A DNA stretch of 64,000 bases, taken from the NCBI GenBank assembly GCA_029261395.1, contig JAJDBJ010000005.1, positions 124,001 through 188,000 of the forward strand. The letters are read 5' to 3'. Made by a program: the position numbers and the translations under genes. Shown one piece after another: positions 1-64,000 of the stretch (positions are counted from its first letter, which is position 1; every line of letters starts with the position of its first letter). Source of the stretch: Nitrospinaceae bacterium. Lineage in GTDB: Bacteria > Nitrospinota > Nitrospinia > Nitrospinales > Nitrospinaceae. The notes beneath the pieces are model-generated. The model was not told the DNA's origin and ran no database searches. It was given only the letters and a program-made list of their open reading frames with translations.

Positions 1-563
1 ACAAAATGTTTGCTTCCGCTTCCGCCGTTTCAATGGCCATCGGCTCTATGTACTCAGCTCGGGGATTGGGAGCCGCCCTGGGACCCATCCTCATCAAGAA
101 ATTTTTCGGCGATTCCACCCGGGTACTACAAATTTCCATCCTATTCGGGTTCTTTCTGGGCTCATTATCCTATTTTCTTTTTGCCCAATCGCATAGTTTG
201 TGGTCGGCCTCTCTGAGTATCGCTCTGGCCACATTTTTCGGCTCCATCATCTGGGTATTCAGTTCCGCCCTGATCCATCTGGAAGCCGACAGCAGGTATC
301 TGGGACGCGTGTTCAGCACCGAGATGGCGTTGTTGACGCTGGTGATGGGACTCAGCAACTGGTCAACCGGCTTCGCTCTCGATACTCTGGAGTTGACCAC
401 CCATCAAACGGGTATGTGGATGGCGGGCCTGTTCGTGATTCCGGGCGTGTTGTGGGGAGGGTTTTTACTGTTCATGAACTCCAAGTTCAAGAAGGGCGAA
501 TGCGTGGGCTCCGTCTGTCCCGTAGAACCCAGCGACTCGAAAATTCCACCGACTTCTGTCTAA
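1..563 (+). CDS. MFS transporter, C-terminal part (truncated by window edge)
   Basis: This is the C-terminal part of a major facilitator superfamily transporter of the inner membrane. The frame is open to the first base of the window, so the true start lies upstream. About 185 residues are visible, with four or five hydrophobic segments joined by short basic or polar loops. One stretch, SRYLGRVFSTEMALLTLV, looks like the conserved cytoplasmic loop and following helix of drug/siderophore exporters of the MFS_3 type. The tail is short, hydrophilic and contains two Cys residues. The substrate cannot be told from this fragment. It converges on the minus-strand gene that follows, with only 13 bases between the stops. 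Confidence 0.7.
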   Translation, partial: KMFASASAVSMAIGSMYSARGLGAALGPILIKKFFGDSTRVLQISILFGFFLGSLSYFLFAQSHSLWSASLSIALATFFGSIIWVFSSALIHLEADSRYLGRVFSTEMALLTLVMGLSNWSTGFALDTLELTTHQTGMWMAGLFVIPGVLWGGFLLFMNSKFKKGECVGSVCPVEPSDSKIPPTSV

Positions 564-576
564 TGGGCTATTAGAA

Positions 577-930
577 TTAACCGCTGATGAAATGATCGGC
601 CAGGGATTTGCCGATATCGAAGTGGCTGGTGAAATGTCCACTATTGTCCTGGGTTTGCGCCCAGGCGTAAGCTTCCTCAACTTGTTGGCTGAAACCGAGA
701 GCGTGCAGTACGCCAACCGACACATAACTCGACGCAAGGTCGGGCGATTGCGAATAGCCGGTCACCAACTCCTGCATGAATTTCATTTCCTCCGGCGAGA
801 GGCTCCGGTATTTGTTGACGAGGTTGATCAGATTCTCCTCGCCATAAGTGTTGTTGTAATTCGCCCCGACAATCGGCTCCCGGTACAGGCGAAGGATATC
901 TTCTTCCAGAATTCTGTAGTCTGTATCCAT
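577..930 (-). CDS. Conserved-looking hypothetical protein, 117 aa
   Basis: A soluble, acidic, probably all-helical protein of 117 residues with no signal peptide and no motif I recognise. It starts 4 bases after the stop of the peptide deformylase gene on the same strand, so the two are probably co-transcribed and translationally coupled. The text LARLYREP-like N-terminus, SLSPEEMKFMQELV and the repeated small-residue segments suggest a compact helical repeat, but I would not name a family. The coding assignment rests on the tight operon spacing and a balanced amino-acid composition. Confidence 0.6.
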   Translation of the reverse strand: MDTDYRILEEDILRLYREPIVGANYNNTYGEENLINLVNKYRSLSPEEMKFMQELVTGYSQSPDLASSYVSVGVLHALGFSQQVEEAYAWAQTQDNSGHFTSHFDIGKSLADHFISG

Positions 931-934
931 GAGA

Positions 935-1507
935 TTAAATCGCCTCAGGTCCTTGATCCGATTCCTTCTCGGTCCAATAGGTTTGCCATTCCTTGGCCCA
1001 GGCCAGTTGTGTGAGATCTGTCATCCGGTCTATAAACACCTTGCCCAGCAAATGATCGATCTCGTGTTGCAGAACCACCGCTAAAAAACCCTTGGCTTCC
1101 ACCACCATTTTTTTACCTTCGCGTGAATAAGCCTCCACCGTTACTTCCTGAGGACGAGTGACCAGTCCACGCAAATCCTTCAAACTCAGACACCCTTCCC
1201 AGAACGAAGCGGTTTCTTTTCCATAATGAGTGATCTTGGGATTCACATAAACGGACAAGGGAATATCATCCTGCGAGGGATATCGCTCATTCTCCTCGTA
1301 TTCAACGATAATAATTTGCAACGAACGCGCTACCTGGGGAGCGGCAATTCCAACGCCATCCTCTTCCTGCATGGTATCGATCATATCGTCGATCAATTGT
1401 TGCAGTTCATTGTCACCACCGGACGCGGTTAGTGCTTTCAGGTCCACCGGCTTGGCTATTTCCCTCAATATCGGATGGCCGAGCCGTGCAATATTCAAAA
1501 CCGACAA
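935..1507 (-). CDS. def: Peptide deformylase
   Basis: Removes the N-formyl group from nascent polypeptides in the cytoplasm. All three family motifs are present: GVGIAAPQV near residues 51-59, EGCLS with metal ligand Cys106, and QHEIDHL with metal ligands His148 and His152 and catalytic Glu149. At 190 residues it is slightly longer than the usual 165-180. The start is a TTG codon preceded by an AGGAG ribosome-binding site about 6 bases upstream; no ATG in frame fits better. It is the first gene of a two-gene minus-strand operon and is transcribed divergently from the HU gene. Confidence 0.95.
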   Translation of the reverse strand: MSVLNIARLGHPILREIAKPVDLKALTASGGDNELQQLIDDMIDTMQEEDGVGIAAPQVARSLQIIIVEYEENERYPSQDDIPLSVYVNPKITHYGKETASFWEGCLSLKDLRGLVTRPQEVTVEAYSREGKKMVVEAKGFLAVVLQHEIDHLLGKVFIDRMTDLTQLAWAKEWQTYWTEKESDQGPEAI

Positions 1508-1697
1508 TTGTTTTCTCCTAAATTCAAATTACTTTTGTAATCGAAGAGTTAACCCTCAAAAGCAAAAGTTTATTTTAACCTTGTGAAAAGTTTCCCTCAA
1601 CGGAGCAGGCACCTTTTAAAAAATCTATTCCATGCAAACACTTTGGAAACAGTCAGGTTATCTTAACATAAATCACAAAGTTCAAAAACAGGCATAC

Positions 1698-1734
1698 CCC
1701 CTTTATCCCCCCTCAATACAGGGGGGAAAGAGGG
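1698..1734. repeat. GC-rich imperfect hairpin in the def/HU intergenic region
   Basis: An inverted repeat in an otherwise A+T-rich 328-base divergent intergenic region. Its core is six C residues (1707-1712) facing six G residues (1721-1726), extended outwards by imperfectly paired CCC-TTT and AAAGAGGG arms. The composition is unlike its surroundings, which suggests an inserted short palindromic element. No transposase or target-site duplication is visible. The rest of 1508-1835 holds the HU promoter and the def leader. Confidence 0.5.
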
Positions 1735-1753
1735 TTACCATATCATTTTTTGT

Positions 1754-1781
1754 TTGACTTTTACTCGGCATTTTTTATAAT
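1754..1781 (+). promoter_or_regulatory. Sigma-70-type promoter of the HU gene
   Basis: TTGACT (1754-1759) and TATAAT (1776-1781) are separated by 16 bases, an almost consensus housekeeping promoter. The expected start point is near 1788, giving a leader of about 48 bases ending in an AAAGGAGG ribosome-binding site at 1821-1828. This would fit strong expression of a nucleoid protein. Confidence 0.75.
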
Positions 1782-1835
1782 TGAATCCGCTAAGAACCAA
1801 CCCACCTCATACCACCCTCGAAAGGAGGCATTCCC

Positions 1836-2114
1836 TTGACAAAAGACGAGCTGATCGGTGCTGTAGCAAAAAGTGTAAAAGATTCTGCTTTAAGTAAGCG
1901 ATTGACGGCTGACGTTCTGGATGCAACGTTCGATGTAATTGGAAAATCTATCAAAAAGGAAAAGCGTTTCGCCTATCCGGGATTTGGAACCTTCACTGTG
2001 CGTTCCCGAAAAGCCAGAACCGGCCGAAATCCACAAACCGGGGAAGCCATTAAAATCAAGGCAAGTAAAACGGTTGGATTTAAACCCGCTCCGACTCTCA
2101 AGAATACTTTGTAA
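1836..2114 (+). CDS. HU/IHF-family DNA-binding protein
   Basis: A 92-residue histone-like protein that bends and compacts DNA as a dimer. It has the standard family length and pattern: an N-terminal helical pair, GFGTF near residue 49, and the DNA-binding arm signature RKARTGRNPQTG at about 58-69, with the intercalating proline within RNP. The start is TTG, chosen because a near-perfect AAAGGAGG site sits 7 bases upstream and the N-terminus then aligns with HU. It has its own near-consensus promoter and is followed by a strong terminator, so it is probably monocistronic. HU rather than IHF is likely but not proven. Confidence 0.95.
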   Translation: MTKDELIGAVAKSVKDSALSKRLTADVLDATFDVIGKSIKKEKRFAYPGFGTFTVRSRKARTGRNPQTGEAIKIKASKTVGFKPAPTLKNTL

Positions 2115-2159
2115 ACCGGGTTAAACTTTTCAATAAACTCAGATCCATTAAAAATAAAA

Positions 2160-2195
2160 ATGCCCAAAGGTTTTATAGCCTTTGGGCATTTTTTC
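2160..2195. terminator. Bidirectional rho-independent terminator
   Basis: A perfect 11-bp stem (2160-2170 with 2179-2189) and an 8-base loop are followed by a T-rich tract on the plus strand and preceded by an A-rich tract. The hairpin therefore has a U-tail in both directions. It lies between the converging HU and cytochrome genes and probably serves both. Confidence 0.85.
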
Positions 2196-2252
2196 TTTTC
2201 GGGATCGTTAGTTCAAAATCGTACCGAACGATTTTCCAGCTTAGAATATTGG

Positions 2253-2275
2253 ACACCGGGAGTCACTCCCGGTGT
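2253..2275. repeat. Perfect 10-bp palindromic hairpin
   Basis: ACACCGGGAG and its reverse complement are separated by 3 bases. It lies 8 bases past the stop of the cytochrome gene. No T-run follows on the minus strand, so it is more likely an mRNA 3'-end stabiliser or a short palindromic repeat than a classical terminator. Confidence 0.55.
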
Positions 2276-2282
2276 GGGTCAT

Positions 2283-2648
2283 CTAATTTTCCTTAGCTTT
2301 CTGAGCCCTCAGGATGCCCAGCTCAAATTCCTTGAATTTCCCCTGATTAGCCTCCTCAGGCCTTCTTGTTTTCCGGGTAAAATCGTTGAGGGAAAACTGT
2401 TTTTCAAGATAATGGCAGGTACGGCATTCCGTCGCATACCGGAACACTTTCCGCTTGTATAGCAGCGACTGCTCTTCAACGTGGCTGGCCGGGGTAAAAT
2501 CCCGGTGAATATGGCAACTTCGGCAGTAATCGTTAATCATTTTGTTACTGTCTACCGCAACAAAATCTCCATCGAAGGCCTTCTCAATATCTTTAGTGTA
2601 ACAACCCACACTCATCCCAATCAGGGCCAAAAGCCAAAACCACTTCAT
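2283..2648 (-). CDS. Diheme c-type cytochrome lipoprotein, 121 aa
   Basis: A small exported electron-transfer protein. The N-terminus is a short hydrophobic signal ending in a lipobox-like MSVGC with Cys16 as the acylation site, so it is probably a membrane-anchored lipoprotein. Two CXXCH heme c-binding motifs are present, CRSCH at 42-46 and CRTCH at 75-79. Several other His residues could be distal heme ligands. The C-terminal 40 residues are charged and helical. The family is unassigned; it resembles small split-Soret or quinol-oxidase-associated cytochromes only in size. It stands alone between a terminator and the transglycosylase gene, so its redox partner is not evident from context. 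Confidence 0.8.
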   Translation of the reverse strand: MKWFWLLALIGMSVGCYTKDIEKAFDGDFVAVDSNKMINDYCRSCHIHRDFTPASHVEEQSLLYKRKVFRYATECRTCHYLEKQFSLNDFTRKTRRPEEANQGKFKEFELGILRAQKAKEN

Positions 2649-2816
2649 CTGAAATAAACCTCACTATCGCATTTGATTTGCAGATACCCCATCCTCTGCC
2701 TCTTACACATCAAGGTAGGGTATTGAAACCTATTATACATTTGCACCGGGAACAAACAAAACTTTACAATCCGATAAAAATTCAAGGAAAATAGAGTGCA
2801 GGAGGGAAAAATAGTC

Positions 2817-3515
2817 TCAAGCGTTGTTCGAGCGGATCAAATCGTAGATGGTGAGAACTTTAGTGGAATAGTCTACCGGAAGTTGCTTACCCTGTTGAAT
2901 GTAACGCTGCAACTTGGTCGGACCATGATTATAAGCTTCCAACGCCAGCTTCACATCGTTATTAAAACGATTCTGGAGTTTATTGAGATAGTAGGTTCCC
3001 AAGGCAATATTAGACTCTGGGCTGAAAAGAGTCGGTTTCCCATCCCACGGCAGGTTGACTTCGGTGGCCATGGCATGCCCCGTCTGCGGACGGATTTGCA
3101 TCAATCCCAAGGCGCCCCGGTGAGACTTGGCCCAGTTGTTGAACGAACTTTCGGTGACAATGAGGGCGGTCAACAGAAAGGGATCATAATCGTACTTCTG
3201 GCTGGCTTCATAGATCCATTGAGGAACCTTGTTCAGAGAAACTCCGTCCAATCCGGTAGAGTAAGAGGAAATAACATCGAAAATCTTACTTTTGATTCTC
3301 TGCTTTTCACGGAGAGTGACATGAAAAGCCTGGTATTCCTGCACCCTGTTAATTTTCAAAAAGTGGCTTTCGTCCAGGGAGGTAGTTGCCGATGAGTAGT
3401 ATACGGGAGCCCCATTGAGATAGTTGATGCTCCCGGAGAAAATACCCAGAAACCCAAAGACAACCAGTACCGATAACAGGGTAGTTAGATTTTTTGTAGA
3501 AGCATTGATATCCAT
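2817..3515 (-). CDS. Membrane-anchored lytic transglycosylase (SLT domain)
   Basis: Cleaves the glycan strands of peptidoglycan in the periplasm. Residues about 8-32 form a single membrane anchor or uncleaved signal. The C-terminal 130 residues are a typical SLT/lysozyme-like domain: catalytic Glu122 in TESSFN, the GALGLMQI motif, NIALGTYYL, and AYNHGP near the C-terminus. At 232 residues it is in the range of MltE/Slt-like short enzymes. It is divergent from the giant zinc-ribbon protein and has no obvious operon partner. Confidence 0.9.
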   Translation of the reverse strand: MDINASTKNLTTLLSVLVVFGFLGIFSGSINYLNGAPVYYSSATTSLDESHFLKINRVQEYQAFHVTLREKQRIKSKIFDVISSYSTGLDGVSLNKVPQWIYEASQKYDYDPFLLTALIVTESSFNNWAKSHRGALGLMQIRPQTGHAMATEVNLPWDGKPTLFSPESNIALGTYYLNKLQNRFNNDVKLALEAYNHGPTKLQRYIQQGKQLPVDYSTKVLTIYDLIRSNNA

Positions 3516-3845
3516 CTCAACCTACTGTTGGTTTACATCTATTTAAGATAAGGACCGCGCGTTAAAGTTGAATGAAGATAGTATCACATTTTCGCAACAA
3601 TATTTACATCGGAAATTTTCTATGTAAATATAAGAAAAGATTGAGCTTACCCGCCTGACGGTGAAAGTCCTTTATTTATAAGGGTTTCAATGGCTTTGGC
3701 TGGTGCGGACACCTAACTCGACCGGAGTATACGAAGGTCCGGATTGATTGTCAAACCGCTTTTAAGTAAAAATTGGGGAAAGCATTGATTTCCCTCAGGG
3801 AACTACTATAATGACTTCCAATAAACCACTAATAAAATTGGCATT
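3516..3845. other. Divergent intergenic region, 330 bp
   Basis: A non-coding A+T-rich stretch between two divergent genes. It holds the promoter described separately for the downstream plus-strand gene, a weak hairpin with GAAA/TTTC and CCTT/AAGG arms around 3663-3688, and a CCGGA/TCCGG hairpin around 3720-3740. I see no open frame of note and no recognisable structured RNA. Confidence 0.5.
3785..3812 (+). promoter_or_regulatory. Promoter of the zinc-ribbon/FliL-like gene
   Basis: TTGATT (3785-3790) and a perfect TATAAT (3807-3812) are spaced 16 bases apart, 34 bases before the ATG. Few bases upstream of this ATG resemble a Shine-Dalgarno site. Confidence 0.6.
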
Positions 3846-6800
3846 ATGAAAGTTACCTGCCCTAAATGTCTTGCTGCCTACAGGATCGATCTGCCTGATC
3901 CAGGTGAAGCCGGCATCGACGTCCAGTGTGGAAAATGTCTTACTATTTTCCTATTTAGTCCGGGCATCAAAAAACCTGATCCTTCAGGAATCCAAAGGGA
4001 CGCATCGGTAAACACTCGGGACGCTGAGTTACCAGAAAGCCACCTTTCTGAATCAATACTACCACCCCAAAGGGATGAGGAGCAAACAGATTCTGGCTCC
4101 AAAAAACAGGCTCCCGCCTCACTGGAACAAGACCAGGAGCCCCTCGAAACATTGGAGACGGAGCCCCTTTCGGAAGACTCCGAACCGGTTGAAATAGTCA
4201 TTGAAAACGAAACCCCTGACGACTCCCTGGAAGAGGGGTCTCTAGACGATATTTGGAATCAGGCGATGCAAGAAGGGGCTCGTACGAAAGCCAAACCCAA
4301 AGAAAAACCTCCCATCCAGCCTTCCCAGAAACCGGTTGCAGAATCCGTTGATGAGGAGCCAGTCAAAGAAACGCCTCCACCCCCCCCGGAGGTCAAATCA
4401 GAGCCTTTGTCTTCTTCGGAAGACCGACAACAGGAAGTCGACCTGATTACTGAGGATCACCCGGCGAAACAGGGAGAATCCGAAGATAACCCGCTGGTTG
4501 AAGAATCACCGTCACCCCTCGCCCCGATGAACCCTCAACAGGAAAAAACCCAGGAGGAAATTGACCTTGAGGAACAGGTCACTATCAGCGAAAACGAAGT
4601 CCTCCCCAGCTGGGAAGAAGCCTTCGCTCACCGGGCCGAAATTGAAGCGGGGTGGGACAAGGCCCAGAAACAAGACCGGATCCATGAAGAACAACAACTC
4701 GCTGAAGCTTTGAGCGAAAAAGCTTTACCCACTGAACCCACTTCAAAAGAAACATCCACCACACCCCCTCAGGAGAATAAACAGAGCTTCGACGATGAGG
4801 TTTTTGTCGAAGCAAAAGCCTCTCAAACAGCCTCGGAAGAGAAGGCTAAAACGCCTCAACCGAAACCTGAAGCGGATCCAAAACAGAATAAGGCTAAATC
4901 TCAACCGAAAAAAACCCAGGAGGAAGTTGACCTTGAGGAACAGGTCGCTATCAACGAAAACGAAGCCCTTCCCAGCTGGGAGGATGCCTTCGCTCAACAG
5001 GCCAAGCCAGAGCAGGAGGACCAACCCACCTGGACCGATGCCTTTGCCGACCAGTCAGAAGTTGAGACCACCTGGAAAGAACCTGATAAACAGGACGACA
5101 CCGGCGAAGCCGCTGTTGTCTCGGAAAATAAAGAGACCCCTTCTTTCGATCCAACCACAGCCGGCGGTGATTTGTCGAATGGCCTGAATATGGACATGAA
5201 ACAACTGGTTGAGCAGGCTTTTAAAGAAGAATCGGAACACTCTGAAGAAGTACCCGTATCTGGAGAAATTGAAGCCCCGGCCCTCGGCGAGGCCCCCCAG
5301 GAGCCAGAACTCACTTTGGAAGTGGAGGCCTCGCTGGAAACTCCTGCGGCCGGGCAAGCGGCGTCCGTGCCTCATCAGGACGAGGAGGGTATTGACCAAA
5401 CCATCGACCCTGACGCCAGCCACATCGATCCTCCCCCCACTCCAGAGATAGAACCCATTCCGGAATTGACTCTCGAATCTGCGGAGGAAGAGTCTGCACC
5501 GGAACCTGCGGAGACTGTTGCCCAGGAGGAAGCACCTGAAATCGAATTGGAGCTCGAAGAGGACGAACCCATTTGGGCTGATGCCTTTGCTTACCTATCG
5601 GAAACCGAAGACACCGGGGAATACCTTGAGGAGACAGAAGAAGAACCTGCACAGGAACCCGTGGAAACTGTTGCGCAAGAGGAAGAACCCGAAATCGAAC
5701 TGGAGCTCGAAGAGAACGAACCCATCCTGGAGTCTGCCGAAGCTCCAGCAAGCACAGAGACAGCGGTCACGGATCTCTTCGAGATAGAGCCGGAGCCGCA
5801 AGAGGAAGAACCCGAAATCGAACTGGAACTCGAAGAGAACGAACCCATTCTGGAGTCTACCGAAACTCCGGCAGGTACGGAGACAGCGGTCACGGGTCTC
5901 TTCGAAATAGAGCCGGAGCCGGAACTCACCATGGAGTCCCAGGAGGCCACTGTGCCTTCCGAAGAACAGCCCACTATGAGCCCTTCTCTTGAGGTCGAAG
6001 GTGAAGAGCTTTGGGCTGATCTGCTTCCCGAACACAAGGAGGATGATCCACTTGCCCACGAAGAAGCTCCACTGGTTTCTTCCAATGAGGAAGAGGAACC
6101 CCTCGGAGGAAACGATTTCTGGGATCAAGTGCTGGAAAAAGACTCGCAGGAACCCCAAACTGCCGAGACCGAGGCCAAACAACCTGTTTCATCCACGCCC
6201 GTGACTCAAAATACGGCTGAGCGGGAAGCCTTGACGGATGAGGAACTCTGGCAACAGGCTTTTCCAGAGGAAGAAGAACTTGAGCCTGGTGTCCCCAAAC
6301 ACTTTGACGATGAAGAAGAGAACTCTCCATCAAATGTCCCCCCTCTGGTCATTGGAGCCGACGTCAACCTGAACGAAGAGGACGAGTCGGAAGACTCTCT
6401 GAAATATGACGAAGCAGCCTACGCGGAGTACGATGACGATGACGAATTTGAATTCCAAAGGAAGAACCGGAAACTCGGACCCTTCACCGTTCCACACGGG
6501 AGGCGTGGTGATTTGGTCATCGGCGGAGTCATGGTGGTATTTCTTTTGATCGCCGGAAGCGTCTACTTCACACTGCAAACCTTTGCGCCCAGCGAATTGA
6601 CCGAAATTCAAACAGCCAAAACCGAAATCCCGGAAGGACTGAGTCCGCGCGAAGTACCTTTGGATGAGCTGGCCGAAGACCTGACGTCTCCTGAACCGGA
6701 AAAAACTCCCCCATTGGACACACCGGGAGATAAGGGGGAAGCCATCCTTTCGGACCCTGTCAAAATCCTGGAAGAGTCTCCGGAAGAGAAGGGAATTTTA

Positions 6801-7193
6801 AAGGACCTGGCCGAATCTCAAATACTGAACGACACCGGGAAAACCCAGACCGCCAAGATCGACCAATCCAATCTGCAGGGACTCACCGGACATTCCGTCA
6901 CCATGAGCTCTATCATGCCGGTCGCCTACAACCCCACGGATATCCGCGTGCTCAGCTTCAGTGTGGAGATTCAGTTGAGCAATGCCCAAAGCGCAAAAAT
7001 GGTGCGCGAATCCATGCCCGTTTACGAAGAAATCATGAACCAGACCGTGGAAGATCTCCTGCGCCGCAAATTCTATAATGACATTCTCTACGTCAAAGAA
7101 AAACTGCAGAAACGCCTGCAAACGGCCATGAACAAATCCATCAAAAATGGCCACGTCCGAACCGCCAAGTTCATCGACTTCGCCATTCAGTAA
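3846..7193 (+). CDS. Giant zinc-ribbon, acidic-repeat, single-pass protein with FliL-like C-terminus
   Basis: A 1115-residue protein of unusual layout. Residues 1-35 form an MJ0042-type zinc ribbon (Cys5, Cys8, Cys28, Cys31). About 850 residues of Glu/Pro-rich, certainly disordered sequence follow, with two nearly identical blocks around 235-260 and 355-385 and three copies of an EPEIELELEE-type block around 555-680. Scattered through it are short Trp-containing motifs of the form W-x-x-A-F (Trp137, 256, 378, 396, 577, 723, 759, 802). One membrane helix lies near 890-912. The last ~90 residues, with an LSFSVEIQL strand, an LLRRKFYNDI helix and the terminal FIDFAIQ, resemble the periplasmic FliL domain. 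The topology would put the zinc ribbon and acidic region in the cytoplasm. Function is unknown; a scaffold linked to a motor or envelope machine is inference. Confidence 0.85.
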   Translation: MKVTCPKCLAAYRIDLPDPGEAGIDVQCGKCLTIFLFSPGIKKPDPSGIQRDASVNTRDAELPESHLSESILPPQRDEEQTDSGSKKQAPASLEQDQEPLETLETEPLSEDSEPVEIVIENETPDDSLEEGSLDDIWNQAMQEGARTKAKPKEKPPIQPSQKPVAESVDEEPVKETPPPPPEVKSEPLSSSEDRQQEVDLITEDHPAKQGESEDNPLVEESPSPLAPMNPQQEKTQEEIDLEEQVTISENEVLPSWEEAFAHRAEIEAGWDKAQKQDRIHEEQQLAEALSEKALPTEPTSKETSTTPPQENKQSFDDEVFVEAKASQTASEEKAKTPQPKPEADPKQNKAKSQPKKTQEEVDLEEQVAINENEALPSWEDAFAQQAKPEQEDQPTWTDAFADQSEVETTWKEPDKQDDTGEAAVVSENKETPSFDPTTAGGDLSNGLNMDMKQLVEQAFKEESEHSEEVPVSGEIEAPALGEAPQEPELTLEVEASLETPAAGQAASVPHQDEEGIDQTIDPDASHIDPPPTPEIEPIPELTLESAEEESAPEPAETVAQEEAPEIELELEEDEPIWADAFAYLSETEDTGEYLEETEEEPAQEPVETVAQEEEPEIELELEENEPILESAEAPASTETAVTDLFEIEPEPQEEEPEIELELEENEPILESTETPAGTETAVTGLFEIEPEPELTMESQEATVPSEEQPTMSPSLEVEGEELWADLLPEHKEDDPLAHEEAPLVSSNEEEEPLGGNDFWDQVLEKDSQEPQTAETEAKQPVSSTPVTQNTAEREALTDEELWQQAFPEEEELEPGVPKHFDDEEENSPSNVPPLVIGADVNLNEEDESEDSLKYDEAAYAEYDDDDEFEFQRKNRKLGPFTVPHGRRGDLVIGGVMVVFLLIAGSVYFTLQTFAPSELTEIQTAKTEIPEGLSPREVPLDELAEDLTSPEPEKTPPLDTPGDKGEAILSDPVKILEESPEEKGILKDLAESQILNDTGKTQTAKIDQSNLQGLTGHSVTMSSIMPVAYNPTDIRVLSFSVEIQLSNAQSAKMVRESMPVYEEIMNQTVEDLLRRKFYNDILYVKEKLQKRLQTAMNKSIKNGHVRTAKFIDFAIQ

Positions 7194-7223
7194 CCCTTCA
7201 AAACTTATACGCGTGTACCCCGC

Positions 7224-8243
<1,020 letters not shown>

Positions 8244-8263
8244 TCACCGAGCGGTGAGCGAAC

Positions 8264-8521
8264 TTAGTTGGAGGGATAGATGCTGACTTTTTTCTTGGAA
8301 CGGGTCATCCACTCGAATTTCACCACGCCGGGAGCCTTGGCGAACAAAGTATAATCGGTACCGACACCGATGTTCACCCCAGGATGAACCGAGGTTCCGC
8401 GTTGTCGCACGATAATTTCACCCGCTTTGACCACTTGCCCACCGTACCGTTTGACGCCCAGGCGTTTCCCGATGCTGTCTCGTCCGTTGGACGTACTGCC
8501 CTGTCCTTTTTTGTGTGCCAT
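8264..8521 (-). CDS. rpmA: 50S ribosomal protein L27
   Basis: An 85-residue ribosomal protein whose N-terminal arm reaches the peptidyl-transferase centre. It has the family's [16 protein letters not shown] start, followed by [12 protein letters not shown] and the conserved [10 protein letters not shown] and HPG segments. There is no Firmicute-type cleavable N-terminal extension. It lies 11 bases downstream of rplU and upstream of obgE in the same transcript. Confidence 0.97.
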
Positions 8522-8532
8522 GACGTCTCCTG

Positions 8533-8847
8533 TTACTTCTTCGAAATATCTGTGATTTTTAAATATGTGATCAACTGCCGATGCCCATTGGTCCGACGTG
8601 ATTTCTTCCGGCGCCTTTTCTTGAACACCAGAATCTTAGGGCCTTTGGTCTGATCCAAAATTTCGCAGGTCACCTGACTTCCGTCCAACATTGGAGTACC
8701 CACATCCACTTTATCGTCTTCGCCAATCATCAGAATCTGGTCCAGAGTCAATTTGTCCCCTACGTTGCCTTCCAGTTTTTCAACTTGAATGACATCGCCC
8801 TGGGAAACCTTGTACTGTTTTCCACCGGTTTTCAATACAGCAAACAT
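8533..8847 (-). CDS. rplU: 50S ribosomal protein L21
   Basis: A 104-residue 23S rRNA-binding protein. The start [18 protein letters not shown], the V(D)VGTP turn and the basic [16 protein letters not shown]-terminal signature are diagnostic. It is the first gene of the ribosomal operon, behind a strong promoter and a leader of about 79 bases with a TAGGAG ribosome-binding site. The leader could host L21 autoregulation, but I could not fit a known leader structure to it. Confidence 0.97.
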
Positions 8848-8932
8848 TTAGATTCAATACTCCTAAAAATAGATCGACGAGGACAGCCTGCGGCCCGGTC
8901 TTTTCAATAATTTAACACGGAACGAACCCGGT

Positions 8933-8961
8933 ATATTACTTAATAAGACTGGCCAAGTCAA
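8933..8961 (-). promoter_or_regulatory. Promoter of rplU-rpmA-obgE
   Basis: On the minus strand TTGACT (complement of 8956-8961) and TAATAT (complement of 8933-8938) are separated by exactly 17 bases. The predicted transcription start is near 8926. Confidence 0.8.
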
Positions 8962-9010
8962 TATAAACTCCACTAAAACCCCATATCCCCAATAAAAAAC
9001 CGGGGGCTAT

Positions 9011-9049
9011 TTTCCCCGCTTGCACATATTTCCGGGGAAATGCTATAAC
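9011..9049 (+). promoter_or_regulatory. Promoter with candidate operator ahead of the methyltransferase gene
   Basis: TTGCAC (9020-9025) and TATAAC (9044-9049) are 18 bases apart, with a TGC extended -10. A perfect inverted repeat TTTCCCCG (9011-9018) and CGGGGAAA (9033-9040) straddles the -35 box with a 14-base gap. That placement suits a dimeric repressor or activator, but no regulator gene lies next to it. Confidence 0.55.
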
Positions 9050-9080
9050 AAGGCAGTCACTCCACCACTTGGGATTATTT

Positions 9081-9650
9081 ATGTCATTGAAAGACAAGGA
9101 GAAATGGAACGCCAAATACGGGGCTACCGCGGATTTGGCCGGACGCGAGCCCTGCCCGTGGCTGGCGGACCATGCCGATCTGCTCGACGGCCATGGGAAA
9201 GCCCTCGATATTGCCATGGGGGAAGGCCGAAATACGCTGTTTGCGGCTTCGCTGGGCTATGAGGCCTGGGGCGTCGATGTTTCCGAGGTCGGCATCTCCC
9301 GCGCCGAAGCTCTGGCCCGCGAAAATAATCTAACGATTCATACCCAGATTGCCGATCTGGATCACTATAATATAGAAGAAAACACCTACGATTTGATCCT
9401 GTGTTTTTATTTTCTTAACCGCCGCCTGTTCGAAGGCATTCGAAAAGGATTGAAACCCGGCGGCATCTTGATATTTAAAACGTTCACCGTGGACTATTTG
9501 AAGTACAGCGGTTTTAAGCGGGAATGGGTCCTGGAAAAAAATGAACTACGGGAAGCCTTCTCCGGGTTAAAAATTCTTGATTACCAGGAAGTAGATGAAC
9601 CCGAAAACGAAACAGCCTCTGCCGCCCTGGTGGCTCGGAAGGAATCATAA
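9081..9650 (+). CDS. SAM-dependent class I methyltransferase
   Basis: A 189-residue cytoplasmic methyltransferase of the TehB/SmtA-like type. Motif I is ALDIAMGEGRNT at 41-52, the acidic residue after strand 2 is in WGVDVSE, and the later motif is YDLILCFYFLNR followed by a GLKPGGILIFKTF strand. The substrate is unknown. I chose the ATG with GGGA 6 bases upstream; a TTG four codons earlier overlaps that site. It stands just upstream of two tandem lipoproteins, and its last 33 bases are partly copied ahead of the second lipoprotein gene. Confidence 0.85.
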   Translation: MSLKDKEKWNAKYGATADLAGREPCPWLADHADLLDGHGKALDIAMGEGRNTLFAASLGYEAWGVDVSEVGISRAEALARENNLTIHTQIADLDHYNIEENTYDLILCFYFLNRRLFEGIRKGLKPGGILIFKTFTVDYLKYSGFKREWVLEKNELREAFSGLKILDYQEVDEPENETASAALVARKES

Positions 9651-9657
9651 CTCATCA

Positions 9658-10503
9658 ATGAAAAAATCAACGGATTTCAAAACAACCAATCCCTTCCGTG
9701 TCCTTTTCGCGGTCGCGATCACTATTGTTCTGGTTCTTGCAGGTTGCAGTTCCACTCATAAGTCGGCGGACAAAACGTTGACCATGGAGGATTTCACACT
9801 CACCTATAGCGACAAGGCACAGGCGGGGAGCGAGATCAACGAATTGATCCTGCAACACCCGTTAACCATCTCCGAGCGGCAAATGGTTTTTCACATGGTC
9901 GCCTTGAGTTACGAAAATTACTCCCTGTTCGGCAAAGCCGCCCCTGTCTTCACCAGCGAGGATATCAAAAAAATCAAACATCTGTTGACCAAGGCGCTCA
10001 ACAAGGCACATTCCAAAAATATCGTCAGTTTTAAAGTAAAATCCGAGGGCGGCACCACCCAAGGGGAACTGTTTGCCAGCAAAGGGAAACTGCACTGGCG
10101 GTTCTTCGAAATCCAGGGAGTGAAATATTCTCTGACGCGTAACCAGATGGCCCGGTATGGAACCGCCTGGCGGATGGTACCCGGGAAGGGACAGAAGTTT
10201 CACGTGTCAGACAAGTTCCTCGGCACGAAACAGTGGACCAATTGGATTGAGGCAAAAATTGATTTGCCTGCGCCCGAGAATCTGAAAACGGCGCGACCTG
10301 AAAGTAACGCCCCGAATACCGGCAAAGGTCAATCCGCTTTTCCTCCTCAAACCCGCTCACCCAAAACAGCCGTCCCAGAAAAAAGTGCGACCGACTTGGA
10401 AGGGAAATTAAAGCTTCTGAAACACTTGCATGAAAAACAGTTGATCGACCAGCAGGAATACGAAACAAGAAGGAAGGATCTGCTCGACCAATACCTTCGA
10501 TAA
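9658..10503 (+). CDS. SHOCT-type lipoprotein, tandem copy 1
   Basis: A 281-residue predicted lipoprotein. The signal peptide ends in LAGC with Cys30 as the lipid-modified residue. The mature part has a unique central domain containing HPLTI(S/T)ERQMVFHMVALSYE and W(T)NWIEAK, found also in the next gene, a Pro/Ser/Thr-rich linker, and a C-terminal SHOCT-like helix pair (LEGKLKLLKHLHEKQLIDQQEY). SHOCT domains are small oligomerisation modules. The start is the ATG 7 bases after the methyltransferase stop; upstream in-frame codons belong to the methyltransferase overlap. Function is unknown and an envelope location is inferred. Confidence 0.8.
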   Translation: MKKSTDFKTTNPFRVLFAVAITIVLVLAGCSSTHKSADKTLTMEDFTLTYSDKAQAGSEINELILQHPLTISERQMVFHMVALSYENYSLFGKAAPVFTSEDIKKIKHLLTKALNKAHSKNIVSFKVKSEGGTTQGELFASKGKLHWRFFEIQGVKYSLTRNQMARYGTAWRMVPGKGQKFHVSDKFLGTKQWTNWIEAKIDLPAPENLKTARPESNAPNTGKGQSAFPPQTRSPKTAVPEKSATDLEGKLKLLKHLHEKQLIDQQEYETRRKDLLDQYLR

Positions 10504-10548
10504 TATTTTCTTAATCCATACAGCCCGGGCCACATTGCCAACACCATG

Positions 10549-10581
10549 GCCTATGCCTCGCTAGTCACCCGGAAAGAATGG
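10549..10581 (+). pseudogene. Copied 3' tip of the methyltransferase gene
   Basis: These 33 bases align without gaps to the last coding bases of the methyltransferase (9615-9647). Translated, AYASLVTRKEW matches ASAALVARKES at 7 of 11 positions. The following dozen bases up to the ATG also match. It marks the left boundary of the tandem duplication that produced the second lipoprotein gene. Confidence 0.6.
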
Positions 10582-10591
10582 TCACTCATTG

Positions 10592-11539
10592 ATGAAAACA
10601 CAGATGTCCTCCAAAACCACAAGCTGCCTTAAAAGCTCTTTCGCTATCGCGGTCGTCATCGCCCTCGCTTTAGCGGGTTGCAGTTCCACTCAAAAATCAT
10701 CTGACAAAAAAGCACTGAAGATGGACAAAGGAATGCAGATTGCGGACAAGGGAGTGATAGAGGCAAACAAGGAAGGGATGGGAACAGACAACGCTTTGAT
10801 GCGGGCGAACAAAAAACTGGTCATGGAGGATTTCACCCTCACCTATATAAATCAGAAACTGGCGGACGGGGATATCGACCGGTTCACTTTGCAACACCCG
10901 TTAACCATCACCGAGCGGCAAATGGTTTTTCACATGGTCGCCTTGAGTTACGAAAGCCACTCTTCACCCGGTAAAACCGGCCCGGTATTCACCCGGGAGG
11001 ATATCAAGAAAACCAAGCGCCTGCTGACCAAGTCGCTCAACAAAGCCCATCCACAAAATATCATCGGTTTCGAAGTAGCCTCCGAGGCGGGGACCACCCA
11101 GGGCCATGTGTTCGCCAGCAAGGGAGTCCTGCATTGGCGGTTTTTTAAAATCCGGGGAGTGCCTTATTCGAAAACGAGCAACCCGGTGGAGCAAAAGGGT
11201 GCCTGGCGGATGGTGCCTGGAAACGGGCAACGGTTTCACGGCTCAAACAAGCCACGGGGCAGTCGGCAGTGGACCAACTGGATTGAGGCGAAAGTCAATC
11301 TCCCCGCTCCGGCGAATCTGAAAACCTCACGTCCCAAGACAGAGCGCCCGAATCCCGGTACAGCGCAAACCGCGCCCTCCCCTTCTCAACCGGGTTCATC
11401 CAAAACCATTGCTCCAGAAAATAACGCCGCCGAGCTGGAAGAAAAACTGAAATTCCTGAAATATCTGTATGAAAACCAACTGATTGACAAACGCGAGTAT
11501 GAACAGAAACGCAAGGACCTACTCAATCAATATCTCTGA
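10592..11539 (+). CDS. SHOCT-type lipoprotein, tandem copy 2
   Basis: A 315-residue paralogue of the preceding lipoprotein, with the same signal length (LAGC, Cys30), the same HPLTITERQMVFHMVALSYE block, the same VASEAGTTQG...LHWRFFKI segment and the same C-terminal SHOCT-like helices. It differs by about 30 extra residues after the lipobox made of MDKGMQIADKG-type short repeats. The ATG is preferred over a TTG directly before it. Its stop TGA abuts the stop of the converging methyltransferase gene in a shared TGATCA. Function is unknown. Confidence 0.8.
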   Translation: MKTQMSSKTTSCLKSSFAIAVVIALALAGCSSTQKSSDKKALKMDKGMQIADKGVIEANKEGMGTDNALMRANKKLVMEDFTLTYINQKLADGDIDRFTLQHPLTITERQMVFHMVALSYESHSSPGKTGPVFTREDIKKTKRLLTKSLNKAHPQNIIGFEVASEAGTTQGHVFASKGVLHWRFFKIRGVPYSKTSNPVEQKGAWRMVPGNGQRFHGSNKPRGSRQWTNWIEAKVNLPAPANLKTSRPKTERPNPGTAQTAPSPSQPGSSKTIAPENNAAELEEKLKFLKYLYENQLIDKREYEQKRKDLLNQYL

Positions 11540-12172
11540 TCATTTTTTCCTCAAACAGTACAACCCGTCGCGGATGGGCAACATCAGCGCCTCGACCCGC
11601 TCATCCCGGCACACGGTTTCATTGAATTGATGAATGGCGTGATCGGACTCCTCCTTGGGATCCAACACCCGCCCGCTCCACAACACGTTATCCGCCACGA
11701 TCAACCCTCCGGAACGCAGAATCGGCAGAATCGCATTAAAGTAATTCAGGTAATTGGCCTTGTCAGCATCGATGAACGCCATGTCAAACGTTTCGCTGAG
11801 ATCCGCGATGGAGTCGAGTGCATTGCCCTCAAGCATAATGATTTTACTGCCATGTGGGCTTTCAGCGAAGTATCGCTTGGCAACAGCAATCGCCGCCGGG
11901 TCTTCGTCGCAGGTATAAAGGCGCCCGTCTTTCGGCAGGGCTTCGGCCATGGACAAGGCGCTGTACCCGCTGAAGGTGCCGACTTCGAGAATGCGCCGCG
12001 CTCCCAGCAATTGCGCCTGCAATTTGAGAAACCGCCCAACGGACCGCCCCGAAACCATCTGCGGATATTCCAGGCTGTCGTGCGTTTCCTTCTGCAGACG
12101 CGTCAGCAGTTCTCCTTCGTTCGCGGTGTGATCGTAAACGTAGCGTTCTATATCTTCATCTATGAATTCCAT
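11540..12172 (-). CDS. O-methyltransferase, caffeoyl-CoA type
   Basis: A 210-residue SAM-dependent O-methyltransferase of the Methyltransf_3 family, which acts on catechol-like or CoA-linked phenolics with a divalent metal. Motif I reads LEVGTFSGYSALSMAEALP, and the metal-binding motif is FIDADKANYLNYF, followed by GGLIVADNVLWSG. Length is typical. A GAGGAAATC site precedes the ATG. It is the last gene of the aroK-LRR-AlkA-methyltransferase run, 20 bases after the glycosylase gene. The natural substrate cannot be inferred. Confidence 0.9.
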   Translation of the reverse strand: MEFIDEDIERYVYDHTANEGELLTRLQKETHDSLEYPQMVSGRSVGRFLKLQAQLLGARRILEVGTFSGYSALSMAEALPKDGRLYTCDEDPAAIAVAKRYFAESPHGSKIIMLEGNALDSIADLSETFDMAFIDADKANYLNYFNAILPILRSGGLIVADNVLWSGRVLDPKEESDHAIHQFNETVCRDERVEALMLPIRDGLYCLRKK

Positions 12173-12192
12173 GATTTCCTCATAAGGTCATT

Positions 12193-12840
12193 TCAATAAT
12201 TAACGATCTTTGCATCCAGACTGCGCCAGGCATACCAGGTCGCTACAGTTTGCAAAGGACTCCATTTCCCCCCGATGGCGCGCAGACGTTTGGCATCGGG
12301 CCGGACTTTCATTCCATAAATATTCTGGACCGCCACACGCAAGCCTAAATCATCCACCGGCAGAACATCGAGACGATTGAGCGAAAAAATCAGAAACATC
12401 TCCGCCGTCCACCGTCCGACGCCGTGCACCCCTGTTAACCGATCAACCACCTCCTCGTTGCCCAGATAGGTCAGTTGGCGCGGGCGGATGGTTCCATCGA
12501 GGAAGCGGCGACTCAAATCCTTCAGATAAGCGACCTTCTGCCGTGATAATCCGGCGGCACGCAGAGAGGCCTCCCGCAACCCTGCCACGCGGTCCGGTGT
12601 CGGCGCTTGACCGTCGAACAACTTATGGAAGCGGGTGAAGATGGTGTCCGCCGCCGCTACGGAAATCTGCTGGGAAACGATGGACCGGCACAACACCACG
12701 AAATAGTTCCGGTTCCGCTGAAGGCGAAGCGGACCCACTTTCTGAATCACACTTGCCATCTTAGGATCGTGTTCTTTGAAGTGGCTCAATATCCGGCGGC
12801 GGGTTGGCAACTCTTGCGTGGATGAACGACGACCAACCAT
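12193..12840 (-). CDS. DNA-3-methyladenine glycosylase II (AlkA-like, HhH-GPD)
   Basis: A base-excision repair enzyme that removes alkylated purines. The helix-hairpin-helix GVHGVGRWTAEM lies at 137-148 and the catalytic aspartate is Asp164 in LPVDDLGLR. SQQISVAAADTIF near residue 57 is the usual substrate-pocket helix. At 215 residues it lacks the N-terminal TBP-like domain of E. coli AlkA, like many short bacterial and yeast MAG-type enzymes. Its GAGG ribosome-binding site overlaps the stop of the LRR gene upstream, indicating translational coupling. Confidence 0.93.
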   Translation of the reverse strand: MVGRRSSTQELPTRRRILSHFKEHDPKMASVIQKVGPLRLQRNRNYFVVLCRSIVSQQISVAAADTIFTRFHKLFDGQAPTPDRVAGLREASLRAAGLSRQKVAYLKDLSRRFLDGTIRPRQLTYLGNEEVVDRLTGVHGVGRWTAEMFLIFSLNRLDVLPVDDLGLRVAVQNIYGMKVRPDAKRLRAIGGKWSPLQTVATWYAWRSLDAKIVNY

Positions 12841-12847
12841 ACGCGCC

Positions 12848-13648
12848 TCAATTCATTTGGAGAAATTTGAAGCGTTTCAATTTGGGTGACTGCTTCAGCT
12901 TTTGAGCGGTTTCCAGAGAAATGGGATTGTTGTACAAATCGATCGTCACCAGGTTGGGCAGACAATCACTTTCCGCCAGCAGGTCGATCGCCGCATGATC
13001 CAATCCGTTGTGCGGGAGGAACAGCTTCTCAACCGTCAGCATGATTTCGGATTCGCACAAAGCTTTTAATCCTTCATTACCGATCTTTGCCCGGTCCAGA
13101 TTCAACTCCGTCAAATGGCGCAGGTGCGGAGACCGCGCCAGTTCGGCGGCACCCTCCGGTCCCAGCGGATTCGCCTTGAGGTACAGGAATTGAAGGTTCG
13201 CCAGAGTCTCCGACTCGGCCAGGGCTTTCATGGCGATGGGTCCGAGCTGATTGCGCTGAAGAAAAAGCGTGCGCAAATTTTTCAAGTGCGGTGAGTTCGC
13301 CAGTGCCCGCATCCCCTTATCAGTCATTTTGTTTCCGGCGAGCGACAGCGTATTGAGTTTGTGAAGCGCCTCGGTATCCGCCAGCCGCAACACACCTTCG
13401 TCCTCGAAGCTGTTCTCATCCAGATAAAGCATTTTGATAGCACGCAGACGGGGGAAGCGCATCAACTCCTCCAACTCGTCCAGGATGATATCCTTGTCGT
13501 TCAACTCCAGCTTGAACTTGGGGTCCTCGCTGGCTTCAGCGCGGGCGAACATGTCTCCCTCATGCACCACCATCGATTCGCTCTCGTCGATATCTGTAAT
13601 CAACGTCATGCTGTTCCGCACCAGACTTTCAAACAGGGACTCGCTCAT
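12848..13648 (-). CDS. Leucine-rich repeat protein (RNI-like), 266 aa
   Basis: A soluble leucine-rich repeat protein. After a 75-residue acidic N-terminal region, seven or so repeats of about 24 residues with the pattern LxxLxxLxLxxNxLxxxGxxALAxSxxL form a ribonuclease-inhibitor-like solenoid. There is no signal peptide, so it is probably cytoplasmic. Its first 4 bases overlap the end of aroK and its stop overlaps the ribosome-binding site of the glycosylase gene, so it is embedded in a housekeeping operon. Two related LRR genes lie 1-3 kb away. Partner proteins are unknown. Confidence 0.85.
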   Translation of the reverse strand: MSESLFESLVRNSMTLITDIDESESMVVHEGDMFARAEASEDPKFKLELNDKDIILDELEELMRFPRLRAIKMLYLDENSFEDEGVLRLADTEALHKLNTLSLAGNKMTDKGMRALANSPHLKNLRTLFLQRNQLGPIAMKALAESETLANLQFLYLKANPLGPEGAAELARSPHLRHLTELNLDRAKIGNEGLKALCESEIMLTVEKLFLPHNGLDHAAIDLLAESDCLPNLVTIDLYNNPISLETAQKLKQSPKLKRFKFLQMN

Positions 13649-14175
13649 GCTTCCACCCAGGAATGTTTTTTTAAATTTTCGATGATTTCGTGCACCGTTT
13701 CGTCCGGTCTTTTACCGGTAGTGTCGCACACCAGATCAGCGGCGGCGTTGTATTTGTCCTCTCGTTCAGAGAGGACCTTGCGGTGTTCGTCTTCCCAGGA
13801 TAGATCTTCATTGAACCGGGGCCGGTTGCCTCGATCGCGGCTCAATCGGCTGAGCAGGGTTTCAAATGTCGCGGTCAACAAAACCGCTTTCCCGTTTTCC
13901 TTGAGTCTTTTAATATTGCGGTCATTCAAAACCACCCCGCCACCACAATCGATAATAGCATCCCTGGCTTCGCCCACCACCTGTTCCACGATTTTAGATT
14001 CGATCTCCCGGAACCGGGCCCATCCCCACATACTGACGATTTCCGGAATGGGTATGCCAACCGCCTCTTCGATCATCGCGTCTAGACTGTACAAACGGCG
14101 TCCCAGTTGTTTGGACAAAAGTCGGGAGATCACCGACTTGCCGGTCCCGCGATAACCTAACAGTATGATATTCAT
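13645..14175 (-). CDS. aroK: Shikimate kinase
   Basis: Phosphorylates shikimate in aromatic amino-acid biosynthesis. The P-loop GYRGTGKS is at 7-14, the substrate-binding Asp is in SLDAMIEE and the glycine motif is DCGGGVV; a downstream RPRF segment matches the lid region. The 176-residue length is standard. It is the first gene of a minus-strand operon with an LRR gene that overlaps it by 4 bases. An AGGAAT ribosome-binding site precedes the ATG. Confidence 0.93.
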   Translation of the reverse strand: MNIILLGYRGTGKSVISRLLSKQLGRRLYSLDAMIEEAVGIPIPEIVSMWGWARFREIESKIVEQVVGEARDAIIDCGGGVVLNDRNIKRLKENGKAVLLTATFETLLSRLSRDRGNRPRFNEDLSWEDEHRKVLSEREDKYNAAADLVCDTTGKRPDETVHEIIENLKKHSWVEA

Positions 14176-14370
14176 AAAGATATTCCTATACCGCTTGTCA
14201 ATGAGTGTGTGAAGGGCAGACTATAATGTTTCGATCCGGGATGCAAACGAATCTCCCTCCCCGGCCGTAACCTTCATTATTTGATTCCGAGCCAAGGCAA
14301 ATATGCTACAATTTCAGGAATATCACACGTCGCAACCTAGTGTGCGGCTTCCCCGGAAAGGGACTCTACT

Positions 14371-14832
14371 GTGAAAATCAAACCTGTCACCTGGATCCTT
14401 GCATTGGCATTAGGATGCTTCCTGAGCATCGGCAGTCCCGTTCAAGCTGAAGAGGATGTGCTTCTTAAAATGTGCAATGAGGGCAATTCGGTCGCCTGCT
14501 TTACTCGTGGAAAAAAATATGTCACCTTGGAAAAGGATACTAAGAGCGCCATTCCCCTTTTTCGTAAAAGTTGCGCGGCAAACCATATGACTGCCTGTTT
14601 GTGGGGCGGCAATTTGATTCAAAATACAGGGAAGCAATACAGCCCTCAGTGGAAAGAGGCCGCGGCAATGTTTAAAAAGGCCTGTGAAGCGGACGAGGAT
14701 GGAGGTTGTTTTAACCTCGGTTCCCTTTATTACAAGGAAGGCCGGGCCAGCAAAGCCAAGAGAATGTACAAAAAAGCCTGCGACATGGGAAACAAGCCCG
14801 GCTGTGACAACGTCAAATGGCTTTCAAAATAA
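14371..14832 (+). CDS. Secreted Sel1-like, cysteine-rich repeat protein
   Basis: A 153-residue exported protein. The N-terminal 26 residues are a signal peptide ending in VQA. The mature part holds three Sel1/TPR-like helical repeats with regularly spaced Cys residues (SVACFTRGKKY, MTACLWGGNLI, DGGCFNLGSLYY, KPGCDNVKW). Disulfide-linked repeats of this kind are known in Helicobacter cysteine-rich proteins. The start is a GTG with GGAAAGGGA upstream. It sits 24 bases before an LRR gene on the same strand, so the two may be co-transcribed. Confidence 0.85.
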   Translation: MKIKPVTWILALALGCFLSIGSPVQAEEDVLLKMCNEGNSVACFTRGKKYVTLEKDTKSAIPLFRKSCAANHMTACLWGGNLIQNTGKQYSPQWKEAAAMFKKACEADEDGGCFNLGSLYYKEGRASKAKRMYKKACDMGNKPGCDNVKWLSK

Positions 14833-14856
14833 TTATCAGGCATTAAGAAACTAACC

Positions 14857-15531
14857 ATGGCAAGTCCTCCCAAAAAGCTCAAGAACTGGGAAGAGCTTAT
14901 CAATGATGGCCAGAATTACGGGGATGAGGGCAAAGATTTCTCCCCGTTTGAGAAAGCCGTTTTTGAAAGCATCAAAGACCAGAAAGTTCTGAAAATTCAG
15001 GACAGCTTCGTCTTCGTGAAAACCGGACACAATGCGGAAAATCCGGAGCACCCGGTTCAACTGGCCACAATGCTGGCCGCCTTCGAACCATTGAAAATCA
15101 TCACCAGCCTGATCATCACTCACAACCGGTTCAACGCGGAGGCCTTAAAAATACTGGTCGCCTCCCCGATGCTGAGCGACATTGATTACCTGCATCTGGG
15201 GTCCAACGTGTTGGGGGATGAAGGGGCAAAAATCGTGGCAGAGGCGCCACTGTTCGCCAAGGTCCACACTCTGAATCTGGAGTGCAACGGTATCGGCCCG
15301 GAAGGGGCGAAGGCACTGGCCACCTCCAAAACGTTGACCAAGGTGACCTCACTCAGCATGGTTGACAACCGGGTTGGGGACGAAGGGGCATTCGCGATTG
15401 CGCAATCGGAAAACCTCAAGAACCTCACTTACCTGCATCTCGGCGGCAACCGTGTCAAATCCGAAGAAGCCAAACAGGCCCTGCGCGAATCGGCCACACT
15501 CACCCAGATCAAAACACTGAAAGTTTTCTAA
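14857..15531 (+). CDS. Leucine-rich repeat protein (RNI-like), 224 aa
   Basis: A second cytoplasmic LRR protein. It has about 90 residues of non-repeat N-terminus with FSPFEKAVFESIKDQKVL, then five repeats of the type LxLGxNxLGDEGAKxxAxxxxL. The repeats match those of the flanking LRR genes, but the N-terminal region differs. No signal peptide or membrane segment is visible. It lies directly downstream of the secreted Sel1-like gene and converges on the third LRR gene. Confidence 0.85.
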   Translation: MASPPKKLKNWEELINDGQNYGDEGKDFSPFEKAVFESIKDQKVLKIQDSFVFVKTGHNAENPEHPVQLATMLAAFEPLKIITSLIITHNRFNAEALKILVASPMLSDIDYLHLGSNVLGDEGAKIVAEAPLFAKVHTLNLECNGIGPEGAKALATSKTLTKVTSLSMVDNRVGDEGAFAIAQSENLKNLTYLHLGGNRVKSEEAKQALRESATLTQIKTLKVF

Positions 15532-15549
15532 CCGCTCGGCGCGGGGCCA

Positions 15550-15573
15550 CCAGCGTGACGCTGGACCCAATTT
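15550..15573 (-). repeat. Dispersed palindromic repeat, copy A
   Basis: A 24-base element whose 15-base core CCAGCGTGACGCTGG is a 6-bp hairpin. On the minus strand it matches 36634-36657 at 23 of 24 positions, and a third partial copy lies at 36475-36495. It sits 18 bases past the stop of the LRR gene. This looks like a REP/BIME-type extragenic repeat. Confidence 0.65.
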
Positions 15574-15686
15574 CGCAAGGGAGTTAATGCACGATTTGCG
15601 CCCAGTGATGTTCTCTTGGGAGCAATGGTCAACCAGTCCCCCCTCCGGGCAGGAGGCGGCCATTCGCCGTCCGGGCCTTGCCCGGA

Positions 15687-16625
15687 TCAATCTTCGTAGC
15701 CGGGACGGAGCAGTTCAGGGCGGGAGTAGTTGACGAAGGCCGGATTGGTTTCCACGCCGTCTTTCAACACGAGGGTTTTTAAGTTGGTCAGAGTTTTAGT
15801 GTTGTACACCGCATCTCCGCCGGTCTCTCCAAAATAATTTCTTCCCATATACAGTTTTTCCAAATGGGTCAATTGCGTGGACTCGCCGATCGCCTTCGCA
15901 CCCTCGTCGCCGATATTATTATTGGTCAGAAAAAGTACTTTGAATGGCGGCAGGGATTCCGTTTGAGCCAGAGTCACCGTTCCGGCATCATCCAACTTGT
16001 TGGAGGACAGGTTCAATTCTTCCAACTGAGCAAGAGCCCCGCCACTGAACATATCCTTGACTCCCTCCTCACTGATGTAATTGCGTTCCAGATCGAGCAC
16101 TCTCAATTTTTTCATCGTGGCGCTCTGCCCCAAAGCCTTGGCGGTTTCGTTGCCGATTTCATTCCATCCCAGGCTGAGTGATTCGAGATGGCTGAGGATG
16201 GATGAATTGATCAGCGCCACTGCGGCGGCATCTTCCAGTCCATTGTCTTCCAGGGCCAGTTTTTTTAAACTTTTAATTTTAATGGCATCCGACTGCGCCA
16301 CGGCCTGAACTCCGGCGGTGGTGATGAAGTTGATGGATAGGTTGAGCTCTTCCAATTGCTCCAGAGCGACACCTTCGAACAATGCTTTCAGTCCGGCATC
16401 GTCAATCTGATTGTCGGACAAATCCAATACGCGGACGGAACGCATCGGCTCGCATTGGGCGAGAATGGTCATTTCGTCGGCGGCATAATAGCGGCCTTTC
16501 AATTCCAACTGCGCAGGGGTTTGCTCCAGTTGCTTTTTGATTTCCTCTTCCAGCTTGGCCGCCTTCTCCTCGAAGGTGGGCTCACTGGAAACATATTCGG
16601 TATTGCCGTCCCGGGAAATGGCCAT
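15687..16625 (-). CDS. Leucine-rich repeat protein (RNI-like), 312 aa
   Basis: The largest of the three LRR proteins here. After a charged 40-residue helical start, about ten repeats of 24 residues follow, with clear asparagine-ladder positions (LDLSDNQIDDAG, LNLSINFIT, LSLGWNEIGNE, LDLERNYISEEG). The protein has no signal peptide. The start ATG is preceded by a GGAG-type site. The acidic C-terminal cap is irregular. Function is unknown; such cytoplasmic solenoids usually bind proteins. Confidence 0.87.
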   Translation of the reverse strand: MAISRDGNTEYVSSEPTFEEKAAKLEEEIKKQLEQTPAQLELKGRYYAADEMTILAQCEPMRSVRVLDLSDNQIDDAGLKALFEGVALEQLEELNLSINFITTAGVQAVAQSDAIKIKSLKKLALEDNGLEDAAAVALINSSILSHLESLSLGWNEIGNETAKALGQSATMKKLRVLDLERNYISEEGVKDMFSGGALAQLEELNLSSNKLDDAGTVTLAQTESLPPFKVLFLTNNNIGDEGAKAIGESTQLTHLEKLYMGRNYFGETGGDAVYNTKTLTNLKTLVLKDGVETNPAFVNYSRPELLRPGYED

Positions 16626-16972
16626 CGGGTACTCCTTTTCAAAGCGCAGGGATTTCTAAAGTCGGGAGCCCATTGTATCAACGGAAGTTTCCGTTTCTCA
16701 AATGATTTCCTTTTTTCTTATCGAAAGAGGCCAGATGAGGGTTCGGGGACCTGCCCCGCACCTTCTCTTAACCTCGCGAAAAACAAACAAATAGTTGAAT
16801 ATAAAGGACTAATCGACTCTGCAGGCTCGGCAGGGTGTCTGAAACCCACTTTACATTAAAAAAAATTAATATGGGATTAACCCGCTTTTAATTTTGACAC
16901 CATATATTCATAGGCAGATATCAAGAAAATCAGGCGGATGCTCCAGGCATTGGCACTTCACGGGGGAAAAAC
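16626..16972. other. Intergenic region, 347 bp, with promoter for the TusA-like gene
   Basis: Non-coding, between divergent genes. It contains TTGACA at 16894-16899 with a weak -10 (GATATC, 16917-16922, spacing 17), the likely promoter of the plus-strand gene. Near 16740-16765 is a GC-rich imperfect hairpin (GGTTCGGGG facing CCCCGCACC). I see no open frame of interest. Confidence 0.45.
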
Positions 16973-17209
16973 ATGCACGTATTTAAAACATTGGATATTC
17001 GAGGTCTTTCCTTTTTCAGCGCGTCGAACAAAACAACTAAAGCGTTCAAAGGCGTTACCCAGAACGGTATTCTGGAAATCATTCTGGATAAGAAGAAAAA
17101 TATTACTGAAGCGTTTCAGCAGTGGGCAAAAACACGGGGATATTCCATTTTCAACCGGGATGAAGATCCCGAACTGATCCGCCTATTCATCAAGAAGGAC
17201 AGCAAATAA
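16973..17209 (+). CDS. TusA/SirA-like protein without the Cys-Pro motif
   Basis: A 78-residue protein with the two-layer TusA pattern: LDIRGL near residue 7, a helix, the strand GILEIILDKKKNI, a helix ITEAFQQWAKTRGY and the final strand LIRLFIKK. TusA proteins carry sulfur on a Cys in a CPxP motif directly after the LDxRGL strand. Here that site reads SFFS, so no persulfide can form. It may be a regulatory or structural relative. A GGGGGA ribosome-binding site precedes the ATG. A nested hairpin terminator follows. Confidence 0.7.
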   Translation: MHVFKTLDIRGLSFFSASNKTTKAFKGVTQNGILEIILDKKKNITEAFQQWAKTRGYSIFNRDEDPELIRLFIKKDSK

Positions 17210-17244
17210 TCCTTCGAATTTATCTTCAGTAAAAGTAGTTTAGG

Positions 17245-17330
17245 CCGGCTTTCCCGACAACTAAACCTGGGTGCCCCTCCTCTACCCGGGTTTGATGCCC
17301 CTCCTCAAGTCGGGAGAGCCGGTTTGTTTT
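17245..17330 (+). terminator. Nested hairpin element, probable terminator
   Basis: The outer stem pairs 17245-17258 with 17309-17322 (14 bp, one mismatch) and the inner stem pairs 17265-17272 with 17284-17291. TTTGTTTT follows on the plus strand. The 11-base sequence TGCCCCTCCTC occurs twice, in the inner loop (17272-17282) and in the 3' single-stranded arm (17296-17306). It ends the TusA-like transcript and may also cap coaX from the other side. The two copies of a CCTCC core make it more elaborate than an ordinary terminator. Confidence 0.6.
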
Positions 17331-17345
17331 GAAGACCTTTTCAGA

Positions 17346-18119
17346 TCACCCTGCCGAACGGTTTCTTTGATACAGAATCCGTAATCCCTCCAAAGTGAGA
17401 AACGGGTCTACCGTTTGAATGCATTGGACCTGCTTATGAATCACCGGCAGAACACCCCCGGTACCGATCACCTGGGCAGGCTTGCCGATCTCGATTTGCA
17501 TTTTGGACACGATGCTGTCCACCACTCCCACAAAGCCATACACCGTACCCGACTGAATACTTTCCTTCGTCGACTTTCCAATCACGTGTTCGGGAAGTAC
17601 GATATCGACAGGAGACAACTTGGCTGTGTTTTTATAAAGCGCCTCCAACGCTATATTCAAGCCTGGGAAAATCGCTCCCCCCATGTACTCCCCCTTCTCG
17701 GATATCGCATCGAAGGTGGTCGCCGTCCCAAAATCGACAATAATCAGAGGTCCGCCGTATTTTTCGAAACCGGCAATCGCGTTGACAATCCGGTCGGCAC
17801 CCACTTCAGTGGGGTTGTTGTATAAAATAGGAATCCCGGTTTTGATGCCGGGGCCGACAATCAAGGGATCGTTCTCAAGATACTTCTGGGATAACTCCTC
17901 AAATACCGGGATCAACGGAGGCACGACGCAGGAAATCACAATGTTATGGACACTTGCGGGACCGATTTCGTTGAGCCTTAAAAACTCGTTGACCAGCACC
18001 CAGTATTCATCCGTCGTTCGGTTGCGCTCGGTGCGGATGCGCCAATGGGTTGTTAATTCCTCCCCATCGAACAGCCCGAAAACAATATTGGTGTTTCCTA
18101 TATCAACGGCAAGTAGCAC
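17346..18119 (-). CDS. coaX: Type III pantothenate kinase
   Basis: Catalyses the first step of coenzyme A biosynthesis. The N-terminal phosphate-binding motif DIGNTNIVFGLFDG, the EVGADRIVNAIAG segment with the catalytic Asp, and IIVDFGTATTFD are all characteristic of CoaX. Length (257 residues) is standard. The start is a GTG with AAAGGAAA upstream. It lies about 107 bases downstream of nirK on the same strand, with no sign of functional linkage. Confidence 0.95.
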   Translation of the reverse strand: MLLAVDIGNTNIVFGLFDGEELTTHWRIRTERNRTTDEYWVLVNEFLRLNEIGPASVHNIVISCVVPPLIPVFEELSQKYLENDPLIVGPGIKTGIPILYNNPTEVGADRIVNAIAGFEKYGGPLIIVDFGTATTFDAISEKGEYMGGAIFPGLNIALEALYKNTAKLSPVDIVLPEHVIGKSTKESIQSGTVYGFVGVVDSIVSKMQIEIGKPAQVIGTGGVLPVIHKQVQCIQTVDPFLTLEGLRILYQRNRSAG

Positions 18120-18226
18120 ACGGTTTCCTTTGAGGATAAATTGATGACGGCATTATACATGAGGCCTGAAAAAAGACCCTGAGTTTTCGTGAATGAGGAT
18201 GGGGTGTTTGAGAAATCGAGACTCCA

Positions 18227-19360
18227 TTATTTTTCCCTGGGTGAAAGCAATTCCGGGACGGGAGTACCCTCGACATGAAGAATCCCGTAAGCACCCCGAT
18301 CAATGCGGGAAATGGCATGGTCGAGTAAAACGTAATCGCCGGAATTTTCGAGAGTCAGTTCCACTACGGTAGCCCCCCCCGCTGGCACCAGCGTGGTCTG
18401 CACGGAAGTCAGAACCCGGTTGAGAGCCGCCTCCGGATATACCTTGTCGAAAATTTCCCCGATGATGTGGAAACTCGAAATGCGCGAAACACCCCCGTTG
18501 CCAAAAAAGATCCGTATAGTCTCCCCCTGCTTAGCCTTCAACGCTCCTGATCCGGTCAAGGCCTTGACCCGCCCATTCAACACGATATATTCAGGGTGCT
18601 CGTCCATCATTTTACGAGGCGAGAATTTCTGAAACCCCTTCGCCCCTACCTCGCCTTCCGTATAAACTTCTCCCTGCATCACGTAAAATTCCCGATCAAC
18701 CGGCGGCCATCCCTCCCTGGGATCGATGACAATCAATCCATACATGCCGTTGGTGATATGACTGGGAACGTTAGAGGTGGCGCAATGATAAACAAATACT
18801 CCGGGATGAACTGCCTTGAAGACAATGGTTTTCGATTTCCCAGGAGACACCTGGCTCACATTGCCTCCGCCACCGGGACCCGTCACGGCATGTAAATCGA
18901 TAGAATGATCGTGAGTACTGGTCGCGTGATTGCTCAGGGTCAATTCCACCGTGTCACCCACCCGGGCGCGTAACATGGGGCCTGGAACTGTCCCTTTGAA
19001 CGTCCAAAATAAATAAGAAGTCCCATCCGCCAGAGGAGCGACCACCTCTTTAGCTTCTAAATGAACTCGAATTTTTTGGGGTAAAGGATTGGAAGCGGGA
19101 GCCGGAACCTTAGACGGGTTCCTTGAAATTTCAGGAATCTGCTGAAACCGGTCCGGGACCACGGTATGCGTATGAGGCGCCTCCCCTGGCCCAACCGATT
19201 TTAAATGTTGACGAGCATGTCCTTGATCTTTCGCCGTCGTCATCTTTTCGTGTGAAGTATGCAATTCAACTTCCAACGGTTCGGCTTGGAGGAAATAAAT
19301 TCCGGGGATTGTAAAGAGGCAGGCAATCGTCAGGAATGTCGTCAGCGATACTTTATTCAT
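18227..19360 (-). CDS. nirK: Copper-containing nitrite reductase, AniA-like NirK
   Basis: Reduces nitrite to nitric oxide in the periplasm. Residues 1-26 are a signal peptide; a His-rich, Pro-rich linker of about 65 residues follows. Two cupredoxin domains then carry every ligand: type 1 copper His152, Cys193, His201, Met206; type 2 copper His157, His192, His348; catalytic Asp155 (HSIDLHA) and His298 (FHIIGEIFDKVY). The second domain reads like Neisseria AniA (class II) rather than the Alcaligenes enzyme. Length is 377 residues. No heme or azurin domain is fused. No dedicated regulator or accessory gene is adjacent. Other two-domain multicopper oxidases are less likely because the Asp/His pair is intact. 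Confidence 0.9.
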   Translation of the reverse strand: MNKVSLTTFLTIACLFTIPGIYFLQAEPLEVELHTSHEKMTTAKDQGHARQHLKSVGPGEAPHTHTVVPDRFQQIPEISRNPSKVPAPASNPLPQKIRVHLEAKEVVAPLADGTSYLFWTFKGTVPGPMLRARVGDTVELTLSNHATSTHDHSIDLHAVTGPGGGGNVSQVSPGKSKTIVFKAVHPGVFVYHCATSNVPSHITNGMYGLIVIDPREGWPPVDREFYVMQGEVYTEGEVGAKGFQKFSPRKMMDEHPEYIVLNGRVKALTGSGALKAKQGETIRIFFGNGGVSRISSFHIIGEIFDKVYPEAALNRVLTSVQTTLVPAGGATVVELTLENSGDYVLLDHAISRIDRGAYGILHVEGTPVPELLSPREK

Positions 19361-19855
19361 GAGGCAAGTATAACAGGTGAATTCAGTACAAAATAAGTCC
19401 TATTGTTCTTTGGCTCTTTAGGGGCAAACTCACACGCCGCCCTAAGTGTGGGTCATTTCTTCCGAAAAGCCTTATAAGCATCTGAAGGTAAAAATGGGCG
19501 CCGGATGGATCAACCGCCGGTCGACAACCCCTCATTCAATTGTTTTTTTGGGAGTTATCGACATAATTTTGATAATCTCATAAACCTATAAAACACCTTA
19601 AATATAGAGTTTTTAGAGGATTTTTCGGAAGGCTCTCAAAAAAATACTTCGAGCACCCTATTTATAGTATTGATTTTAAAGGAACTTGGTCTGATAATAT
19701 TTTTACACTCGGTTTAACAAATAATTACAGGCATTTGGCATCTTAACGAGGGAAGCACTTCATTTTCCTCTCCAGATTTTCCTGGGTAGCCGCTCCATTG
19801 GGAGCAACCCGAATCCGGCTTGATGTCATCAGCACTCGCTCTTGTTGGAGGGGCC
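19361..19855. other. Divergent intergenic region, 495 bp
   Basis: A long A+T-rich gap between nirK and the signalling cluster. It contains several runs of A and T, weak -10-like hexamers on both strands and some short inverted repeats. I looked for a cyclic-di-GMP riboswitch, given the downstream signalling genes, and could not fit one. No convincing ORF is present. Confidence 0.4.
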
Positions 19856-20212
19856 ATGCGTAAAATCAGATTGGAGCAACTGGCACCTGGAATGCGATTG
19901 GCTCAAGACGTGGTTAATTTCTCCGGACAGGTTTTGCTTTATAAAGGGAATCCGCTTCAACCTAAGGATATAAAAAATTTCAAAGCTTGGGGCATTGTCG
20001 AGATTGCCGTCGCAGGCTCCTCGCTAAACGCCTCCAACTCATTGAATAATAACCGAATCGATACTAACCTTTTGATGGAAGCTCAAAACGAAATTTCAAA
20101 CCTGTTCCGGCACGCCAACCTTTCTCACCCTGTGATAGCAGAATTGATGCGGTTGAGCACTTTGAACAAATTGAAGCAAAAACCCGGCATGGAGGATGTG
20201 AATGTCTACTAG
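19856..20212 (+). CDS. HD-GYP-associated N-terminal domain protein, 118 aa
   Basis: The first 55 residues (RKIRLEQLAPGMRLAQDV ... LLYKGNPLQPKDIKNFKAWGI) match the small beta-rich domain that normally precedes HD-GYP phosphodiesterase domains. Here it is free-standing, with a helical C-terminal tail and no catalytic domain. The start ATG is chosen for its TTGGAGGGG site 3-11 bases upstream; an upstream in-frame ATG has none. It overlaps the HDOD gene by 11 bases, so the two are coupled. A regulatory partner of the HDOD protein is a reasonable inference. Confidence 0.75.
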   Translation: MRKIRLEQLAPGMRLAQDVVNFSGQVLLYKGNPLQPKDIKNFKAWGIVEIAVAGSSLNASNSLNNNRIDTNLLMEAQNEISNLFRHANLSHPVIAELMRLSTLNKLKQKPGMEDVNVY

Positions 20213-21065
20213 CCCCAAGGCGTTACGACCCAAAGATCTGATCACCGGGTCCACCCGAACCTCTTCCCTCCCGGAAATATTTATTATGATCAACGAGGTG
20301 GTGAGCGATCCGACCAGCTCGTTTTCGGACATCGCCCAGGTGGTCAATCTGGATACGTCTTTAAGTGCCCGACTGCTTAAAATCGTCAACAGTTCGTTTT
20401 ATAGCTTCCCTTCCAATATTGAGACGGTCACACACGCCATCGCCGTCATTGGAACGGAGCAACTGCACAATCTGGCTCTGGCGACGACCATCATTTCCAA
20501 CTTCAAGGGCATTCCCGACAAAACGCTCAACATGAATTTATTCTGGCGGCATAGTATGGGTGTGGCCATCGTTGCACGCAACCTGGCGATCCATTGCCGG
20601 GAAAGCAATCCGGAACGTTTTTATCTCGCTGGCATTCTCCACGATATCGGTCGGTTGATCATCCTTGAAAACCTGCCGGACGAAGCCAGCGAAATCATAG
20701 CGCGCCAAAATGAAACGGGCGGAATCGTTTGGGAAATCGAACGCGAAATTTTAGGATTCGATCATGGCGAAGTGGGAGCGGCTTTATCGCGTAGCTGGGG
20801 CCTACCGCTCAGCCTTGAGGAAATCATCGAAAACCACCATAGTCCAGGTCATTCCAAGCGGTATCCTCTGGAAACCACCATCATTCATCTGGCCGACATC
20901 ATTGCCAAAGCCATGGAGTTGGGTTCCAGTGGAGATATTCATGTTCCTCCTCTGGATGAAAAGTCTTGGGAACAATTAAAATTGCCTACCGGAGTTTTTT
21001 CGGCCATCTGGAACCAGACGGAAAGTCAATTTAACGAAACTATCGATATTATTTTATCAGGTTGA
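20202..21065 (+). CDS. HDOD-domain signalling protein
   Basis: A 287-residue cytoplasmic protein with one HDOD domain, an HD-related, generally non-catalytic signalling module. Typical elements are VVNLDTSLSARLLKIVNSSFY, IAVIGTEQLHNLALAT, FWRHSMGVAIVARNLA, AGILHDIGRLI and the later ENHHSPG. An HD pair is retained in LHDIGR, so hydrolase activity cannot be excluded. It overlaps the upstream gene by 11 bases with a GGAGG site inside it, and overlaps or abuts the histidine kinase gene downstream. The three genes probably form a signalling operon. Confidence 0.88.
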   Translation: MSTSPKALRPKDLITGSTRTSSLPEIFIMINEVVSDPTSSFSDIAQVVNLDTSLSARLLKIVNSSFYSFPSNIETVTHAIAVIGTEQLHNLALATTIISNFKGIPDKTLNMNLFWRHSMGVAIVARNLAIHCRESNPERFYLAGILHDIGRLIILENLPDEASEIIARQNETGGIVWEIEREILGFDHGEVGAALSRSWGLPLSLEEIIENHHSPGHSKRYPLETTIIHLADIIAKAMELGSSGDIHVPPLDEKSWEQLKLPTGVFSAIWNQTESQFNETIDIILSG

Positions 21066-21070
21066 TAAAC

Positions 21071-22405
21071 ATGGAAAAAACGATAACCAGAAAAAAAGTC
21101 GACTCGAAGAATTTACAAGCCCGAATTAATTTTCTTGAGAAAGAAAACCAATGGTTCTCCTCGGCTATGGAAATGATCGCTTCAATGGGCGACATCCATC
21201 GGGACATTCCCCGTTCGACGGACCCCAGTTTTATTTTCAGCATGGCACGGCGTTACCTGAATCAACTGCTGAACCTAAAATCTCTTGCCTTTTTCCTGAT
21301 CGATGAAAAAGACAATAGCTTTTACCTGGCCAGCGGGGAATCGGATGAAGAAAACGGACGATTTCAGGTGGAGTTGGATCATCAGGTTGAAAATGGTACG
21401 TTTGCCTGGGCATTGAAACAAAACCGTCCCCTACTGGTGGAAAGTGAATTGTTCAAGGGCAAACTGTTTCTGCATGTGTTGGGTACGCGCTCACGTATCA
21501 AGGGAATGGTCATGGGATGCTTGAACCGGAAGATATCGAAGATTCCTCCAGAAATGGGTCATCTGATTTCGATCATCCTGCACAATACCGCCAACGCACT
21601 CGAAAATGGCGGGCTGTACAAACTGTTGTCGGAGCAAAACAAAAACCTGGAGGAAACTGTCAAGACCCGTACTCTTGAGCTGGAAAACAAAGCGTTCGAG
21701 TTGAAGGGAAATATCCAGGAGCTCAAAGACTTTACCTTCATTGCGTCACACGATTTGCAGGAACCGCTTCGCAAGGTGATCTGTTTTGGAGAACGCCTGC
21801 GGGTCAATTACGAGGATTTGATGGACGACCGCGCCAAGGAATACATTGCGGTTATGGAAAAAGCCTCACTACGTATGCAAAAGCTGATCGACGGACTGCT
21901 TCAACTTTCAAAAATCACCACCAAGGGCACTCAATTTGAAACCACCAATCTCGAAACAGTTGTCGGAGAAGTCTTGACTGACCTGGAAAGCAAAATCGTT
22001 AAATCACACGCACAAATTATTGTGGGAAACCTCCCAACCGTGGTCGCGGACGAAATTCAAATGCATCAGTTATTCACCTACCTGACCAGCAATGCGGTGA
22101 AGTTTCACAAGAAAGGCGTGACCCCGGAAATCTCCATCGCCAGCCATGCTCTGGGTAATGGGTACTGGGAAATCCTGATCAACGATAATGGAATCGGTAT
22201 CAACGAAAAATACTGCGACCGCATCTTCAAACCCTTTGAGCGCCTGCATGGAATGAACGAACGCGAGGGTATTGGAATGGGGTTAGCTCTGTGTCAAAAA
22301 ATAGTAGCACGCCACGGCGGAACCATTTCCGTCAAAAGCAAACCCGGCAAAGGCGCCACCTTTATCGTCACTCTCCCGGAAAATGGACCTGAAATGGTTT
22401 ACTGA
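21071..22405 (+). CDS. Sensor histidine kinase with GAF-like domain
   Basis: A soluble histidine kinase of about 444 residues. The N-terminal third is a coiled start followed by a GAF-like sensor domain (about 50-180), then a coiled coil (LLSEQNKNLEETVKTRTLELENK), a phytochrome-type HisKA domain with the phosphoacceptor His227 in FIASHDLQEPLRK, and a HATPase domain with N box HQLFTYLTSNAVKFH, G1 NDNGIGI, F box and G2 GIGMGLAL. There is no membrane segment. No response regulator gene is adjacent. A TTG three codons upstream overlapping the HDOD stop is an alternative start. Confidence 0.9.
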   Translation: MEKTITRKKVDSKNLQARINFLEKENQWFSSAMEMIASMGDIHRDIPRSTDPSFIFSMARRYLNQLLNLKSLAFFLIDEKDNSFYLASGESDEENGRFQVELDHQVENGTFAWALKQNRPLLVESELFKGKLFLHVLGTRSRIKGMVMGCLNRKISKIPPEMGHLISIILHNTANALENGGLYKLLSEQNKNLEETVKTRTLELENKAFELKGNIQELKDFTFIASHDLQEPLRKVICFGERLRVNYEDLMDDRAKEYIAVMEKASLRMQKLIDGLLQLSKITTKGTQFETTNLETVVGEVLTDLESKIVKSHAQIIVGNLPTVVADEIQMHQLFTYLTSNAVKFHKKGVTPEISIASHALGNGYWEILINDNGIGINEKYCDRIFKPFERLHGMNEREGIGMGLALCQKIVARHGGTISVKSKPGKGATFIVTLPENGPEMVY

Positions 22406-22567
22406 GCAGAGTCTTTCAGAATACCTCTTCGAACTCCACGCAAACCATCGCCCGCACTTTATTCTTTGCGGGACAAATCCTTTTGGAAACGGTACTATAA
22501 AATTACTGACTTGGCTTCACGGTAGTGAAGCTCCCGCAAGAATCATCCATCCGGAGAATTAAGAACC

Positions 22568-22918
22568 ATGCGCGTTCAACTGATTGAAACGATTGGGCCG
22601 GAATGCACTTCACTCGATCAAGGGGAAAAGCTGTATCACCTGCTTCTGGAGGAGTTGAAAGCTAAAAAATCCGTAGAAGTGGATTTTCAGGGAGTTCATA
22701 CCCTGTTCTCGCCTTTTTTAATGGGAAGTTTTGGGAAACTGCTGGGGCACTTCGAGAAAGAAGTCCTGATGCAGAGGCTGGAGTTCCGCAGTATTTCCCC
22801 CGACCATTTGAAAACGGTCAACGAGTTCATCGACCGAGCGGAAGCACGGTCCACCGAGCAGGGAGACCTGCAAATGATGAAAGAGCTCTTTGAGGAAGAT
22901 GAACTGGGGGACTTTTAA
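22568..22918 (+). CDS. STAS-like (DUF4325) protein, 116 aa
   Basis: A small cytoplasmic protein with the alternating strand-helix pattern of STAS-like DUF4325 domains: KSVEVDFQGVHTLFSPFLMGSFGKLL contains the usual core strand and switch helix, and LEFRSISPDHLKTVNEFIDRA the following strand and helix. Such domains usually act in protein-protein switches in signalling. The last 20 residues are very acidic. It lies 162 bases after the histidine kinase, so it may have its own promoter (GGTACTATAAAATT upstream). Confidence 0.7.
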   Translation: MRVQLIETIGPECTSLDQGEKLYHLLLEELKAKKSVEVDFQGVHTLFSPFLMGSFGKLLGHFEKEVLMQRLEFRSISPDHLKTVNEFIDRAEARSTEQGDLQMMKELFEEDELGDF

Positions 22919-22925
22919 AAAAACC

Positions 22926-22953
22926 CGCCTGTTCCAGCCGGTAAAATCAGGCG
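22926..22953. terminator. Weak hairpin between converging genes
   Basis: CGCCTG (22926-22931) and CAGGCG (22948-22953) can pair around a 16-base loop, with A-rich sequence on one side and TTTG on the other. It may be a weak bidirectional terminator. Confidence 0.35.
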
Positions 22954-22968
22954 TTTGAACCCGATTCC

Positions 22969-23160
22969 TTAAAGACCTTCCTGACGCAAACGGGACAGAA
23001 AATCCTCAATCTCTATCGCATTGGGCTCCAGTTTGTAAGGGGCGCTCGCCTCTTTCTCTCCGCCAAAACCCTCTTCCGAGAAACCGTGGTAATAATCAGC
23101 TCCCATCTCCCGGTCGTGTTGCGATTCTCTAATATCTTTTTCCTGTGAACGGCCTGCCAT
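22969..23160 (-). CDS. Small hydrophilic hypothetical protein, 63 aa
   Basis: A charged, probably disordered protein beginning MAGRSQEKDIRES. The C-terminal 20 residues (EPNAIEIEDFLSRLRQEGL) look like an amphipathic helix. The start is set by a GGAGGGA ribosome-binding site 6 bases upstream; an in-frame ATG further up overlaps this site. I recognise no family. The strong ribosome-binding site and balanced composition support expression. Confidence 0.6.
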   Translation of the reverse strand: MAGRSQEKDIRESQHDREMGADYYHGFSEEGFGGEKEASAPYKLEPNAIEIEDFLSRLRQEGL

Positions 23161-23622
23161 AGCAACTCCCTCCATTCAGGTTGAACCAAAATCGCATGCC
23201 TTGGTTTAGGAATACTCTCCTAAAGGGGCCTACAATCAGGGCAAATTCTAATTCATTCTCAAAAATTGGGCAAGCCTCTTTTAAGACTATTGCATAACTC
23301 TTTTAAAAATAAATACTTACACAAAAGAATGACATTTAGTTACCACCATTAGGGGGCATGAATCGGTACAAAAACCTAGATTGGAGGAGGATTGAAATCT
23401 GTGGACAAGGGAGGCTCCGGATAAGCGCACAGAAAGAATAAACATATAAGCCATTGATAAATGTTAGGCAATTAAATTCCTCTCGATATCGAGTAGTATG
23501 AATGTGCCCCGATGATTAAAAATCAGCACTCTCAATAAGGGATCATCAGAGAGCTGGACTTTCCTCCAGAAAACATAGTATTTTAGTCAGAAAGTATTTA
23601 TCCACCTCTGGTGTTTGCTGAT
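23161..23622. other. Intergenic region, 462 bp
   Basis: Mostly A+T-rich sequence without a clear gene. A possible 27-codon ORF begins at 23358, and a strong GGAGGAGG sequence at about 23383 is followed by only a 10-codon frame. A GATATCGA palindrome and weak promoter-like hexamers lie around 23480-23500. Nothing here is convincing as an RNA gene. Confidence 0.35.
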
Positions 23623-23775
23623 ATGACCCAACATGAAAACAAAAACGAGCTTTCTGAAGAACAGCAAAAAAAGGACGGCTATTCCATAATCGTTGCACTG
23701 ATCGCCGTGGTGATTATTGGGATTTCTTTTGTCTGGCATTTGTGGTCGGCTCTATTCCCCGCGCCTTCTCCCTGA
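23623..23775 (+). CDS. Small single-pass membrane protein, 50 aa
   Basis: Begins MTQHENKNELSEEQQKKDG, giving a 20-residue charged head, followed by a clean hydrophobic helix of about 22 residues (SIIVALIAVVIIGISFVW) and a short HLWSALFPAPSP tail. This is the layout of small inner-membrane proteins with the N-terminus in the cytoplasm. The ribosome-binding site is weak. Its TGA abuts the stop of the converging nucleoside transporter gene. Supported only by composition and topology. Confidence 0.5.
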   Translation: MTQHENKNELSEEQQKKDGYSIIVALIAVVIIGISFVWHLWSALFPAPSP

Positions 23776-25068
23776 TCAGGCCAGAACCCCGGCAATACAA
23801 CCGGTCAGCACTGTGGCCAGGAACGCCGTCCACAAGGCCCGAAATCCCAGTCGAGAAATATCCTGAACACGCGAGGGAATCAATGCCGATAACCCACCTA
23901 CGAAAATCCCCATACTGGCGACATGCACGAATCCACACAGAGCATAAGTCATAACGATCAGAGACCGGGGAGTCAGAGCAGGTAAAGCCGTGCTCTGGAC
24001 TGCGGCCAATTTAAAATAAGCCGCCACTTCCGTTTCTACAAACCGGGCACCGAGAATCTGCGAAGCGGTCTGCCATTCTTCCGGCTTCAATCCCATGAGC
24101 ACGGTAAAGGGCCACGTCGCCCAACCCAGAATCCGGTTGAGAGAAAGCGGCGCTTCTCCCATCTGCGGCAACAATGCCAATACCAAATCAACCATCGCCT
24201 CCAACCCCAAAAATACGATGAGTAACGCCGCAATTCCCACTGCCATTTTCACCCCCTGCATACCGCCATCGATCAACGCCGCTATCAAGTTGGAGGGAGG
24301 CTCACTCTCCGTAGAATCAAATTCCTCAACATTGGAGGGCAGGTCTCCCAGGGTTTCGGGTTGCTGATCCTCGGGCAAAGTAAGCTTGCTGATTAAGATG
24401 GCGCAGGGGATGGAGATGATGGAGGCGGAAACCAAATGTCCCGCAATCTCAGGGAAAACACCTTGCAGGGCGATCACGTAAATGGCCATGACCGTGCTGG
24501 CCACCGTTGCCATCATGCAGGTCAATACGGTCAACAGTTCCGAGGGCGTCAGGGCCGCCAGATACGGACGAATGGTCAGGCTGGATTCGATGCCGACAAA
24601 GATATTGGCGGAAGCCGAAAGCGACTCGGCGCCGGAAATCCGCATCACCCGGTAAAACAGCCAGGCGAACCCGCGAACGATGGCGGGCATGATCTTCAAG
24701 TAATACAATCCCGCCACCACCGCTGAAAAAAAGATCACCGCTGGCAACACCTGCATCGCCAATACAAACCCGATCGAAGCGGTGCCGTCGGGAAGGGTCT
24801 GACCGGGACCGATGGCCAACGGTCCGAACAAAAAAATATTCCCCTTCTGGTAGACATTCAGGATGGCGATCAAAACATCGTTCAGCCAACCCAAGGCCTG
24901 CCGCGACCACGGCAACCAGAACGTGAGCACACCCAGCACCCACGCCAGCACAAAACTCCCGGCAATCGTTTTCCAGTTCACCGAACTCCGCTTGCCCGTC
25001 AACCAGGCAATGACTCCAACGATCAAAAAACCGGCAAACGCGACACAGCGATACAATCCCTCATCCAT
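23776..25068 (-). CDS. Concentrative nucleoside transporter (NupC/CNT family)
   Basis: A 430-residue inner-membrane symporter for nucleosides. The N-terminal membrane segments, the gate domain IGFVLAMQVLPAVIFFSAVVAGLYYL, the signature GIESSLTIRPYLAALTPSELLTVLTCMMATVASTV (with the conserved SE pair) and the C-terminal CGFVHVASMGIFVGGLSALIP are all CNT hallmarks. About ten membrane helices are visible. Length is standard. It is 18 bases upstream of, and transcribed after, the epimerase-like gene on the same strand. Confidence 0.93.
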   Translation of the reverse strand: MDEGLYRCVAFAGFLIVGVIAWLTGKRSSVNWKTIAGSFVLAWVLGVLTFWLPWSRQALGWLNDVLIAILNVYQKGNIFLFGPLAIGPGQTLPDGTASIGFVLAMQVLPAVIFFSAVVAGLYYLKIMPAIVRGFAWLFYRVMRISGAESLSASANIFVGIESSLTIRPYLAALTPSELLTVLTCMMATVASTVMAIYVIALQGVFPEIAGHLVSASIISIPCAILISKLTLPEDQQPETLGDLPSNVEEFDSTESEPPSNLIAALIDGGMQGVKMAVGIAALLIVFLGLEAMVDLVLALLPQMGEAPLSLNRILGWATWPFTVLMGLKPEEWQTASQILGARFVETEVAAYFKLAAVQSTALPALTPRSLIVMTYALCGFVHVASMGIFVGGLSALIPSRVQDISRLGFRALWTAFLATVLTGCIAGVLA

Positions 25069-25086
25069 AGATTCTCTCTCAACATT

Positions 25087-25974
25087 TTATTCGGAGGCCA
25101 GCACTGCCTTCAAGCCTGCTTTGTAATCCGGATACCGGAGTTGCACCCTCAACTCCTCTTTGATCTTATGATTCCGTACTCGCTTATTGGTCAGATAAAA
25201 ACCTCGGGCCATTTCTGAAAGCTCCGCATCCTCCAATGCAATCAACGGGGGTACTTCGACGTGTAACAGTTCACAGGTAAACGCCACCGCTTCGGCGGGA
25301 GAAGACGGCACATCATCGCTGACATTATAAATGGCTCCCGGGTACGGATGATCCATCGAAGCACTCAACACCTGAGCCACATCCTCTACGTGAATACGAT
25401 TGAACACCAGGCCGGGTTGATCGATGCGCCGGGCAGAACCCTGCCGGACCCGTTGCAGAAGATTGCGCCCCGGACCGTAGATCCCGGCCAGTCGAAAAAT
25501 GTGAATGGGCACCTGATGTTTTCGAAAGAGGTCGCGCCACTGCTCTTCCGCTTCCACTCGCCTTCGCTGGTGATCAAACCCCGGCTTCAATTCGGAGGAT
25601 TCGTCCACCCAGTCCCCGTCGCGGTTGCCGTACACCCCCGTGGTCGACAGATACCCGAGCCATCGCAGTTGCGTACTATCGGCCAGAATTTTTTTGAACT
25701 GCTTGAGAACCACATCTCCAACATCCTTTTGCGGAGGAATTGTGACCAATACATGGCTGGCATCGCGCACGGCGTTCTCCATTGCTTCGGAAAACTCTTT
25801 GCCGTCAAAGCGATACGATTGAACTCCCGCTGCGTCCCAAACGTCCTTGTCAATATTTTTGCGGCAGGTTCCCGACGCCACCCAGCCTCTGGCTCGGATA
25901 TCTCGCACCAGCGCCGAACCGGTGAACCCCAACCCAAAACAAAACAGATTTTTTTGTTGTGATGTATCGCCCAT
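25087..25974 (-). CDS. NAD(P)-binding SDR-like protein (YeeZ type)
   Basis: An extended short-chain dehydrogenase/epimerase-like protein of about 295 residues. The N-terminal nucleotide motif is divergent (FCFGLGFTGSALVRDI), with VLVTIPPQ and the YLSTTGVYGNRDGDWVDE segment typical of YeeZ-type proteins of unknown substrate. I start at the ATG preceded by AAGGAAAG; the frame extends 18 codons upstream without a ribosome-binding site. It is followed by the nucleoside transporter gene, and the pair may be co-transcribed. Confidence 0.82.
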   Translation of the reverse strand: MGDTSQQKNLFCFGLGFTGSALVRDIRARGWVASGTCRKNIDKDVWDAAGVQSYRFDGKEFSEAMENAVRDASHVLVTIPPQKDVGDVVLKQFKKILADSTQLRWLGYLSTTGVYGNRDGDWVDESSELKPGFDHQRRRVEAEEQWRDLFRKHQVPIHIFRLAGIYGPGRNLLQRVRQGSARRIDQPGLVFNRIHVEDVAQVLSASMDHPYPGAIYNVSDDVPSSPAEAVAFTCELLHVEVPPLIALEDAELSEMARGFYLTNKRVRNHKIKEELRVQLRYPDYKAGLKAVLASE

Positions 25975-26062
25975 GCTTTCCTTAATAGACCGTAATCCAA
26001 CCCGAAAATCCCCGTCCCGGCTGGACAAAACCGCCTCACATTAATTCAAAATTCAAAACAAC

Positions 26063-26082
26063 TTACCTTATACTATAGGTAA
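26063..26082 (+). promoter_or_regulatory. -10 region inside an inverted repeat, upstream of the epimerase gene
   Basis: TTACCT (26063-26068) and AGGTAA (26077-26082) flank TATACT, a good -10 hexamer. A TTCAAA -35-like box lies 17-18 bases upstream. A protein bound to the inverted repeat would block this promoter. Confidence 0.45.
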
Positions 26083-26107
26083 TGTTAATAACAACCTCTA
26101 GTGCAAT

Positions 26108-27031
26108 ATGAATATTCTGGTTACCGGTGGGGCTGGTTTTATCGGTTCACACATCGTCGACGCTTACATTCGGGAAGGCCACCGCGTTGTGGTTCTGGAT
26201 AACCTGTCGACCGGAAAGCGGGAACAGGTACACCCGGATGCTACGTTTTATGAAATAGACCTGATGGCTCCCGAAGTAAAAGACATTTTTGAGAAGGAAA
26301 AGATCGACGCCATCAACCATCACGCCGCACAAATATCAGTCACTCAATCGGTCGCTGACCCGGCATTCGATGCTGAGATCAATATCGTCGGCAGTTTAAA
26401 ATTATTAGAACTCGCCGCTACCTACAAAGTAAAAAAATTTGTTTTTGCTTCAACGGGAGGCGCCCTGTACGGGGAGCAGGATTATTATCCGGCGGACGAG
26501 GCGCATCCCACACAACCGATAAGTCCTTACGGCATCGCCAAACTGACCGTGGAACGATACCTGAGTTATTACCGGGAAAATTTCAGCATCCATCCGACGA
26601 TCCTGCGCTACAGCAATGTGTACGGGCCACGACAGGACCCGCATGGAGAAGCCGGCGTGGTCTCTATTTTTTGCAAACAACTGCTGAAGGATCAACAACC
26701 GGTCATTTTTGGAGATGGAGAACAGACGCGGGATTTCGTTTCGGTTTTCGATGTGGTGAACGCCAACCTGAAAGCGGTATCGGAAAACTGCCAGGGAACC
26801 TACAACGTCGGGACCGGAAAGGAAACATCGGTCAATACCATCACCGCACTCCTCATCAAAGCCTCAGGCAAGACCCTTCCGCCCCGACACAATCCGCCCC
26901 GCATGGGAGAACAGCGGCGGAGTTGCATCGATTACGGAAAATTCAACAAGGACCACGGATGGCAACCCACTCAGGTCCTGGACGAAGGCCTGAAAGGTAC
27001 GTTCAATTTTTTCACTGACTCTGTCCGGTAA
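26108..27031 (+). CDS. UDP-glucose 4-epimerase-like NAD-dependent epimerase
   Basis: A 307-residue extended SDR enzyme acting on nucleotide sugars. The NAD-binding motif GGAGFIGS starts at residue 7, the acidic residue after strand 2 is in VVLDNLSTG, and the active-site Tyr141-x3-Lys145 lies in SPYGIAKLTVE. The PRQDPHGEAGVVSIF segment is typical of GalE-like UDP-sugar epimerases. The exact sugar cannot be told. It is transcribed divergently from the YeeZ-type gene and has a probable promoter at 26063-26082. Confidence 0.9.
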   Translation: MNILVTGGAGFIGSHIVDAYIREGHRVVVLDNLSTGKREQVHPDATFYEIDLMAPEVKDIFEKEKIDAINHHAAQISVTQSVADPAFDAEINIVGSLKLLELAATYKVKKFVFASTGGALYGEQDYYPADEAHPTQPISPYGIAKLTVERYLSYYRENFSIHPTILRYSNVYGPRQDPHGEAGVVSIFCKQLLKDQQPVIFGDGEQTRDFVSVFDVVNANLKAVSENCQGTYNVGTGKETSVNTITALLIKASGKTLPPRHNPPRMGEQRRSCIDYGKFNKDHGWQPTQVLDEGLKGTFNFFTDSVR

Positions 27032-27120
27032 TAAGTAGCGCTTGGCCGCTTTCCCCGAAATTTCAATACAAAGAAACTCGAATTGCCGAAGGCTGGCGGC
27101 AAACCAAGAGATAGTCCTCG

Positions 27121-27372
27121 TTAGTTCACTTTCTTTCCATATTGGTTATATCCTTTTTTCTTCATACAGGCATCAAAGGTAATACGGATGTGTTCTTTTT
27201 GCTGGATGGGAGCCTGATACTTCGCGACGGCTTCTTTTTCCGCCATGGAACGACATTCGGCCCGCGCCGCCCTCAATTCGGGAGTATCCTCACCGGTACC
27301 AAATCTTTCTTTTAAAGCGGTACAACCGATCATGCTGACGACCAATACGGCAAAAGTAAGTCTTTTGTACAT
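27121..27372 (-). CDS. Small lipoprotein, 83 aa
   Basis: A predicted lipoprotein with a short signal ending in MIGC (Cys17). The mature 67 residues are charged and helical, with two Cys residues (AECRSM and FDACMKKKGY) that could form a disulfide. The DACMKKKGY ending resembles many small proteobacterial lipoproteins of unknown function. An AGGAGG site precedes the ATG. It is divergent from the molybdoenzyme gene. Confidence 0.75.
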   Translation of the reverse strand: MYKRLTFAVLVVSMIGCTALKERFGTGEDTPELRAARAECRSMAEKEAVAKYQAPIQQKEHIRITFDACMKKKGYNQYGKKVN

Positions 27373-27435
27373 AAATCCTCCTCTTTGTTTACGTAAACTT
27401 TACTTGGAAAGAGAGCTTTGATTTCATGGGCCATT

Positions 27436-27503
27436 AGTATAGCTATATACTCTAATGAATTAAACTTGATCTTTTTCTTGATATTCTATTAATAAGATAT
27501 AAT
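27436..27503 (+). promoter_or_regulatory. Palindrome and promoter ahead of the molybdoenzyme gene
   Basis: TTCTTG (27475-27480) and a perfect TATAAT (27498-27503) are spaced 17 bases apart. About 25 bases upstream of the -35 box is an inverted repeat AGTATA-4-TATACT (27436-27451), in the right place for a dimeric regulator serving both divergent genes. Confidence 0.5.
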
Positions 27504-27546
27504 TTTAGATGTACGACTATCCGCTTTGCTCAATGAGGAACTATTC

Positions 27547-29739
27547 ATGTCATCCCAAATTCCAGCAAAGATCGCAGGGTGGGATTCCATCCTGTTTTCG
27601 GTGAAGCAGGCGTTCAAGGTGGGTCCCTGGGCTCTACTGAAATCCCTGCTGTCCAAAAACAGTTGCAAGAGTTGCGCTCTGGGTATGGGTGGGCAGCAAG
27701 GCGGCATGCGCGATGAAAAAGGCATCTTCCCTTCAGTCTGCAAAAAAGCCATATGGGCGCAGGCGTCCGACCTCCAGCCCGTTATTCCGGAAGACTTCTT
27801 TCAAAAATATTCCATTGAAGAGCTGAAAACCCGCACACCGCTGGAACTCGAATACAGTGGGCGCCTGACCACCCCGGCTCTGCGCGAACCCGGCGCATCC
27901 CATTACCGGTCCATCTCCTGGGAAGAGGCGCTGGATCGAGTGGTGAATCAACTCAAAATCACCCCTGCGGACCGATCTTTCTTTTATGCCAGCGGGCGAT
28001 CCTCCAACGAGGCCGGATTCATATTGCAATTATTCGCGCGCGTGTTCGGCACCAACAACGTCAACAACTGTTCGTATTACTGCCATCAGGCCTCCGGCGT
28101 CGGTTTGAACCAGAGCCTCGGCACCGGCACCGCAACCATTCAGCTGGACGATCTCGACCACACCGATCTCATCTTTTTAATAGGCGCCAACCCATCGTCT
28201 AATCACCCGCGTTTCATGCGCACCCTGATGGATATCCGCAGGCGCGGCGGCAAGGTTGTGGTCATCAATCCCGCACGGGAACGGGGCCTCGAAAAATTTT
28301 ACGTGCCCTCGGATATCCGGAGCCTCTTTTTCGGTTCCAAAATCGCCAGCACCTACGTCCAGCCGAACATCAACGGCGACCTGCCGCTCTGTACCGGCAT
28401 CGCCAAGGCACTGTTACAAATGGCGGACAGTCAACCGGCCATACTCGACCGCGTGTTTATCGACGAACATACCGATCACTTTAAAGAATATCGACAATAC
28501 GTCGAAAACTCTTCCTGGGATGAACTGGAATTGCTGTCCGGCGTGCCGCGAACCCAAATGGAACAACTGGCACAACAATACTCCAAGGCCAAAAATGTAG
28601 TGTTCGCCTGGGCGATGGGCATCACCCACCACGCCAACGGGGTCGAGGGCGTGCAGGCCATCGTCAATCTGGCGCTTTTGCGCGGCATGGTGGGGCGCGA
28701 GCATGCGGGACTGCTCCCCCTGCGCGGACACAGCAACGTGCAGGGCATCGGCACCATCGGCTTCACCCCGAAGTTGAAACAGGAGTTCATGGACAACCTG
28801 GAGTCGGCCTACGGCATTCACCTGCCGACGGGTGAAGGCATGGACACCCTCGCCTGCATGGAGACAGCGCATGCCGGTGGATTTGATTTTGCCTGGAACC
28901 TGGGCGGCAATCTGTACGGGTCCAATCCTGATTCCCGTTTCGCTGAGGAAGCGATGTCGAAGATCGGTTTCGTTCTTTATATGAATACGACGCTGAACCC
29001 GAGCCATTTTCTGGGATGCGGAAAGACGACGCTCCTTCTTCCCGTGCTGGCGCGCGATGAGGAACCGGAGCCGACCACGCAGGAAAGCATGTTCAGTTAC
29101 GTGCGGATGAGCAACGGCGGCCCATCACGGGTTCCCGGACTGAAGAGTGAGGTGGAAGTGATCGCAGAAATCGCCGGACGGGCGTTGCCGGACAGCCCCA
29201 TCCCGTGGCAGGAGTTTCAACACACGTCAAACATCCGGCAGGTGATCGGATCGGTCGTCAAAGGGATGAAGCAGTTACAAGAGATCGACCGCACGCATAA
29301 GGAGTTTCATATCGAAGGCCGCATCCTGCGCCGGGCTCAGTTTCCCTCCACCAATGGCAAGGCGGAGTTCAAAGTGCCGCAAACGCAAACCGCTCCCCTG
29401 AAAGAAAACCACTTCCGGATGATGACGGTGCGGTCGGAGGGGCAGTTTAATACCGTGGTCTATGAGACGCAGGACAAATTTCGCGGCGTGGATTCTCGCG
29501 ACGTGGTGCTGATCAACACGAAGGATATGGAACAACGAGGATGGCAGGAAAACGACACCGTCACCGTCCGCAACTCGACCGGATCATTGCCGGGACAGAA
29601 ACTGGTGCCCTACCCCATCACACCCGGCAACATCATGATGTATTTCCCCGAAGCCAACGTGCTGGTGCCGCGCACCGCCGATCCCCAATCCAGAACCCCC
29701 TCCTTCAAATCCATCGAAGTGTCTCTGGAAAAAGAATAA
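27547..29739 (+). CDS. FdhF/YdeP-family molybdopterin oxidoreductase
   Basis: A cytoplasmic molybdenum enzyme of 730 residues in the formate dehydrogenase-like group. Cys40, Cys43 and Cys66 (CKSCALGMGG ... SVCKK) are candidate iron-sulfur ligands. NCSYYCHQASG places Cys179 at the molybdenum-ligand position. Later blocks, such as LIFLIGANPSSNHPR, VVINPARERG, LLPLRGHSNVQG and MTVRSEGQFNTVVY, are characteristic of YdeP-type proteins. There is no Tat signal. The true substrate of YdeP-type proteins is not established; E. coli YdeP is linked to acid resistance. The ATG follows a GAGGAAC site. No partner subunit gene is adjacent; the next gene converges with no gap. Confidence 0.9.
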   Translation: MSSQIPAKIAGWDSILFSVKQAFKVGPWALLKSLLSKNSCKSCALGMGGQQGGMRDEKGIFPSVCKKAIWAQASDLQPVIPEDFFQKYSIEELKTRTPLELEYSGRLTTPALREPGASHYRSISWEEALDRVVNQLKITPADRSFFYASGRSSNEAGFILQLFARVFGTNNVNNCSYYCHQASGVGLNQSLGTGTATIQLDDLDHTDLIFLIGANPSSNHPRFMRTLMDIRRRGGKVVVINPARERGLEKFYVPSDIRSLFFGSKIASTYVQPNINGDLPLCTGIAKALLQMADSQPAILDRVFIDEHTDHFKEYRQYVENSSWDELELLSGVPRTQMEQLAQQYSKAKNVVFAWAMGITHHANGVEGVQAIVNLALLRGMVGREHAGLLPLRGHSNVQGIGTIGFTPKLKQEFMDNLESAYGIHLPTGEGMDTLACMETAHAGGFDFAWNLGGNLYGSNPDSRFAEEAMSKIGFVLYMNTTLNPSHFLGCGKTTLLLPVLARDEEPEPTTQESMFSYVRMSNGGPSRVPGLKSEVEVIAEIAGRALPDSPIPWQEFQHTSNIRQVIGSVVKGMKQLQEIDRTHKEFHIEGRILRRAQFPSTNGKAEFKVPQTQTAPLKENHFRMMTVRSEGQFNTVVYETQDKFRGVDSRDVVLINTKDMEQRGWQENDTVTVRNSTGSLPGQKLVPYPITPGNIMMYFPEANVLVPRTADPQSRTPSFKSIEVSLEKE

Positions 29740-30162
29740 TCAGAACGCTTTTTTCAATTCGTTGATCAATGCAACGTAAATATTGTGGCAGAAGTCACAG
29801 GCATCATTCTTCGGAGACTCCCAGCGGGAAGACCACTCAATGAGGCAGGTATCGTTTTCCGTAATCGAGATCAACCGGACAGTCCCGATATAATCTTTCA
29901 CGTCGTTCTTCGATACGGGCGCCGGGCCATCGTCGATTGAATACTTGAAAGATTTATCCACTTCGCTGAACGCCACCAGCGTTTCGTGGAAGGCGTCGTT
30001 TAAAATCCGGCCGGCACCAATCTGATCTCCCTGCCTGTCTCCCACTGCTTCACATTTTTCGACAATAGCGGCGCCCCAGGACAGGTCATGAAAGTTTTTG
30101 ATCTTGTTCCATACCTGATTCACAGGTGCGTTGATGACAGCGGTTTGATAAGTTTTTCCCAT
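29740..30162 (-). CDS. SRPBCC-fold (START-like) protein, 140 aa
   Basis: A small cytoplasmic protein of the polyketide-cyclase/START-like fold, with an N-terminal AVINAPVNQVWNKIKNFHDLSW strand-helix pair, central GAGRI...FHETLVAFSEVDKSFKYSI strands and a long C-terminal helix. Such proteins bind small hydrophobic ligands or act as cyclases. Its stop abuts the stop of the molybdoenzyme gene. Its neighbour upstream on the same strand is the beta-barrel gene 151 bases away. The ligand is unknown. Confidence 0.82.
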   Translation of the reverse strand: MGKTYQTAVINAPVNQVWNKIKNFHDLSWGAAIVEKCEAVGDRQGDQIGAGRILNDAFHETLVAFSEVDKSFKYSIDDGPAPVSKNDVKDYIGTVRLISITENDTCLIEWSSRWESPKNDACDFCHNIYVALINELKKAF

Positions 30163-30313
30163 GGTTACGGTCCTCTTCTATTCTGGATTGGGGGTGGAAA
30201 GTCTGGTATTTGGCAAGTCAATGATAAGTCGCGGCGGGTAACCAATCATTGCACATTTTTGAGGAAAATTTCTCTCACCGTTCTACTCCATGCCAGGGCC
30301 TAATGTAGGCGGA

Positions 30314-31534
30314 TCAGAAATGGTATTGCAGAACCAATTGCACCAGGTCGTCGTCACGCAATGCGAACAGGAAGTCGGCCGGAGGTTGATCCAGAAACGT
30401 GCGGATCTCGAGTTCCAGAGTCCAGTCATCACCTAGGCGGCGGCTGGCCTCGAGAAATAGAAACCGGGCATCGGTATCAATATCCTGCACCCAACCGAAC
30501 AGCAACTCACTGCTGGCGGCATCATTCACTGCCAATCGCAGAGCGCCCGCCACATCGTTTTCGAATGGCGTCAAGGCGAAGTCCTTACGATCGTCAAACA
30601 AATATTCCGCTACCACCCCGAGGTCCATCCGGGACCCAAAAATTCCAGTGAAGGTGTATTCGAACCCTCCGGTGGCGGCGACATAATCGTTGCGCGTCAA
30701 CCCCCGCCGGTCCCCCTGGCCTTTTCGATACAGAGCTTCCAGTTTCCACAACCAGTTGCCCACCACATAGGACACGTCCAAACCCGTTTGCTGGATTTGC
30801 TGATACACAGGAAGAATGACGGGATTACCCGCACCGTCAGTTCCAGTCGTGAAAGAAGGATCACGGCTGGTGCCGATGAAATAATAGAGTCCAAAATCCC
30901 AATCACCCAAGGTGTGACTGTACCGGGCGGCCCAATCAGTGTGCCATTCTTCGGCGGAGCTTTCATATTGCGCCTGGTCGGTATCCACCACAAGCCCAAA
31001 ACGTAGGCGGCCCTTGTTTCCGGGAAACGTGCGCTCCCGAAAATAAGGCAGGACAAACAGGTCGAGCGTTCCCCAATCGCGAGCGAAGGAAAGGTTCGCC
31101 ATCGGCTGGCCCAGCATTTGTTCTTCGTCAAAATTTTCCACCAGATCGGTTAGGTTGATGATATCGACCAGATGCAGAACCTCGGTCACTCCCCAAAACA
31201 CCTTGCGCACGCCGAGGCGTAACTCAAAGTCGTCATGCAACCAGAGATAAGTGAGCTCGCGCACATCGAAATGGGTGCGCTCGGAGTCGGCACTGTCCAG
31301 ACGGAAAAACGGGACGAAGGTGAAACTGCTACCATTCTCGAGCTCGTGATAGTACTCCGGCTGAATGGCAAAGGAAGCCGACTGGTCCCGTTGTCCGAAA
31401 AAATTGGGACTCTCCGGATACAAACGGACTTCACCCTCCACATAACCGGACAATTCATTACCCAACGCGGCACGTTCCCCCATCAGAGCTAGAGGAACCG
31501 CCAACGCAAAGAATGTCACAAGAAACCTTTTCAT
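30314..31534 (-). CDS. Outer-membrane beta-barrel protein, DUF1302-like
   Basis: A 406-residue exported protein. A signal peptide of about 26 residues is followed by alternating amphipathic strands throughout (YVEGEVRLYP, FTFVPFFRLD, LRLGVRKVFWG, DLFVLPYFRE) and a C-terminal QLVLQYHF ending in Phe, the usual BAM recognition feature. It resembles DUF1302-type barrels. It is the last gene of the run RND pump, LolA-like protein, SDR, barrel, though 85 bases separate it from the SDR gene. DUF1302-type barrels often occur next to MMPL-type RND pumps in other bacteria, which supports a joint role in moving a hydrophobic compound across the envelope. Confidence 0.8.
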   Translation of the reverse strand: MKRFLVTFFALAVPLALMGERAALGNELSGYVEGEVRLYPESPNFFGQRDQSASFAIQPEYYHELENGSSFTFVPFFRLDSADSERTHFDVRELTYLWLHDDFELRLGVRKVFWGVTEVLHLVDIINLTDLVENFDEEQMLGQPMANLSFARDWGTLDLFVLPYFRERTFPGNKGRLRFGLVVDTDQAQYESSAEEWHTDWAARYSHTLGDWDFGLYYFIGTSRDPSFTTGTDGAGNPVILPVYQQIQQTGLDVSYVVGNWLWKLEALYRKGQGDRRGLTRNDYVAATGGFEYTFTGIFGSRMDLGVVAEYLFDDRKDFALTPFENDVAGALRLAVNDAASSELLFGWVQDIDTDARFLFLEASRRLGDDWTLELEIRTFLDQPPADFLFALRDDDLVQLVLQYHF

Positions 31535-31619
31535 AAGAGGGGATTGGTTGCTAACTGAACGGTCCTCGTTTTATATTTTGGAGTATTTTGCCACAATTTC
31601 TCACAGATTGTATGCAGTT

Positions 31620-32378
31620 TCAGGAGCTTGGCACTGGAAGAAAATTAGCCAGTTGCGCTTCCAGCGCTTTAGGGTCTGCAAAATAATCCTTACGGAACTG
31701 AACCGCCATCGGATCGATAAAGATATCTTCTTTGCCTTGTTCAATCGCACTCAAGGTTCCTTCGGCAATCAAATCGGGCGAGCTTTTTTCCATGTCAAAG
31801 TTTTTCGCCATATCAGTTTCTATCGGTCCGGGAAACACGCCGAACACCTGAGTGCCCTGCGCGGCCAATTCCGCCCGTATGCCCTGGGTCAATGAATGCA
31901 GAGCCGCTTTGGAAGCGGAGTAAGACCCCAGCACCGGAAAATTCACCAGGCTGGCGACTGTAAGCACATTGACCAGCGCCCCGCCTCCATTTTTTTTCAG
32001 CACAGGAGCAAACGCACGGGTGATCCTCAATGTCCCAAAATAGTTGACTTCCATTTCCTGCCGCGCGGAGTCGAGGTTATCAGCGGAGATCAACCCGGTG
32101 AAATTGGCGATACCGGCATTATTGATCAGCAAGGTGACGTCTCCCGCCTTCGTCAGCGCGGATCGAATATGCCCTTCATTCGTGATATCGATGGCGACCG
32201 GCTCCACTTTACCCCGGTGCTCTTGCGGCCACTCAGCGGCAATCGCGCTGAACGCCCCGGCATCGCGCATACCGGCATAAACTTTTTTCGCACCCTGGTT
32301 CAATAAAGCCGTGATATATGATTTCCCGATCCCTCGATTAGAACCGGTAACGAATGCAACAGAGTCTTTAATTTTCAT
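31620..32378 (-). CDS. Short-chain dehydrogenase/reductase
   Basis: A classical SDR oxidoreductase of about 252 residues. The cofactor motif TGSNRGIGKSY lies near residue 9, NNAG is present, and the catalytic triad is Ser (NVLTVASL region), Tyr and Lys in YSASKAALHSL. The start is the ATG giving MKIKDSVAFVTG, with AAAGGA 9 bases upstream; a longer in-frame start lacks a ribosome-binding site. It lies 58 bases after the LolA-like gene in the TetR-controlled run. Substrate is unknown; a lipid or steroid-like alcohol would fit the neighbourhood. Confidence 0.92.
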   Translation of the reverse strand: MKIKDSVAFVTGSNRGIGKSYITALLNQGAKKVYAGMRDAGAFSAIAAEWPQEHRGKVEPVAIDITNEGHIRSALTKAGDVTLLINNAGIANFTGLISADNLDSARQEMEVNYFGTLRITRAFAPVLKKNGGGALVNVLTVASLVNFPVLGSYSASKAALHSLTQGIRAELAAQGTQVFGVFPGPIETDMAKNFDMEKSSPDLIAEGTLSAIEQGKEDIFIDPMAVQFRKDYFADPKALEAQLANFLPVPSS

Positions 32379-32436
32379 GGCAGATATCCTTTCATTTTGA
32401 AATAAATTTATTTGATTTAACCGAGGAGGCACTCCA

Positions 32437-33231
32437 CTAACGGGCTCTCTTCAGACTGTTTTTGTTGAAATGCTTGTCCGTGAGCCCGGTTTGGAACGTG
32501 TAATTTTTCCAGCTCAGCTGGGTGCTCTTACCGGTTTGATGGTTGACCATATACATTTCATCCGGATACCAGTATTGATTCAAATATTTATGATATCCAT
32601 CGTACGTCAGGGTTTTGAGCAGGGAATCTTTGCGATCATAGAAGTCAACCTTAAGCACACGGTATTCGTCCTGATCGATCCAAACCACCCGGCGGGTATA
32701 ACCTGAATTTTCATACGCCGGGACCTGTTCTACCACAAAACTTTTATGGCCCTGGTATTCCTCATCGCGGAGCCATTTGTAAGTGTACTTTTTGACTTCC
32801 TGACTGGTGATGTCTTCGTAAGCAAATTCACTGCCCACAAACGGACCCGACTTGTTGGAGGAACTGATGCGCTTGACCCGTTTCAAGGCCGGCAGAAATA
32901 ACCACTGATCGTCGTTGTCCAGCGAGTGCGTAAAACTCAGAAAGGCGGTTTTTTTAATGTCACGCGGCTTGTCGAAAACCGTCAGGTTTTTATCGCCATC
33001 CCCTTGCACCTCGAGAGTTTTGAAACGAAGGTAACGGGTGCTTTCATCACCCTGACGGTTTTTCAGGATCATAATCGCATCCGCTTTATAATCCTTAAAA
33101 CCATTGTCGCGTTTGTCGTCCTCCACCGCGATTGCCAGCCCTTTTTCCTGAGGGGTCATGGCGGCCGCCGAAAACGGGATACCGGCTCCGACTAATATTA
33201 AACCCACTATTAAAACTTTTGTAATGTTCAT
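32437..33231 (-). CDS. LolA-like outer-membrane lipoprotein-sorting family protein, module 1
   Basis: A periplasmic protein of 264 residues with a signal peptide of about 23 residues and the LolA/LppX-like half-barrel fold expected of this family. Family-type blocks are NRQGDESTRYLRFKTLEV, DNDDQWLFLPALKRVKRIS and SGYTRRVVWIDQDEYRVLKVDFYD. The start has AAAGGAG 6 bases upstream. Such proteins are thought to shuttle lipids between an MMPL-type RND pump and the outer membrane. The RND gene is immediately upstream. A close paralogue lies at 36658-37443. Confidence 0.87.
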   Translation of the reverse strand: MNITKVLIVGLILVGAGIPFSAAAMTPQEKGLAIAVEDDKRDNGFKDYKADAIMILKNRQGDESTRYLRFKTLEVQGDGDKNLTVFDKPRDIKKTAFLSFTHSLDNDDQWLFLPALKRVKRISSSNKSGPFVGSEFAYEDITSQEVKKYTYKWLRDEEYQGHKSFVVEQVPAYENSGYTRRVVWIDQDEYRVLKVDFYDRKDSLLKTLTYDGYHKYLNQYWYPDEMYMVNHQTGKSTQLSWKNYTFQTGLTDKHFNKNSLKRAR

Positions 33232-33289
33232 GGTAGTCTCCTTTTTAGTTAATTTCATATTTATGAATAAGGTTTCATCCCGAATCCAG

Positions 33290-35632
33290 CTATTGTGCCG
33301 TCGACGGGACAGGTTTCATTTCATCTGAGACTTCAAGATCCTTCCCAAATTTTTCCTCGATTTTCATCAATAGCGGCGGCAGGAACAGAAAGTCCGCCAA
33401 CAAAGCGAAACCGATGGTCATGGCCGTCAGGTATCCCATGTGCGAATTGATGGTGAATCCGGAAGAAGCCAGCACCAGAAATCCGGTGACCAGGACAATG
33501 GAAGTCACCCACAACGCCATACCTACTGTGTGAAATGAATAGCGCACGGCCTCGGCGGGGGTTTTGCCCTGTTCGCGCCTAGCCAACAGGTATTTACTCA
33601 GGAAGTGAACGGTGTCGTCGACGATGACTCCGAGTGACAGGGCGATCACCACCGAAACAGCCATTCCTATTTCCTCAAACACCAGTGCCCATAAGCCAAA
33701 CGCCATGAACGCTGGCACCAGGTTCGGGATCAGACTGATGAGACCGAACTTGAAACTGCGCAGAGTCACCATCAGGATTCCCGAAATCAACACCAGTGCC
33801 AGAGCTGTCCCGACAAGCATGCTTTCGACATTTCTGAGAGCGATGTTGGAAAACATGATCAGGGGACTGGCTCCGTGCGTCTGCATTCCGGGCAAACCAT
33901 TCTCCTTGAGCCAAATCTGAGCTTTCTCCTCCAGCGCCAGAGCGGTTTTAGTGTTGATCTCTTTGAAGACCACCGTAAACCGGGTGGCCGATTTGCTGAC
34001 GTTGAGTTGATTATTCAAGTCCAAGCCATACGGCAAGCTCATTTCAAACAACAGGAGATACTGCGCCGCCAATTCCCGGTCTTTTGGAATCTCGTAATAC
34101 AGTTGATCATCACCGTGCATGTTTTTGTTCAGCCGTTTCATGACATCGGTCAGCGTGCCCACATACATGACGTTGGGTTGCTGTCGGTACCATGCTTTGA
34201 ATTCATCCAGTTTGGCGAGGTACTCCGGCTTACTGATGCCTTCAGCCTCTCCCGACTGCAACGAGTATTCAATGGACTCAAAACCGGTGAGGTTTTGGGT
34301 CACAAAGTCGGTGTCGGTGCGAAAGGTGTAACGGTGATCAAAATACTCTTCAAACAAATCGTTGATCTGGATACGCGGGATGAAAACCGTCAGCGCAACG
34401 ATCAAGGCCAGCATGCTCCAGTACAGGCGCTTGCGGTGGTGGATCACGAAATCTGCGACCCGATCCATGGTTCCATTTATTTTGAGTTCGCTGGTTTTTT
34501 TAGCCAGCGGCAGGACTGACATGAACGCCGGTAAAAAGAGGACGGAGTATGCGAAAGCCGCTAGTACCCCGACTGCCACCATGTTCCCCAAATCCCAGTA
34601 GGGCGGCGAATCGCTGAAATTCAAACTCAGGAAGCCGATCGCCGTAGTCACACTGGTGATGAGTACTGGCTTGAAGTTGACGCGCAGAGACTCGACAATG
34701 GCTTTATTTTTAGTTTTCCCATGACGCATCTCATGAAACAGGGTGATCAGAATATGAATACTGTCCGCCACGGCCATGGTGAGAATATAGACCGGGGCGT
34801 TGGCGGAAACCGGAGTGAGTAAAATCCCCCACCAGCCACCAATGCCCAATGCTGTTGCCGTGGCCATGCCGATCAACACCAATGTTGATATCGTGCCTGC
34901 CAATGAACGGAGAGCCACCCATATCCCAACTGCGATCAACAGAAACATAATCGGAATCAGCGTTTGCATGTCCTGCTGACCGGATTCCACAAACTGGTTG
35001 TTGATCATAGCGACGCCGGTGAGATACACCTTGAACTCAGGATGGTTCGAGCGGAAATCATCGGCCATGTTGCGTACGAAGGCCGCCACTTCCGGAACTT
35101 CGGTGATAGATTTTCCCGGCAGATTAATAGTGACGTTGATGCCGGTCACGTGTGCCGTGGGTGAAATGAGGCGATTGACCAGTAACGGCTCGGACAGTGC
35201 GACCTTTTTTTTCTGTTCCAGATAGCGGTCGGGCAGACTCATGGCATTCTTGACCAGATCTTCCACCACGAGACCGTCTCCATCCGCCCAGGAATGCTGA
35301 AAATTGGTCACCGATTCCACGCGAATGGAATAGGGAATCTGCCAGGACTGTTTCGTCAGCTCCTCAACTGCGGCCAGATTCTCACGCGTGAACACCTGGC
35401 CATCTTTCGGTGCTAGGGCGATCAGCACATTGTCATTTTTGGTGTAGGTGTTCTGTAGGGCGTCGAACGCCTGCATTTGCGGATTTTCCTTACTGAAAAA
35501 CACCCGGTAATCCGAGGAAAAATCCAGAAACCGGGCACCGCTTGCGGCCATCGCCACTAATAAAAACGTGCCCAGAATGATCCCCCAGCGGAAGCGGATC
35601 ACCCATTCTCCAAAACCGTATTTGCGTTCCAT
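33290..35632 (-). CDS. MMPL/RND-superfamily transporter, module 1
   Basis: A 780-residue inner-membrane pump with about 12 membrane helices in two halves (TM1 near 15-32, a large periplasmic loop to about 215, TM2-6 to about 395, then the same pattern repeated). Each half has the conserved helix-4 stretch (LTMAVADSIHILITLFHEM and SLGVIVDDTVHFLSKY). This layout matches lipid or hopanoid exporters of the HpnN/MmpL group rather than AcrB. A GGGGAC site precedes the ATG. It starts the operon after tetR; the operator-like palindrome at 35669 lies just upstream. Substrate unknown. Confidence 0.9.
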   Translation of the reverse strand: MERKYGFGEWVIRFRWGIILGTFLLVAMAASGARFLDFSSDYRVFFSKENPQMQAFDALQNTYTKNDNVLIALAPKDGQVFTRENLAAVEELTKQSWQIPYSIRVESVTNFQHSWADGDGLVVEDLVKNAMSLPDRYLEQKKKVALSEPLLVNRLISPTAHVTGINVTINLPGKSITEVPEVAAFVRNMADDFRSNHPEFKVYLTGVAMINNQFVESGQQDMQTLIPIMFLLIAVGIWVALRSLAGTISTLVLIGMATATALGIGGWWGILLTPVSANAPVYILTMAVADSIHILITLFHEMRHGKTKNKAIVESLRVNFKPVLITSVTTAIGFLSLNFSDSPPYWDLGNMVAVGVLAAFAYSVLFLPAFMSVLPLAKKTSELKINGTMDRVADFVIHHRKRLYWSMLALIVALTVFIPRIQINDLFEEYFDHRYTFRTDTDFVTQNLTGFESIEYSLQSGEAEGISKPEYLAKLDEFKAWYRQQPNVMYVGTLTDVMKRLNKNMHGDDQLYYEIPKDRELAAQYLLLFEMSLPYGLDLNNQLNVSKSATRFTVVFKEINTKTALALEEKAQIWLKENGLPGMQTHGASPLIMFSNIALRNVESMLVGTALALVLISGILMVTLRSFKFGLISLIPNLVPAFMAFGLWALVFEEIGMAVSVVIALSLGVIVDDTVHFLSKYLLARREQGKTPAEAVRYSFHTVGMALWVTSIVLVTGFLVLASSGFTINSHMGYLTAMTIGFALLADFLFLPPLLMKIEEKFGKDLEVSDEMKPVPSTAQ

Positions 35633-35668
35633 CTTGTCCCCTTTAAGAAACGATTTGCGTTTATTTTG

Positions 35669-35684
35669 TTAGTTAAATAACTAA
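35669..35684 (-). promoter_or_regulatory. Candidate TetR operator upstream of RND module 1
   Basis: A perfect palindrome, TTAGTTA-AA-TAACTAA, between tetR and the RND gene, 37 bases before the RND start codon. Its core AGTTAAATAACTAA matches a site at the tetR promoter in 13 of 14 positions. Confidence 0.65.
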
Positions 35685-35702
35685 TATTGATGCCAAAAAA
35701 AA

Positions 35703-36272
35703 TCACATTTCCTTGATCCACGTTTTCAGCCGCCCTATTTCCCGCTCCACAATTTTAGGATCTTTCAGGGCATTAGCGACCACACCGCATCCCTGAAGGG
35801 CGGCCGTTAACTGCAATCCATACTGATCTGCCTGCTTCTGCCTCATCTCCTCAAACTGTCGGGTGATCCATTTTAAAACCCAGTCCATCAATCCATCGGC
35901 CTCGCGGGCAACCGGGGGCCTTTCTTTATCCAATTCCTGGCACATACTCCCGATGGGACAGCCATATTTGGCAATTGAGTTTTTCATGCTTAACTGCAAA
36001 TCAAGGAGTTTGATCAGCCGCTGCCTGGGGTCCGGAATCTTATCCCATCGCCGGGCCTCCTCCTTAATATTTTCAGTTCGCTGTTCAATAACTGCAGCAA
36101 CCAGATCTTCCTTGGTTTTGAAATAATAATAAACATTTCCCAGCGGAACTCCGGAATCCTCGGCGATATCCGCAATTGAAGTATCTTTGAATCCTGCCTG
36201 ATGAAACAGCTTGGTGGCAGATTCAATCAATCGCTCTCTTTTGTCGCTGACGCGTCCCATACCAAAACCCAT
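35703..36272 (-). CDS. TetR-family transcriptional regulator
   Basis: A 189-residue dimeric repressor. The N-terminal helix-turn-helix reads RLIESATKLFHQAGFKDTSIADIAEDSGVPLGNVYYYFKTKEDL, a textbook TetR domain. The C-terminal ligand domain includes the GCPIGSMCQELD segment typical of TetR_C-type regulators of short-chain dehydrogenase or lipid genes. It lies 70 bases upstream of the RND pump on the same strand. Its own promoter overlaps a related palindrome, so autorepression is likely. An ATG four codons downstream is an alternative start. Confidence 0.92.
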   Translation of the reverse strand: MGFGMGRVSDKRERLIESATKLFHQAGFKDTSIADIAEDSGVPLGNVYYYFKTKEDLVAAVIEQRTENIKEEARRWDKIPDPRQRLIKLLDLQLSMKNSIAKYGCPIGSMCQELDKERPPVAREADGLMDWVLKWITRQFEEMRQKQADQYGLQLTAALQGCGVVANALKDPKIVEREIGRLKTWIKEM

Positions 36273-36274
36273 TA

Positions 36275-36323
36275 TTAAGTTAAATGACTAACTTAAAATA
36301 AACCCAAACAGCAAATCTGTCAA
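36275..36323 (-). promoter_or_regulatory. tetR promoter with overlapping operator
   Basis: TTGACA (complement of 36318-36323) and TATTTT (complement of 36295-36300) are exactly 17 bases apart. Directly downstream and touching the -10 is the inverted repeat TTAAGTTA-6-TAACTTAA (36275-36296). A bound TetR dimer would block RNA polymerase. Confidence 0.7.
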
Positions 36324-36474
36324 CCCGTAGAGTCGGTTATTTTTATATTTTTTTCTGAATTAAAATTAAACATTTAAAATCAATAGCTTAGATACATAAA
36401 TTGTTTTTGTTGATAGGACGATGAACCCTCTTCAGCCCCCTCACCCTGCCCTCTCCTTAAGGGGAGAGGGTTTA

Positions 36475-36657
36475 TTTGGGTCCAGCGGCACGCTACTCCG
36501 CTGGTTAATTAAACCCTGGATGGCGAAGGTAACTTTGGGAACGAGTGGATACGTCTTGGGCGAATTGGGTCAAGTAGCCAATTAAACCTCAGATGCGAAG
36601 ACAACTTTTTGAACGCACAATAACGCCCCAGCTAAATTGGGTCCAGCGGCACGCTGG
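36475..36657 (+). repeat. Degenerate tandem repeats with dispersed palindrome copies B-D
   Basis: The 397-base gap between tetR and module 2 holds three copies of a sequence beginning A(A/T)TTGGGTC(C/A)AG at about 36475, 36562 and 36636, spaced 87 and 74 bases. The intervening segments also align (AATTAAACC...GATG...CGAAG...AACTTT...GAACG). The last copy (36634-36657) is 23/24 identical to the repeat at 15550-15573 and ends exactly at the stop codon of the LolA-like gene. A CCCTCTCC/GGAGAGGG hairpin precedes the block at 36449-36470. Confidence 0.65.
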
Positions 36658-37443
36658 CTAGCGGGCGCGTTTGAGGCTGTTCTTGTTGAAGTCCCTTTTC
36701 TTGAATCCGACTTTGAACTTGTAGTCGGACCATTTCAGCAGAGTGCTTTTTCCGGTCTGGTGGTTTTGCATGAACATTTCATCCGGGTACCAGTATTTTC
36801 CCAGATACTGATGATACCCGCGGAAGGTCTGGGTTTTCAGCAGGGAGTTTTTGCGATCATAAAAATCGATCTTCAACTGGCGATATTCTTTTTTGTCCAG
36901 CCACAGCACCTGGCGGGTATACCCGGAATTCTTGTAAGCCGGGTAGCGTTCGAACACGAAGCACTCCAGACCGTCCAGAGTTTCGTCTCGTACCCATTTA
37001 TAAGTGTATTTTTCAACCTCCTGACTGGTCACGTCTTCATAAGCAAATTCACTGCCCATAAACGATCCTGACTTGTTGGCGGAGCTGATGCGTTTGACCC
37101 GTTTCAAAGCGGGAAGAAACAACCATTGGTCGTCCGTCCCGGTCTTATGGGTGAAATTAAGGAGCGCGGTGCCTTTAACATCGCGCGGCTTGTCGAACAC
37201 CACCAGGGATTTGTCACCATCGTCTTTCACTTCCAAATTCTTGGTACGGAGGTAGCGGGCGCTTTCCTCGCCGTGACGGTTTTTCAGGATCATCTGCATG
37301 TCCGCCTGATAGTCGACGAACCCATTGTCGCGCTTGTCATCTTCGACGGCAATGGCGAGCCCTTTTTCCTCAGGAGTCTCGGCCAAAACCGGAGCGGAAA
37401 ACCCAATCAGACTCAGTACCATCACCCCTAAAACACACCTCAT
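36658..37443 (-). CDS. LolA-like outer-membrane lipoprotein-sorting family protein, module 2
   Basis: A 261-residue periplasmic protein, clearly paralogous to module 1: EKGLAIAVEDDKRDNGF, DDQWLFLPALKRVKRISS and the final NKNSLKRAR are shared almost unchanged. A signal peptide of about 20 residues ends near VLAE. The start is the ATG with GAGGAG 7 bases upstream; the next upstream ATG overlaps that site. It follows the second RND pump gene by 40 bases. The second module has no SDR or barrel gene and no regulator of its own. Confidence 0.87.
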   Translation of the reverse strand: MRCVLGVMVLSLIGFSAPVLAETPEEKGLAIAVEDDKRDNGFVDYQADMQMILKNRHGEESARYLRTKNLEVKDDGDKSLVVFDKPRDVKGTALLNFTHKTGTDDQWLFLPALKRVKRISSANKSGSFMGSEFAYEDVTSQEVEKYTYKWVRDETLDGLECFVFERYPAYKNSGYTRQVLWLDKKEYRQLKIDFYDRKNSLLKTQTFRGYHQYLGKYWYPDEMFMQNHQTGKSTLLKWSDYKFKVGFKKRDFNKNSLKRAR

Positions 37444-37483
37444 ATCGTTACTCCTCATTCATGTAAAAGATTTTGAATCATTT

Positions 37484-39820
37484 TCAGGCCGTTCCCGCGT
37501 CTTCTGCCGATTCGAAGGCGCTTTCTTGTGCGTATTTTTTTTCTTCCAGTTTCATGAGCAAGGGAGGAAGAAATAAAAAGTCCGCGACCAGAGCGCATAC
37601 CACCGAAATGGTGGTCATGATACCCATGTGAGTGTTCATCTTGAAACCCGAAAATGCCAGCACGGAAAAACCGACCACCAAAATGAGCGACGTCACCCAC
37701 AACGCGGTACCGACGGTGTGAAACGAATAGCGCACGGCCTCGGCGGGACTCTTGCCCTGCTCGCGGCGGGCACGCAAATATTTGCTCATGAAATGCACCG
37801 TGTCATCGACAATGATACCCAATGCCACCGGAGCCACAATGGATACGGCCAACCCAACCTCCTGAACAAAGAGCCCCCAAATACCGAAGGTCATGAATAT
37901 CGGCGCCAGGTTGGGGATCATGCTCACCAGGCCAAATTTAAAACTGCGCAGGGCGATGATCAGAACCATCGATATCAGGAACAAGGCCAGCAATACGCCC
38001 ACCGTCATACTCTTTACATTGCGCTTGGCGATGTTGGAAAACATGATCATGGGGCTGGCGCCGTGCGACACCATGCTGGGCAATCCGTTTTCTTTCAACC
38101 AGGCCTGTGCCTTATCCTCCAACTCCAAAGCGTAGCGTGTGGAGACACTCTCCAATATCGCGGTGAAGCGGGTCGACGATTTGTCCACGTTGATCTGGTT
38201 GTTCAAGTCCAGCCCGAAAGGCAGGGACAGTTCATACAATAAAAGATACTGGGCCGACAGATCACGCTGATCTGGAAGTTTGTAATAGGATTCGTCATCG
38301 CCGTGCATATTTTTGTTCAACCGTTTTATAACGTCGGTTAACGTGCCCACGTACATCACGCCGGGTTGTTGCCGATACCATTGAGCAAACTCCTCCACTT
38401 TGGCCAGGTACTCCGGATTGCTGATGCCGCCGGACTCTCCCGCGCCCAGCGAGTACTCGATGGCTTCAAACCCGGTCAGGTTGTCGATCACGAAATCGTT
38501 ATCGAGACGAAACTGATAGCGCGTGTCGAAATATTCGTTGAACTTCTCGTTGATTTCCACACGCGGTACCTGAGCGATGATCAACACGATGACCGTCAGC
38601 ATGCCCCAGTAAAGTCCTTTACGGTGCCGTATCACGAAGTCCGCAAACCGATCCATCACCAGCGTCTTGTCTTCGGGATGCGGCTTGATCCTGAGAGGCA
38701 GAACCGCCATCATGGCCGGTAAAAACAACACCGAATAAACGTAGGCCACCAACACCCCCATCGCAACGAGGTTGCCGAGATCCTGGAATGGAGGCGAGTC
38801 GCTGAAGTTAAGGCTGAGAAAACCGATGGCGGTGGTGATACTGGTAATGAACACTGGCTGATGGTTGATGCGTAACGATTCGATGAGTGCTTCACGTTTC
38901 GGTTTCCCCAACCGCATCTCATGAAACAGGGTCACCAGAATGTGAATGCTGTCGGCTATCGCCAACGTGAGGATGACGGTGGGTGCGGCGGCCGATACCG
39001 GAGTGAGCAAAATACCGAGCCATCCCCCCAGACCCATCGCCGTCAGGCTGGAAAAGGCGACCACCAGGACAACGGTAAGCGTTCCCCAGAAGGAACGCAG
39101 AACGATCACCATGACCCCGACGATCAGGAGATACATGATGGGCATCAGGGTTTTCAAGTCACCCTGGCTCGACTCCGTAAAAGAGTTGTTCATGAACACG
39201 ATACCGGTGAGACGGAAATCGATATCGGGGTATTTGAGGCGAAGCTTCTCCACCATGGGGCGAACGAAGCCAACCACTTCCGGCACTTCCTCAATAGATT
39301 TTTCCGGCATGTTGACGGTGACGTTCACGGCGGTCACGCTGGCATCCGGGTTGATCAACCGGTTGAGCAGAAGCGGTTCCTTCAGCGCAATACCTTTCAC
39401 CCGGTCCAGATCCGCGTCGGAAAATTGTTCCGCGCCTTCCACCAGGTCCTCTACGATCAGGTCGTCACCATCGGCCCAGGTGTGTTGAAAGTTAGTGACC
39501 GAGTCCACCCGGATGGAATAGGGAATCTGCCACGCCTCTTTGGTGAGCTCCTCCACCGCCGCCAGGGTTTCACGGGTGAACACCTTGCCGTTTTTAGGAG
39601 CGAGGGCGATCATCGCGTTGTCGTTCTTGATGTATTTATTCTGCAGGGCGTCGAAGGCTTGTAGCTGGGGATTTTCCTCGCTGAAGAACACGCGGTAATT
39701 ATTGGAAAACTGCAGGAACCGCCCGCCGCTTGCAGCAGCCACGACCATCAAGAGGGTCGCTACAATGATCCACCAGCGGTATCGTATGATCCCTTCCCCT
39801 AAACCTGTGTCCGTTTTCAT
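37484..39820 (-). CDS. MMPL/RND-superfamily transporter, module 2
   Basis: A paralogue of module 1 with the same 12-helix plan, 778 residues from the chosen ATG (GGAG 5 bases upstream; the frame extends 15 codons further without a site). Long identical stretches include the FDALQNKYIKNDN region, MYVGTLTDVIKRLNKNMHGDD and SPAEAVRYSFHTVG. Helix-4-type motifs LAIADSIHILVTLFHEM and LGIIVDDTVHFMSKY are conserved. The extreme C-terminus differs. A degenerate half-site TTAGTTGAAT at about 39884 lies upstream and could be a weak TetR site. Confidence 0.9.
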   Translation of the reverse strand: MKTDTGLGEGIIRYRWWIIVATLLMVVAAASGGRFLQFSNNYRVFFSEENPQLQAFDALQNKYIKNDNAMIALAPKNGKVFTRETLAAVEELTKEAWQIPYSIRVDSVTNFQHTWADGDDLIVEDLVEGAEQFSDADLDRVKGIALKEPLLLNRLINPDASVTAVNVTVNMPEKSIEEVPEVVGFVRPMVEKLRLKYPDIDFRLTGIVFMNNSFTESSQGDLKTLMPIMYLLIVGVMVIVLRSFWGTLTVVLVVAFSSLTAMGLGGWLGILLTPVSAAAPTVILTLAIADSIHILVTLFHEMRLGKPKREALIESLRINHQPVFITSITTAIGFLSLNFSDSPPFQDLGNLVAMGVLVAYVYSVLFLPAMMAVLPLRIKPHPEDKTLVMDRFADFVIRHRKGLYWGMLTVIVLIIAQVPRVEINEKFNEYFDTRYQFRLDNDFVIDNLTGFEAIEYSLGAGESGGISNPEYLAKVEEFAQWYRQQPGVMYVGTLTDVIKRLNKNMHGDDESYYKLPDQRDLSAQYLLLYELSLPFGLDLNNQINVDKSSTRFTAILESVSTRYALELEDKAQAWLKENGLPSMVSHGASPMIMFSNIAKRNVKSMTVGVLLALFLISMVLIIALRSFKFGLVSMIPNLAPIFMTFGIWGLFVQEVGLAVSIVAPVALGIIVDDTVHFMSKYLRARREQGKSPAEAVRYSFHTVGTALWVTSLILVVGFSVLAFSGFKMNTHMGIMTTISVVCALVADFLFLPPLLMKLEEKKYAQESAFESAEDAGTA

Positions 39821-39992
39821 GCACGCTCCATTTATAGACTCCGAACTTTTTCGTGGTTTTGACACCGGATCGTGCTTATCAGGTTAGTTGAATACGCCCA
39901 GCAAATCAAAAATGTTTTCGCAAAATGAAACGGCCGCCCTCCTTTTTAGGTAGAAGAGCGGTTACGCTTCTTGTTAAGAATTTTTCATTCCT

Positions 39993-40457
39993 TCAATCTT
40001 TATGGCATTCATTGTCGGACTCGAAACACACGCCGTCCGGCTTTCTGCCTTCTGCAATACTCTTGAGTAATGGCAGGGCGTGTTCCTTCCAACCCTGACC
40101 AAAGGAGTCGGCGCTCGGTTTCAGTCGGATATTGGTGTGCCGCAGAGTCAGGTGTGTGGATTTGCCCTGCGACTTCAAAACGATTTCCACCGTGGAATCT
40201 CCTGGCTCCAGATCTTCAATGCCGCCCCAGGTGAACACTACTTTTTTGTTCGGTACAATCTCGACGTACTCTCCCCGGCAGTGATTGCCATTTGGGTTAC
40301 TCTCACCGACATGAAACACGCCGCCGGGTTTGGGATCGGCTTCCACCACTTCGCCGAACCATTGCTTCATCTTGGCTTTCTCGGTCAGAAATCCAAAAAC
40401 TGTCTCTGCGGAGGCATCAATGGTGATCTCGCGGGTTAATTCATAAGTTTCGCTCAT
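39993..40457 (-). CDS. SRPBCC (AHSA1-type) protein paired with ArsR
   Basis: A 154-residue cytoplasmic protein of the AHSA1/SRPBCC family: ITIDASAETVFGFLTEKAKMKQWFG, PGGVFHV, KKVVFTWG and the terminal helix DSFGQGWKEHALPLLKSI. It overlaps the ArsR gene by 4 bases. ArsR-SRPBCC gene pairs are widespread; the SRPBCC member is presumed to bind a small hydrophobic ligand. There are three Cys residues, two near the end, but no clear metal site. Confidence 0.88.
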   Translation of the reverse strand: MSETYELTREITIDASAETVFGFLTEKAKMKQWFGEVVEADPKPGGVFHVGESNPNGNHCRGEYVEIVPNKKVVFTWGGIEDLEPGDSTVEIVLKSQGKSTHLTLRHTNIRLKPSADSFGQGWKEHALPLLKSIAEGRKPDGVCFESDNECHKD

Positions 40458-40765
40458 GGTTTCCTCTTTTCTAGTTTTTCAGCGGCGGCTTTCAACCGTT
40501 CCAATTTGGAGTCCCAGAAATCTTCCAGTAAGGCTTTCAGCGGAGCAAAACCTTCCGGCCTCAGTCTATAAATACGGCGCGTCCCTTCCCGTCTCTCGGT
40601 AACGAGACCGGCGTCTTTCAGAATACGCAGATGCTGGGAAACGGCAGGACGTGTAATGCCTTTAAACTTACCGGCAATCTGCCCCGCCGGCATTTCGCGC
40701 CGCCGCACCATTTTTAATATCGCGAGCCGCGTCGGCTCGGCCATTGCCTGTATCGTTTCAAACAT
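40454..40765 (-). CDS. ArsR-family transcriptional regulator
   Basis: A winged-helix repressor of about 103 residues: AMAEPTRLAILKMVRRREMPAGQIAGKFKGITRPAVSQHLRILKDAGLVTERREGTRRIYRL is a full ArsR/HTH_20 domain. No metal-binding Cys pair is present, so it is not a canonical arsenic sensor. I start at the ATG that coincides with the predicted transcription start; an ATG two codons upstream would lie before it. The gene overlaps the SRPBCC gene by 4 bases. Confidence 0.9.
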   Translation of the reverse strand: MFETIQAMAEPTRLAILKMVRRREMPAGQIAGKFKGITRPAVSQHLRILKDAGLVTERREGTRRIYRLRPEGFAPLKALLEDFWDSKLERLKAAAEKLEKRKP

Positions 40766-40771
40766 AATCAT

Positions 40772-40800
40772 ATGTTAGTTAAAACTAACGTAAGTGTCAA
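40772..40800 (-). promoter_or_regulatory. arsR promoter with operator in the spacer
   Basis: TTGACA (complement of 40795-40800) and TAACAT (complement of 40772-40777) are exactly 17 bases apart. A perfect palindrome GTTAGTT-AA-AACTAAC (40774-40789) fills the spacer and covers the -10. The predicted start point is about 40765, the A of an ATG, so the message may be leaderless. Confidence 0.75.
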
Positions 40801-40911
40801 CTAAAATAATAAAATATTTTTGACCTGATTCAGCCGAAAGCCCGGTGAACGGACTACGGTATTTTCAGGTCACTAATAGGCGTTTACAACAGATCTATTC
40901 CTGCACATTTT

Positions 40912-40919
40912 GATATAAT
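40912..40919 (+). promoter_or_regulatory. Extended -10 promoter of a possibly leaderless gene
   Basis: TGATATAAT is an extended -10 element with a consensus hexamer at 40914-40919. No good -35 is present. The predicted start point falls on or next to the ATG at 40926. Confidence 0.55.
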
Positions 40920-40925
40920 ACGGGC

Positions 40926-41753
40926 ATGTCTGATCCGACTAAATTTGATTTTAAGAATTCGGGAAGCTCGGTGGCGCAGTTATATGAGGAACTGCTGGTA
41001 CCTCGCGTATTCGTCCCCTGGGCGAACCTCCTGTTGATGAAAGCTAAACTTTCCTCCGGCGAAACGGTGCTGGACGTAGCCTGCGGACCGGGCACCGTCG
41101 CCCGCCTGGCATCGGAACGGGTGGGTCCACAGGGCAAGGTGACCGGCGCCGACATCAGTCCGCCGATGCTGGACATCGCCCGCTCCAAATCACCTTTGTC
41201 CAACGGTGCACCGATCGAGTATGTGGAATCTCCCGCCCATCCTTTGAAAGTGGACGATGCCTCATTTGATGTCACGCTGTGTCAGCAGGGCCTGCAATTT
41301 TTTCCGGAAAAGGTCGAGGCGTTGAAAGAAATGGCCCGCGCCACCCGGCCGGGAGGACGAATGGCAGTTGCGGTATGGGGATCCCTGTTGCAGAATCCGA
41401 TTTTCGGGGAAATTTGTGCCGGGCTTGGGGAAACCCTCCCTTCATCCATCGCGGATATAATGAAAGCTCCCTTCAGCTTGAATGATCCCGAACAACTGAG
41501 AGCCCTCGGCGAAGAGGCAGGATTGAAAAACATCGAGGTCAAAACCTGTTCACTGCCTTTGGTGTTCGAGCAAGGAGTCGCTCAAGCCATTCGCGTTCTG
41601 GACGCCACGCCGCTGGCACCTCAAATCGCTGAATTGCCTCCGGAACAACAGGAGGCCATGGTGAAAAACCTGCAGAACCGGCTGAGCCGGTTTTTAATTG
41701 GGGAACAATGTCTGAGCAATGCCATCTCGAATATTCTGATCAGTAAAACTTAA
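40926..41753 (+). CDS. SAM-dependent methyltransferase (UbiE/Methyltransf_11 type)
   Basis: A 275-residue class I methyltransferase. Motif I is VLDVACGPGTVARLA, followed by VTGADISPPML, the DVTLCQQGLQFFPEK motif and RPGGRMAVAVWG. The C-terminal half resembles the small lid domain of Methyltransf_11 enzymes on quinones or lipids. There is no ribosome-binding site before the ATG and the -10 element ends 6 bases upstream, so translation may be leaderless. Substrate unknown. Confidence 0.87.
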   Translation: MSDPTKFDFKNSGSSVAQLYEELLVPRVFVPWANLLLMKAKLSSGETVLDVACGPGTVARLASERVGPQGKVTGADISPPMLDIARSKSPLSNGAPIEYVESPAHPLKVDDASFDVTLCQQGLQFFPEKVEALKEMARATRPGGRMAVAVWGSLLQNPIFGEICAGLGETLPSSIADIMKAPFSLNDPEQLRALGEEAGLKNIEVKTCSLPLVFEQGVAQAIRVLDATPLAPQIAELPPEQQEAMVKNLQNRLSRFLIGEQCLSNAISNILISKT

Positions 41754-41773
41754 ACGTGGTATCTTCGCGCATA

Positions 41774-42259
41774 TCAATCCTTTTTGGCGAAAAGCTCCAG
41801 CTCGGCTCCGATTTCATTTAATACGTTCAGCAGAGCGCTCGCCATCTCAACATCCGATAAAAATATTCCCAGCCCCTCTTCTGGCAGGTGATGATCGAAG
41901 GATATAAAAACCTTTCCGCTCTTTCCAATGAGATATAAATCTTCTCCCACGTGTTTCATTTTAGGGAGATGGGCAATCAATTGCTTAACAAGACTTGAAG
42001 TTTCCTGCCCCTCAAAGACAGACGCTGAGTCCGAACCCTCGCGCGGGACTAGAATCCAACACGACTCCACTGAAAAAATTTGCTCCAGTGTTTTGCCGAG
42101 TTCATCAGGGATATCGGATTCATCAAAATAAACCACAATGATCCGTTCAGGGTCGTTTCGGTAGCTCAGCTCGTTCCCTGCATCAAGTTCCGAACCCGCT
42201 ATGGATATTCCCGCTTCAGCAAGAATTTTTCTTAGTTGTTCCTGGTTAATTTCAGACAT
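41774..42259 (-). CDS. Hypothetical protein, 161 aa
   Basis: A soluble, acidic protein without signal peptide or recognised domain. It alternates predicted strands and helices (RIIVVYFDESDIPDELGKTL, CWILVPREGS, GEDLYLIGKSGKVFISFDHH) in a way that suggests a compact alpha/beta fold. It converges on the methyltransferase gene with 20 bases between stops. It opens the island of small, poorly conserved-looking genes that runs to 44.7 kb. Confidence 0.6.
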   Translation of the reverse strand: MSEINQEQLRKILAEAGISIAGSELDAGNELSYRNDPERIIVVYFDESDIPDELGKTLEQIFSVESCWILVPREGSDSASVFEGQETSSLVKQLIAHLPKMKHVGEDLYLIGKSGKVFISFDHHLPEEGLGIFLSDVEMASALLNVLNEIGAELELFAKKD

Positions 42260-42353
42260 ATAGAGTTATCAAATATTAATGCTCTAGTGAGCCATCTTTA
42301 TGACCGACGCACTCATTGAATAGTAGATGAGTTTTACCAAAAAAATAAAATGC

Positions 42354-42479
42354 TCAATCTTCGGCGAGTTCTTCGGACACATCGGCGATCAGGTGGAGAG
42401 CGCCCAGGACGCGGAGCCGCTTGTCCTGATCGGAGGCTGCGAGCCATTCCCGATAACCACTCTGCTCCAAAACGGTTTT
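42354..42479 (-). pseudogene. Duplicated 3' end of the 43177-43473 gene
   Basis: 126 bases, including the stop codon, match 43177-43302 with only 3 differences, two of them silent and one Glu-to-Lys. Similarity ends abruptly at a run of T, so only the last 41 codons were copied and no start is available. Together with the intact gene end, the copies form direct repeats on either side of the lipocalin gene. Confidence 0.85.
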
Positions 42480-42581
42480 TAAACGGTAACGAATGTCACA
42501 GCCAACAGATGTCGAATCTTCTGATCAGTCAGATCCAAAAGCATGAACTATAGTTAGTAAATCTTCAATCCTCCGGAAATA

Positions 42582-43127
42582 TTATTTCTGTGGAGTTTTA
42601 TTCAGTAAGGACAGGTCGAAACCATTCACCTTGAGCTTTGTGCTGAGTTGTTCATACAGCGATGCATCCATTGTTGGTGTCCGGCTTAAAATCCATAAGT
42701 ACTGGCGCTTGGGTTCACTCACAACGGCATATTGATAATTCTCATCCAAATCAATAATCCAATAGTCTCCATAAAATGGCCAAAAGAAGGTGACTTCTAA
42801 CTTGGCATTCGATTGATTATCGACAAAATAAGCAGTACCAACCGCTTCCTTCAATTCCCCATCCAATCCGCCTTCGTAGCACCGATTGGTCACCCGAATC
42901 GATCCATCGTCCTGCAACTCATATTTGGCTGTTACGGCGTAGCAGTTTTCTTCAAAACTATGTGGATAACGGGCTATCTCATACCATTTCCCAAGGTATT
43001 TCTGCTTATCAACATTAGCCACAACTGCCAGCGGAGGATCTAATTGCGTCGGAACATTTGAACAGGATGCCAGCCCTAACCCAGCGAAAAGAATCACAAT
43101 CAAAATATTTATAATTTTAGATTTCAT
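42582..43127 (-). CDS. blc: Bacterial lipocalin (Blc-like lipoprotein)
   Basis: An outer-membrane lipoprotein of 181 residues that binds lipids or fatty acids in a beta-barrel. The signal ends in LASC (Cys22). The lipocalin signature GKWYEIARYPHSFE near residue 47 is followed by the other family blocks: DGSIRVTNRC, the WPFYGDYWIIDLD strand and YLWILSRTP. Length is typical of E. coli Blc. It is flanked by 126-bp direct repeats, which suggests that it arrived as a unit or was caught in a local rearrangement. Confidence 0.93.
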   Translation of the reverse strand: MKSKIINILIVILFAGLGLASCSNVPTQLDPPLAVVANVDKQKYLGKWYEIARYPHSFEENCYAVTAKYELQDDGSIRVTNRCYEGGLDGELKEAVGTAYFVDNQSNAKLEVTFFWPFYGDYWIIDLDENYQYAVVSEPKRQYLWILSRTPTMDASLYEQLSTKLKVNGFDLSLLNKTPQK

Positions 43128-43176
43128 TATTACGTCTTCAATATAAATCGAGTTCTTGAGCCTTTACACCAACCAA

Positions 43177-43473
43177 TCAATCTTCGGCGAGTTCTTCAGA
43201 TACATCGGCGATCAGGTGGAGAGCGCCCAGGACGCGGAGCCGCTCGTCCTGATCGGAGGCTGCGAGCCATTCCCGATAACCACTCTGCTCCAAAACGGTT
43301 TTGGCAGGTTGACCGTCTTTCAACCGGCCCTCCAGGTTTTCGAGACAGGAAATATCTTTTTGGGCCTGAGCGGCAATCTTTTCAAATTCTACCGCTTCCT
43401 GAATATACTGAAAGGTGTGAGCGGAGTCCGGCAACTGGCCGGAAAGCTCGATTAAAATGGGATGGGATGTCAT
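43177..43473 (-). CDS. Hypothetical protein, about 98 aa (start uncertain)
   Basis: A soluble helical protein ending GALHLIADVSEELAED. I recognise no family. The ATG at 43473 has a GGGAG about 12 bases upstream; a TTG at 43566 would give 129 residues and overlap the preceding gene by 23 bases. Its last 126 bases are duplicated on the far side of the lipocalin gene. Two of three differences between the copies are silent, which hints that the sequence was under coding constraint before or after duplication. Confidence 0.6.
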   Translation of the reverse strand: MTSHPILIELSGQLPDSAHTFQYIQEAVEFEKIAAQAQKDISCLENLEGRLKDGQPAKTVLEQSGYREWLAASDQDERLRVLGALHLIADVSEELAED

Positions 43474-43543
43474 TTCCGATTCAATCTCCCTGCGGGTTTC
43501 AAAAATACAAATAGTCTCAATGAGTCGGCCACCTGGAACCGTA

Positions 43544-44086
43544 TCAGGAAGAAGAACTTTCTTCAATACAATCTTCTATCTTTCCCTCCTGCCCCAGACG
43601 ATTGATGATGGCATCTTTCAATTCATCGTTGAACTCGTTAATTCCGCCATCGCCACAACCTTCGATCTGCCATTCATAGCCCTCAAACAGGTTTTCAAGT
43701 TTGCACAGGGCTTCAACTTCCTTAACGGCGGCTTCTTTACTTTCAGATTTCAACGCAACCTCCAGATGAGTATTCACGGGAACATGTGCTACGTTGAGTT
43801 CGAATTGTATCTTCGAGCCATTCCAGTCAATGCTATCCTCTGGCTCTTCCTGCTCCATGCGTTCGCGGATAGCCGCCTGCAATGAATCGCTGAATTCATG
43901 GATGCCACCTTCAGCGCACTCTTCAATCTTCCACTTGTATCCTTTAAACAGGTCATCGCTTTCGATCATTCGGGTTACTTCCTTGCATGCTTCTTCAGTG
44001 GTGGTTTTGGATTTCAGAATCACTTCCAGATTGGTATAAACCGTAACATTGCGCACTTTTAATATATATTTTGAATGGTTTGCCAT
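43544..44086 (-). CDS. Two-repeat hypothetical protein, 180 aa
   Basis: The protein is an internal duplication: residues about 5-78 and 91-166 align along their length, with shared NLEV(I/A)LKS, DLFKGYKWKIE / NLFEGYEWQIE, C(A/G)(E/D)GGI(H/N)EF and AI(R/I)(E/N)R motifs. Each repeat looks like a strand-helix-strand-helix unit with a conserved Cys-x-x-GGI turn. A possible ligand or metal site at that turn is only a guess. An AAAGGAAA site precedes the ATG. It is upstream of the 43177 gene on the same strand. Confidence 0.65.
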   Translation of the reverse strand: MANHSKYILKVRNVTVYTNLEVILKSKTTTEEACKEVTRMIESDDLFKGYKWKIEECAEGGIHEFSDSLQAAIRERMEQEEPEDSIDWNGSKIQFELNVAHVPVNTHLEVALKSESKEAAVKEVEALCKLENLFEGYEWQIEGCGDGGINEFNDELKDAIINRLGQEGKIEDCIEESSSS

Positions 44087-44224
44087 TATTAGAGTTTTCC
44101 TTTGTTGGGTTTTTCATCATGCCTTCCGACAAGTGAATACCTACTATACAATTTAACAAGCCCGGGATCAGCCAAAATCGCGGATCTGTATTGATATTAC
44201 GAAGGCGAGTAAATCTACCGTGTG

Positions 44225-44335
44225 TCAGGACAATGGTCCGAGCCAGCCGCGACGTATCATCCACTTGCCAAGCTCAAGCACAGGAACAATCGTAAGTGCC
44301 AATCCTACAAGCAGGGTCCAATCGGCAAAGCTTAA
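44225..44335 (-). pseudogene. Remnant of a P-type ATPase C-terminus
   Basis: About 36 codons in one frame, ending in TGA, read LSFADWTLLVGLALTIVPVLE followed by LGKWMIRRGW. This resembles the last membrane helix and basic tail of cation-transporting P-type ATPases. There is no start and no further homology upstream. It directly abuts the rtcB remnant, so the junction is a fusion of two decayed genes. The assignment rests on a short segment. Confidence 0.5.
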
Positions 44336-44337
44336 AC

Positions 44338-44738
44338 GGCAGGGGCAAACCGGTCAGCACCGCACCCGCGATCCCCCCGTCCGCCATGGTGTGTTCTGCC
44401 ATGTGGAACCGCCTTTTCAATATTGGAGCGAATTTCTTTCAAATTTTCCGGCAAATCGGTTGCCTTCAAACTGGTCTGCACCGTCATCATGTCGCACCCG
44501 ATATCCGCACCGACCGCCGCTGGAATGATCGCCTTTAAGGTCGGGACCACACTTCCAATCGTCGCCCCAATCCCCAATGAACATCCGGCATGACGGCAAT
44601 GTGCTTATAAACAAAAGGCATCTGCGCGACATTCATCAACTGTTGTTCCGCTTCTTTTTCCAACGGTACGCCCCGGGTCCAGGCCTTGAACGGAGCACCT
44701 TTATCCGCCTTTAAAACATTGTAGTTGCCATTTTTCAT
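44338..44738 (-). pseudogene. rtcB: Truncated, frameshifted rtcB (RNA ligase)
   Basis: The first ~120 of the expected ~400 residues of an RtcB tRNA-splicing/RNA-repair ligase. Frame 1 reads APFKAWTRGVPLE ... MPFVYKHIAVMPDVHWG. After a G-run at 44565-44568 the homology continues in another frame with ATIGSVVPTLKAIIPAAVG and DIGCDM, then AVPHGRT. One extra G in that run would restore the frame, so this is a single-base deletion. The C-terminal two thirds are missing. The active-site Cys in DIGC is still present. It cannot make an active ligase. Confidence 0.85.
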
Positions 44739-44858
44739 GCTCAATAATCTCTTGGGCAGGCATCCAAAAAAGGGGAACCTGCAGAAACAGGATATTCTCC
44801 GAAAACTTTAGCTTTATGGGCTTACTTAAAAAAATCATATGGATAAATCGAGCGGATT

Positions 44859-44867
44859 GCTATAATC
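44859..44867 (+). promoter_or_regulatory. Extended -10 element of the efflux operon
   Basis: TGCTATAAT, an extended -10 with a consensus hexamer at 44862-44867, lies 43 bases before the first efflux gene. No clear -35 box is seen, which would suit activator control. Confidence 0.5.
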
Positions 44868-44910
44868 AGCCCAACCATAATAATCATTCTACCAAACTCA
44901 TATCCAGCTT

Positions 44911-46464
44911 ATGCCTTTCCATAAAGAAAAAGCCACAGGCACGGCAGGCCGCGCGTGGCTGATCGCGGGCTCGGCTTTGTGGGTGATAACCGGTTGCACC
45001 ACAGTAGGCCCGGATTATGTGCCCCCCCAACCGGAAATGCCCAAGCATTTCAATACTGCCTTGAAAAAACAAGAATTTAAAACCAAGCCGGGATCTTCTC
45101 CAGAGCAGAAAAACCCCGAAATCCCGGTCAAGATCGTGACTCCGGAAATGCTGGCGGCCTGGTGGCACACGCTGGATGATCCTCTGCTGAGCCAGATTGT
45201 GGAACACGCGGTCAACGGCAACTTGGATCTCAAGCTGGCGCAATCCCGGGTAAGAGAAGAACGCGCTCGCCGGGGGATTGCCCGGACCGACCGTTTCCCG
45301 ACCATAGATGCCCAGGGTTCGACAACCCGGTTTAGAAGAAGCGATGAAATCAGCCAGTTCGGAGGATCGGGCACTCTCTATTCGGCAGGATTCGATGCCA
45401 CCTGGGAATTGGATTTGTTCGGGGGTATCAAACGCTCCATCGAGGCGGCAGATGCCACCCTGGAAGCCAGCAGGGAGCAATTGTCCGATACTCTGGTCAC
45501 ACTGGTTGCCGAGGCGGCCTTGAACTATATTGAAATCCGTTCCTTTCAAGCCCGGCTTGAAGCCGCTGAGAAAAACCGCAAATCCCAGGAAGAGTCCCTG
45601 CAAATTGTTAAAGACCGTTTGCAGGCGGGCTTGACCACCACATTGACGCTGGAACAGGCCAAATACAATTTGGAAAACACCCGTGCCGAAATTCCCACTT
45701 TGAAAATAGGAATCAAGCAGGCCAAAAATGGCTTGGCGGTATTATTGGGAGAATTCCCCGGAGCCTTGAATAAGGAGCTGGAAGAGTATAAAAAAGTTCC
45801 CATTGCGCCCATCGAAATAGCGGTGGGTGTGCCGGCGGACCTTTTGCGCCGAAGGCCCGATATTCGGCGGGTCGAGAGAGAGCTGGCGGCTCAGACGGCG
45901 CGCGTGGGTGTCGCCACGGCGGACCTGTATCCCAAACTGACCTTGTTTGGATCGGTAGGACTTGAAAGCATATCCACAGCGAGTTTTTTCACAGGACCTG
46001 CCGCCGCGTTTCAGATCGGGCCTCAAATTACCTGGAATATATTCAACCGTTCACGCCTCCGGCAAAACATCATCGTTCAGGATGAATTACAGGAACAGGC
46101 ACTGATCCAATACGAATCCGCAGTGTTGACGGCGGTCAAGGATGTCGAAAATAGTTTGATCGATTACGCCGAAGAACAGGTGCGCCGCCAATCACTTCTC
46201 AAATCGATCCAATCCGCTGAACGTGCAGCGGATCTGGCCCGAGAATTGTACACGGCGGGCCTCTCAGACTTTTTAGGCGTTCTGGTGGCGGAAAGATCTC
46301 TGTTTACTTTTCAGGATAATTTGGCCGTGAGCGAAGGCAAAGTGACATCTAATTTGATACGACTTTATAAGGCGTTGGGAGGCGGCTGGAAACCGCTCAT
46401 GGCTGACGCCCAACAGGAAGCCAAAGCATTGGAAACTAAAAACCACAAGGAAGGCAACCGTTGA
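44911..46464 (+). CDS. Outer-membrane efflux lipoprotein (NodT/OprM family)
   Basis: The outer-membrane channel of a tripartite RND efflux system. The N-terminus ends in a lipobox ITGC (Cys29), followed by the family start VGPDYVPPQPEMP. Two OEP repeats follow, with typical coiled segments (ARRGIARTDRFPTIDAQ, LEAAEKNRKSQEESLQIVKDRLQAG, RRRPDIRRVERELAAQTARVG). Length is 517 residues. No Shine-Dalgarno site is evident. The adaptor gene overlaps its stop by 4 bases. Confidence 0.95.
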   Translation: MPFHKEKATGTAGRAWLIAGSALWVITGCTTVGPDYVPPQPEMPKHFNTALKKQEFKTKPGSSPEQKNPEIPVKIVTPEMLAAWWHTLDDPLLSQIVEHAVNGNLDLKLAQSRVREERARRGIARTDRFPTIDAQGSTTRFRRSDEISQFGGSGTLYSAGFDATWELDLFGGIKRSIEAADATLEASREQLSDTLVTLVAEAALNYIEIRSFQARLEAAEKNRKSQEESLQIVKDRLQAGLTTTLTLEQAKYNLENTRAEIPTLKIGIKQAKNGLAVLLGEFPGALNKELEEYKKVPIAPIEIAVGVPADLLRRRPDIRRVERELAAQTARVGVATADLYPKLTLFGSVGLESISTASFFTGPAAAFQIGPQITWNIFNRSRLRQNIIVQDELQEQALIQYESAVLTAVKDVENSLIDYAEEQVRRQSLLKSIQSAERAADLARELYTAGLSDFLGVLVAERSLFTFQDNLAVSEGKVTSNLIRLYKALGGGWKPLMADAQQEAKALETKNHKEGNR

Positions 46465-47645
46465 AAAACCGTAAACTTTTCACCTGTTTATTGTGGATTG
46501 GGTTCGCCGCCTCATTGGCCGCGTGTCAAAAGGAAGAAAGCGCCACGGCTGCTCCGCCCAAGGCCCCTCCACCGGCGGTCATGGTGACCCCCGTCATCCA
46601 TGAAAAAGTGATTAAAACTTATGAGCTCGTGGGACGCACAGCGGCAATCAAGACGGTCAATCTGGTGGCACGGGTTCAGGGTTATCTGGAGAAAAGAAAT
46701 TTCAAGGAAGGCGAGGAAATCGACAAAGGACAGCTCTTGTTCATCATCGAACAGGCTCCTTATAAAATTGCCGTCAAAGCGGCAAAGGCCAATGTTGCGA
46801 AGGCTCAAGCCACACTCGGAAATGCGAAGTCCTACCTGGACCGGCTGCACTCCGTACGCAAGGGCGGTGTTTCCCAATCGGACATGGATAAAGCCCACAG
46901 CGATTTCCTGAAAGCGGAGGCCGGTGTGATGGAAGCCCAGGCCAATCTGGATCAGGCGAAGCTGAACCTCAGCTACACCGAGATTCGCTCTCCCATCAAT
47001 GGACGCATCAGCCGGGTCTCCGTCAATGAAGGCAATCTGGTTTCATCTGAGACAGGCACCCTGGCAACTCTGGTGCAAATGGATCCGATGTATGTTTTGT
47101 TTACCGTGAATGCGGGGAATGTCCTGACCGAATTTCAGAACCAGATCAAAAAAGGCAAGGCTACAACCTTCACTCCTAAAGTGGAACTTCCTAATGGAAC
47201 CATGTATCCCCTGGAAGGTATCGAAGACTTTGTCAGCCACACCGTGGATGAAAAAACCGGTACTATCACCATCCGGGCCGTTTTTTCCAACCCCAGCAAT
47301 AATGTCCTGCCCGGCAAAGCCCACATTCCTCATACTCTGCGTTTGTTGATGCCGGGACAGTTTGTGAAGGTCTTTGTTAAAAGAGACGAGGTTCGGACTG
47401 AGAAAGTAATCCCCCAGATTGCTATTCAGGCAGATCAAATGGGGAAATTCGTACTGGTCGTCGATGGAGAAAACCGCGTCCACAAGAGAGCGGTTACTCT
47501 GGGTGAAAAGCATGAAATCAACTGGATCGTAAAGGAAGGGCTGGAAGTGGGTGAGATGGTGATATCGGAGGGCTTGCAGAAAGTGCGGCCGGGCGTCACC
47601 GTACAAACATCCTTCAAAGCTGAAACCCCCGGCGGAAAGCAATAG
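46461..47645 (+). CDS. RND efflux periplasmic adaptor (AcrA/MexA family)
   Basis: A 394-residue lipoprotein adaptor linking pump and channel; signal ends in LAAC (Cys22). It contains the biotinyl-lipoyl halves (VQGYLEKRNFKEGEEIDKGQLLFIIEQAPY and LSYTEIRSPINGRISRVSVNEGNLV), an alpha-hairpin between them, and a C-terminal beta-barrel with LRLLMPGQFVKVFVKRDE. The start is TTG, overlapping the upstream TGA, with AAGGAAGG nearby. It is the middle gene of a channel-adaptor-pump operon, an order in which the channel comes first. Confidence 0.95.
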   Translation: MKNRKLFTCLLWIGFAASLAACQKEESATAAPPKAPPPAVMVTPVIHEKVIKTYELVGRTAAIKTVNLVARVQGYLEKRNFKEGEEIDKGQLLFIIEQAPYKIAVKAAKANVAKAQATLGNAKSYLDRLHSVRKGGVSQSDMDKAHSDFLKAEAGVMEAQANLDQAKLNLSYTEIRSPINGRISRVSVNEGNLVSSETGTLATLVQMDPMYVLFTVNAGNVLTEFQNQIKKGKATTFTPKVELPNGTMYPLEGIEDFVSHTVDEKTGTITIRAVFSNPSNNVLPGKAHIPHTLRLLMPGQFVKVFVKRDEVRTEKVIPQIAIQADQMGKFVLVVDGENRVHKRAVTLGEKHEINWIVKEGLEVGEMVISEGLQKVRPGVTVQTSFKAETPGGKQ

Positions 47646-47648
47646 CTT

Positions 47649-50600
47649 ATGTTCAGCAACTTTTTTATCGAACGCCCCCGGTTTGCTTTCGTCATATCCA
47701 TTGTCATTGTGATTGCCGGGCTGGTTTCTCTTCCTCAATTACCTATTTCTCTCTATCCTCAGATCGCCCCACCGCAGGTCAAGATCACCGCCTCCTATCC
47801 GGGCGCCAGTGCCGCCGTGCTGGAAAGCACGGTTGCGGTTCCCATTGAAGCGCAGGTCAACGGCGTGGAGGATATGATTTACATGTCCTCCAAAAGCACC
47901 GACAGCGGAACCTATTCTCTCGACATTACGTTTGAGATTGGAACCGACCCCGATATGGCGGCGGTCAACGTACAGAACCGCCTCTCCCTGGCCACTCCCA
48001 CCTTACCGGAGGAAGTCAACCGATCGGGCGTTTCTGTAAAAAAACAATCCCCTGATTTCCTGCAGATCATCGCTTTCTCCTCCCCCAATGGAACTTACGA
48101 TCAGTTGTTTCTGAGCAATTTTATTTCCATCAACATCAAGGATGTGCTGTCACGCGTTCCCGGCGTCAGTGATGTCATTATATTCGGGGCTTTGGATTAC
48201 TCGATCCGGATATGGCTGGACCCGGATCAAATGGTGAACTTGGGGATCACCACCAATGATGTGGTTGCTGCCATCCGCGACCAGAATTTACAGGCTGCCG
48301 CAGGGCAAGTGGGGCAGGCACCCTCTACCCCAGACCAACAATTCCAGTACACCATCCAGGCCAAGGGGCGATTATCAGATCCATCCGAATTCGAAAATAT
48401 CATAATCCTGGCTCAACCGGATGGGTCGGTGGTGAGAATGAACGACATCGCCCGCGTGGAGCTCAGCTCACAGACATTTGAAACATTTTCACGACTCAAC
48501 CAATCGCCTACTGTCAATTTTGCAATTTACCAGCTCCCGGACGCGAATGCTCTGGAGGTCGCCCAAGGCATCAAAGAAACCATGGAGCGCTTGTCCAAAA
48601 ACTTTCCGGAGGATGTCAAATACATCATTCCCTACGATGCCACAAAATTCATCGATAGCTCGTTGAAAGAGCTTGTGGAGACTCTATTCATCGCGTTAGG
48701 GCTGGTTATTCTGGTGGTGTACATCTTTATTCAGGACTGGCGTGCCACGTTGGTCCCGGCTTTAGCCATTCCCGTGTCCTTGATCGGAACGTTTGCTCTG
48801 TTGCTGGCTATGGGCTATTCCATCAATAGCCTGACTCTGTTCGCTCTGGTATTGTCGATCGGCATCGTGGTGGATGATGCGATTGTTGTGGTTGAAAATG
48901 TTCAGCGCCACCTCCAGGAAGGATTGGAACCGAAAGAAGCGACACGACAAGCAATGAGCGAAGTGTTCGGTCCCATCATTGCCACTACCCTCGTGTTGCT
49001 GGCGGTTTTCGTTCCCATCGCCTTCATGGCAGGCATTACCGGTCAACTCTACCGGCAGTTTTCGGTCACCATTGCGATTGCGGTCTCACTTTCATCCCTC
49101 AATGCCCTGACCCTGAGTCCGGCGCTGTGTTCCATTTTGTTGCGCAACCGGCAAACCCGGCCCTGGTTTGCCCTGCGCTGGTTTGAGGCCCTGTTCAAAC
49201 TTATTTCCCGAGTCTATCTGTTCTTCGTAAAAATAATCGTGAGACGGTTTGCTTTTACAGTTTTTATATTCATGCTCATTGCAGGATCGACCTACTGGAT
49301 CTTTAAAATCTCACCCACCGGTTTTATTCCGCAGGAAGATCAGGGAGTTCTTTTTGTCGATATCCAGCTTCCGGATGGTGCCTCCCTGAATCGAACCGAC
49401 GAGGTGGTCAAACAGATGGAAGATATTATGAAAAATCTTCCGGGAGTTGAAAACACGGTTGCTCTGATTGGCAATGGGTTGATCAGCGGAACCAAACCGA
49501 ACTCCGGAACCGTTATCAGCGTCCTCAAACCCTGGGAAGAGCGTCCGACTGAAGAATTGTCCAGCGCCGGTCTTCTCCGTCGTGTATGGGCCATGACCAG
49601 CCAGGTCCCGGGAGCAAGGGCCATTGCTTTTACTCCTCCTCCGATTCGCAGCCTCGGCAACGCCAGTGGGTTTGAACTGCAACTTCAGGATATGCGGGGA
49701 GGAGAACCTCAGGAGCTCTCTTCGGCGATGCGGGGTTTTGTGTTTGAAGCCAATCAGATTCCGGAACTCCAAAATGTTTTCAGCACCTTCACCGCAGAAG
49801 TTCCCCAGATATCCCTTGAAATAGATCGCTTGCAGGCCAAGGCTTTGGGAATTCCCGTGGCTGATATTTTTGCCAGCTTGCAAGCGCAGTTGGGATCCCT
49901 TTATGTCAACGACTTCAACAAATTCGGACGAGTGTACCGGGTCATGGTCCAGGCGGAGTCCAACTATCGCAATAGTCCCGATGATATCGGCCGCATCTAT
50001 GTGAGGAGCGCCGATGGCATCATGGTGCCTCTGCGGACTCTCACGAACACGTCTTCCATATTAGGTCCCGAATCCTTGACACGCTACAACATGTACCGGG
50101 CGGCCAAGGTCAATGGCAGTCCCGGTCCGGGTCTCAGTACGGGCCAGGCAATCGCGGCGGTGGAAAAGCTGGCCGCGCGTGTCCTCCCGGAAGGCATGGG
50201 ATTCGAGTGGTCCGGGATGTCTTATCAGGAGATCAAAGCGGGCGAACAGGGGCCCATCATTTTCGCACTGGCCTTGTGTTTTGTTTATCTGTTTCTGGTG
50301 GCGCAGTATGAGAGCTGGTCGATTCCCTGGGGAGTTATTCTCTCGGTTCCGGTCGCTTTGGGCGGAGCTTTATTGGCGATGCGGGGAACCGGGCACATAT
50401 TGGACATCTATGCACAAATCGGATTGATCATGCTGGTCGGCATGGCTTCCAAAAACGCCATTCTGATTATCGAGTTCGCTAAAGTTCAAAGAGAGGAAGG
50501 ATTATCTATTTTCGAAGCGGCGGTCAAGGCCGCACGCCTGAGGTTTCGGGCAGTGATGATGACCGCGATTTCGTTCGTCCTGGGTGTCATGCCTCTGGTC

Positions 50601-50774
50601 ATTGCCACCGGCGCAGGTGCCAACAGCCGGCAGTCGTTGGGAACGATTGTTTTCGGGGGAATGCTTGCTTCGGCCATCATCGGCACGTTACTGGTTCCTT
50701 CTTTTTATACCCTGGTTCAAGCCACCACTGAAAAACTGCAAAGAAAAAAAGAACCTCAAAAAACTGAGGCATAG
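47649..50774 (+). CDS. RND multidrug efflux pump (AcrB/HAE1 family)
   Basis: A 1041-residue inner-membrane proton/drug antiporter. It has the standard start [20 protein letters not shown], twelve membrane helices and two large porter loops. The proton-relay aspartates are present as Asp409-Asp410 in [14 protein letters not shown]. The porter motifs [16 protein letters not shown] and [14 protein letters not shown] are typical. It starts 3 bases after the adaptor stop. With the first two genes it forms a complete tripartite pump. Substrates cannot be predicted. Confidence 0.97.
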
Positions 50775-50987
50775 TTCCCTACCACCTTAAATCCAACCCA
50801 TTGAAAAAAGCCTGCCAATATCTTCCTGCACACAATTTCCTGAGAAATTCCGTCAGCCTGCCATAAGCCTTGCACTCAAAAGTTTAGCACTGTGCGCATG
50901 AACAATACGCACATACATCCCAATGCCACATGTTTTCTGCTACAGCGCCGCTATGTCGTTGGCTCTCCCGTTTATCTTAAAAATTAA

Positions 50988-51173
50988 GGCGTACCCCAAG
51001 CGCCCGACGAGTTAAACGGCCATGTTGCGCTACTTTATGATTATGGCGTAGGGCAGAATAAATGGCGGTTCGCCAAACCTGATAATATAGAAGATGTGGA
51101 GGGAATTCTTCTTGAAGAACGTATGCGAACCAATGGGGAACCGGCCTGGGACTGCGCATCGTTCAAACCCTGA
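50988..51173 (+). pseudogene. Open fragment with protein-like sequence, no start
   Basis: Sixty-one codons between stops read like a genuine protein (DELNGHVALLYDYGVGQNKW, then [20 protein letters not shown]). There is no suitable start codon near the 5' end. The 3' part overlaps the kinase remnant in another frame. I do not recognise the family. Confidence 0.35.
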
Positions 51174-51253
51174 TCGAAGCCCATTCCGGGAAGATTGACT
51201 TAGGCGAAACCCCAAAAGGCACCCTCTTCACCCTTCACTTTTCCTTGATATGA
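51116..51253 (+). pseudogene. C-terminal remnant of a histidine kinase
   Basis: The frame reads [20 protein letters not shown] followed by [19 protein letters not shown] and a stop. This is the G2 box and final strands of a HATPase domain, about 40 codons. The N, G1 and F boxes and the dimerisation domain are missing, so the gene is dead. Confidence 0.7.
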
Positions 51254-51311
51254 TTTTTGAATCACTAAAAAAATTGCGAACAATCGAAATAAAATCAGAT
51301 AAGATGCATAT

Positions 51312-52226
51312 ATGAATTATAAAAAATTATTCTCTGAAATAGCGGCCGAATTAGAATCCCTGGATGACAAGGGCAAGGTGGCTTCATATATTCCAGAATT
51401 AGGCAACGTCGATCCCAATAAATTCGGAATTCACCTTACCACCGTTGACAACAAGAATTACAGCCTGGGCGATTCCAACGAGAAGTTTTCTATTCAAAGT
51501 ATAGCCAAGGTGCTATCACTGGCATTAGCTTTCAAGTTGGACGATGAAAAGTTGTGGGACCGGGTAGGAGTAGAACCCTCAGGAACGGCTTTCAATTCTT
51601 TGGTTCAATTGGAATACGAAAAAGGTATCCCTCGCAATCCTTTCATAAATTCAGGCGCCTTGGTAATTTGCGATATCCTTGTCAGCCGCCTGGAAAATCC
51701 CAAACAGGATTTCATTGAATTCATCAGAAATATTTCAGGGAATCCAAATATAGATTACTGTCTTAAAATTTCCGAATCAGAAAAACGAACAGGCTTTAGG
51801 AATGCGGCTCTCGTTAACTTTATGAAAGCCTATGGAAATATAAAAAATAATGTCGATATCGTTTTAGATTTCTATTTCAACCTATGCTCCATAGAAATGT
51901 CTTGCAAAGAATTAGCCCAGGCATTTTTGTTCCTTGCCTCTAATGGCGTTCACCCTGCAACCCATGCAGAAGTTGTAAGTGTCAGCAAATCCAAGCGTAT
52001 CAACGCCATCATGCAGCTATGCGGTTTTTATGACGAGGCTGGTGAATTCTCTTTCAAAGTGGGATTACCCGGAAAAAGCGGGGTCGGTGGCGGGATCATT
52101 GCAATTCATCCAGGGAAATACAGTATTGCCGTTTGGAGCCCGAAATTAAACAAAAAAGGAAACTCTTATAAAGGAATGAAAGTCCTTGAATTTTTAACCA
52201 GCAGAACTCAATCCTCAATATTCTGA
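51312..52226 (+). CDS. glsA: Glutaminase
   Basis: Hydrolyses glutamine to glutamate and ammonia in the cytoplasm, using a serine beta-lactamase-like fold. The catalytic Ser63-x-x-Lys66 is in FSIQSIAKVLSLA; NPFINSGALV carries the conserved Asn, and the Tyr/Lys region and the GLPGKSGVGGGI loop near residue 258 complete the active site. At 304 residues the length is exactly that of E. coli YbaS/YneH-type enzymes. The ribosome-binding site is weak. It stands alone next to gene debris. Confidence 0.95.
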   Translation: MNYKKLFSEIAAELESLDDKGKVASYIPELGNVDPNKFGIHLTTVDNKNYSLGDSNEKFSIQSIAKVLSLALAFKLDDEKLWDRVGVEPSGTAFNSLVQLEYEKGIPRNPFINSGALVICDILVSRLENPKQDFIEFIRNISGNPNIDYCLKISESEKRTGFRNAALVNFMKAYGNIKNNVDIVLDFYFNLCSIEMSCKELAQAFLFLASNGVHPATHAEVVSVSKSKRINAIMQLCGFYDEAGEFSFKVGLPGKSGVGGGIIAIHPGKYSIAVWSPKLNKKGNSYKGMKVLEFLTSRTQSSIF

Positions 52227-52344
52227 CATTCAGGAATTCAGGAGGCCAGGGCAGAGGCATCATTATCAGGGACAAGCCAAGGAGAAGAAAGCATCGAATG
52301 AAAGAGTGGTGAAGGCGATCCGACCGGCAACCCGGAGGAAGGAA

Positions 52345-53631
52345 CTAATTATTGACCTGCAGATCTATTCGGACACGACTGATCTTATAGCGATCCAGGC
52401 TTTCTACCGTCAAATTACAATTATTGACCACAACCGTTTTCCCCACCTTGGGTATTCTCTGGAAATTTTCAATAAATAACAAACTGAGCGACTTTCTCCT
52501 TTCTTCATTACTGATATCACCTTCTTCTCTACCCAACCAGATACCCGTCGTTTTCTCAAATTCCTGTAGTTCCGTATCGCCACTGGCAGACCATGATTTC
52601 TCCCCGAGTTGGATGATACGCTGCGTTTCCGCCGCATCGGTTTCGTCATGGATTTCGCCCATCACCTCTTCGACAATATCTTCCATCGTAACAAGACCCA
52701 CCACAGTACCATTTTCATCCAATACCAAGGCCAGATGCTTTTTTTTAACTCTGAATTCGTGATACAACCTTTCGATCGGCTGCGTGATTGGAACTACAAT
52801 CACGGGCGACAATTTCAGTTCCTTCAGTTTCTTGTCGATTGTCTTGGGATCTATATACATTTGGCTGATTTCGCGTATCGTGACCACGCCCACTGGGTGG
52901 TCCATGGTTTCGCGATAAACCGGCAAGCGGGAATGCAGGCCCTGATAAATCATAGTCTCCAAAGCTTTTTGGACGGTTTCATTTTCTTCGATCCCGCAGA
53001 TTTCTGCTCGCGGCGTCATTACCTGCTGGACCAGAATATCCCCGAATCCCATGGCGCGGTCGATCATTTCCGCTTCTGAAATTTCTATAGTCCCTTCTTC
53101 CGCGCTCATGCCCACCATCGCTTGCAACTCCTCCTCCGAAACCACACCTTCCTTCCCATGTTTGATACCAAAATACCGATTGGCCCATGCAATCAACTTT
53201 CCCATGAGCCAGATCAGTGGAAAGAAAACCTTTCCCAGAATTAGAACGGGGAGTGCCGCGATCAAGGAAAAGGTTTCTGCATATTTGTGACAAAAGGTTT
53301 TAGGGATGATTTCGCCGAATATGAGAATAGCCAGGGTCAGAACACCCGTCACCAGGGCAAGCGCCTCACGACCGAATAGTTCTGTAGCCATCACTGTGGC
53401 CAGTACCGACGCTCCGATATTGACCACATTGTTTCCGATTAAGATGGTGATCAGCAATTGCTGAGGATTAGACTTGATGCGCTCGACCAAACCCGCACCT
53501 TTACGGCCCGTGTTGACCATATGCCGGACTTGTGCCGGACGTAGGGATATCAGGGCTGTCTCGGCACCGGAAAAAAATCCGGACAACATTAATAAAACAA
53601 GGAGAATGAGTAAATCGGTAACCGTGTCCAT
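52345..53631 (-). CDS. CorC/HlyC-family (CNNM-like) membrane protein with CBS pair
   Basis: A 428-residue inner-membrane protein. Residues 1-190 form a DUF21 domain with four membrane segments (LMLSGFFSGAETALISL at the start). A CBS pair follows (about 200-325, with QQVMTPRAEICGIEENETVQ), and a C-terminal CorC_HlyC FAD-binding-like domain. Relatives are implicated in magnesium/cobalt resistance or export. The name hemolysin used for the family is historical. Length is standard. Confidence 0.93.
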   Translation of the reverse strand: MDTVTDLLILLVLLMLSGFFSGAETALISLRPAQVRHMVNTGRKGAGLVERIKSNPQQLLITILIGNNVVNIGASVLATVMATELFGREALALVTGVLTLAILIFGEIIPKTFCHKYAETFSLIAALPVLILGKVFFPLIWLMGKLIAWANRYFGIKHGKEGVVSEEELQAMVGMSAEEGTIEISEAEMIDRAMGFGDILVQQVMTPRAEICGIEENETVQKALETMIYQGLHSRLPVYRETMDHPVGVVTIREISQMYIDPKTIDKKLKELKLSPVIVVPITQPIERLYHEFRVKKKHLALVLDENGTVVGLVTMEDIVEEVMGEIHDETDAAETQRIIQLGEKSWSASGDTELQEFEKTTGIWLGREEGDISNEERRKSLSLLFIENFQRIPKVGKTVVVNNCNLTVESLDRYKISRVRIDLQVNN

Positions 53632-53855
53632 ATGCCCTGTGGTTTGGTTTTAAAAGCTGAAATCGGGATTTTTTTTATAAAGATTTTATCCTATTGTCTC
53701 GCATGTATATTCGCCACAATATCATTACAATACATGAAATAAAACAAAACGCGCAGGACATTTCAGCGGGATAATCGTTCCAGCCAAAATGCGCCATCGC
53801 TGTAATTAAGGGAGGGGATAGGGGCATGGCCGCACGTCCAACAGGAACACCAAAT

Positions 53856-53903
53856 AAAAAAGCGGCCGAACCACAGCATTTTAAAATGCCGGGTCCAGCC
53901 GCT
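53856..53903 (-). terminator. Rho-independent terminator of tRNA-Ala
   Basis: A 12-bp stem with two G-U pairs (53861-53872 with 53892-53903) encloses an inner palindrome GCATTTTAAAATGC. On the minus strand it is followed by a run of T (complement of the A-run ending at 53860). It begins 4 bases after the tRNA 3' end. Confidence 0.8.
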
Positions 53904-53906
53904 GAT

Positions 53907-53982
<76 letters not shown>

Positions 53983-54212
53983 AATTTTTCAGTCGTTTTA
54001 CGTCCTAAGATTAAAGATATTAACAGATTTCCCCACCATTGCATATTGAATTTTCATACTTCTGCACCTCTTTCCTTCCGCTTGCCTTCCCCATAAATCA
54101 CTATATAATAATAAGATATACCAACGCCTCAGCGACAGCGGGCCGGACTTGAGGCTTGGCTGTTAACGTATCAAATTAAGACCTTAAACCCCATTCACCG
54201 ACCTTATCCAAC

Positions 54213-54881
54213 ATGCTGAGCAACTTCAAACGCCGCCTCCGGAATATTTTTATCACCGGGATACTGATCACCGTACCGGTGGCGTTCACCCTGTTCATCC
54301 TCAACTTCCTGTTTAAAATTCTGGATGACCTGGTCGTTCCCTGGTTCATCAAGTGGCTGATCCAAATCGGCACTCCCATCCCGGAAGACTTCCACCTGCC
54401 CGGCCTGGGATTGATCCTGATCGTTCTGCTCATCTTTGTGGTGGGCGTATTGACCCGTAACATTTTTGGCGCCAAGCTCGTGCAACTCGGTGAAATGATC
54501 GTCGACCGCATTCCAATCGTACGAAGTATCTACACCGGCGTCAAGCAGGTGGTGACCACCATCGCCCACGCCGACACCAAAGCCTTCCGCAAAGTCGTCC
54601 TGGTGGAATTTCCGCGCAAAGGAATCTATTCGGTAGGATTCATCACCGGTTACACCGAAGGCGAAGTGCAGGAGCTGACCGACGCCAAACTGGTCAACGT
54701 GTTTGTGCCAACCACTCCCAACCCCACTTCCGGATTCCTGGTATTCCTGGCCAATGAGGACATTATCGAGCTCACGATGTCGGTAGAGGAAGGCATCAAA
54801 TTTATCATCTCGGTGGGAATCGTAACGCCGGAATACAATCAGAACAAAGTTCTCGAGCTTAAAAAAGATTTTCAGGCGTAA
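54213..54881 (+). CDS. DUF502 family membrane protein
   Basis: A 222-residue inner-membrane protein. Two membrane segments (about 12-34 and 68-90) are followed by a hydrophilic domain with the DUF502 pattern: RIPIVRSIYTGVKQVVTTI, VVLVEFPRKGIYSVGFITG and FVPTTPNPTSGFLVFL. The function of DUF502 proteins is not established; plant relatives are named COV. It converges on the RND gene with 14 bases between the stops. Confidence 0.92.
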   Translation: MLSNFKRRLRNIFITGILITVPVAFTLFILNFLFKILDDLVVPWFIKWLIQIGTPIPEDFHLPGLGLILIVLLIFVVGVLTRNIFGAKLVQLGEMIVDRIPIVRSIYTGVKQVVTTIAHADTKAFRKVVLVEFPRKGIYSVGFITGYTEGEVQELTDAKLVNVFVPTTPNPTSGFLVFLANEDIIELTMSVEEGIKFIISVGIVTPEYNQNKVLELKKDFQA

Positions 54882-54895
54882 GCTTCTTCCCACTG

Positions 54896-57800
54896 TTACG
54901 CCGAGGTTCCCGCTCCAGACGCAGAACCAAAATCGTCCCGGTCGAGGGATTCTTTCACAAGATCTTCTTTGCGGGTGTGCAGGCCGAGGTCGGTCATCAA
55001 TGAAATTAAAACGGGAACGAGAAACAAGGTAAAGATGGTGGAGAACATCAACCCGCCGATCAGCGCCGTGCCCATGCCGCGATACAACTCAGTCCCGGCT
55101 CCTTCACCAAAAGCGAGGGGAAGCATGCCGCACACTGATGAAATGACGGTCATCATGATGGGCCGCAGACGGGTTTCGCAGGATTTTAGCAGGGCTTCGC
55201 GTTCGTCCATGCCGGAACGAATATTATTCAGCATCTGATGCACGATCAGAATCGCGTTGTTCACCACGATGCCCGCCAGAATGATGATTCCCAACTGCGT
55301 TAAAATGTCGAACGTGATCCAGTCCCAGCCTTTGAGCATCGCTTCCGGATGAGGCACCTTCATGTCTTCAAGGATGCCCCTGATATTCATTCGTTGCAGA
55401 ACATTGTTCCCCGCAATACCGAAGAAAGAACCCGAGACCGCCAGGGCTACGGTCAACATGACAATGAAAGGCCGCATGAACGATTTGAACAACGCCACGA
55501 GCAATAAATAAATAAAACCGATCGCGTAGAAAAAACTATTCAGCAGAGACTTTTCAGTCGATGCCAGATCATCAGCGGTCCCGCCAATGCGCAATCCATA
55601 TTCCTCCGATAGATTTCTCCTTTCAGGAGCAAGGTACTCCTTTTCCACGCGCTGGATTACTTTCTGCATGGGGTAAGACTTGTGCACCTGGACCAGCAGT
55701 TTGACGGAGCGTTCTTTTTCGATATGATCGATGCGTGCCGGACCCGATGCGATTTCAATATCCGCCAGGTAACCCATGTTAGTCATCATTTTCTCATCGG
55801 TCCAGACAGGGAGATTCTTATAATCATTGAGGCCCAGTTTTTCCACATCCTCCCGCACCAGAACGAAATCGATCGGTTCGCCCTGATCATTGAATTCGCC
55901 CAGGTATTTACCGGCATTCAGAGATTCGATGATATCGCCGATCTCCGGCACTCCCATTTTAAGGCGCGCAGTGTTCAATCGCTTTGGAATAAAACGCAAC
56001 TCCGGGTTGCCCAGTTTAAATTCGGGACGAACGGAATGCACACCTTCACTTCCAGTAATATTTTTGATTAAGTCCATGGCGATTCGCTTCAGCTCAAAAA
56101 TATCCGGCCCGACGATTTCAATATCAAACGTTTTGGATGCGGATCGAAAGATGGGACGTTGGGACGCAAACGCGAACCGGTATCCAGGTATCTGAAAAAT
56201 GCGCCTCCCCATTTCATTGGATTTTACCGCCATTTTCACTTCGCCGCGCTGGCCCCGAGCCAATTCGGGTTTGACGATCGCCCCGCCGCCATTGAACCGG
56301 TTGGAAAACACCAGGAAATTATTGTTCACATCTTCCATCTGGGTGATCTCTTTTTCGTACTCAGCAAAGTATTGCATGTTCTGTTCTGCCGGTACCCCCG
56401 CCACCGGGTCCATGAACATGAACACCATATTGCTGTTGCCCGTGGGCAGGTAATCCCGTTCCGGAAGGATCAAAGTACTCCACACCAGCAATCCTGCGAT
56501 GCCGAGTATCACCCCAACCTTCACGACCATATGGCCGGCACCTGTCCCCAACACAAATTTCATGGTCCGCGAATAACCGGCGGCCAGCGCCCCCCCAAAA
56601 ACGACCAGAGGTTTCAAGGGTCCGCTATGCAGGAAACCCGCATCGTAGGTCTCGCCCGGACGCAGGCGGATCAGCAAAGTGGCCAACGTTGGGATCACCG
56701 TAACGGAAACGATCAGGGATAAGGCGATGCTGGCACTAATGGTGATGGCGATATCCTGAAACAACTGTCCGGCTTCCTCCTGGATAAACACGATCGGCAG
56801 AAATACGGCGAGCGTGGTCAAGGTTGACGACAGCACCGCGCCCCATACCTCCACCGTGCCATCGTAGGCGGCCTTGAACACGCCCTTCTTCAGCGTGAGG
56901 TGCCGGTAGATATTCTCCAACACGACAATCGAGTTATCCACCACCATGCCGACGGCAAACGCCATCCCGGCAAGTGAAATAATATTGATGCTTCGCCCGA
57001 GTAATTTGAGAACAATGAAAACCGCCACCAAGCTAACGGGTATGCTGATCGCGATGATCAACACCGACCGAACAGACCCTAAAAATAACAGAAGGACAAT
57101 AACCGCCAGTGCCGCACCCAGAGCCAGATTCGATTTAACCAGAGACATGGCCTCATCAATATAATCCACATCCTTGTAGACGATTTTCAACTGCATCGGA
57201 ATACCGCGGTTAAGGAGTTCGCGGTTTAATTTTTCGATCGCTTCAGCCGCCAGGTTACAGGTGCTGACCACGTTGGCGCCCTGCTCACGGATAATGCCGA
57301 ACGCGTTGGAGATTCGTCCGTTGATCCGCACCAGCGACGAGGTCCGTTGGTAACCGTCGACCACTTTGGCGAAATCGCGCACGCGAATGGTTTTATCGCC
57401 ATCGCGCTTGATAACCGTTTGTAAAATGTCATCAGGATCCTTGAACTCCCCCAAGGTACGCACGGTATACTCGCGGTCGGCTTCATCATGAAACCCGGCG
57501 CGGGTGTTCTGGTTTTCGCTGGAAAGTTTCTGAATCACTTCCTTGTAGGTGATGTGCAGTCGGGCCAGGCTGTAAGGATCGAACTCGACCCGCATCTCCC
57601 GGTCCTCCCCTCCAAAATGCCAAACCTCCGAAACCCCTTCGACGCGTTGCAGAAGCGGGACGATCAAATCCTCCCCCGCTTTGTACATGTAGTTTTGGCT
57701 GATGTCCTGCATCTTCGGGTTGGGCTTCTCCACGATCACCCACATGATGGGATTCGAGTTGTCGGTGGAGATGGATTTCAGGACGGGCTTGTCCGCAAGC

Positions 57801-58159
57801 ACCGGAAGGTCCTTCACTTGCTGGAGTTTGTTGTTGACGTCGATGGTGGCGATTTTTTTATCGGTGCCCCATTCAAACTCCAGGGTAATGGAGCTTTCGC
57901 CATGCTGGCTCCGCGAGGTCATCTTCTTGAGACCTTCCACCGTTTCCAGTTGTTCCTCAAGACGACGGGTGATGTTGCGCTCGACCTCGTTGGGCGAAAG
58001 CCCACGGTACGTAGTTCGCACTTCGATCAGGGGTTTGTCTACAGTAGGGGTGAGTTGTCGTGGCAGGGTGTTGTAACAAATGATACCGATGACAGCGGTC
58101 ATCACGATGGCCACCATCACCGTATGATAATTGCGGATGGAGCTATCGACCAGTTTCAT
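54896..58159 (-). CDS. RND efflux permease, second system
   Basis: A 1087-residue RND pump with twelve membrane helices and two porter loops. It starts MKLVDSSIRNYHTVMVAIVM and has PRQLTPTVDKPLIEVRTTYRG. The relay position reads FAVGMVVDNSIVVLENI, with Asp408 but Asn in place of the second Asp of AcrB, as in HAE2/MdtB-like or CzcA-relative branches. It overlaps the adaptor stop in TGATG, so the two are tightly coupled. No outer-membrane factor is in the operon, so it may borrow one, for example the channel encoded at 44911-46464. Confidence 0.93.
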   Translation of the reverse strand: MKLVDSSIRNYHTVMVAIVMTAVIGIICYNTLPRQLTPTVDKPLIEVRTTYRGLSPNEVERNITRRLEEQLETVEGLKKMTSRSQHGESSITLEFEWGTDKKIATIDVNNKLQQVKDLPVLADKPVLKSISTDNSNPIMWVIVEKPNPKMQDISQNYMYKAGEDLIVPLLQRVEGVSEVWHFGGEDREMRVEFDPYSLARLHITYKEVIQKLSSENQNTRAGFHDEADREYTVRTLGEFKDPDDILQTVIKRDGDKTIRVRDFAKVVDGYQRTSSLVRINGRISNAFGIIREQGANVVSTCNLAAEAIEKLNRELLNRGIPMQLKIVYKDVDYIDEAMSLVKSNLALGAALAVIVLLLFLGSVRSVLIIAISIPVSLVAVFIVLKLLGRSINIISLAGMAFAVGMVVDNSIVVLENIYRHLTLKKGVFKAAYDGTVEVWGAVLSSTLTTLAVFLPIVFIQEEAGQLFQDIAITISASIALSLIVSVTVIPTLATLLIRLRPGETYDAGFLHSGPLKPLVVFGGALAAGYSRTMKFVLGTGAGHMVVKVGVILGIAGLLVWSTLILPERDYLPTGNSNMVFMFMDPVAGVPAEQNMQYFAEYEKEITQMEDVNNNFLVFSNRFNGGGAIVKPELARGQRGEVKMAVKSNEMGRRIFQIPGYRFAFASQRPIFRSASKTFDIEIVGPDIFELKRIAMDLIKNITGSEGVHSVRPEFKLGNPELRFIPKRLNTARLKMGVPEIGDIIESLNAGKYLGEFNDQGEPIDFVLVREDVEKLGLNDYKNLPVWTDEKMMTNMGYLADIEIASGPARIDHIEKERSVKLLVQVHKSYPMQKVIQRVEKEYLAPERRNLSEEYGLRIGGTADDLASTEKSLLNSFFYAIGFIYLLLVALFKSFMRPFIVMLTVALAVSGSFFGIAGNNVLQRMNIRGILEDMKVPHPEAMLKGWDWITFDILTQLGIIILAGIVVNNAILIVHQMLNNIRSGMDEREALLKSCETRLRPIMMTVISSVCGMLPLAFGEGAGTELYRGMGTALIGGLMFSTIFTLFLVPVLISLMTDLGLHTRKEDLVKESLDRDDFGSASGAGTSA

Positions 58160-59538
58160 CAGGTGCCTCGCGGGCCGGTCTTGGGTTTGGCTTTCCCTTT
58201 TTCGGCGGCATTGAAAGGCGGCTCGGGTTTCGGTTCTGGGTTGGTCAGTAATACTTTGACGCCGGGGAACACCGCGCCGGACCCGCGCTGGATCAATAAG
58301 GTGTCCCGGTTCAACTGATGGGTGAAGTCATCGATCTCTACCAGACCGTCTCGCTCCTTGAACGCCCGCACCGGCACCAGCTTGGCATGTCCCTTGTCCA
58401 CAACGTAAACCACCGTTCCTTTTTCACCGATCACCAGCGAAATGGACGGCACATGCTTGACCTGACTGCGGGTCTCGAATTGCAGGCGGGCTTCGAGCGT
58501 CAACCCCGGAAACAATGTATTGAGATGACCGGGCAGTTCCACCTGCATCCTGATGTTTCCTGAAAAAATGTTGGCGTCGGGAATCACGCGTACCTGTTGC
58601 TTCAGGTTTTCATCCATAATGAAACCCAGACCCAACTCTTCCACTTTGAAATCGATGCGGCTGATTTTCTCAAGCTTGCCGCGATAACTCTGGGGAATTT
58701 CCAACACGGCTTTCAGTTTGGAGGATCCAACCATCTCCAGAATCGGCGTGCCGGGTTCGGCAAAGGCACCCACTTCGATTTTTTTGGAAATGATTACGCC
58801 ATCGAAGGGCGCTTTAATCACCGCCTTGGACAAATCTAGTTGCGCCATTTCCAGTTTTTTAGTGACCGACTCCAGGTTGGATTTACTTTTCGAAATATCC
58901 TCTTGCCGGGATTGACCTCCCGCTGTCAATGCCGCCTTGCTGGAACGCAGGGTTTCCTGGGCGCGGGCCACCTTGTCGTTGGCTTCATCCAACAGGGATT
59001 GAGACACCACGCCATCCAGTACCAGTTGTTCCATTCTCCTATGTTCTTTGACCGCGAGATCGAGAGAGCTCTGATCTGCCTGAACCTGCGCCTGGAGTTT
59101 TTCCTGTTCCTCGGGACGGAGGCCGCTTAAAGTTATTTCATATTCCTTCTGGGCGCTGACCTGCTCGGCCTGCAATTGCTCTACCTGGAGGCGGTAATCC
59201 CGGATATCAATGAGTGCCAGCACCTGCCCTTCCCTGACCTTCGATCCTTCTTCAACCTTCAACGATTTGAGGCGCCCTCCCACTTCCGAAGTAATGACCA
59301 CCCGCTGTTCCGCCACGACATTGCCCACGGATTGGATTTCATCGACGATGTCTTTGAAGATCACCTTGCCGACTTGGACCGGTAGGACCAGCTCACGCCT
59401 CTGCTTTTTTGCGGGCTCCTCTGTTTCCGTCTGACTGCACGCCATGACAAAAGCCAGCGCCACCACAACAGCCCCCAAGGGGAGTCGTTTTCCTGCAAAG
59501 GATTTCCAGAAACCCATATGTCGCGCTCGATGAACCAT
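58159..59538 (-). CDS. RND/HlyD-type periplasmic adaptor, second system
   Basis: A 459-residue membrane-fusion lipoprotein; signal ends in VMAC (Cys34). Two lipoyl halves (GGRLKSLKVEEGSKVREGQVLALID and AVIKAPFDGVIISKKIEVGAFAEPGTPI) flank a long coiled-coil hairpin (about 115-215), then a beta-barrel and a membrane-proximal domain. It is longer than the first adaptor and clearly from another subfamily. AGGGAAAT precedes the chosen ATG; a second ATG seven codons on is possible. It is the first gene of the two-gene operon. Confidence 0.93.
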   Translation of the reverse strand: MVHRARHMGFWKSFAGKRLPLGAVVVALAFVMACSQTETEEPAKKQRRELVLPVQVGKVIFKDIVDEIQSVGNVVAEQRVVITSEVGGRLKSLKVEEGSKVREGQVLALIDIRDYRLQVEQLQAEQVSAQKEYEITLSGLRPEEQEKLQAQVQADQSSLDLAVKEHRRMEQLVLDGVVSQSLLDEANDKVARAQETLRSSKAALTAGGQSRQEDISKSKSNLESVTKKLEMAQLDLSKAVIKAPFDGVIISKKIEVGAFAEPGTPILEMVGSSKLKAVLEIPQSYRGKLEKISRIDFKVEELGLGFIMDENLKQQVRVIPDANIFSGNIRMQVELPGHLNTLFPGLTLEARLQFETRSQVKHVPSISLVIGEKGTVVYVVDKGHAKLVPVRAFKERDGLVEIDDFTHQLNRDTLLIQRGSGAVFPGVKVLLTNPEPKPEPPFNAAEKGKAKPKTGPRGT

Positions 59539-59792
59539 TATTTCCCTAAAAGTGGTTGTATTTCATTATCTTATATCAACGACCCAATTACCAACAAAAA
59601 TACCAACAAAAATAGACATACCTTCAAGCCCGCATTCTTCAGTAGGCTCAATGATTAAAACCTTACGTCCTATTAGATGATAGTTACAGGGACGGGGATT
59701 GTAGGAATGGCTCTTTCTTAGGACCCTTTTGCATGTAGGCCTTATCGGTAAATTCGTTCAAGGTGTTAACTATAGATGGCGGGTTGGAAAGT
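59539..59792. other. Intergenic region with a 12-bp tandem repeat
   Basis: Between the FGE-like gene's 3' end and the adaptor gene's 5' end. It contains two perfect tandem copies of TACCAACAAAAA (59589-59612) close to the adaptor start and must include that operon's promoter, which I could not place with confidence. No ORF of interest. Confidence 0.4.
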
Positions 59793-59829
59793 GGAGACCC
59801 GGCCCACCGGGACCGGGTCTCCCTTTTTA
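59793..59829. terminator. Strong GC-rich hairpin, probable terminator
   Basis: A perfect 10-bp stem GGAGACCCGG (59793-59802) and CCGGGTCTCC (59813-59822) is followed by CTTTTTAATTTT on the plus strand. It lies just beyond the 3' end of the FGE-like minus-strand gene. In that direction the U-tract is poor (ACTTTCC), so it would be less efficient there. Confidence 0.6.
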
Positions 59830-59841
59830 ATTTTCAATAAA

Positions 59842-61113
59842 TCAGGAACTGGAAACGCAACGAAAGCCGATGGCGTAATTGCGCATTTTCACCCAGTAAG
59901 CGGCCCGATTGGAGCTTCTCAGAAAACCGGCGGTACTTTCCCAACCACCACCCCTTACCACTTTGGCGGTGGTGGGGTGCGATCCCGGCGGGTTGTCTTT
60001 GGGGCTGATCCGGTAATAATTTTCATTCATCCAATCGTTGGTCCATTCCGCCAGGTTGCCAGCCATATCGTACAGGCCGTATGGGTTGGCGGGATAATTT
60101 CCGGGCGGTGCAGGTCCGGAATAACCGTCGTTGATGGATACGACCCGCGTATTCAACGCACAGTTCTTGTCACAGAAATTTGCCTCGTTCCCCTTCACGC
60201 TATCCCCCCAATAAAAATTAGTGGTGGACCCGCCACGGGCGGCGTATTCCCATTCGGCTTCCGTCGGCAAACGCTTGCCTAATTTTTCACAATATCGATC
60301 CGCCTCGAACCAGGTAGCGCTGTCGACAGGCAGTTCCGCTCCAGTAAAATGCGACGGATTGTCCAGTCCCATCACGGATTGAAATTCCGCCTGCGTCACT
60401 TCGTACTTGTCCATTTTGAACGGAGATAGGCAGACTTCATGCGCTGGTTGTTCGTCGGGCAGTCCCTTGTCATTTCCCATCTTGAAACACCCGCCCTTGA
60501 GTGCCACCATCTCGGCAGTGCCCCGGCTTCCCTTGGCCGCAATGAGGTGCCGGTTGACCTCCCGGTTCAGTACCTCAACATGTTCGTACACCCGGCGAAG
60601 AACGCCATTGTATTTGAGGGCCACCACACTCTGCGGCACCAATCCCATCTTACCTGTCTTTTTGAAAAACAGCCGGTAGTGGGGAATAGGCTTATCGCTT
60701 TGGGTATCGAGATAGTTTCTCATGTTGTTGTTGGTGCGCTGGGGGGAAATCACCAACTCGTCCACCAATTCGGCTTCCTCTCCCTGAGAGTCTCCCTTGT
60801 AAAACACGAGAACATCCCGCCCGTTGGCTACCGGCATGGCCAGTATTTTATCGATCAAGACTTTCGCCTCCGGGTATTTCTTCAGGGCGATTTTTACCTC
60901 CGCCAGGGCGCGTAACACTCGGGGGCTATCGAGGTCAGCCTCCAGAGCCTTGGTGTAATGGCTCTCCGCCTCGGGATACTTTTGATCCATGACCGCCTGA
61001 TCGCCCTTGTCCAGCCACGGGTTCTCTGCAGCCAAAAGGGACTGAGGTAAAATCAAACCGGCAATCAGTAGATATAGGGCAACTCTGAATAGGGAATTCA
61101 AATATGTTTTCAT
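59842..61113 (-). CDS. Exported TPR plus formylglycine-generating-enzyme-like protein
   Basis: A 423-residue exported protein. A 28-residue signal peptide is followed by two TPR-like helical repeats (30-95), a linker domain of about 100 residues with SPQRTNNNMRNYL, and a FGE-sulfatase-type domain from about 201 (MVALKGGCFKMGNDKG, MDKYEVTQAEF, LPTEAEWEYAARGG, YGLYDMAGNLAEWTNDW, RGGGWESTAGFLRSSNR). The two active-site Cys residues of true formylglycine-generating enzymes are not in the expected C-terminal segment, which reads RSSNRAAYW. It is probably a binding or structural relative. Confidence 0.88.
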   Translation of the reverse strand: MKTYLNSLFRVALYLLIAGLILPQSLLAAENPWLDKGDQAVMDQKYPEAESHYTKALEADLDSPRVLRALAEVKIALKKYPEAKVLIDKILAMPVANGRDVLVFYKGDSQGEEAELVDELVISPQRTNNNMRNYLDTQSDKPIPHYRLFFKKTGKMGLVPQSVVALKYNGVLRRVYEHVEVLNREVNRHLIAAKGSRGTAEMVALKGGCFKMGNDKGLPDEQPAHEVCLSPFKMDKYEVTQAEFQSVMGLDNPSHFTGAELPVDSATWFEADRYCEKLGKRLPTEAEWEYAARGGSTTNFYWGDSVKGNEANFCDKNCALNTRVVSINDGYSGPAPPGNYPANPYGLYDMAGNLAEWTNDWMNENYYRISPKDNPPGSHPTTAKVVRGGGWESTAGFLRSSNRAAYWVKMRNYAIGFRCVSSS

Positions 61114-61275
61114 TATAAATCGACCGTTTGAAACGGCTCCAAAGATAAAGTGAATGGTTTAAACTGCTGGATTTCGGGAAATTATATAATAGGAAGGCTG
61201 GATAAACCATACCTAAAAAGCTAACTATATCGAAGGAACTACAGAACTATAGGGGAAGATGAAATTCGGAAGGAA

Positions 61276-61443
61276 TTACTTTTCTTTCTGCGGCGGCTTG
61301 GGTTTGCGAGAAGCGTTGGGCTTGTTCGTTTTTTTAGAATCATGAAAAATCTTCTGCTTTTTCAATTCCTTCCAGTCTTCGTCCACTTTTTTCTTTTTCT
61401 GATAGTTTTCCCGTTCAGGGAAATAATTGATTTCGTCGATCAT
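61276..61443 (-). CDS. Small basic protein, 55 aa
   Basis: Begins MIDEINYFPERENYQKKKKV and ends PKPPQKEK; 17 of 55 residues are Lys. A GAGGTGGG sequence 5 bases upstream can serve as ribosome-binding site. The opposite strand has a longer open frame rich in Phe and Leu, but that is what antisense of Lys codons gives. I recognise no family. A nucleic-acid-binding or ribosome-associated role would fit the charge, but is only a guess. Confidence 0.45.
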   Translation of the reverse strand: MIDEINYFPERENYQKKKKVDEDWKELKKQKIFHDSKKTNKPNASRKPKPPQKEK

Positions 61444-61772
61444 CAAACCCACCTCGGCTTGGTTTCTAATTGGGGATGGTTGTTATCCAAGACCATTTTG
61501 CCAGATTTTCCCGGTTTGTGGGTGGAAATTCCTGAAAAAGCAAAAATTACCGCCCCTGACCGCTTTTTCCCTACCCTGATTCATGGGATTTGCTTTTATA
61601 CTGATAAAGGAACAAATGCATACTCGGTCCCCTTGCCCGACGGGCACATCGGCCCAATCCACGTTGGAAACATCGGGGAGTCAGATGCCGAATCGAACAA
61701 CCATACAATCATTTCAATATCGAGATCTCACCTCAACTCAGGCCCGGCCCCTTTATCCGGGCGGTGTATAAA
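61444..61772. other. Intergenic region, 329 bp
   Basis: The region upstream of the nucleotide-sugar dehydrogenase. It holds a TTTTATACTGATAA sequence near 61592 that could be a -10 region, which would leave a leader of about 160 bases. No JUMPstart or ops element is visible. On the minus strand a start-less open segment reads through most of it; I do not call it a gene. Confidence 0.35.
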
Positions 61773-63077
61773 ATGCTTCTGGAACAAATCAAACAAAAAC
61801 AGGCACGTATCGGAATTATCGGATTGGGCTATGTCGGCCTGCCGCTGGTCATCGAATTCGGCCGCGCCGGATTCCACGTGGTGGGGCTGGATATCGATCC
61901 CACCAAGGTGGAGCGATTGAACCGGGGCGAGAGTTACATCAAACATATCCCATCGAAGACCCTCCGGGAACTGGTGGAGCAGAAGAAATTTAAATCCACT
62001 ACAGACTTTTCTTCCGTCTCCAACCTGGAATGCATTTTGATCTGTGTGCCGACCCCCTTGAACTCCAACCGGGAACCGGACATGAGTTTTATTGTGGCGA
62101 CGGCTCGGGAGATCGCTCCTCATCTGAGAAAAGAACAGATGGTGATCCTGGAGTCCACCACCTATCCCGGCACCACCCGGGACGTGCTGATTCCGGAACT
62201 GGAATCGGGTTCCGGACTGAAAGCCAACCAGGATTTTTATGTTGCGTACTCTCCCGAACGGGAAGACCCGAACAATAAAGATTTCTCCACCAGCACCATC
62301 CCCAAAGTCATCGGTGCCGATTCGGACTACGCCCTGGAATGTGCCAACACCCTTTACCTCTCGTTCATCAACAAGACGGTGCCTGTTTCCAGTACGCAAA
62401 CGGCGGAAGCCACCAAATTGATGGAAAACATCTTCCGGTCGGTCAACATCGCGCTGGTCAACGAATTGAAAGTCATCTTTGACAAGATGGGAATCGACAT
62501 CTGGGAAGTGATCCAAGCGGCCAGCACGAAACCGTTCGGCTACATGCCTTTTTATCCCGGTCCCGGCCTGGGCGGACATTGCATTCCCATCGACCCTTTC
62601 TATCTGACCTGGAAAGCGCGGGAATTCGGGATCACCACCCGGTTTATCGAGTTGGCGGGTGAAATCAACGTGGCCATGCCGGAATACGTCGTCAATAAAA
62701 TATTGCTGGCGTTGAATGAAAAAGGCATCAGCGTGAAAGGAAGCCGCATTCTGATTCTCGGGTTTGCCTACAAAAAAAATATTGATGACGACCGCGAATC
62801 TCCCAGTTACAAAATCATGGAGCTCCTGCTACAATACGGAGCCGAAGTTGAGTTTCATGATCCTTATATTGAATCGATCGGCGTCAAGCGCGAGTACCCG
62901 CAGTTCACCGGAAAAAAACGGGTTTCTCTGGAAAGCATCGACCAATTTGACATCACGGTCATCCTGACCGATCATTCGGATTACGATTACGAAGCCATTG
63001 TCTCGCAATCAAGACTTGTTGTGGATACCCGAAATGCCTGCGCCAATATCAAGTCGAATAAAATCATCAAAGCCTGA
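61773..63077 (+). CDS. UDP-N-acetylhexosamine/UDP-glucose-type 6-dehydrogenase (WbpA/TviB-like)
   Basis: An NAD-dependent dehydrogenase that oxidises a nucleotide sugar to a uronic acid for surface polysaccharide. The N-terminal motif is IGLGYVGLPL near residue 16; ESTTYPGTT and AYSPEREDPN are typical of the UDP-N-acetyl sugar branch, and catalytic Cys270 is in GLGGHCIPIDPFYL. The C-terminal domain has ILILGFAYKKNIDDDRESPS. Length is 434 residues from this ATG; a GTG three codons upstream is possible. The DegT fusion gene follows 58 bases on, as in WbpA/WbpE-type pathways. Confidence 0.92.
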   Translation: MLLEQIKQKQARIGIIGLGYVGLPLVIEFGRAGFHVVGLDIDPTKVERLNRGESYIKHIPSKTLRELVEQKKFKSTTDFSSVSNLECILICVPTPLNSNREPDMSFIVATAREIAPHLRKEQMVILESTTYPGTTRDVLIPELESGSGLKANQDFYVAYSPEREDPNNKDFSTSTIPKVIGADSDYALECANTLYLSFINKTVPVSSTQTAEATKLMENIFRSVNIALVNELKVIFDKMGIDIWEVIQAASTKPFGYMPFYPGPGLGGHCIPIDPFYLTWKAREFGITTRFIELAGEINVAMPEYVVNKILLALNEKGISVKGSRILILGFAYKKNIDDDRESPSYKIMELLLQYGAEVEFHDPYIESIGVKREYPQFTGKKRVSLESIDQFDITVILTDHSDYDYEAIVSQSRLVVDTRNACANIKSNKIIKA

Positions 63078-63135
63078 GCGCTGAAAACCAACCTCCCGGC
63101 AAAATCATTGACCGGGAACTCTCACTAAGGACCCT

Positions 63136-64000
63136 ATGCAATTTTTACTACACCATACTGTTATCACGCAAGCGATATCCAACAACGACCTTAAAACTTT
63201 AAAACAATGCCGGGATAAAAAGTCCGCGGGCTGGGTACTGTCAAATTCCCTGACAACCATTCATTCGGATTTGAGCAAAACCCTGAAAGCAGACGAAGCC
63301 CATTCCACTCTCAAGGATGCCCTTCAAGGGATTGCTGTGGCTTCGCTCACCGGTTCCGAAATTCTGGAAACGCCACCCTCTTCAAAAATGGATTATCTGG
63401 ACTCGCTTGCGGTACGCACAGTGGAAAAGTTCAAGCTTGATGGAATCATTACTCTGCAACCGGAAATCTTCGCCGACTCGGAAATCCGCGTGCTCCAGCC
63501 CAATGAGTTACCTCAAATCCTGAAAGACGATCTCGCGAAAGTGAACAAGGTTCCTTTATTGAATATTCCCGCTACCTTTCCGCAAATATGGAATGATGCG
63601 GAACAGGAAATATCCGACGTGGTGCGGTCGGGTTATTTCATCCTTGGACCCAAGGTTGCCGAACTTGAAAAGCAAGTCGCGGCCTATTGCCAGGTGCCCT
63701 ACGCGGTGGGCGTTTCCTCCGGCACCGATGCCCTGCTGTTGGCGTTGATGGCGGCGGATATCGGCCCCGGCGATGAGGTGATCACTTCGACTTATACTTT
63801 TTTCGCGACGGCAGGTTCGATCGTGCGGACGGGTGCCAAACCGGTGTTTGTCGATATCGATCCGGTCACTTTCAACATGAACATAGAGCAAACGAAGGCG
63901 GCCATCACTCCTAACACCAAAGCCATCATGCCGGTCCACCTGTACGGACAATGCGTCGACATGACGCCTCTGCAGGACTTGGCGAAACAACATAAACTGC
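63136..64000 (+). CDS. Degenerate PIN-like domain fused to DegT/DnrJ aminotransferase (runs off window)
   Basis: One uninterrupted frame of 288 codons reaches the window end. Residues 1-135 look like a PIN-type nuclease fold: MQFLLHHTVITQAI at the start, MDYLDSLAVRTVEKFKLDGI near 85 and RVLQPNEL as the last strand. The first catalytic Asp of PIN domains is replaced by His-His. From about 138 the sequence is a classical PLP-dependent DegT/DnrJ/EryC1 aminotransferase start: VPLLNIPATFPQI, GYFILGPKVAELE, AVGVSSGTDALLLAL, GDEVITSTYTFFATAG, VHLYGQ. The PLP-binding Lys lies beyond the window. An AAGG site precedes the ATG. It probably acts after the dehydrogenase in making an amino sugar. Confidence 0.85.
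   Translation, partial: MQFLLHHTVITQAISNNDLKTLKQCRDKKSAGWVLSNSLTTIHSDLSKTLKADEAHSTLKDALQGIAVASLTGSEILETPPSSKMDYLDSLAVRTVEKFKLDGIITLQPEIFADSEIRVLQPNELPQILKDDLAKVNKVPLLNIPATFPQIWNDAEQEISDVVRSGYFILGPKVAELEKQVAAYCQVPYAVGVSSGTDALLLALMAADIGPGDEVITSTYTFFATAGSIVRTGAKPVFVDIDPVTFNMNIEQTKAAITPNTKAIMPVHLYGQCVDMTPLQDLAKQHKL

Follow-up and report, generated by a model that had tools for sequence, protein, structure and literature searches.

The window analysed here, a stretch of 64,000 nucleotides from a Nitrospinaceae bacterium (contig JAJDBJ010000005.1 of assembly GCA_029261395.1, positions 124,001 to 188,000 of the forward strand), contains a long gene for a membrane protein with an extended acidic region and a C-terminal end resembling FliL. 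FliL surrounds the power units of the flagellar motor in other bacteria and aids the stators. The host phylum, Nitrospinota, is marine and little known.

Anatomy of the protein and its C-terminal domain

The gene occupies positions 3846–7193 of the window on the forward strand, as do all its features given below, and codes for 1115 residues from an ATG start (list of open reading frames and comparison of neighbourhoods). The reading frame is considered real because both ends of the protein are conserved in orthologues from many Nitrospinota genomes. The N-terminus is a zinc ribbon of the MJ0042 type (residues 1–35; 3846–3950) with the pattern C-P-x-C...C-G-x-C (here CPKC...CGKC), which matches Pfam PF13717 with 30.4 bits (cut-off 30.3) and NCBIfam TIGR02098 (MJ0042_CXXC) with 31.4 bits (cut-off 20.9). 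It is followed by a cytoplasmic linker of about 855 residues (residues 36–889; 3951–6512), acidic in composition (28% D/E, 6% K/R), probably disordered, and of low conservation outside short motifs. The sole hydrophobic segment, LVIGGVMVVFLLIAGSVYF (residues 890–908; 6513–6569), is the single transmembrane helix. The basic RKNRKLGPFTVPHGRRGD precedes it on the cytoplasmic side, and the N-terminus is predicted to lie inside, with 889 residues N-terminal to the helix. The periplasmic domain occupies residues 1017–1115 (6894–7190). The same succession of zinc ribbon, acidic region, one helix and C-terminal domain had been given in a preliminary description of the locus, and it is borne out by the Pfam and NCBIfam matches, the composition and the hydropathy.

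The zinc ribbon is absent from three members of the family (L009, L012 and L014), all of one genus, which retain the rest of the protein. They begin inside the linker, and no ribbon was found in the upstream frames of any of them. Since these members do without it, the candidate role of the ribbon as an essential coupler is weakened and probably does not apply.

The C-terminal domain is FliL-like, as the preliminary description had proposed. The AF2 model of the last 100 residues or so (pLDDT 83, pTM 0.71) has the order strand-strand-helix-helix-helix-strand. A Foldseek search of the PDB gave 10 matches at E ≤ 0.001, all of them to FliL (7sgn, 9hmf and 6ahq/6ahp), which is the only family at this threshold; the match to Helicobacter pylori FliL (7sgn) has an E-value of 1.5e-6. 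Stomatin-type SPFH domains rank below, a likeness already established for FliL (PMC6426602). The FliL model PF03748 matches 22 of 22 orthologue domains (best E 5.4e-6). On the window copy alone it scores 19.9 bits (E 0.001), under the gathering cut-off of 24.6 bits; in whole-genome searches many orthologues score 21–32 bits, several of them above the cut-off (e.g. 32.4, 30.4 and 26.6). The reverse search, with a profile of the present family, finds the FliL of other Nitrospinota genomes with E-values down to 1.7e-7, and an hhalign comparison with canonical Nitrospinota FliL gives a probability of 94.6% (E 7e-8) over 81 columns, with coinciding ends. FliL structures also rank first for L098, a deep relative whose model was made without an alignment and has lower confidence. 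DUF3426, named beforehand as the unrelated fold that the domain might have instead, is rejected as its family because PF11906 has no match anywhere in the genome.

The window protein is a FliL-domain protein, not the FliL of this genome. Besides it, the genome has a canonical FliL (L001), which adjoins fliM and fliN, and a second FliL-domain protein, L002, near coaE. L002 (G000:C53:2622-2927; locus 1195–1818) has 207 residues, scores 46 bits to FliL and adjoins coaE outside the fli operon; similar matches are present in most Nitrospinota genomes. It shares with the window protein a FliL domain outside the fli operon, but is of ordinary length and has neither zinc ribbon nor acidic tail.

Switch-protein motifs in the linker and a proposed role

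The linkers of the relatives contain as many as seven copies of SEEDLWAQAFAEQ, the motif found at the N-terminus of the rotor-switch protein FliN. The pattern [acidic]-x-W-x-x-[A/V/L]-[F/L/M] was observed 99 times in 40 linkers of the family, against about one in shuffled sequences, and the acidic helix [E/D][L/I]Dx[L/M][L/W]xx[L/I][L/I] 71 times, against 0.1; these counts take in tandem copies within one gene and inherited copies, and therefore show non-randomness, not independent events. The Pfam model FliN_N (PF16973, cut-off 24) scores 56.4 bits on L101, 33.8 on L098 and 27.9 on L099, and matches 17 of 32 family members at E ≤ 0.01; two shuffled linkers gave no match. When a profile of 28 copies of the W motif was compared with all PDB sequences, FliN (8umd chain D, DDLWADALNEQKATTTK) came first with an E-value of 0.0012 and a FliM-FliN fusion second (E 0.002), the next match having an E-value of 1.8. 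A single-sequence phmmer search of the PDB with one motif copy gave nothing useful. Some members (L094, L095 and L108) have neither FliN_N-type nor FliM_N-type motifs. In the linker of L103 (1–650) a unit of 31 residues, DLDGLMDDILTDAAPEEEPQVAETTAEQDDM, is repeated in tandem almost exactly, which we read as a sign of rapid copy-number change. Repeats of the form LDNMLDDLI may resemble the C-terminal helix of CheZ.

In ten genomes, 23 of the 25 matches to a DNA pattern for [DE][DE]-hydrophobic-W-x-x-A-F fall within this gene, and the remaining two have no protein in a matching reading frame. A match to the W-motif pattern in G013, near the small LSQ proteins described below, is intergenic and was set aside as due to chance.

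The window copy itself has eight W motifs, all diverged or degenerate. They are LDDIWNQAMQE (4239–4280), the counterpart of ISQDELDKLWGAAVTEQ in L098; LPSWEEAFAH (4596–4637), a diverged FliN_N-like copy; LPSWEDAFAQ (4962–5003); QPTWTDAFADQ (5016–5057); EPIWADAFAY (5559–5600); EELWADLLPE (5997–6038); NDFWDQVLEK (6105–6146); and EELWQQAFPE (6234–6275), the copy nearest to EEDLWAQAFAEQ of the relatives. The only match of the genome to the DNA pattern lies at G000:C5:130240-130263 (window 6240–6263). FliN_N does not match the window copy even at a loose threshold, and its linker is putatively assigned through its homology to those of the relatives.

The motif was also sought across 77 genomes of the phylum, where FliN_N has 52 matches in 27 genomes. 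All but one (51) share contig and reading frame with this gene; the other, on a separate contig (G020:C186), may be another piece of it. None of the 52 is in FliN itself, and a direct scan of seven FliN proteins gave the C-terminal FliMN_C domain only. A segment with a W, EDISWEDAAADLEKQ, is present in the FliN of G071 and is missed by the FliN_N model; the member of the present family in that genome has no W motif. Judging from this distribution and from the direct scans, the FliN_N motif is missing from FliN in these bacteria and is present on the FliL-domain protein. FliMN_C (PF01052) is absent from all 32 family members.

The N-terminal pattern of FliM, or a close variant of it, is found in three deep relatives: L098 (GGISQSDLDQLF, EIISQDELDKLW and GVISQEELDGLF), L097 (GILSQEEMNKLL) and L099 (FAISQDALDGLF and EIINQDELDNLW). 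The segment LSQDELWNEAFADQ of L026 bridges the FliN-type and FliM-type motifs. The strict FliM_N motif has four matches, in L097 and L098, against 0.003 in shuffled sequences, with near matches in L099 and L026; FliN_N-type motifs are far more numerous in the family linkers. In the PDB, a profile of the FliM_N motif finds the FliM peptide 4iga with an E-value of 0.94, which is not significant. Among ten genomes, the DNA pattern for the FliM-type motif is found in FliM in all ten, in this family in two and in small tandem proteins in one, and is otherwise scattered. The small proteins (L112, L122 and L131; G013:C1:122803-124505) are three tandem products of about 125 residues, each starting with the FliM-type motif MELSQNDVDALFNQQ. 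The LSQxEIDALL motif of FliM is a binding site for CheY-P and stays disordered as long as it is free (PMC6700473, PMC9126983).

On balance, we think it probable that the window protein is a flagellar-motor accessory of Nitrospinota, related to FliL, with its FliL domain at the stator and its tail binding the partners of the FliN and FliM N-termini. By analogy with FliL, the periplasmic domain would sit at the MotAB stator, and the flexible, multivalent cytoplasmic tail would bind these partners. The FliM-type motifs (LSQxEIDxLL) would capture CheY-P, as FliM_N does, and the FliN-type motifs (DDLWAEALxEQ) would bind the motor partner of FliN_N, for example the C-ring; multivalency would be the reason for the repetition of the motifs. 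Such a tail would gather the switching signal near the stator, or link the stators to the C-ring. Since FliN has no motif copy of its own in these bacteria, the function of FliN_N may have shifted from the side of the rotor to that of the stator. Points that weigh against this reading are the position of the gene away from flagellar genes in all loci compared, the FliL score of the window copy below the cut-off and its lack of a FliN_N match, the members with neither motif, and the flagellated genomes that lack the protein. The preliminary description had suggested that a zinc ribbon on a disordered tether links some partner in the cytoplasm to a motor- or stator-like complex. Coupling as such gains support from the FliN_N and FliM_N motifs in the linkers of the relatives and from the way in which the protein follows flagella across genomes (see below); the emphasis on the ribbon probably does not survive the three members without it, and the passive tether does not survive the motif arrays. 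As far as can be predicted, the linker in the relatives is an array of switch-protein motifs and not a passive tether.

More specifically, the protein could receive the chemotaxis signal on the stator side, as a ring protein of the FliL type with a multivalent FliN_N/FliM_N tail that captures CheY-P or a C-ring partner, the function of FliN_N having moved to the stator side. We put this version forward tentatively, with more doubt than confidence. The main rival, which we regard as rather unlikely, is a stator tether that works without CheY, in which the tail attaches to the C-ring (the FliN/FliM/FliG surface) through its FliN_N-like motifs, ties the FliL-ringed stator units to the rotor and sets their recruitment or retention. 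Removal of the N-terminal region of FliN reduces motility and leaves assembly unaffected, so that FliN_N matters for motor function and not for export (PMC11673145), which suits such a tether, as do the numerical excess of FliN_N-type motifs and the retention of the protein in several flagellated members without detectable CheW; however, L097, L098 and L099 bear motifs that resemble the CheY-binding FliM_N type. The simplest reading is that the switching machinery is captured on the side of the stator.

Genomic setting and co-occurrence with flagella

The window gene stands alone, convergent with obgE on one side and divergent from a gene for a lytic transglycosylase on the other. In Nitrospinales its position is nearly fixed, convergent with obgE-rpmA-rplU and divergent from the lytic transglycosylase gene; in deeper families its neighbours are wholly different and never flagellar. 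No flagellar genes adjoin it in the window or in about 40 relative loci, which extends what the preliminary description had noted for the window. A small lipoprotein-like protein with two haem-type CxxCH motifs is encoded at 2283–2648 of the window (reverse strand) and conserved beside the lytic transglycosylase gene; it gave no confident family match. In many Nitrospinales a gene for a protein with FimV_N, Cds6_C and SPOR domains (L104, 12277–14472, and orthologues) is found a few genes away, and it was not found at this locus in the genus of the window.

Patterns from the window sequence were searched over 84,980 species, with a reach of close relatives, and the records matching the protein are nearly all labelled Nitrospina, Nitrospinaceae, Nitrospinia or Nitrospinota. 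The literature searched, covered in part, makes no mention of FliN_N by accession or of the architecture of zinc ribbon, linker and FliL domain. What appears to be new is the combination and the relocated motif; the family of the domain is a known one.

Co-occurrence of the homologues with flagellar genes had been proposed as a check. Among genomes at least 80% complete, and with flagellated defined as FliM or FlhA present, the full-length protein is found in 47 of 52 flagellated genomes and in none of the five non-flagellated ones (Fisher p = 6e-5; p = 0.02 at 90% completeness; the statistic ignores phylogeny). The non-flagellated genomes without the protein sit in several separate lineages (G015; G061; G070; G072/G073). 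G061 has no match for FliM, FlhA, MotA/ExbB or CheW; it has a 132-residue remnant of the FliL-like domain (L096, 1488–1883), which lacks a membrane helix and leaves no space for the remainder of the protein. Of the five flagellated genomes that lack the protein, two show signs of decay. G012, which is 98% complete, has in-frame stops in its flagellar genes (G012:C5:285795-293624), with a stop in FliL and a broken FlhA, suggesting recent loss of the flagellum, and G029 has FliM and is missing FlhA and FliL. The other three (G035, G036 and G076) show no obvious decay, and flagella therefore do not require this protein. The FliN_N motif correlated with chemotaxis (CheW) over all genomes (p = 0.001) but not at 90% completeness (p = 1), and the correlation was not used for that reason.

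These data bear on a further rival, in which the protein belongs to a different polar or envelope machine, such as a TolQ/ExbB-type motor or one involving the nearby FimV-like protein, and the likeness of the motifs reflects common amphipathic acidic helices. It is consistent with a gene outside the flagellar operons, with MotA_ExbB proteins in 75 of the 77 genomes and with the FimV_N/SPOR-domain gene close by in many Nitrospinales. We nevertheless consider it improbable: the FliN_N match is sequence-specific and disappears on shuffling, and all five flagellum-less genomes that are at least 80% complete lack the full-length protein, including three in which MotA_ExbB proteins are retained (G015, G072 and G073). 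A zinc-ribbon membrane protein of the DUF3426 type or a gliding protein of the GltJ type, unrelated to FliL, can practically be dismissed: both have the MJ0042 ribbon in common with this protein and the NCBIfam GltJ model (NF033761) touches the ribbon of L097, but that match, in the zinc ribbon/N-terminal part only, reaches at most 28.9 bits against a cut-off of 450, so that GltJ is rejected as the family, PF11906 is absent from the genome, and the fold and profile comparisons of the FliL-like domain refute this reading.

Significance and comparison with known systems

If its parts work as suggested for the motor accessory, the protein would be a new physical link between the stationary and the switching parts of the flagellar motor, and its architecture suggests a stator-side route of motor control. 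We know of no established partner of the N-terminal motif of FliN, although motility needs the motif. The presence of FliN and FliM motifs on a protein with a domain of the FliL type, in a phylum where FliN has no such motif, is a clue to that partner.

Like this protein, FliL has a single membrane pass and a C-terminal periplasmic stomatin-like fold, and their C-terminal endings match (KFxDFxIQ and YFTEFVIQ). The cytoplasmic part of FliL is 2–28 residues long (PMC10127578), against about 890 here, and the zinc ribbon and the motif arrays are found in this protein and not in FliL. FliL is encoded with fliM and fliN, in this genome as well, whereas the present gene is elsewhere. The linker repeats of the relatives align with DDLWADALNEQ of the Salmonella-type FliN. 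In FliN there is one copy on a rotor protein; here there are several on a membrane protein, which does not have the C-terminal domain of FliN. The LSQxEIDALL motif of FliM has putative counterparts in the deep relatives (ISQEELDGLF, ISQDELDKLW and LSQEEMNKLL), which are internal to the linker, in up to three copies and in part of the family, and may bind CheY. GltJ of the Myxococcus gliding machinery has a zinc ribbon, a long cytoplasmic linker, one membrane helix and a periplasmic part. The overall architecture of the present protein is like that of GltJ, with a periplasmic domain that is FliL-like.

Follow-up and report, generated by a model that had tools for sequence, protein, structure and literature searches.

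Two anciently distinct RND pump and LolA-like carrier modules around one predicted outer-membrane barrel in a Nitrospinaceae bacterium

A cluster of seven genes in a Nitrospinaceae contig raises the question of why one locus should carry two MMPL-type RND pumps, each followed by a LolA-like protein, together with a single beta-barrel, and what such a set might move across the envelope, and in which direction. Within the window, the whole stretch of 64,000 nucleotides that was analyzed, the cluster spans positions 30314 to 39820 and is transcribed on the minus strand in the order MMPL1, LolA1, TetR, MMPL2, LolA2, SDR, and barrel. Module 1 consists of MMPL1 (37484 to 39820; 778 amino acids) and LolA1 (36658 to 37458), and module 2 of a TetR regulator (35703 to 36272; Pfam TetR_N, E = 1.5e-13), MMPL2 (33290 to 35632; 780 amino acids), and LolA2 (32437 to 33258). 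Start codons were reread against three genomes of the same genus: the MMPL1 open reading frame extends to a GTG at 39865 (37484 to 39865), with the ATG conserved in the four genomes at 39820, and TetR most likely starts at 36260, where its ATG is likewise conserved in all four. A preliminary description had taken the two pumps and the two LolA-like proteins to be paralogs in the same order and strand, and this proved correct, with MMPL1 and MMPL2 sharing 66% identity over 761 residues and LolA1 and LolA2 67% over 263 residues. Both modules are under purifying selection, with dN/dS values of 0.04 to 0.11 for the pumps, carriers, SDR, and barrel and up to 0.21 for TetR.

Both pumps scored far above the Pfam MMPL cut-off (E = 1.3e-35 for MMPL2 and 4.1e-38 for MMPL1), and their best NCBIfam match was the HAE3 model TIGR00921, at 167 and 171 bits, under its curated cut-off of 351.9. 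Residues in TM4 and TM10 form the proton path of RND-type pumps. Among 92 pumps compared, H308 and H691 were present in all 92 and D687 in 91, whereas position 305 is D in 75 and N in 13, a pattern that is consistent with a proton path without proving one, and the path is uncertain because D305 is not universal.

Both LolA-like proteins, which are putatively periplasmic, belong to PF17131 (E = 7.9e-64 for LolA2 and 6.7e-65 for LolA1; 215 and 219 bits against a gathering cut-off of 30), a far better match than DUF1329 (43.2 and 36.2 bits against 23.1). A Pfam search at an E value of ≤0.01 identified no match to canonical LolA (PF03548) in either protein, and the single PF03548 match of the genome lies at C84, away from the cassette. 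The predicted structure of LolA2 (pLDDT, 89.9) matched PDB entry 3bk5 of Vibrio parahaemolyticus with a TM score of 0.96 (by target length) and 60% identity, followed by 4z48, LolA3 of Porphyromonas gingivalis (9tp6; PMC13103446), and NE2245, with canonical LolA and LolB far lower; LolA1 matched 3bk5 with an E value of 2.3e-92. This solved homolog of the carriers is itself still named only "putative."

The barrel (30314 to 31534; 406 amino acids) was modeled confidently as porin-like (pLDDT, 93.7), with about 18 long strands by our own count. Using VIA-align, the best match was to OccD3 of the OprD/Occ group (Z = 23.4), with AlgE at 22.6, in both cases at a level of sequence identity (7 to 13%) that speaks for the fold only and not for the family, and a structural comparison with 1,000 chains returned generic porin matches only. 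The protein is predicted to have an OprD/AlgE-like porin fold of about 18 strands, and a modeled fold of this kind tells no direction of transport. No Pfam family, PF06980 (DUF1302) included, was matched at an E value of ≤0.01, and a sequence search of the PDB with the barrel profile gave nothing at an E value of ≤10. Profile alignment by hhalign to the genome's own DUF1302 barrel gave a weak match, with an E value of 6.5e-4 and a probability of 28%. Of the earlier label "DUF1302-like beta-barrel," the porin-like fold therefore stands, and the assignment to DUF1302 is weak, coming from this profile match and the place of the gene in the operon.

Pump, periplasmic carrier, and barrel had been proposed to form one trans-envelope line, for which co-occurrence across genomes was suggested as a check. 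When this was run, the proposal was well supported by a neighborhood conserved across phyla. Among 80 named loci, which are the best 80 of 582 LolA relatives and hence biased to near ones, MMPL lies directly before LolA in 71, the barrel directly after it in 65, and both in 60 (seven of the 80, L080 to L086, repeat Nitrospinota genomes, and two have no called LolA open reading frame). The closest of these 80 are Nitrospinaceae metagenome-assembled genomes (MAGs). The usual order in relatives is TetR-MMPL-LolA-barrel, and since it is kept across many phyla, a conserved neighborhood does exist; the cassette is widespread in marine and sediment bacteria. A gene on the same strand and no more than 300 bp upstream of MMPL was found in 49 loci, and it encodes a TetR in 40 of them. 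The barrel is contiguous in 22 of the 26 Nitrospinota loci with a LolA at least 65% identical (L044 to L062, L071, L072, and L075 to L079, the LolA frame of L056 having been found by another search); the four exceptions are L046, which meets a contig end, L047 and L053, in which the barrel lies elsewhere, and L052, which has only a partial barrel match. The barrel is not adjacent to the pump in two genomes of the same family, G008 and G011.

PF17131 is present in 67 of the 77 genomes searched and this barrel in 38. The partners of PF17131 are of two types, either an RND pump and barrel or an ABC/FtsX transporter, and the genome studied here has further loci of this kind, with MMPL, LolA, and a DUF1302 barrel at C9 and an ABC-FtsX-LolA-glycosyltransferase cluster at C20 (L066), which has counterparts in other Nitrospinota. 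A candidate pairing of LolA and barrel with ABC permeases at L070 was rejected, as its two upstream genes encode LuxR-type regulators. In G013, from another family of the order, the cluster reads pump-LolA-MlaA-pump-barrel; MlaA is a phospholipid-handling lipoprotein. Among 27 downstream neighbors no Pfam family occurred more than twice, and conserved neighbors upstream or downstream of the named loci gave no hint of a substrate. A four-gene trans-envelope transport cassette is real and conserved, and at this locus it comprises two modules of ancient origin and a single barrel.

The SDR oxidoreductase (31620 to 32378; Pfam adh_short, E = 8.9e-40; NCBIfam NF006118 above cut-off) keeps the TG(x)3GxG and YxxxK motifs. 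It was found in G000, G001, and G005 only, the last with an added alcohol dehydrogenase. Neither the other Nitrospinota cassettes nor the LolA-barrel interval of the 80 named loci yielded it. The SDR as a fixed part of the cassette was therefore rejected, and because it is confined to this genus, the suggestion that it modifies the cargo has nothing for it beyond co-location.

The ancestry of the two modules bears on how they came to lie side by side. A recent tandem duplication was rejected (AU p = 2.1e-6), since a tree constrained to unite the two pump copies of the genus is worse by 75 log units. The clade for this constraint was taken from the wording of the preliminary description, a first pump tree preceded the test, and L069 was omitted for its long branch. 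In the pump tree, from which L080 to L086 were dropped as Nitrospinota repeats along with matches of less than 650 amino acids or 300 bits, MMPL2 of the genus clusters with the first G013 pump (SH-aLRT, 99 and 98), and MMPL1 with the single-copy pumps of other Nitrospinota. The carrier tree, built from the Nitrospinota rows and 11 chosen outside loci only, places LolA2 with G013 (support, 81/80) and LolA1 with G008 and G011 and with G017 (96/94), so that the two trees agree on two ancient pairs. MMPL1-LolA1 would be the ancestral line of the phylum and module 2 an ancient second line.

In the barrel tree, the sequence from this genus clusters with those of G008, G011, G016, and G018 and not with that of G013 (93/94; four long rows, L069, L188, L120, and L128, were omitted). 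An origin of the barrel from the lineage of module 2 is disfavored only mildly (AU p = 0.039, with the alternative picked after a first tree). The earlier statement that one copy alone is linked to TetR, SDR, and barrel is accordingly upheld for TetR and SDR, which go with module 2, but not for the barrel as belonging to that copy only. As the barrel groups with the lineage of module 1 and module 2 lies in between, one barrel may serve both pumps, and the simplest reading of the trees is that TetR-MMPL2-LolA2-SDR came to sit between LolA1 and the old barrel. The nested module could stem from an ancient duplication with losses or from transfer. In all three trees, of MMPL, LolA, and barrel, the sequences of a Shewanella MAG (L106) are placed with Desulfobacterota-type rows, as if cassettes moved whole.

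At module 2, an alignment of four genomes revealed, on the minus strand, a sigma70-type promoter, TTGACA-17-TATTTT (36295 to 36323), and two putative operators, O1 (TTAGTCATTTAACTTA; 36276 to 36291), between the -10 element and the TetR start, and O2 (TTAGTTATTTAACTAA; 35669 to 35684), between TetR and MMPL2, all kept in the four genomes while the flanks drifted. Most of the length of O1 lies within 23 consecutive invariant columns, O2 overlaps 17 such columns, and the two sites have 13 of 14 core bases in common. Promoter-like sites in the region were no more numerous than in shuffled sequences, so conservation is the evidence for the promoter. Genome-wide scans of the four genomes found two, two, two, and one perfect matches to the joint motif, all at these sites, a fit that is partly by construction because the alignment itself supplied the motif; the second site of the fourth genome has one mismatch. 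With up to two mismatches allowed, there were 7, 4, 7, and 3 matches (G000, G001, G005, and G006), against 22, 44, 19, and 12 for a reversed control. The idea of one TetR for both modules was rejected, the motif being absent upstream of MMPL1 and elsewhere; module 1 stands behind AHSA1 and ArsR genes, likewise in G001 and G005. Because the motif occurs only at module 2, that module is most simply read as a self-controlled TetR operon, in which TetR would bind O1 and O2.

Taking the genes, their pairing, and the predicted folds together, we infer a chain of outward hand-overs. Our preferred reading, held with moderate confidence, is that the locus encodes two related proton-driven export lines for lipid-like cargo around a single barrel, with module 2 switched by TetR. 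Each pump would draw a hydrophobic cargo of the acyl or polyketide type from the inner membrane and pass it on to a dedicated LolA-fold carrier for the journey across the periplasm; the 18-strand barrel would let the cargo of one line, or of both, out through the outer membrane, and the module 2 line would come on when its TetR lets go of the two local operators. The preliminary description had left open whether lipid was exported or imported. A lipid or other hydrophobe as cargo is supported by analogy with AmeABCD and the MmpL exporters, by MlaA within the G013 cluster, and by a polyketide synthase (PKS) before a distant cassette, and export is more likely than import. That cassette is found on Sulfitobacter plasmids (three records matched, two inspected), where a reducing type I PKS (KS-AT-DH-ER-KR-ACP) ends 57 bp before MMPL and is followed by LolA, galE, and barrel genes; it is distant, with LolA 39% and the barrel 30% identical to those of the window. 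A PKS placed first with the transport chain after it favors the view that, in Sulfitobacter, the cassette exports an acyl or polyketide product made by the cell itself.

Efflux of toxic exogenous hydrophobes, such as solvents, terpenes, or free fatty acids, is a rather unlikely but serious alternative, in which TetR would sense the compound and induce the pump line, in keeping with the proposal for AmeABCD. The frequency of TetR as the immediate upstream gene and the purely local regulon would suit an inducible detoxifier, and deletion of AmeABCD is reported to lower monoterpene tolerance (PMC6394551). No biosynthetic gene stands beside most loci, and no biosynthetic family recurs beside cassettes other than those of Sulfitobacter, which speaks for efflux and against the preferred reading; the PKS linkage there, the MlaA gene inside the G013 cluster, and a module 1 without such an operator argue the other way. 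Uptake or retrograde transport, with the barrel taking in long-chain alkanes, esters, or outer-membrane lipid, LolA carrying it inward, and the RND pump driving the cycle, is judged improbable, as RND pumps of known direction export and the PKS-first gene order points outward, even though the barrel resembles the OprD/Occ uptake porins as much as the exporter AlgE, an MMPL and LolA protein of Thalassolituus oleivorans and its adjoining porin are described as rising on C28 alkane (PMC6304351), and DUF1302, DUF1329, and MMPL genes of Pseudomonas putida are described as needed on Tween 20 (PMC10866462). A role in lipoprotein sorting or in helping outer-membrane protein assembly, suggested by the LolA/LolB fold in common and by the automatically assigned annotation "outer membrane lipoprotein-sorting protein," is very improbable, since a canonical LolA is encoded elsewhere in the genome and the PF17131 partners here are RND pumps and not LolCDE, the ABC/FtsX-linked paralog at C20 notwithstanding.

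Within the preferred reading of two export lines, we entertain, tentatively and with some doubt, a more specific arrangement, in which one barrel serves two separately regulated and anciently distinct pairs, a standing MMPL1-LolA1 and a nested, TetR-switched MMPL2-LolA2. If so, the cell could change which lipid leaves via the same exit. Such a system speaks to the open question of how hydrophobic molecules, lipids among them, traverse the periplasm when no continuous channel spans it. The cassette is compact, a culturable marine bacterium with a single-copy relative would allow a direct test of the pump-to-carrier-to-barrel model, and TetR with its two putative operators offers a handle for finding the cargo.

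This kind of system is already known from a handful of analogs and is poorly understood; a search of open-licence PMC papers found no biochemical or genetic study of this exact cassette, and that literature does not appear to describe the PF17131/TetR form with its unclassified barrel, the range of phyla that carry it, or the nesting of a second module. AmeABCD of Castellaniella defragrans is described as comprising an HAE3 RND pump, a DUF1329 LolA-fold protein, a COG4447 photosystem-stability-factor-like protein, and a DUF1302 barrel, with proton-driven export of hydrophobes proposed from the mutant data (PMC6394551). Like the present locus, whose pumps match the HAE3 model best but below its cut-off, it unites an RND pump, a periplasmic protein of the LolA superfamily, and an outer-membrane barrel in one cassette; unlike AmeABCD, the present locus has a PF17131 carrier with a weaker DUF1329 match, a barrel unmatched by PF06980, and TetR as the usual regulator, and within the window no AmeC-like open reading frame lies between the parts, the genes there being TetR and SDR. 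In P. putida, PP_0765/PP_0766 and PP_2018/PP_2019 were proposed, from co-fitness and co-folding, to form one transport system that serves growth on Tween 20 (PMC10866462); it too joins a barrel, a periplasmic carrier (DUF1329), and a pump, but its genes are numbered in two separate places and belong to the DUF1302/DUF1329 families, and the phenotype is tied to Tween 20. TOL_3187 and TOL_3188 of T. oleivorans, the pair raised on C28 alkane (PMC6304351), resemble the present genes by description in having MMPL and LolA-like domains beside a porin without a conserved domain and differ in that pump and LolA-like domain are reported in one protein. The "nanopod" cluster of the benzene degrader ORM2a holds an MMPL pump, a DUF1329 protein, and a porin-like protein, and differs by YCF48-related and stress proteins and by its tie to benzene (PMC13101534). 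A possible parallel for TetR-controlled export is the TetR-type FarR, linked to an RND pump and antimicrobial fatty acid resistance in Staphylococcus aureus (PMC10019231). HpnN, BstA, and the mycobacterial MmpL proteins are, like the pumps here, MMPL-type RND pumps, and they act on lipids. The two pumps fall far below the cut-offs of the HpnN model TIGR03480 (99 and 116 bits against 751.85) and the BstA model NF045600 (34 and 45 bits against 1400). To our knowledge, no LolA-barrel pair defines any of these systems. Should the two pumps share one exit, the locus would be a modular equivalent, in a Gram-negative bacterium, of the MmpL lipid exporters of mycobacteria.

START-like genes stand on either side of the region, at window positions 29740-30162 and 39993-40457, and this flanking pair was assigned to the Pfam families Polyketide_cyc2 and AHSA1. 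A putative lipocalin-like protein is encoded at 42582-43127; in another family (loci L048 and L080), a protein with 53% identity to it lies a few kilobases from the cassette. Two more long RND-type genes are present in the window (ORFs 47649-50774 and 54896-58159), with MMPL-profile matches at 48657-50729 and 54977-57136.

Elsewhere in the same genome, a third RND-LolA cassette was identified at locus L063 (G000:C9:14500-34000; locus positions 7364-13687), consisting of an MMPL protein of 867 aa, a PF17131 protein of 268 aa, and a true DUF1302 barrel of 423 aa, together with a 504-aa protein that has no Pfam family. At L066 (G000:C20:84000-101428; locus positions 8604-14847), a PF17131 LolA-like protein is encoded together with an ABC transporter that has two FtsX permeases, a 377-aa protein without a Pfam match, and a glycosyltransferase; much of this layout is also seen at L220, L221, and L223, from other Nitrospinota.

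In several Nitrospinota cassettes the barrel is followed by a secreted-looking protein of approximately 440 aa with no Pfam family (L048, 7054-8385; L055, 11612-12928; L060, 3408-4739). The barrel gene of genome G031 is apparently in two pieces, the larger behind LolA (G031:C1:556365-557234) and the C-terminal one approximately 620 kb distant (1176442-1176729), which appears to reflect a rearrangement or an assembly error.

At L060 (5037-10426), from another family of the order (G013), the gene order is MMPL-LolA-MlaA-MMPL-barrel, such that the phospholipid-handling MlaA is enclosed by a cassette of the MMPL-LolA-barrel kind. On a Sulfitobacter plasmid (NZ_CP085169.1; L232, 12155-25841), a reducing type I polyketide synthase is followed by MMPL, LolA-like, galE, and barrel genes, with condensation-domain and Mur-ligase-like genes upstream; the product of this cluster is likely an exported glycolipid or polyketide.
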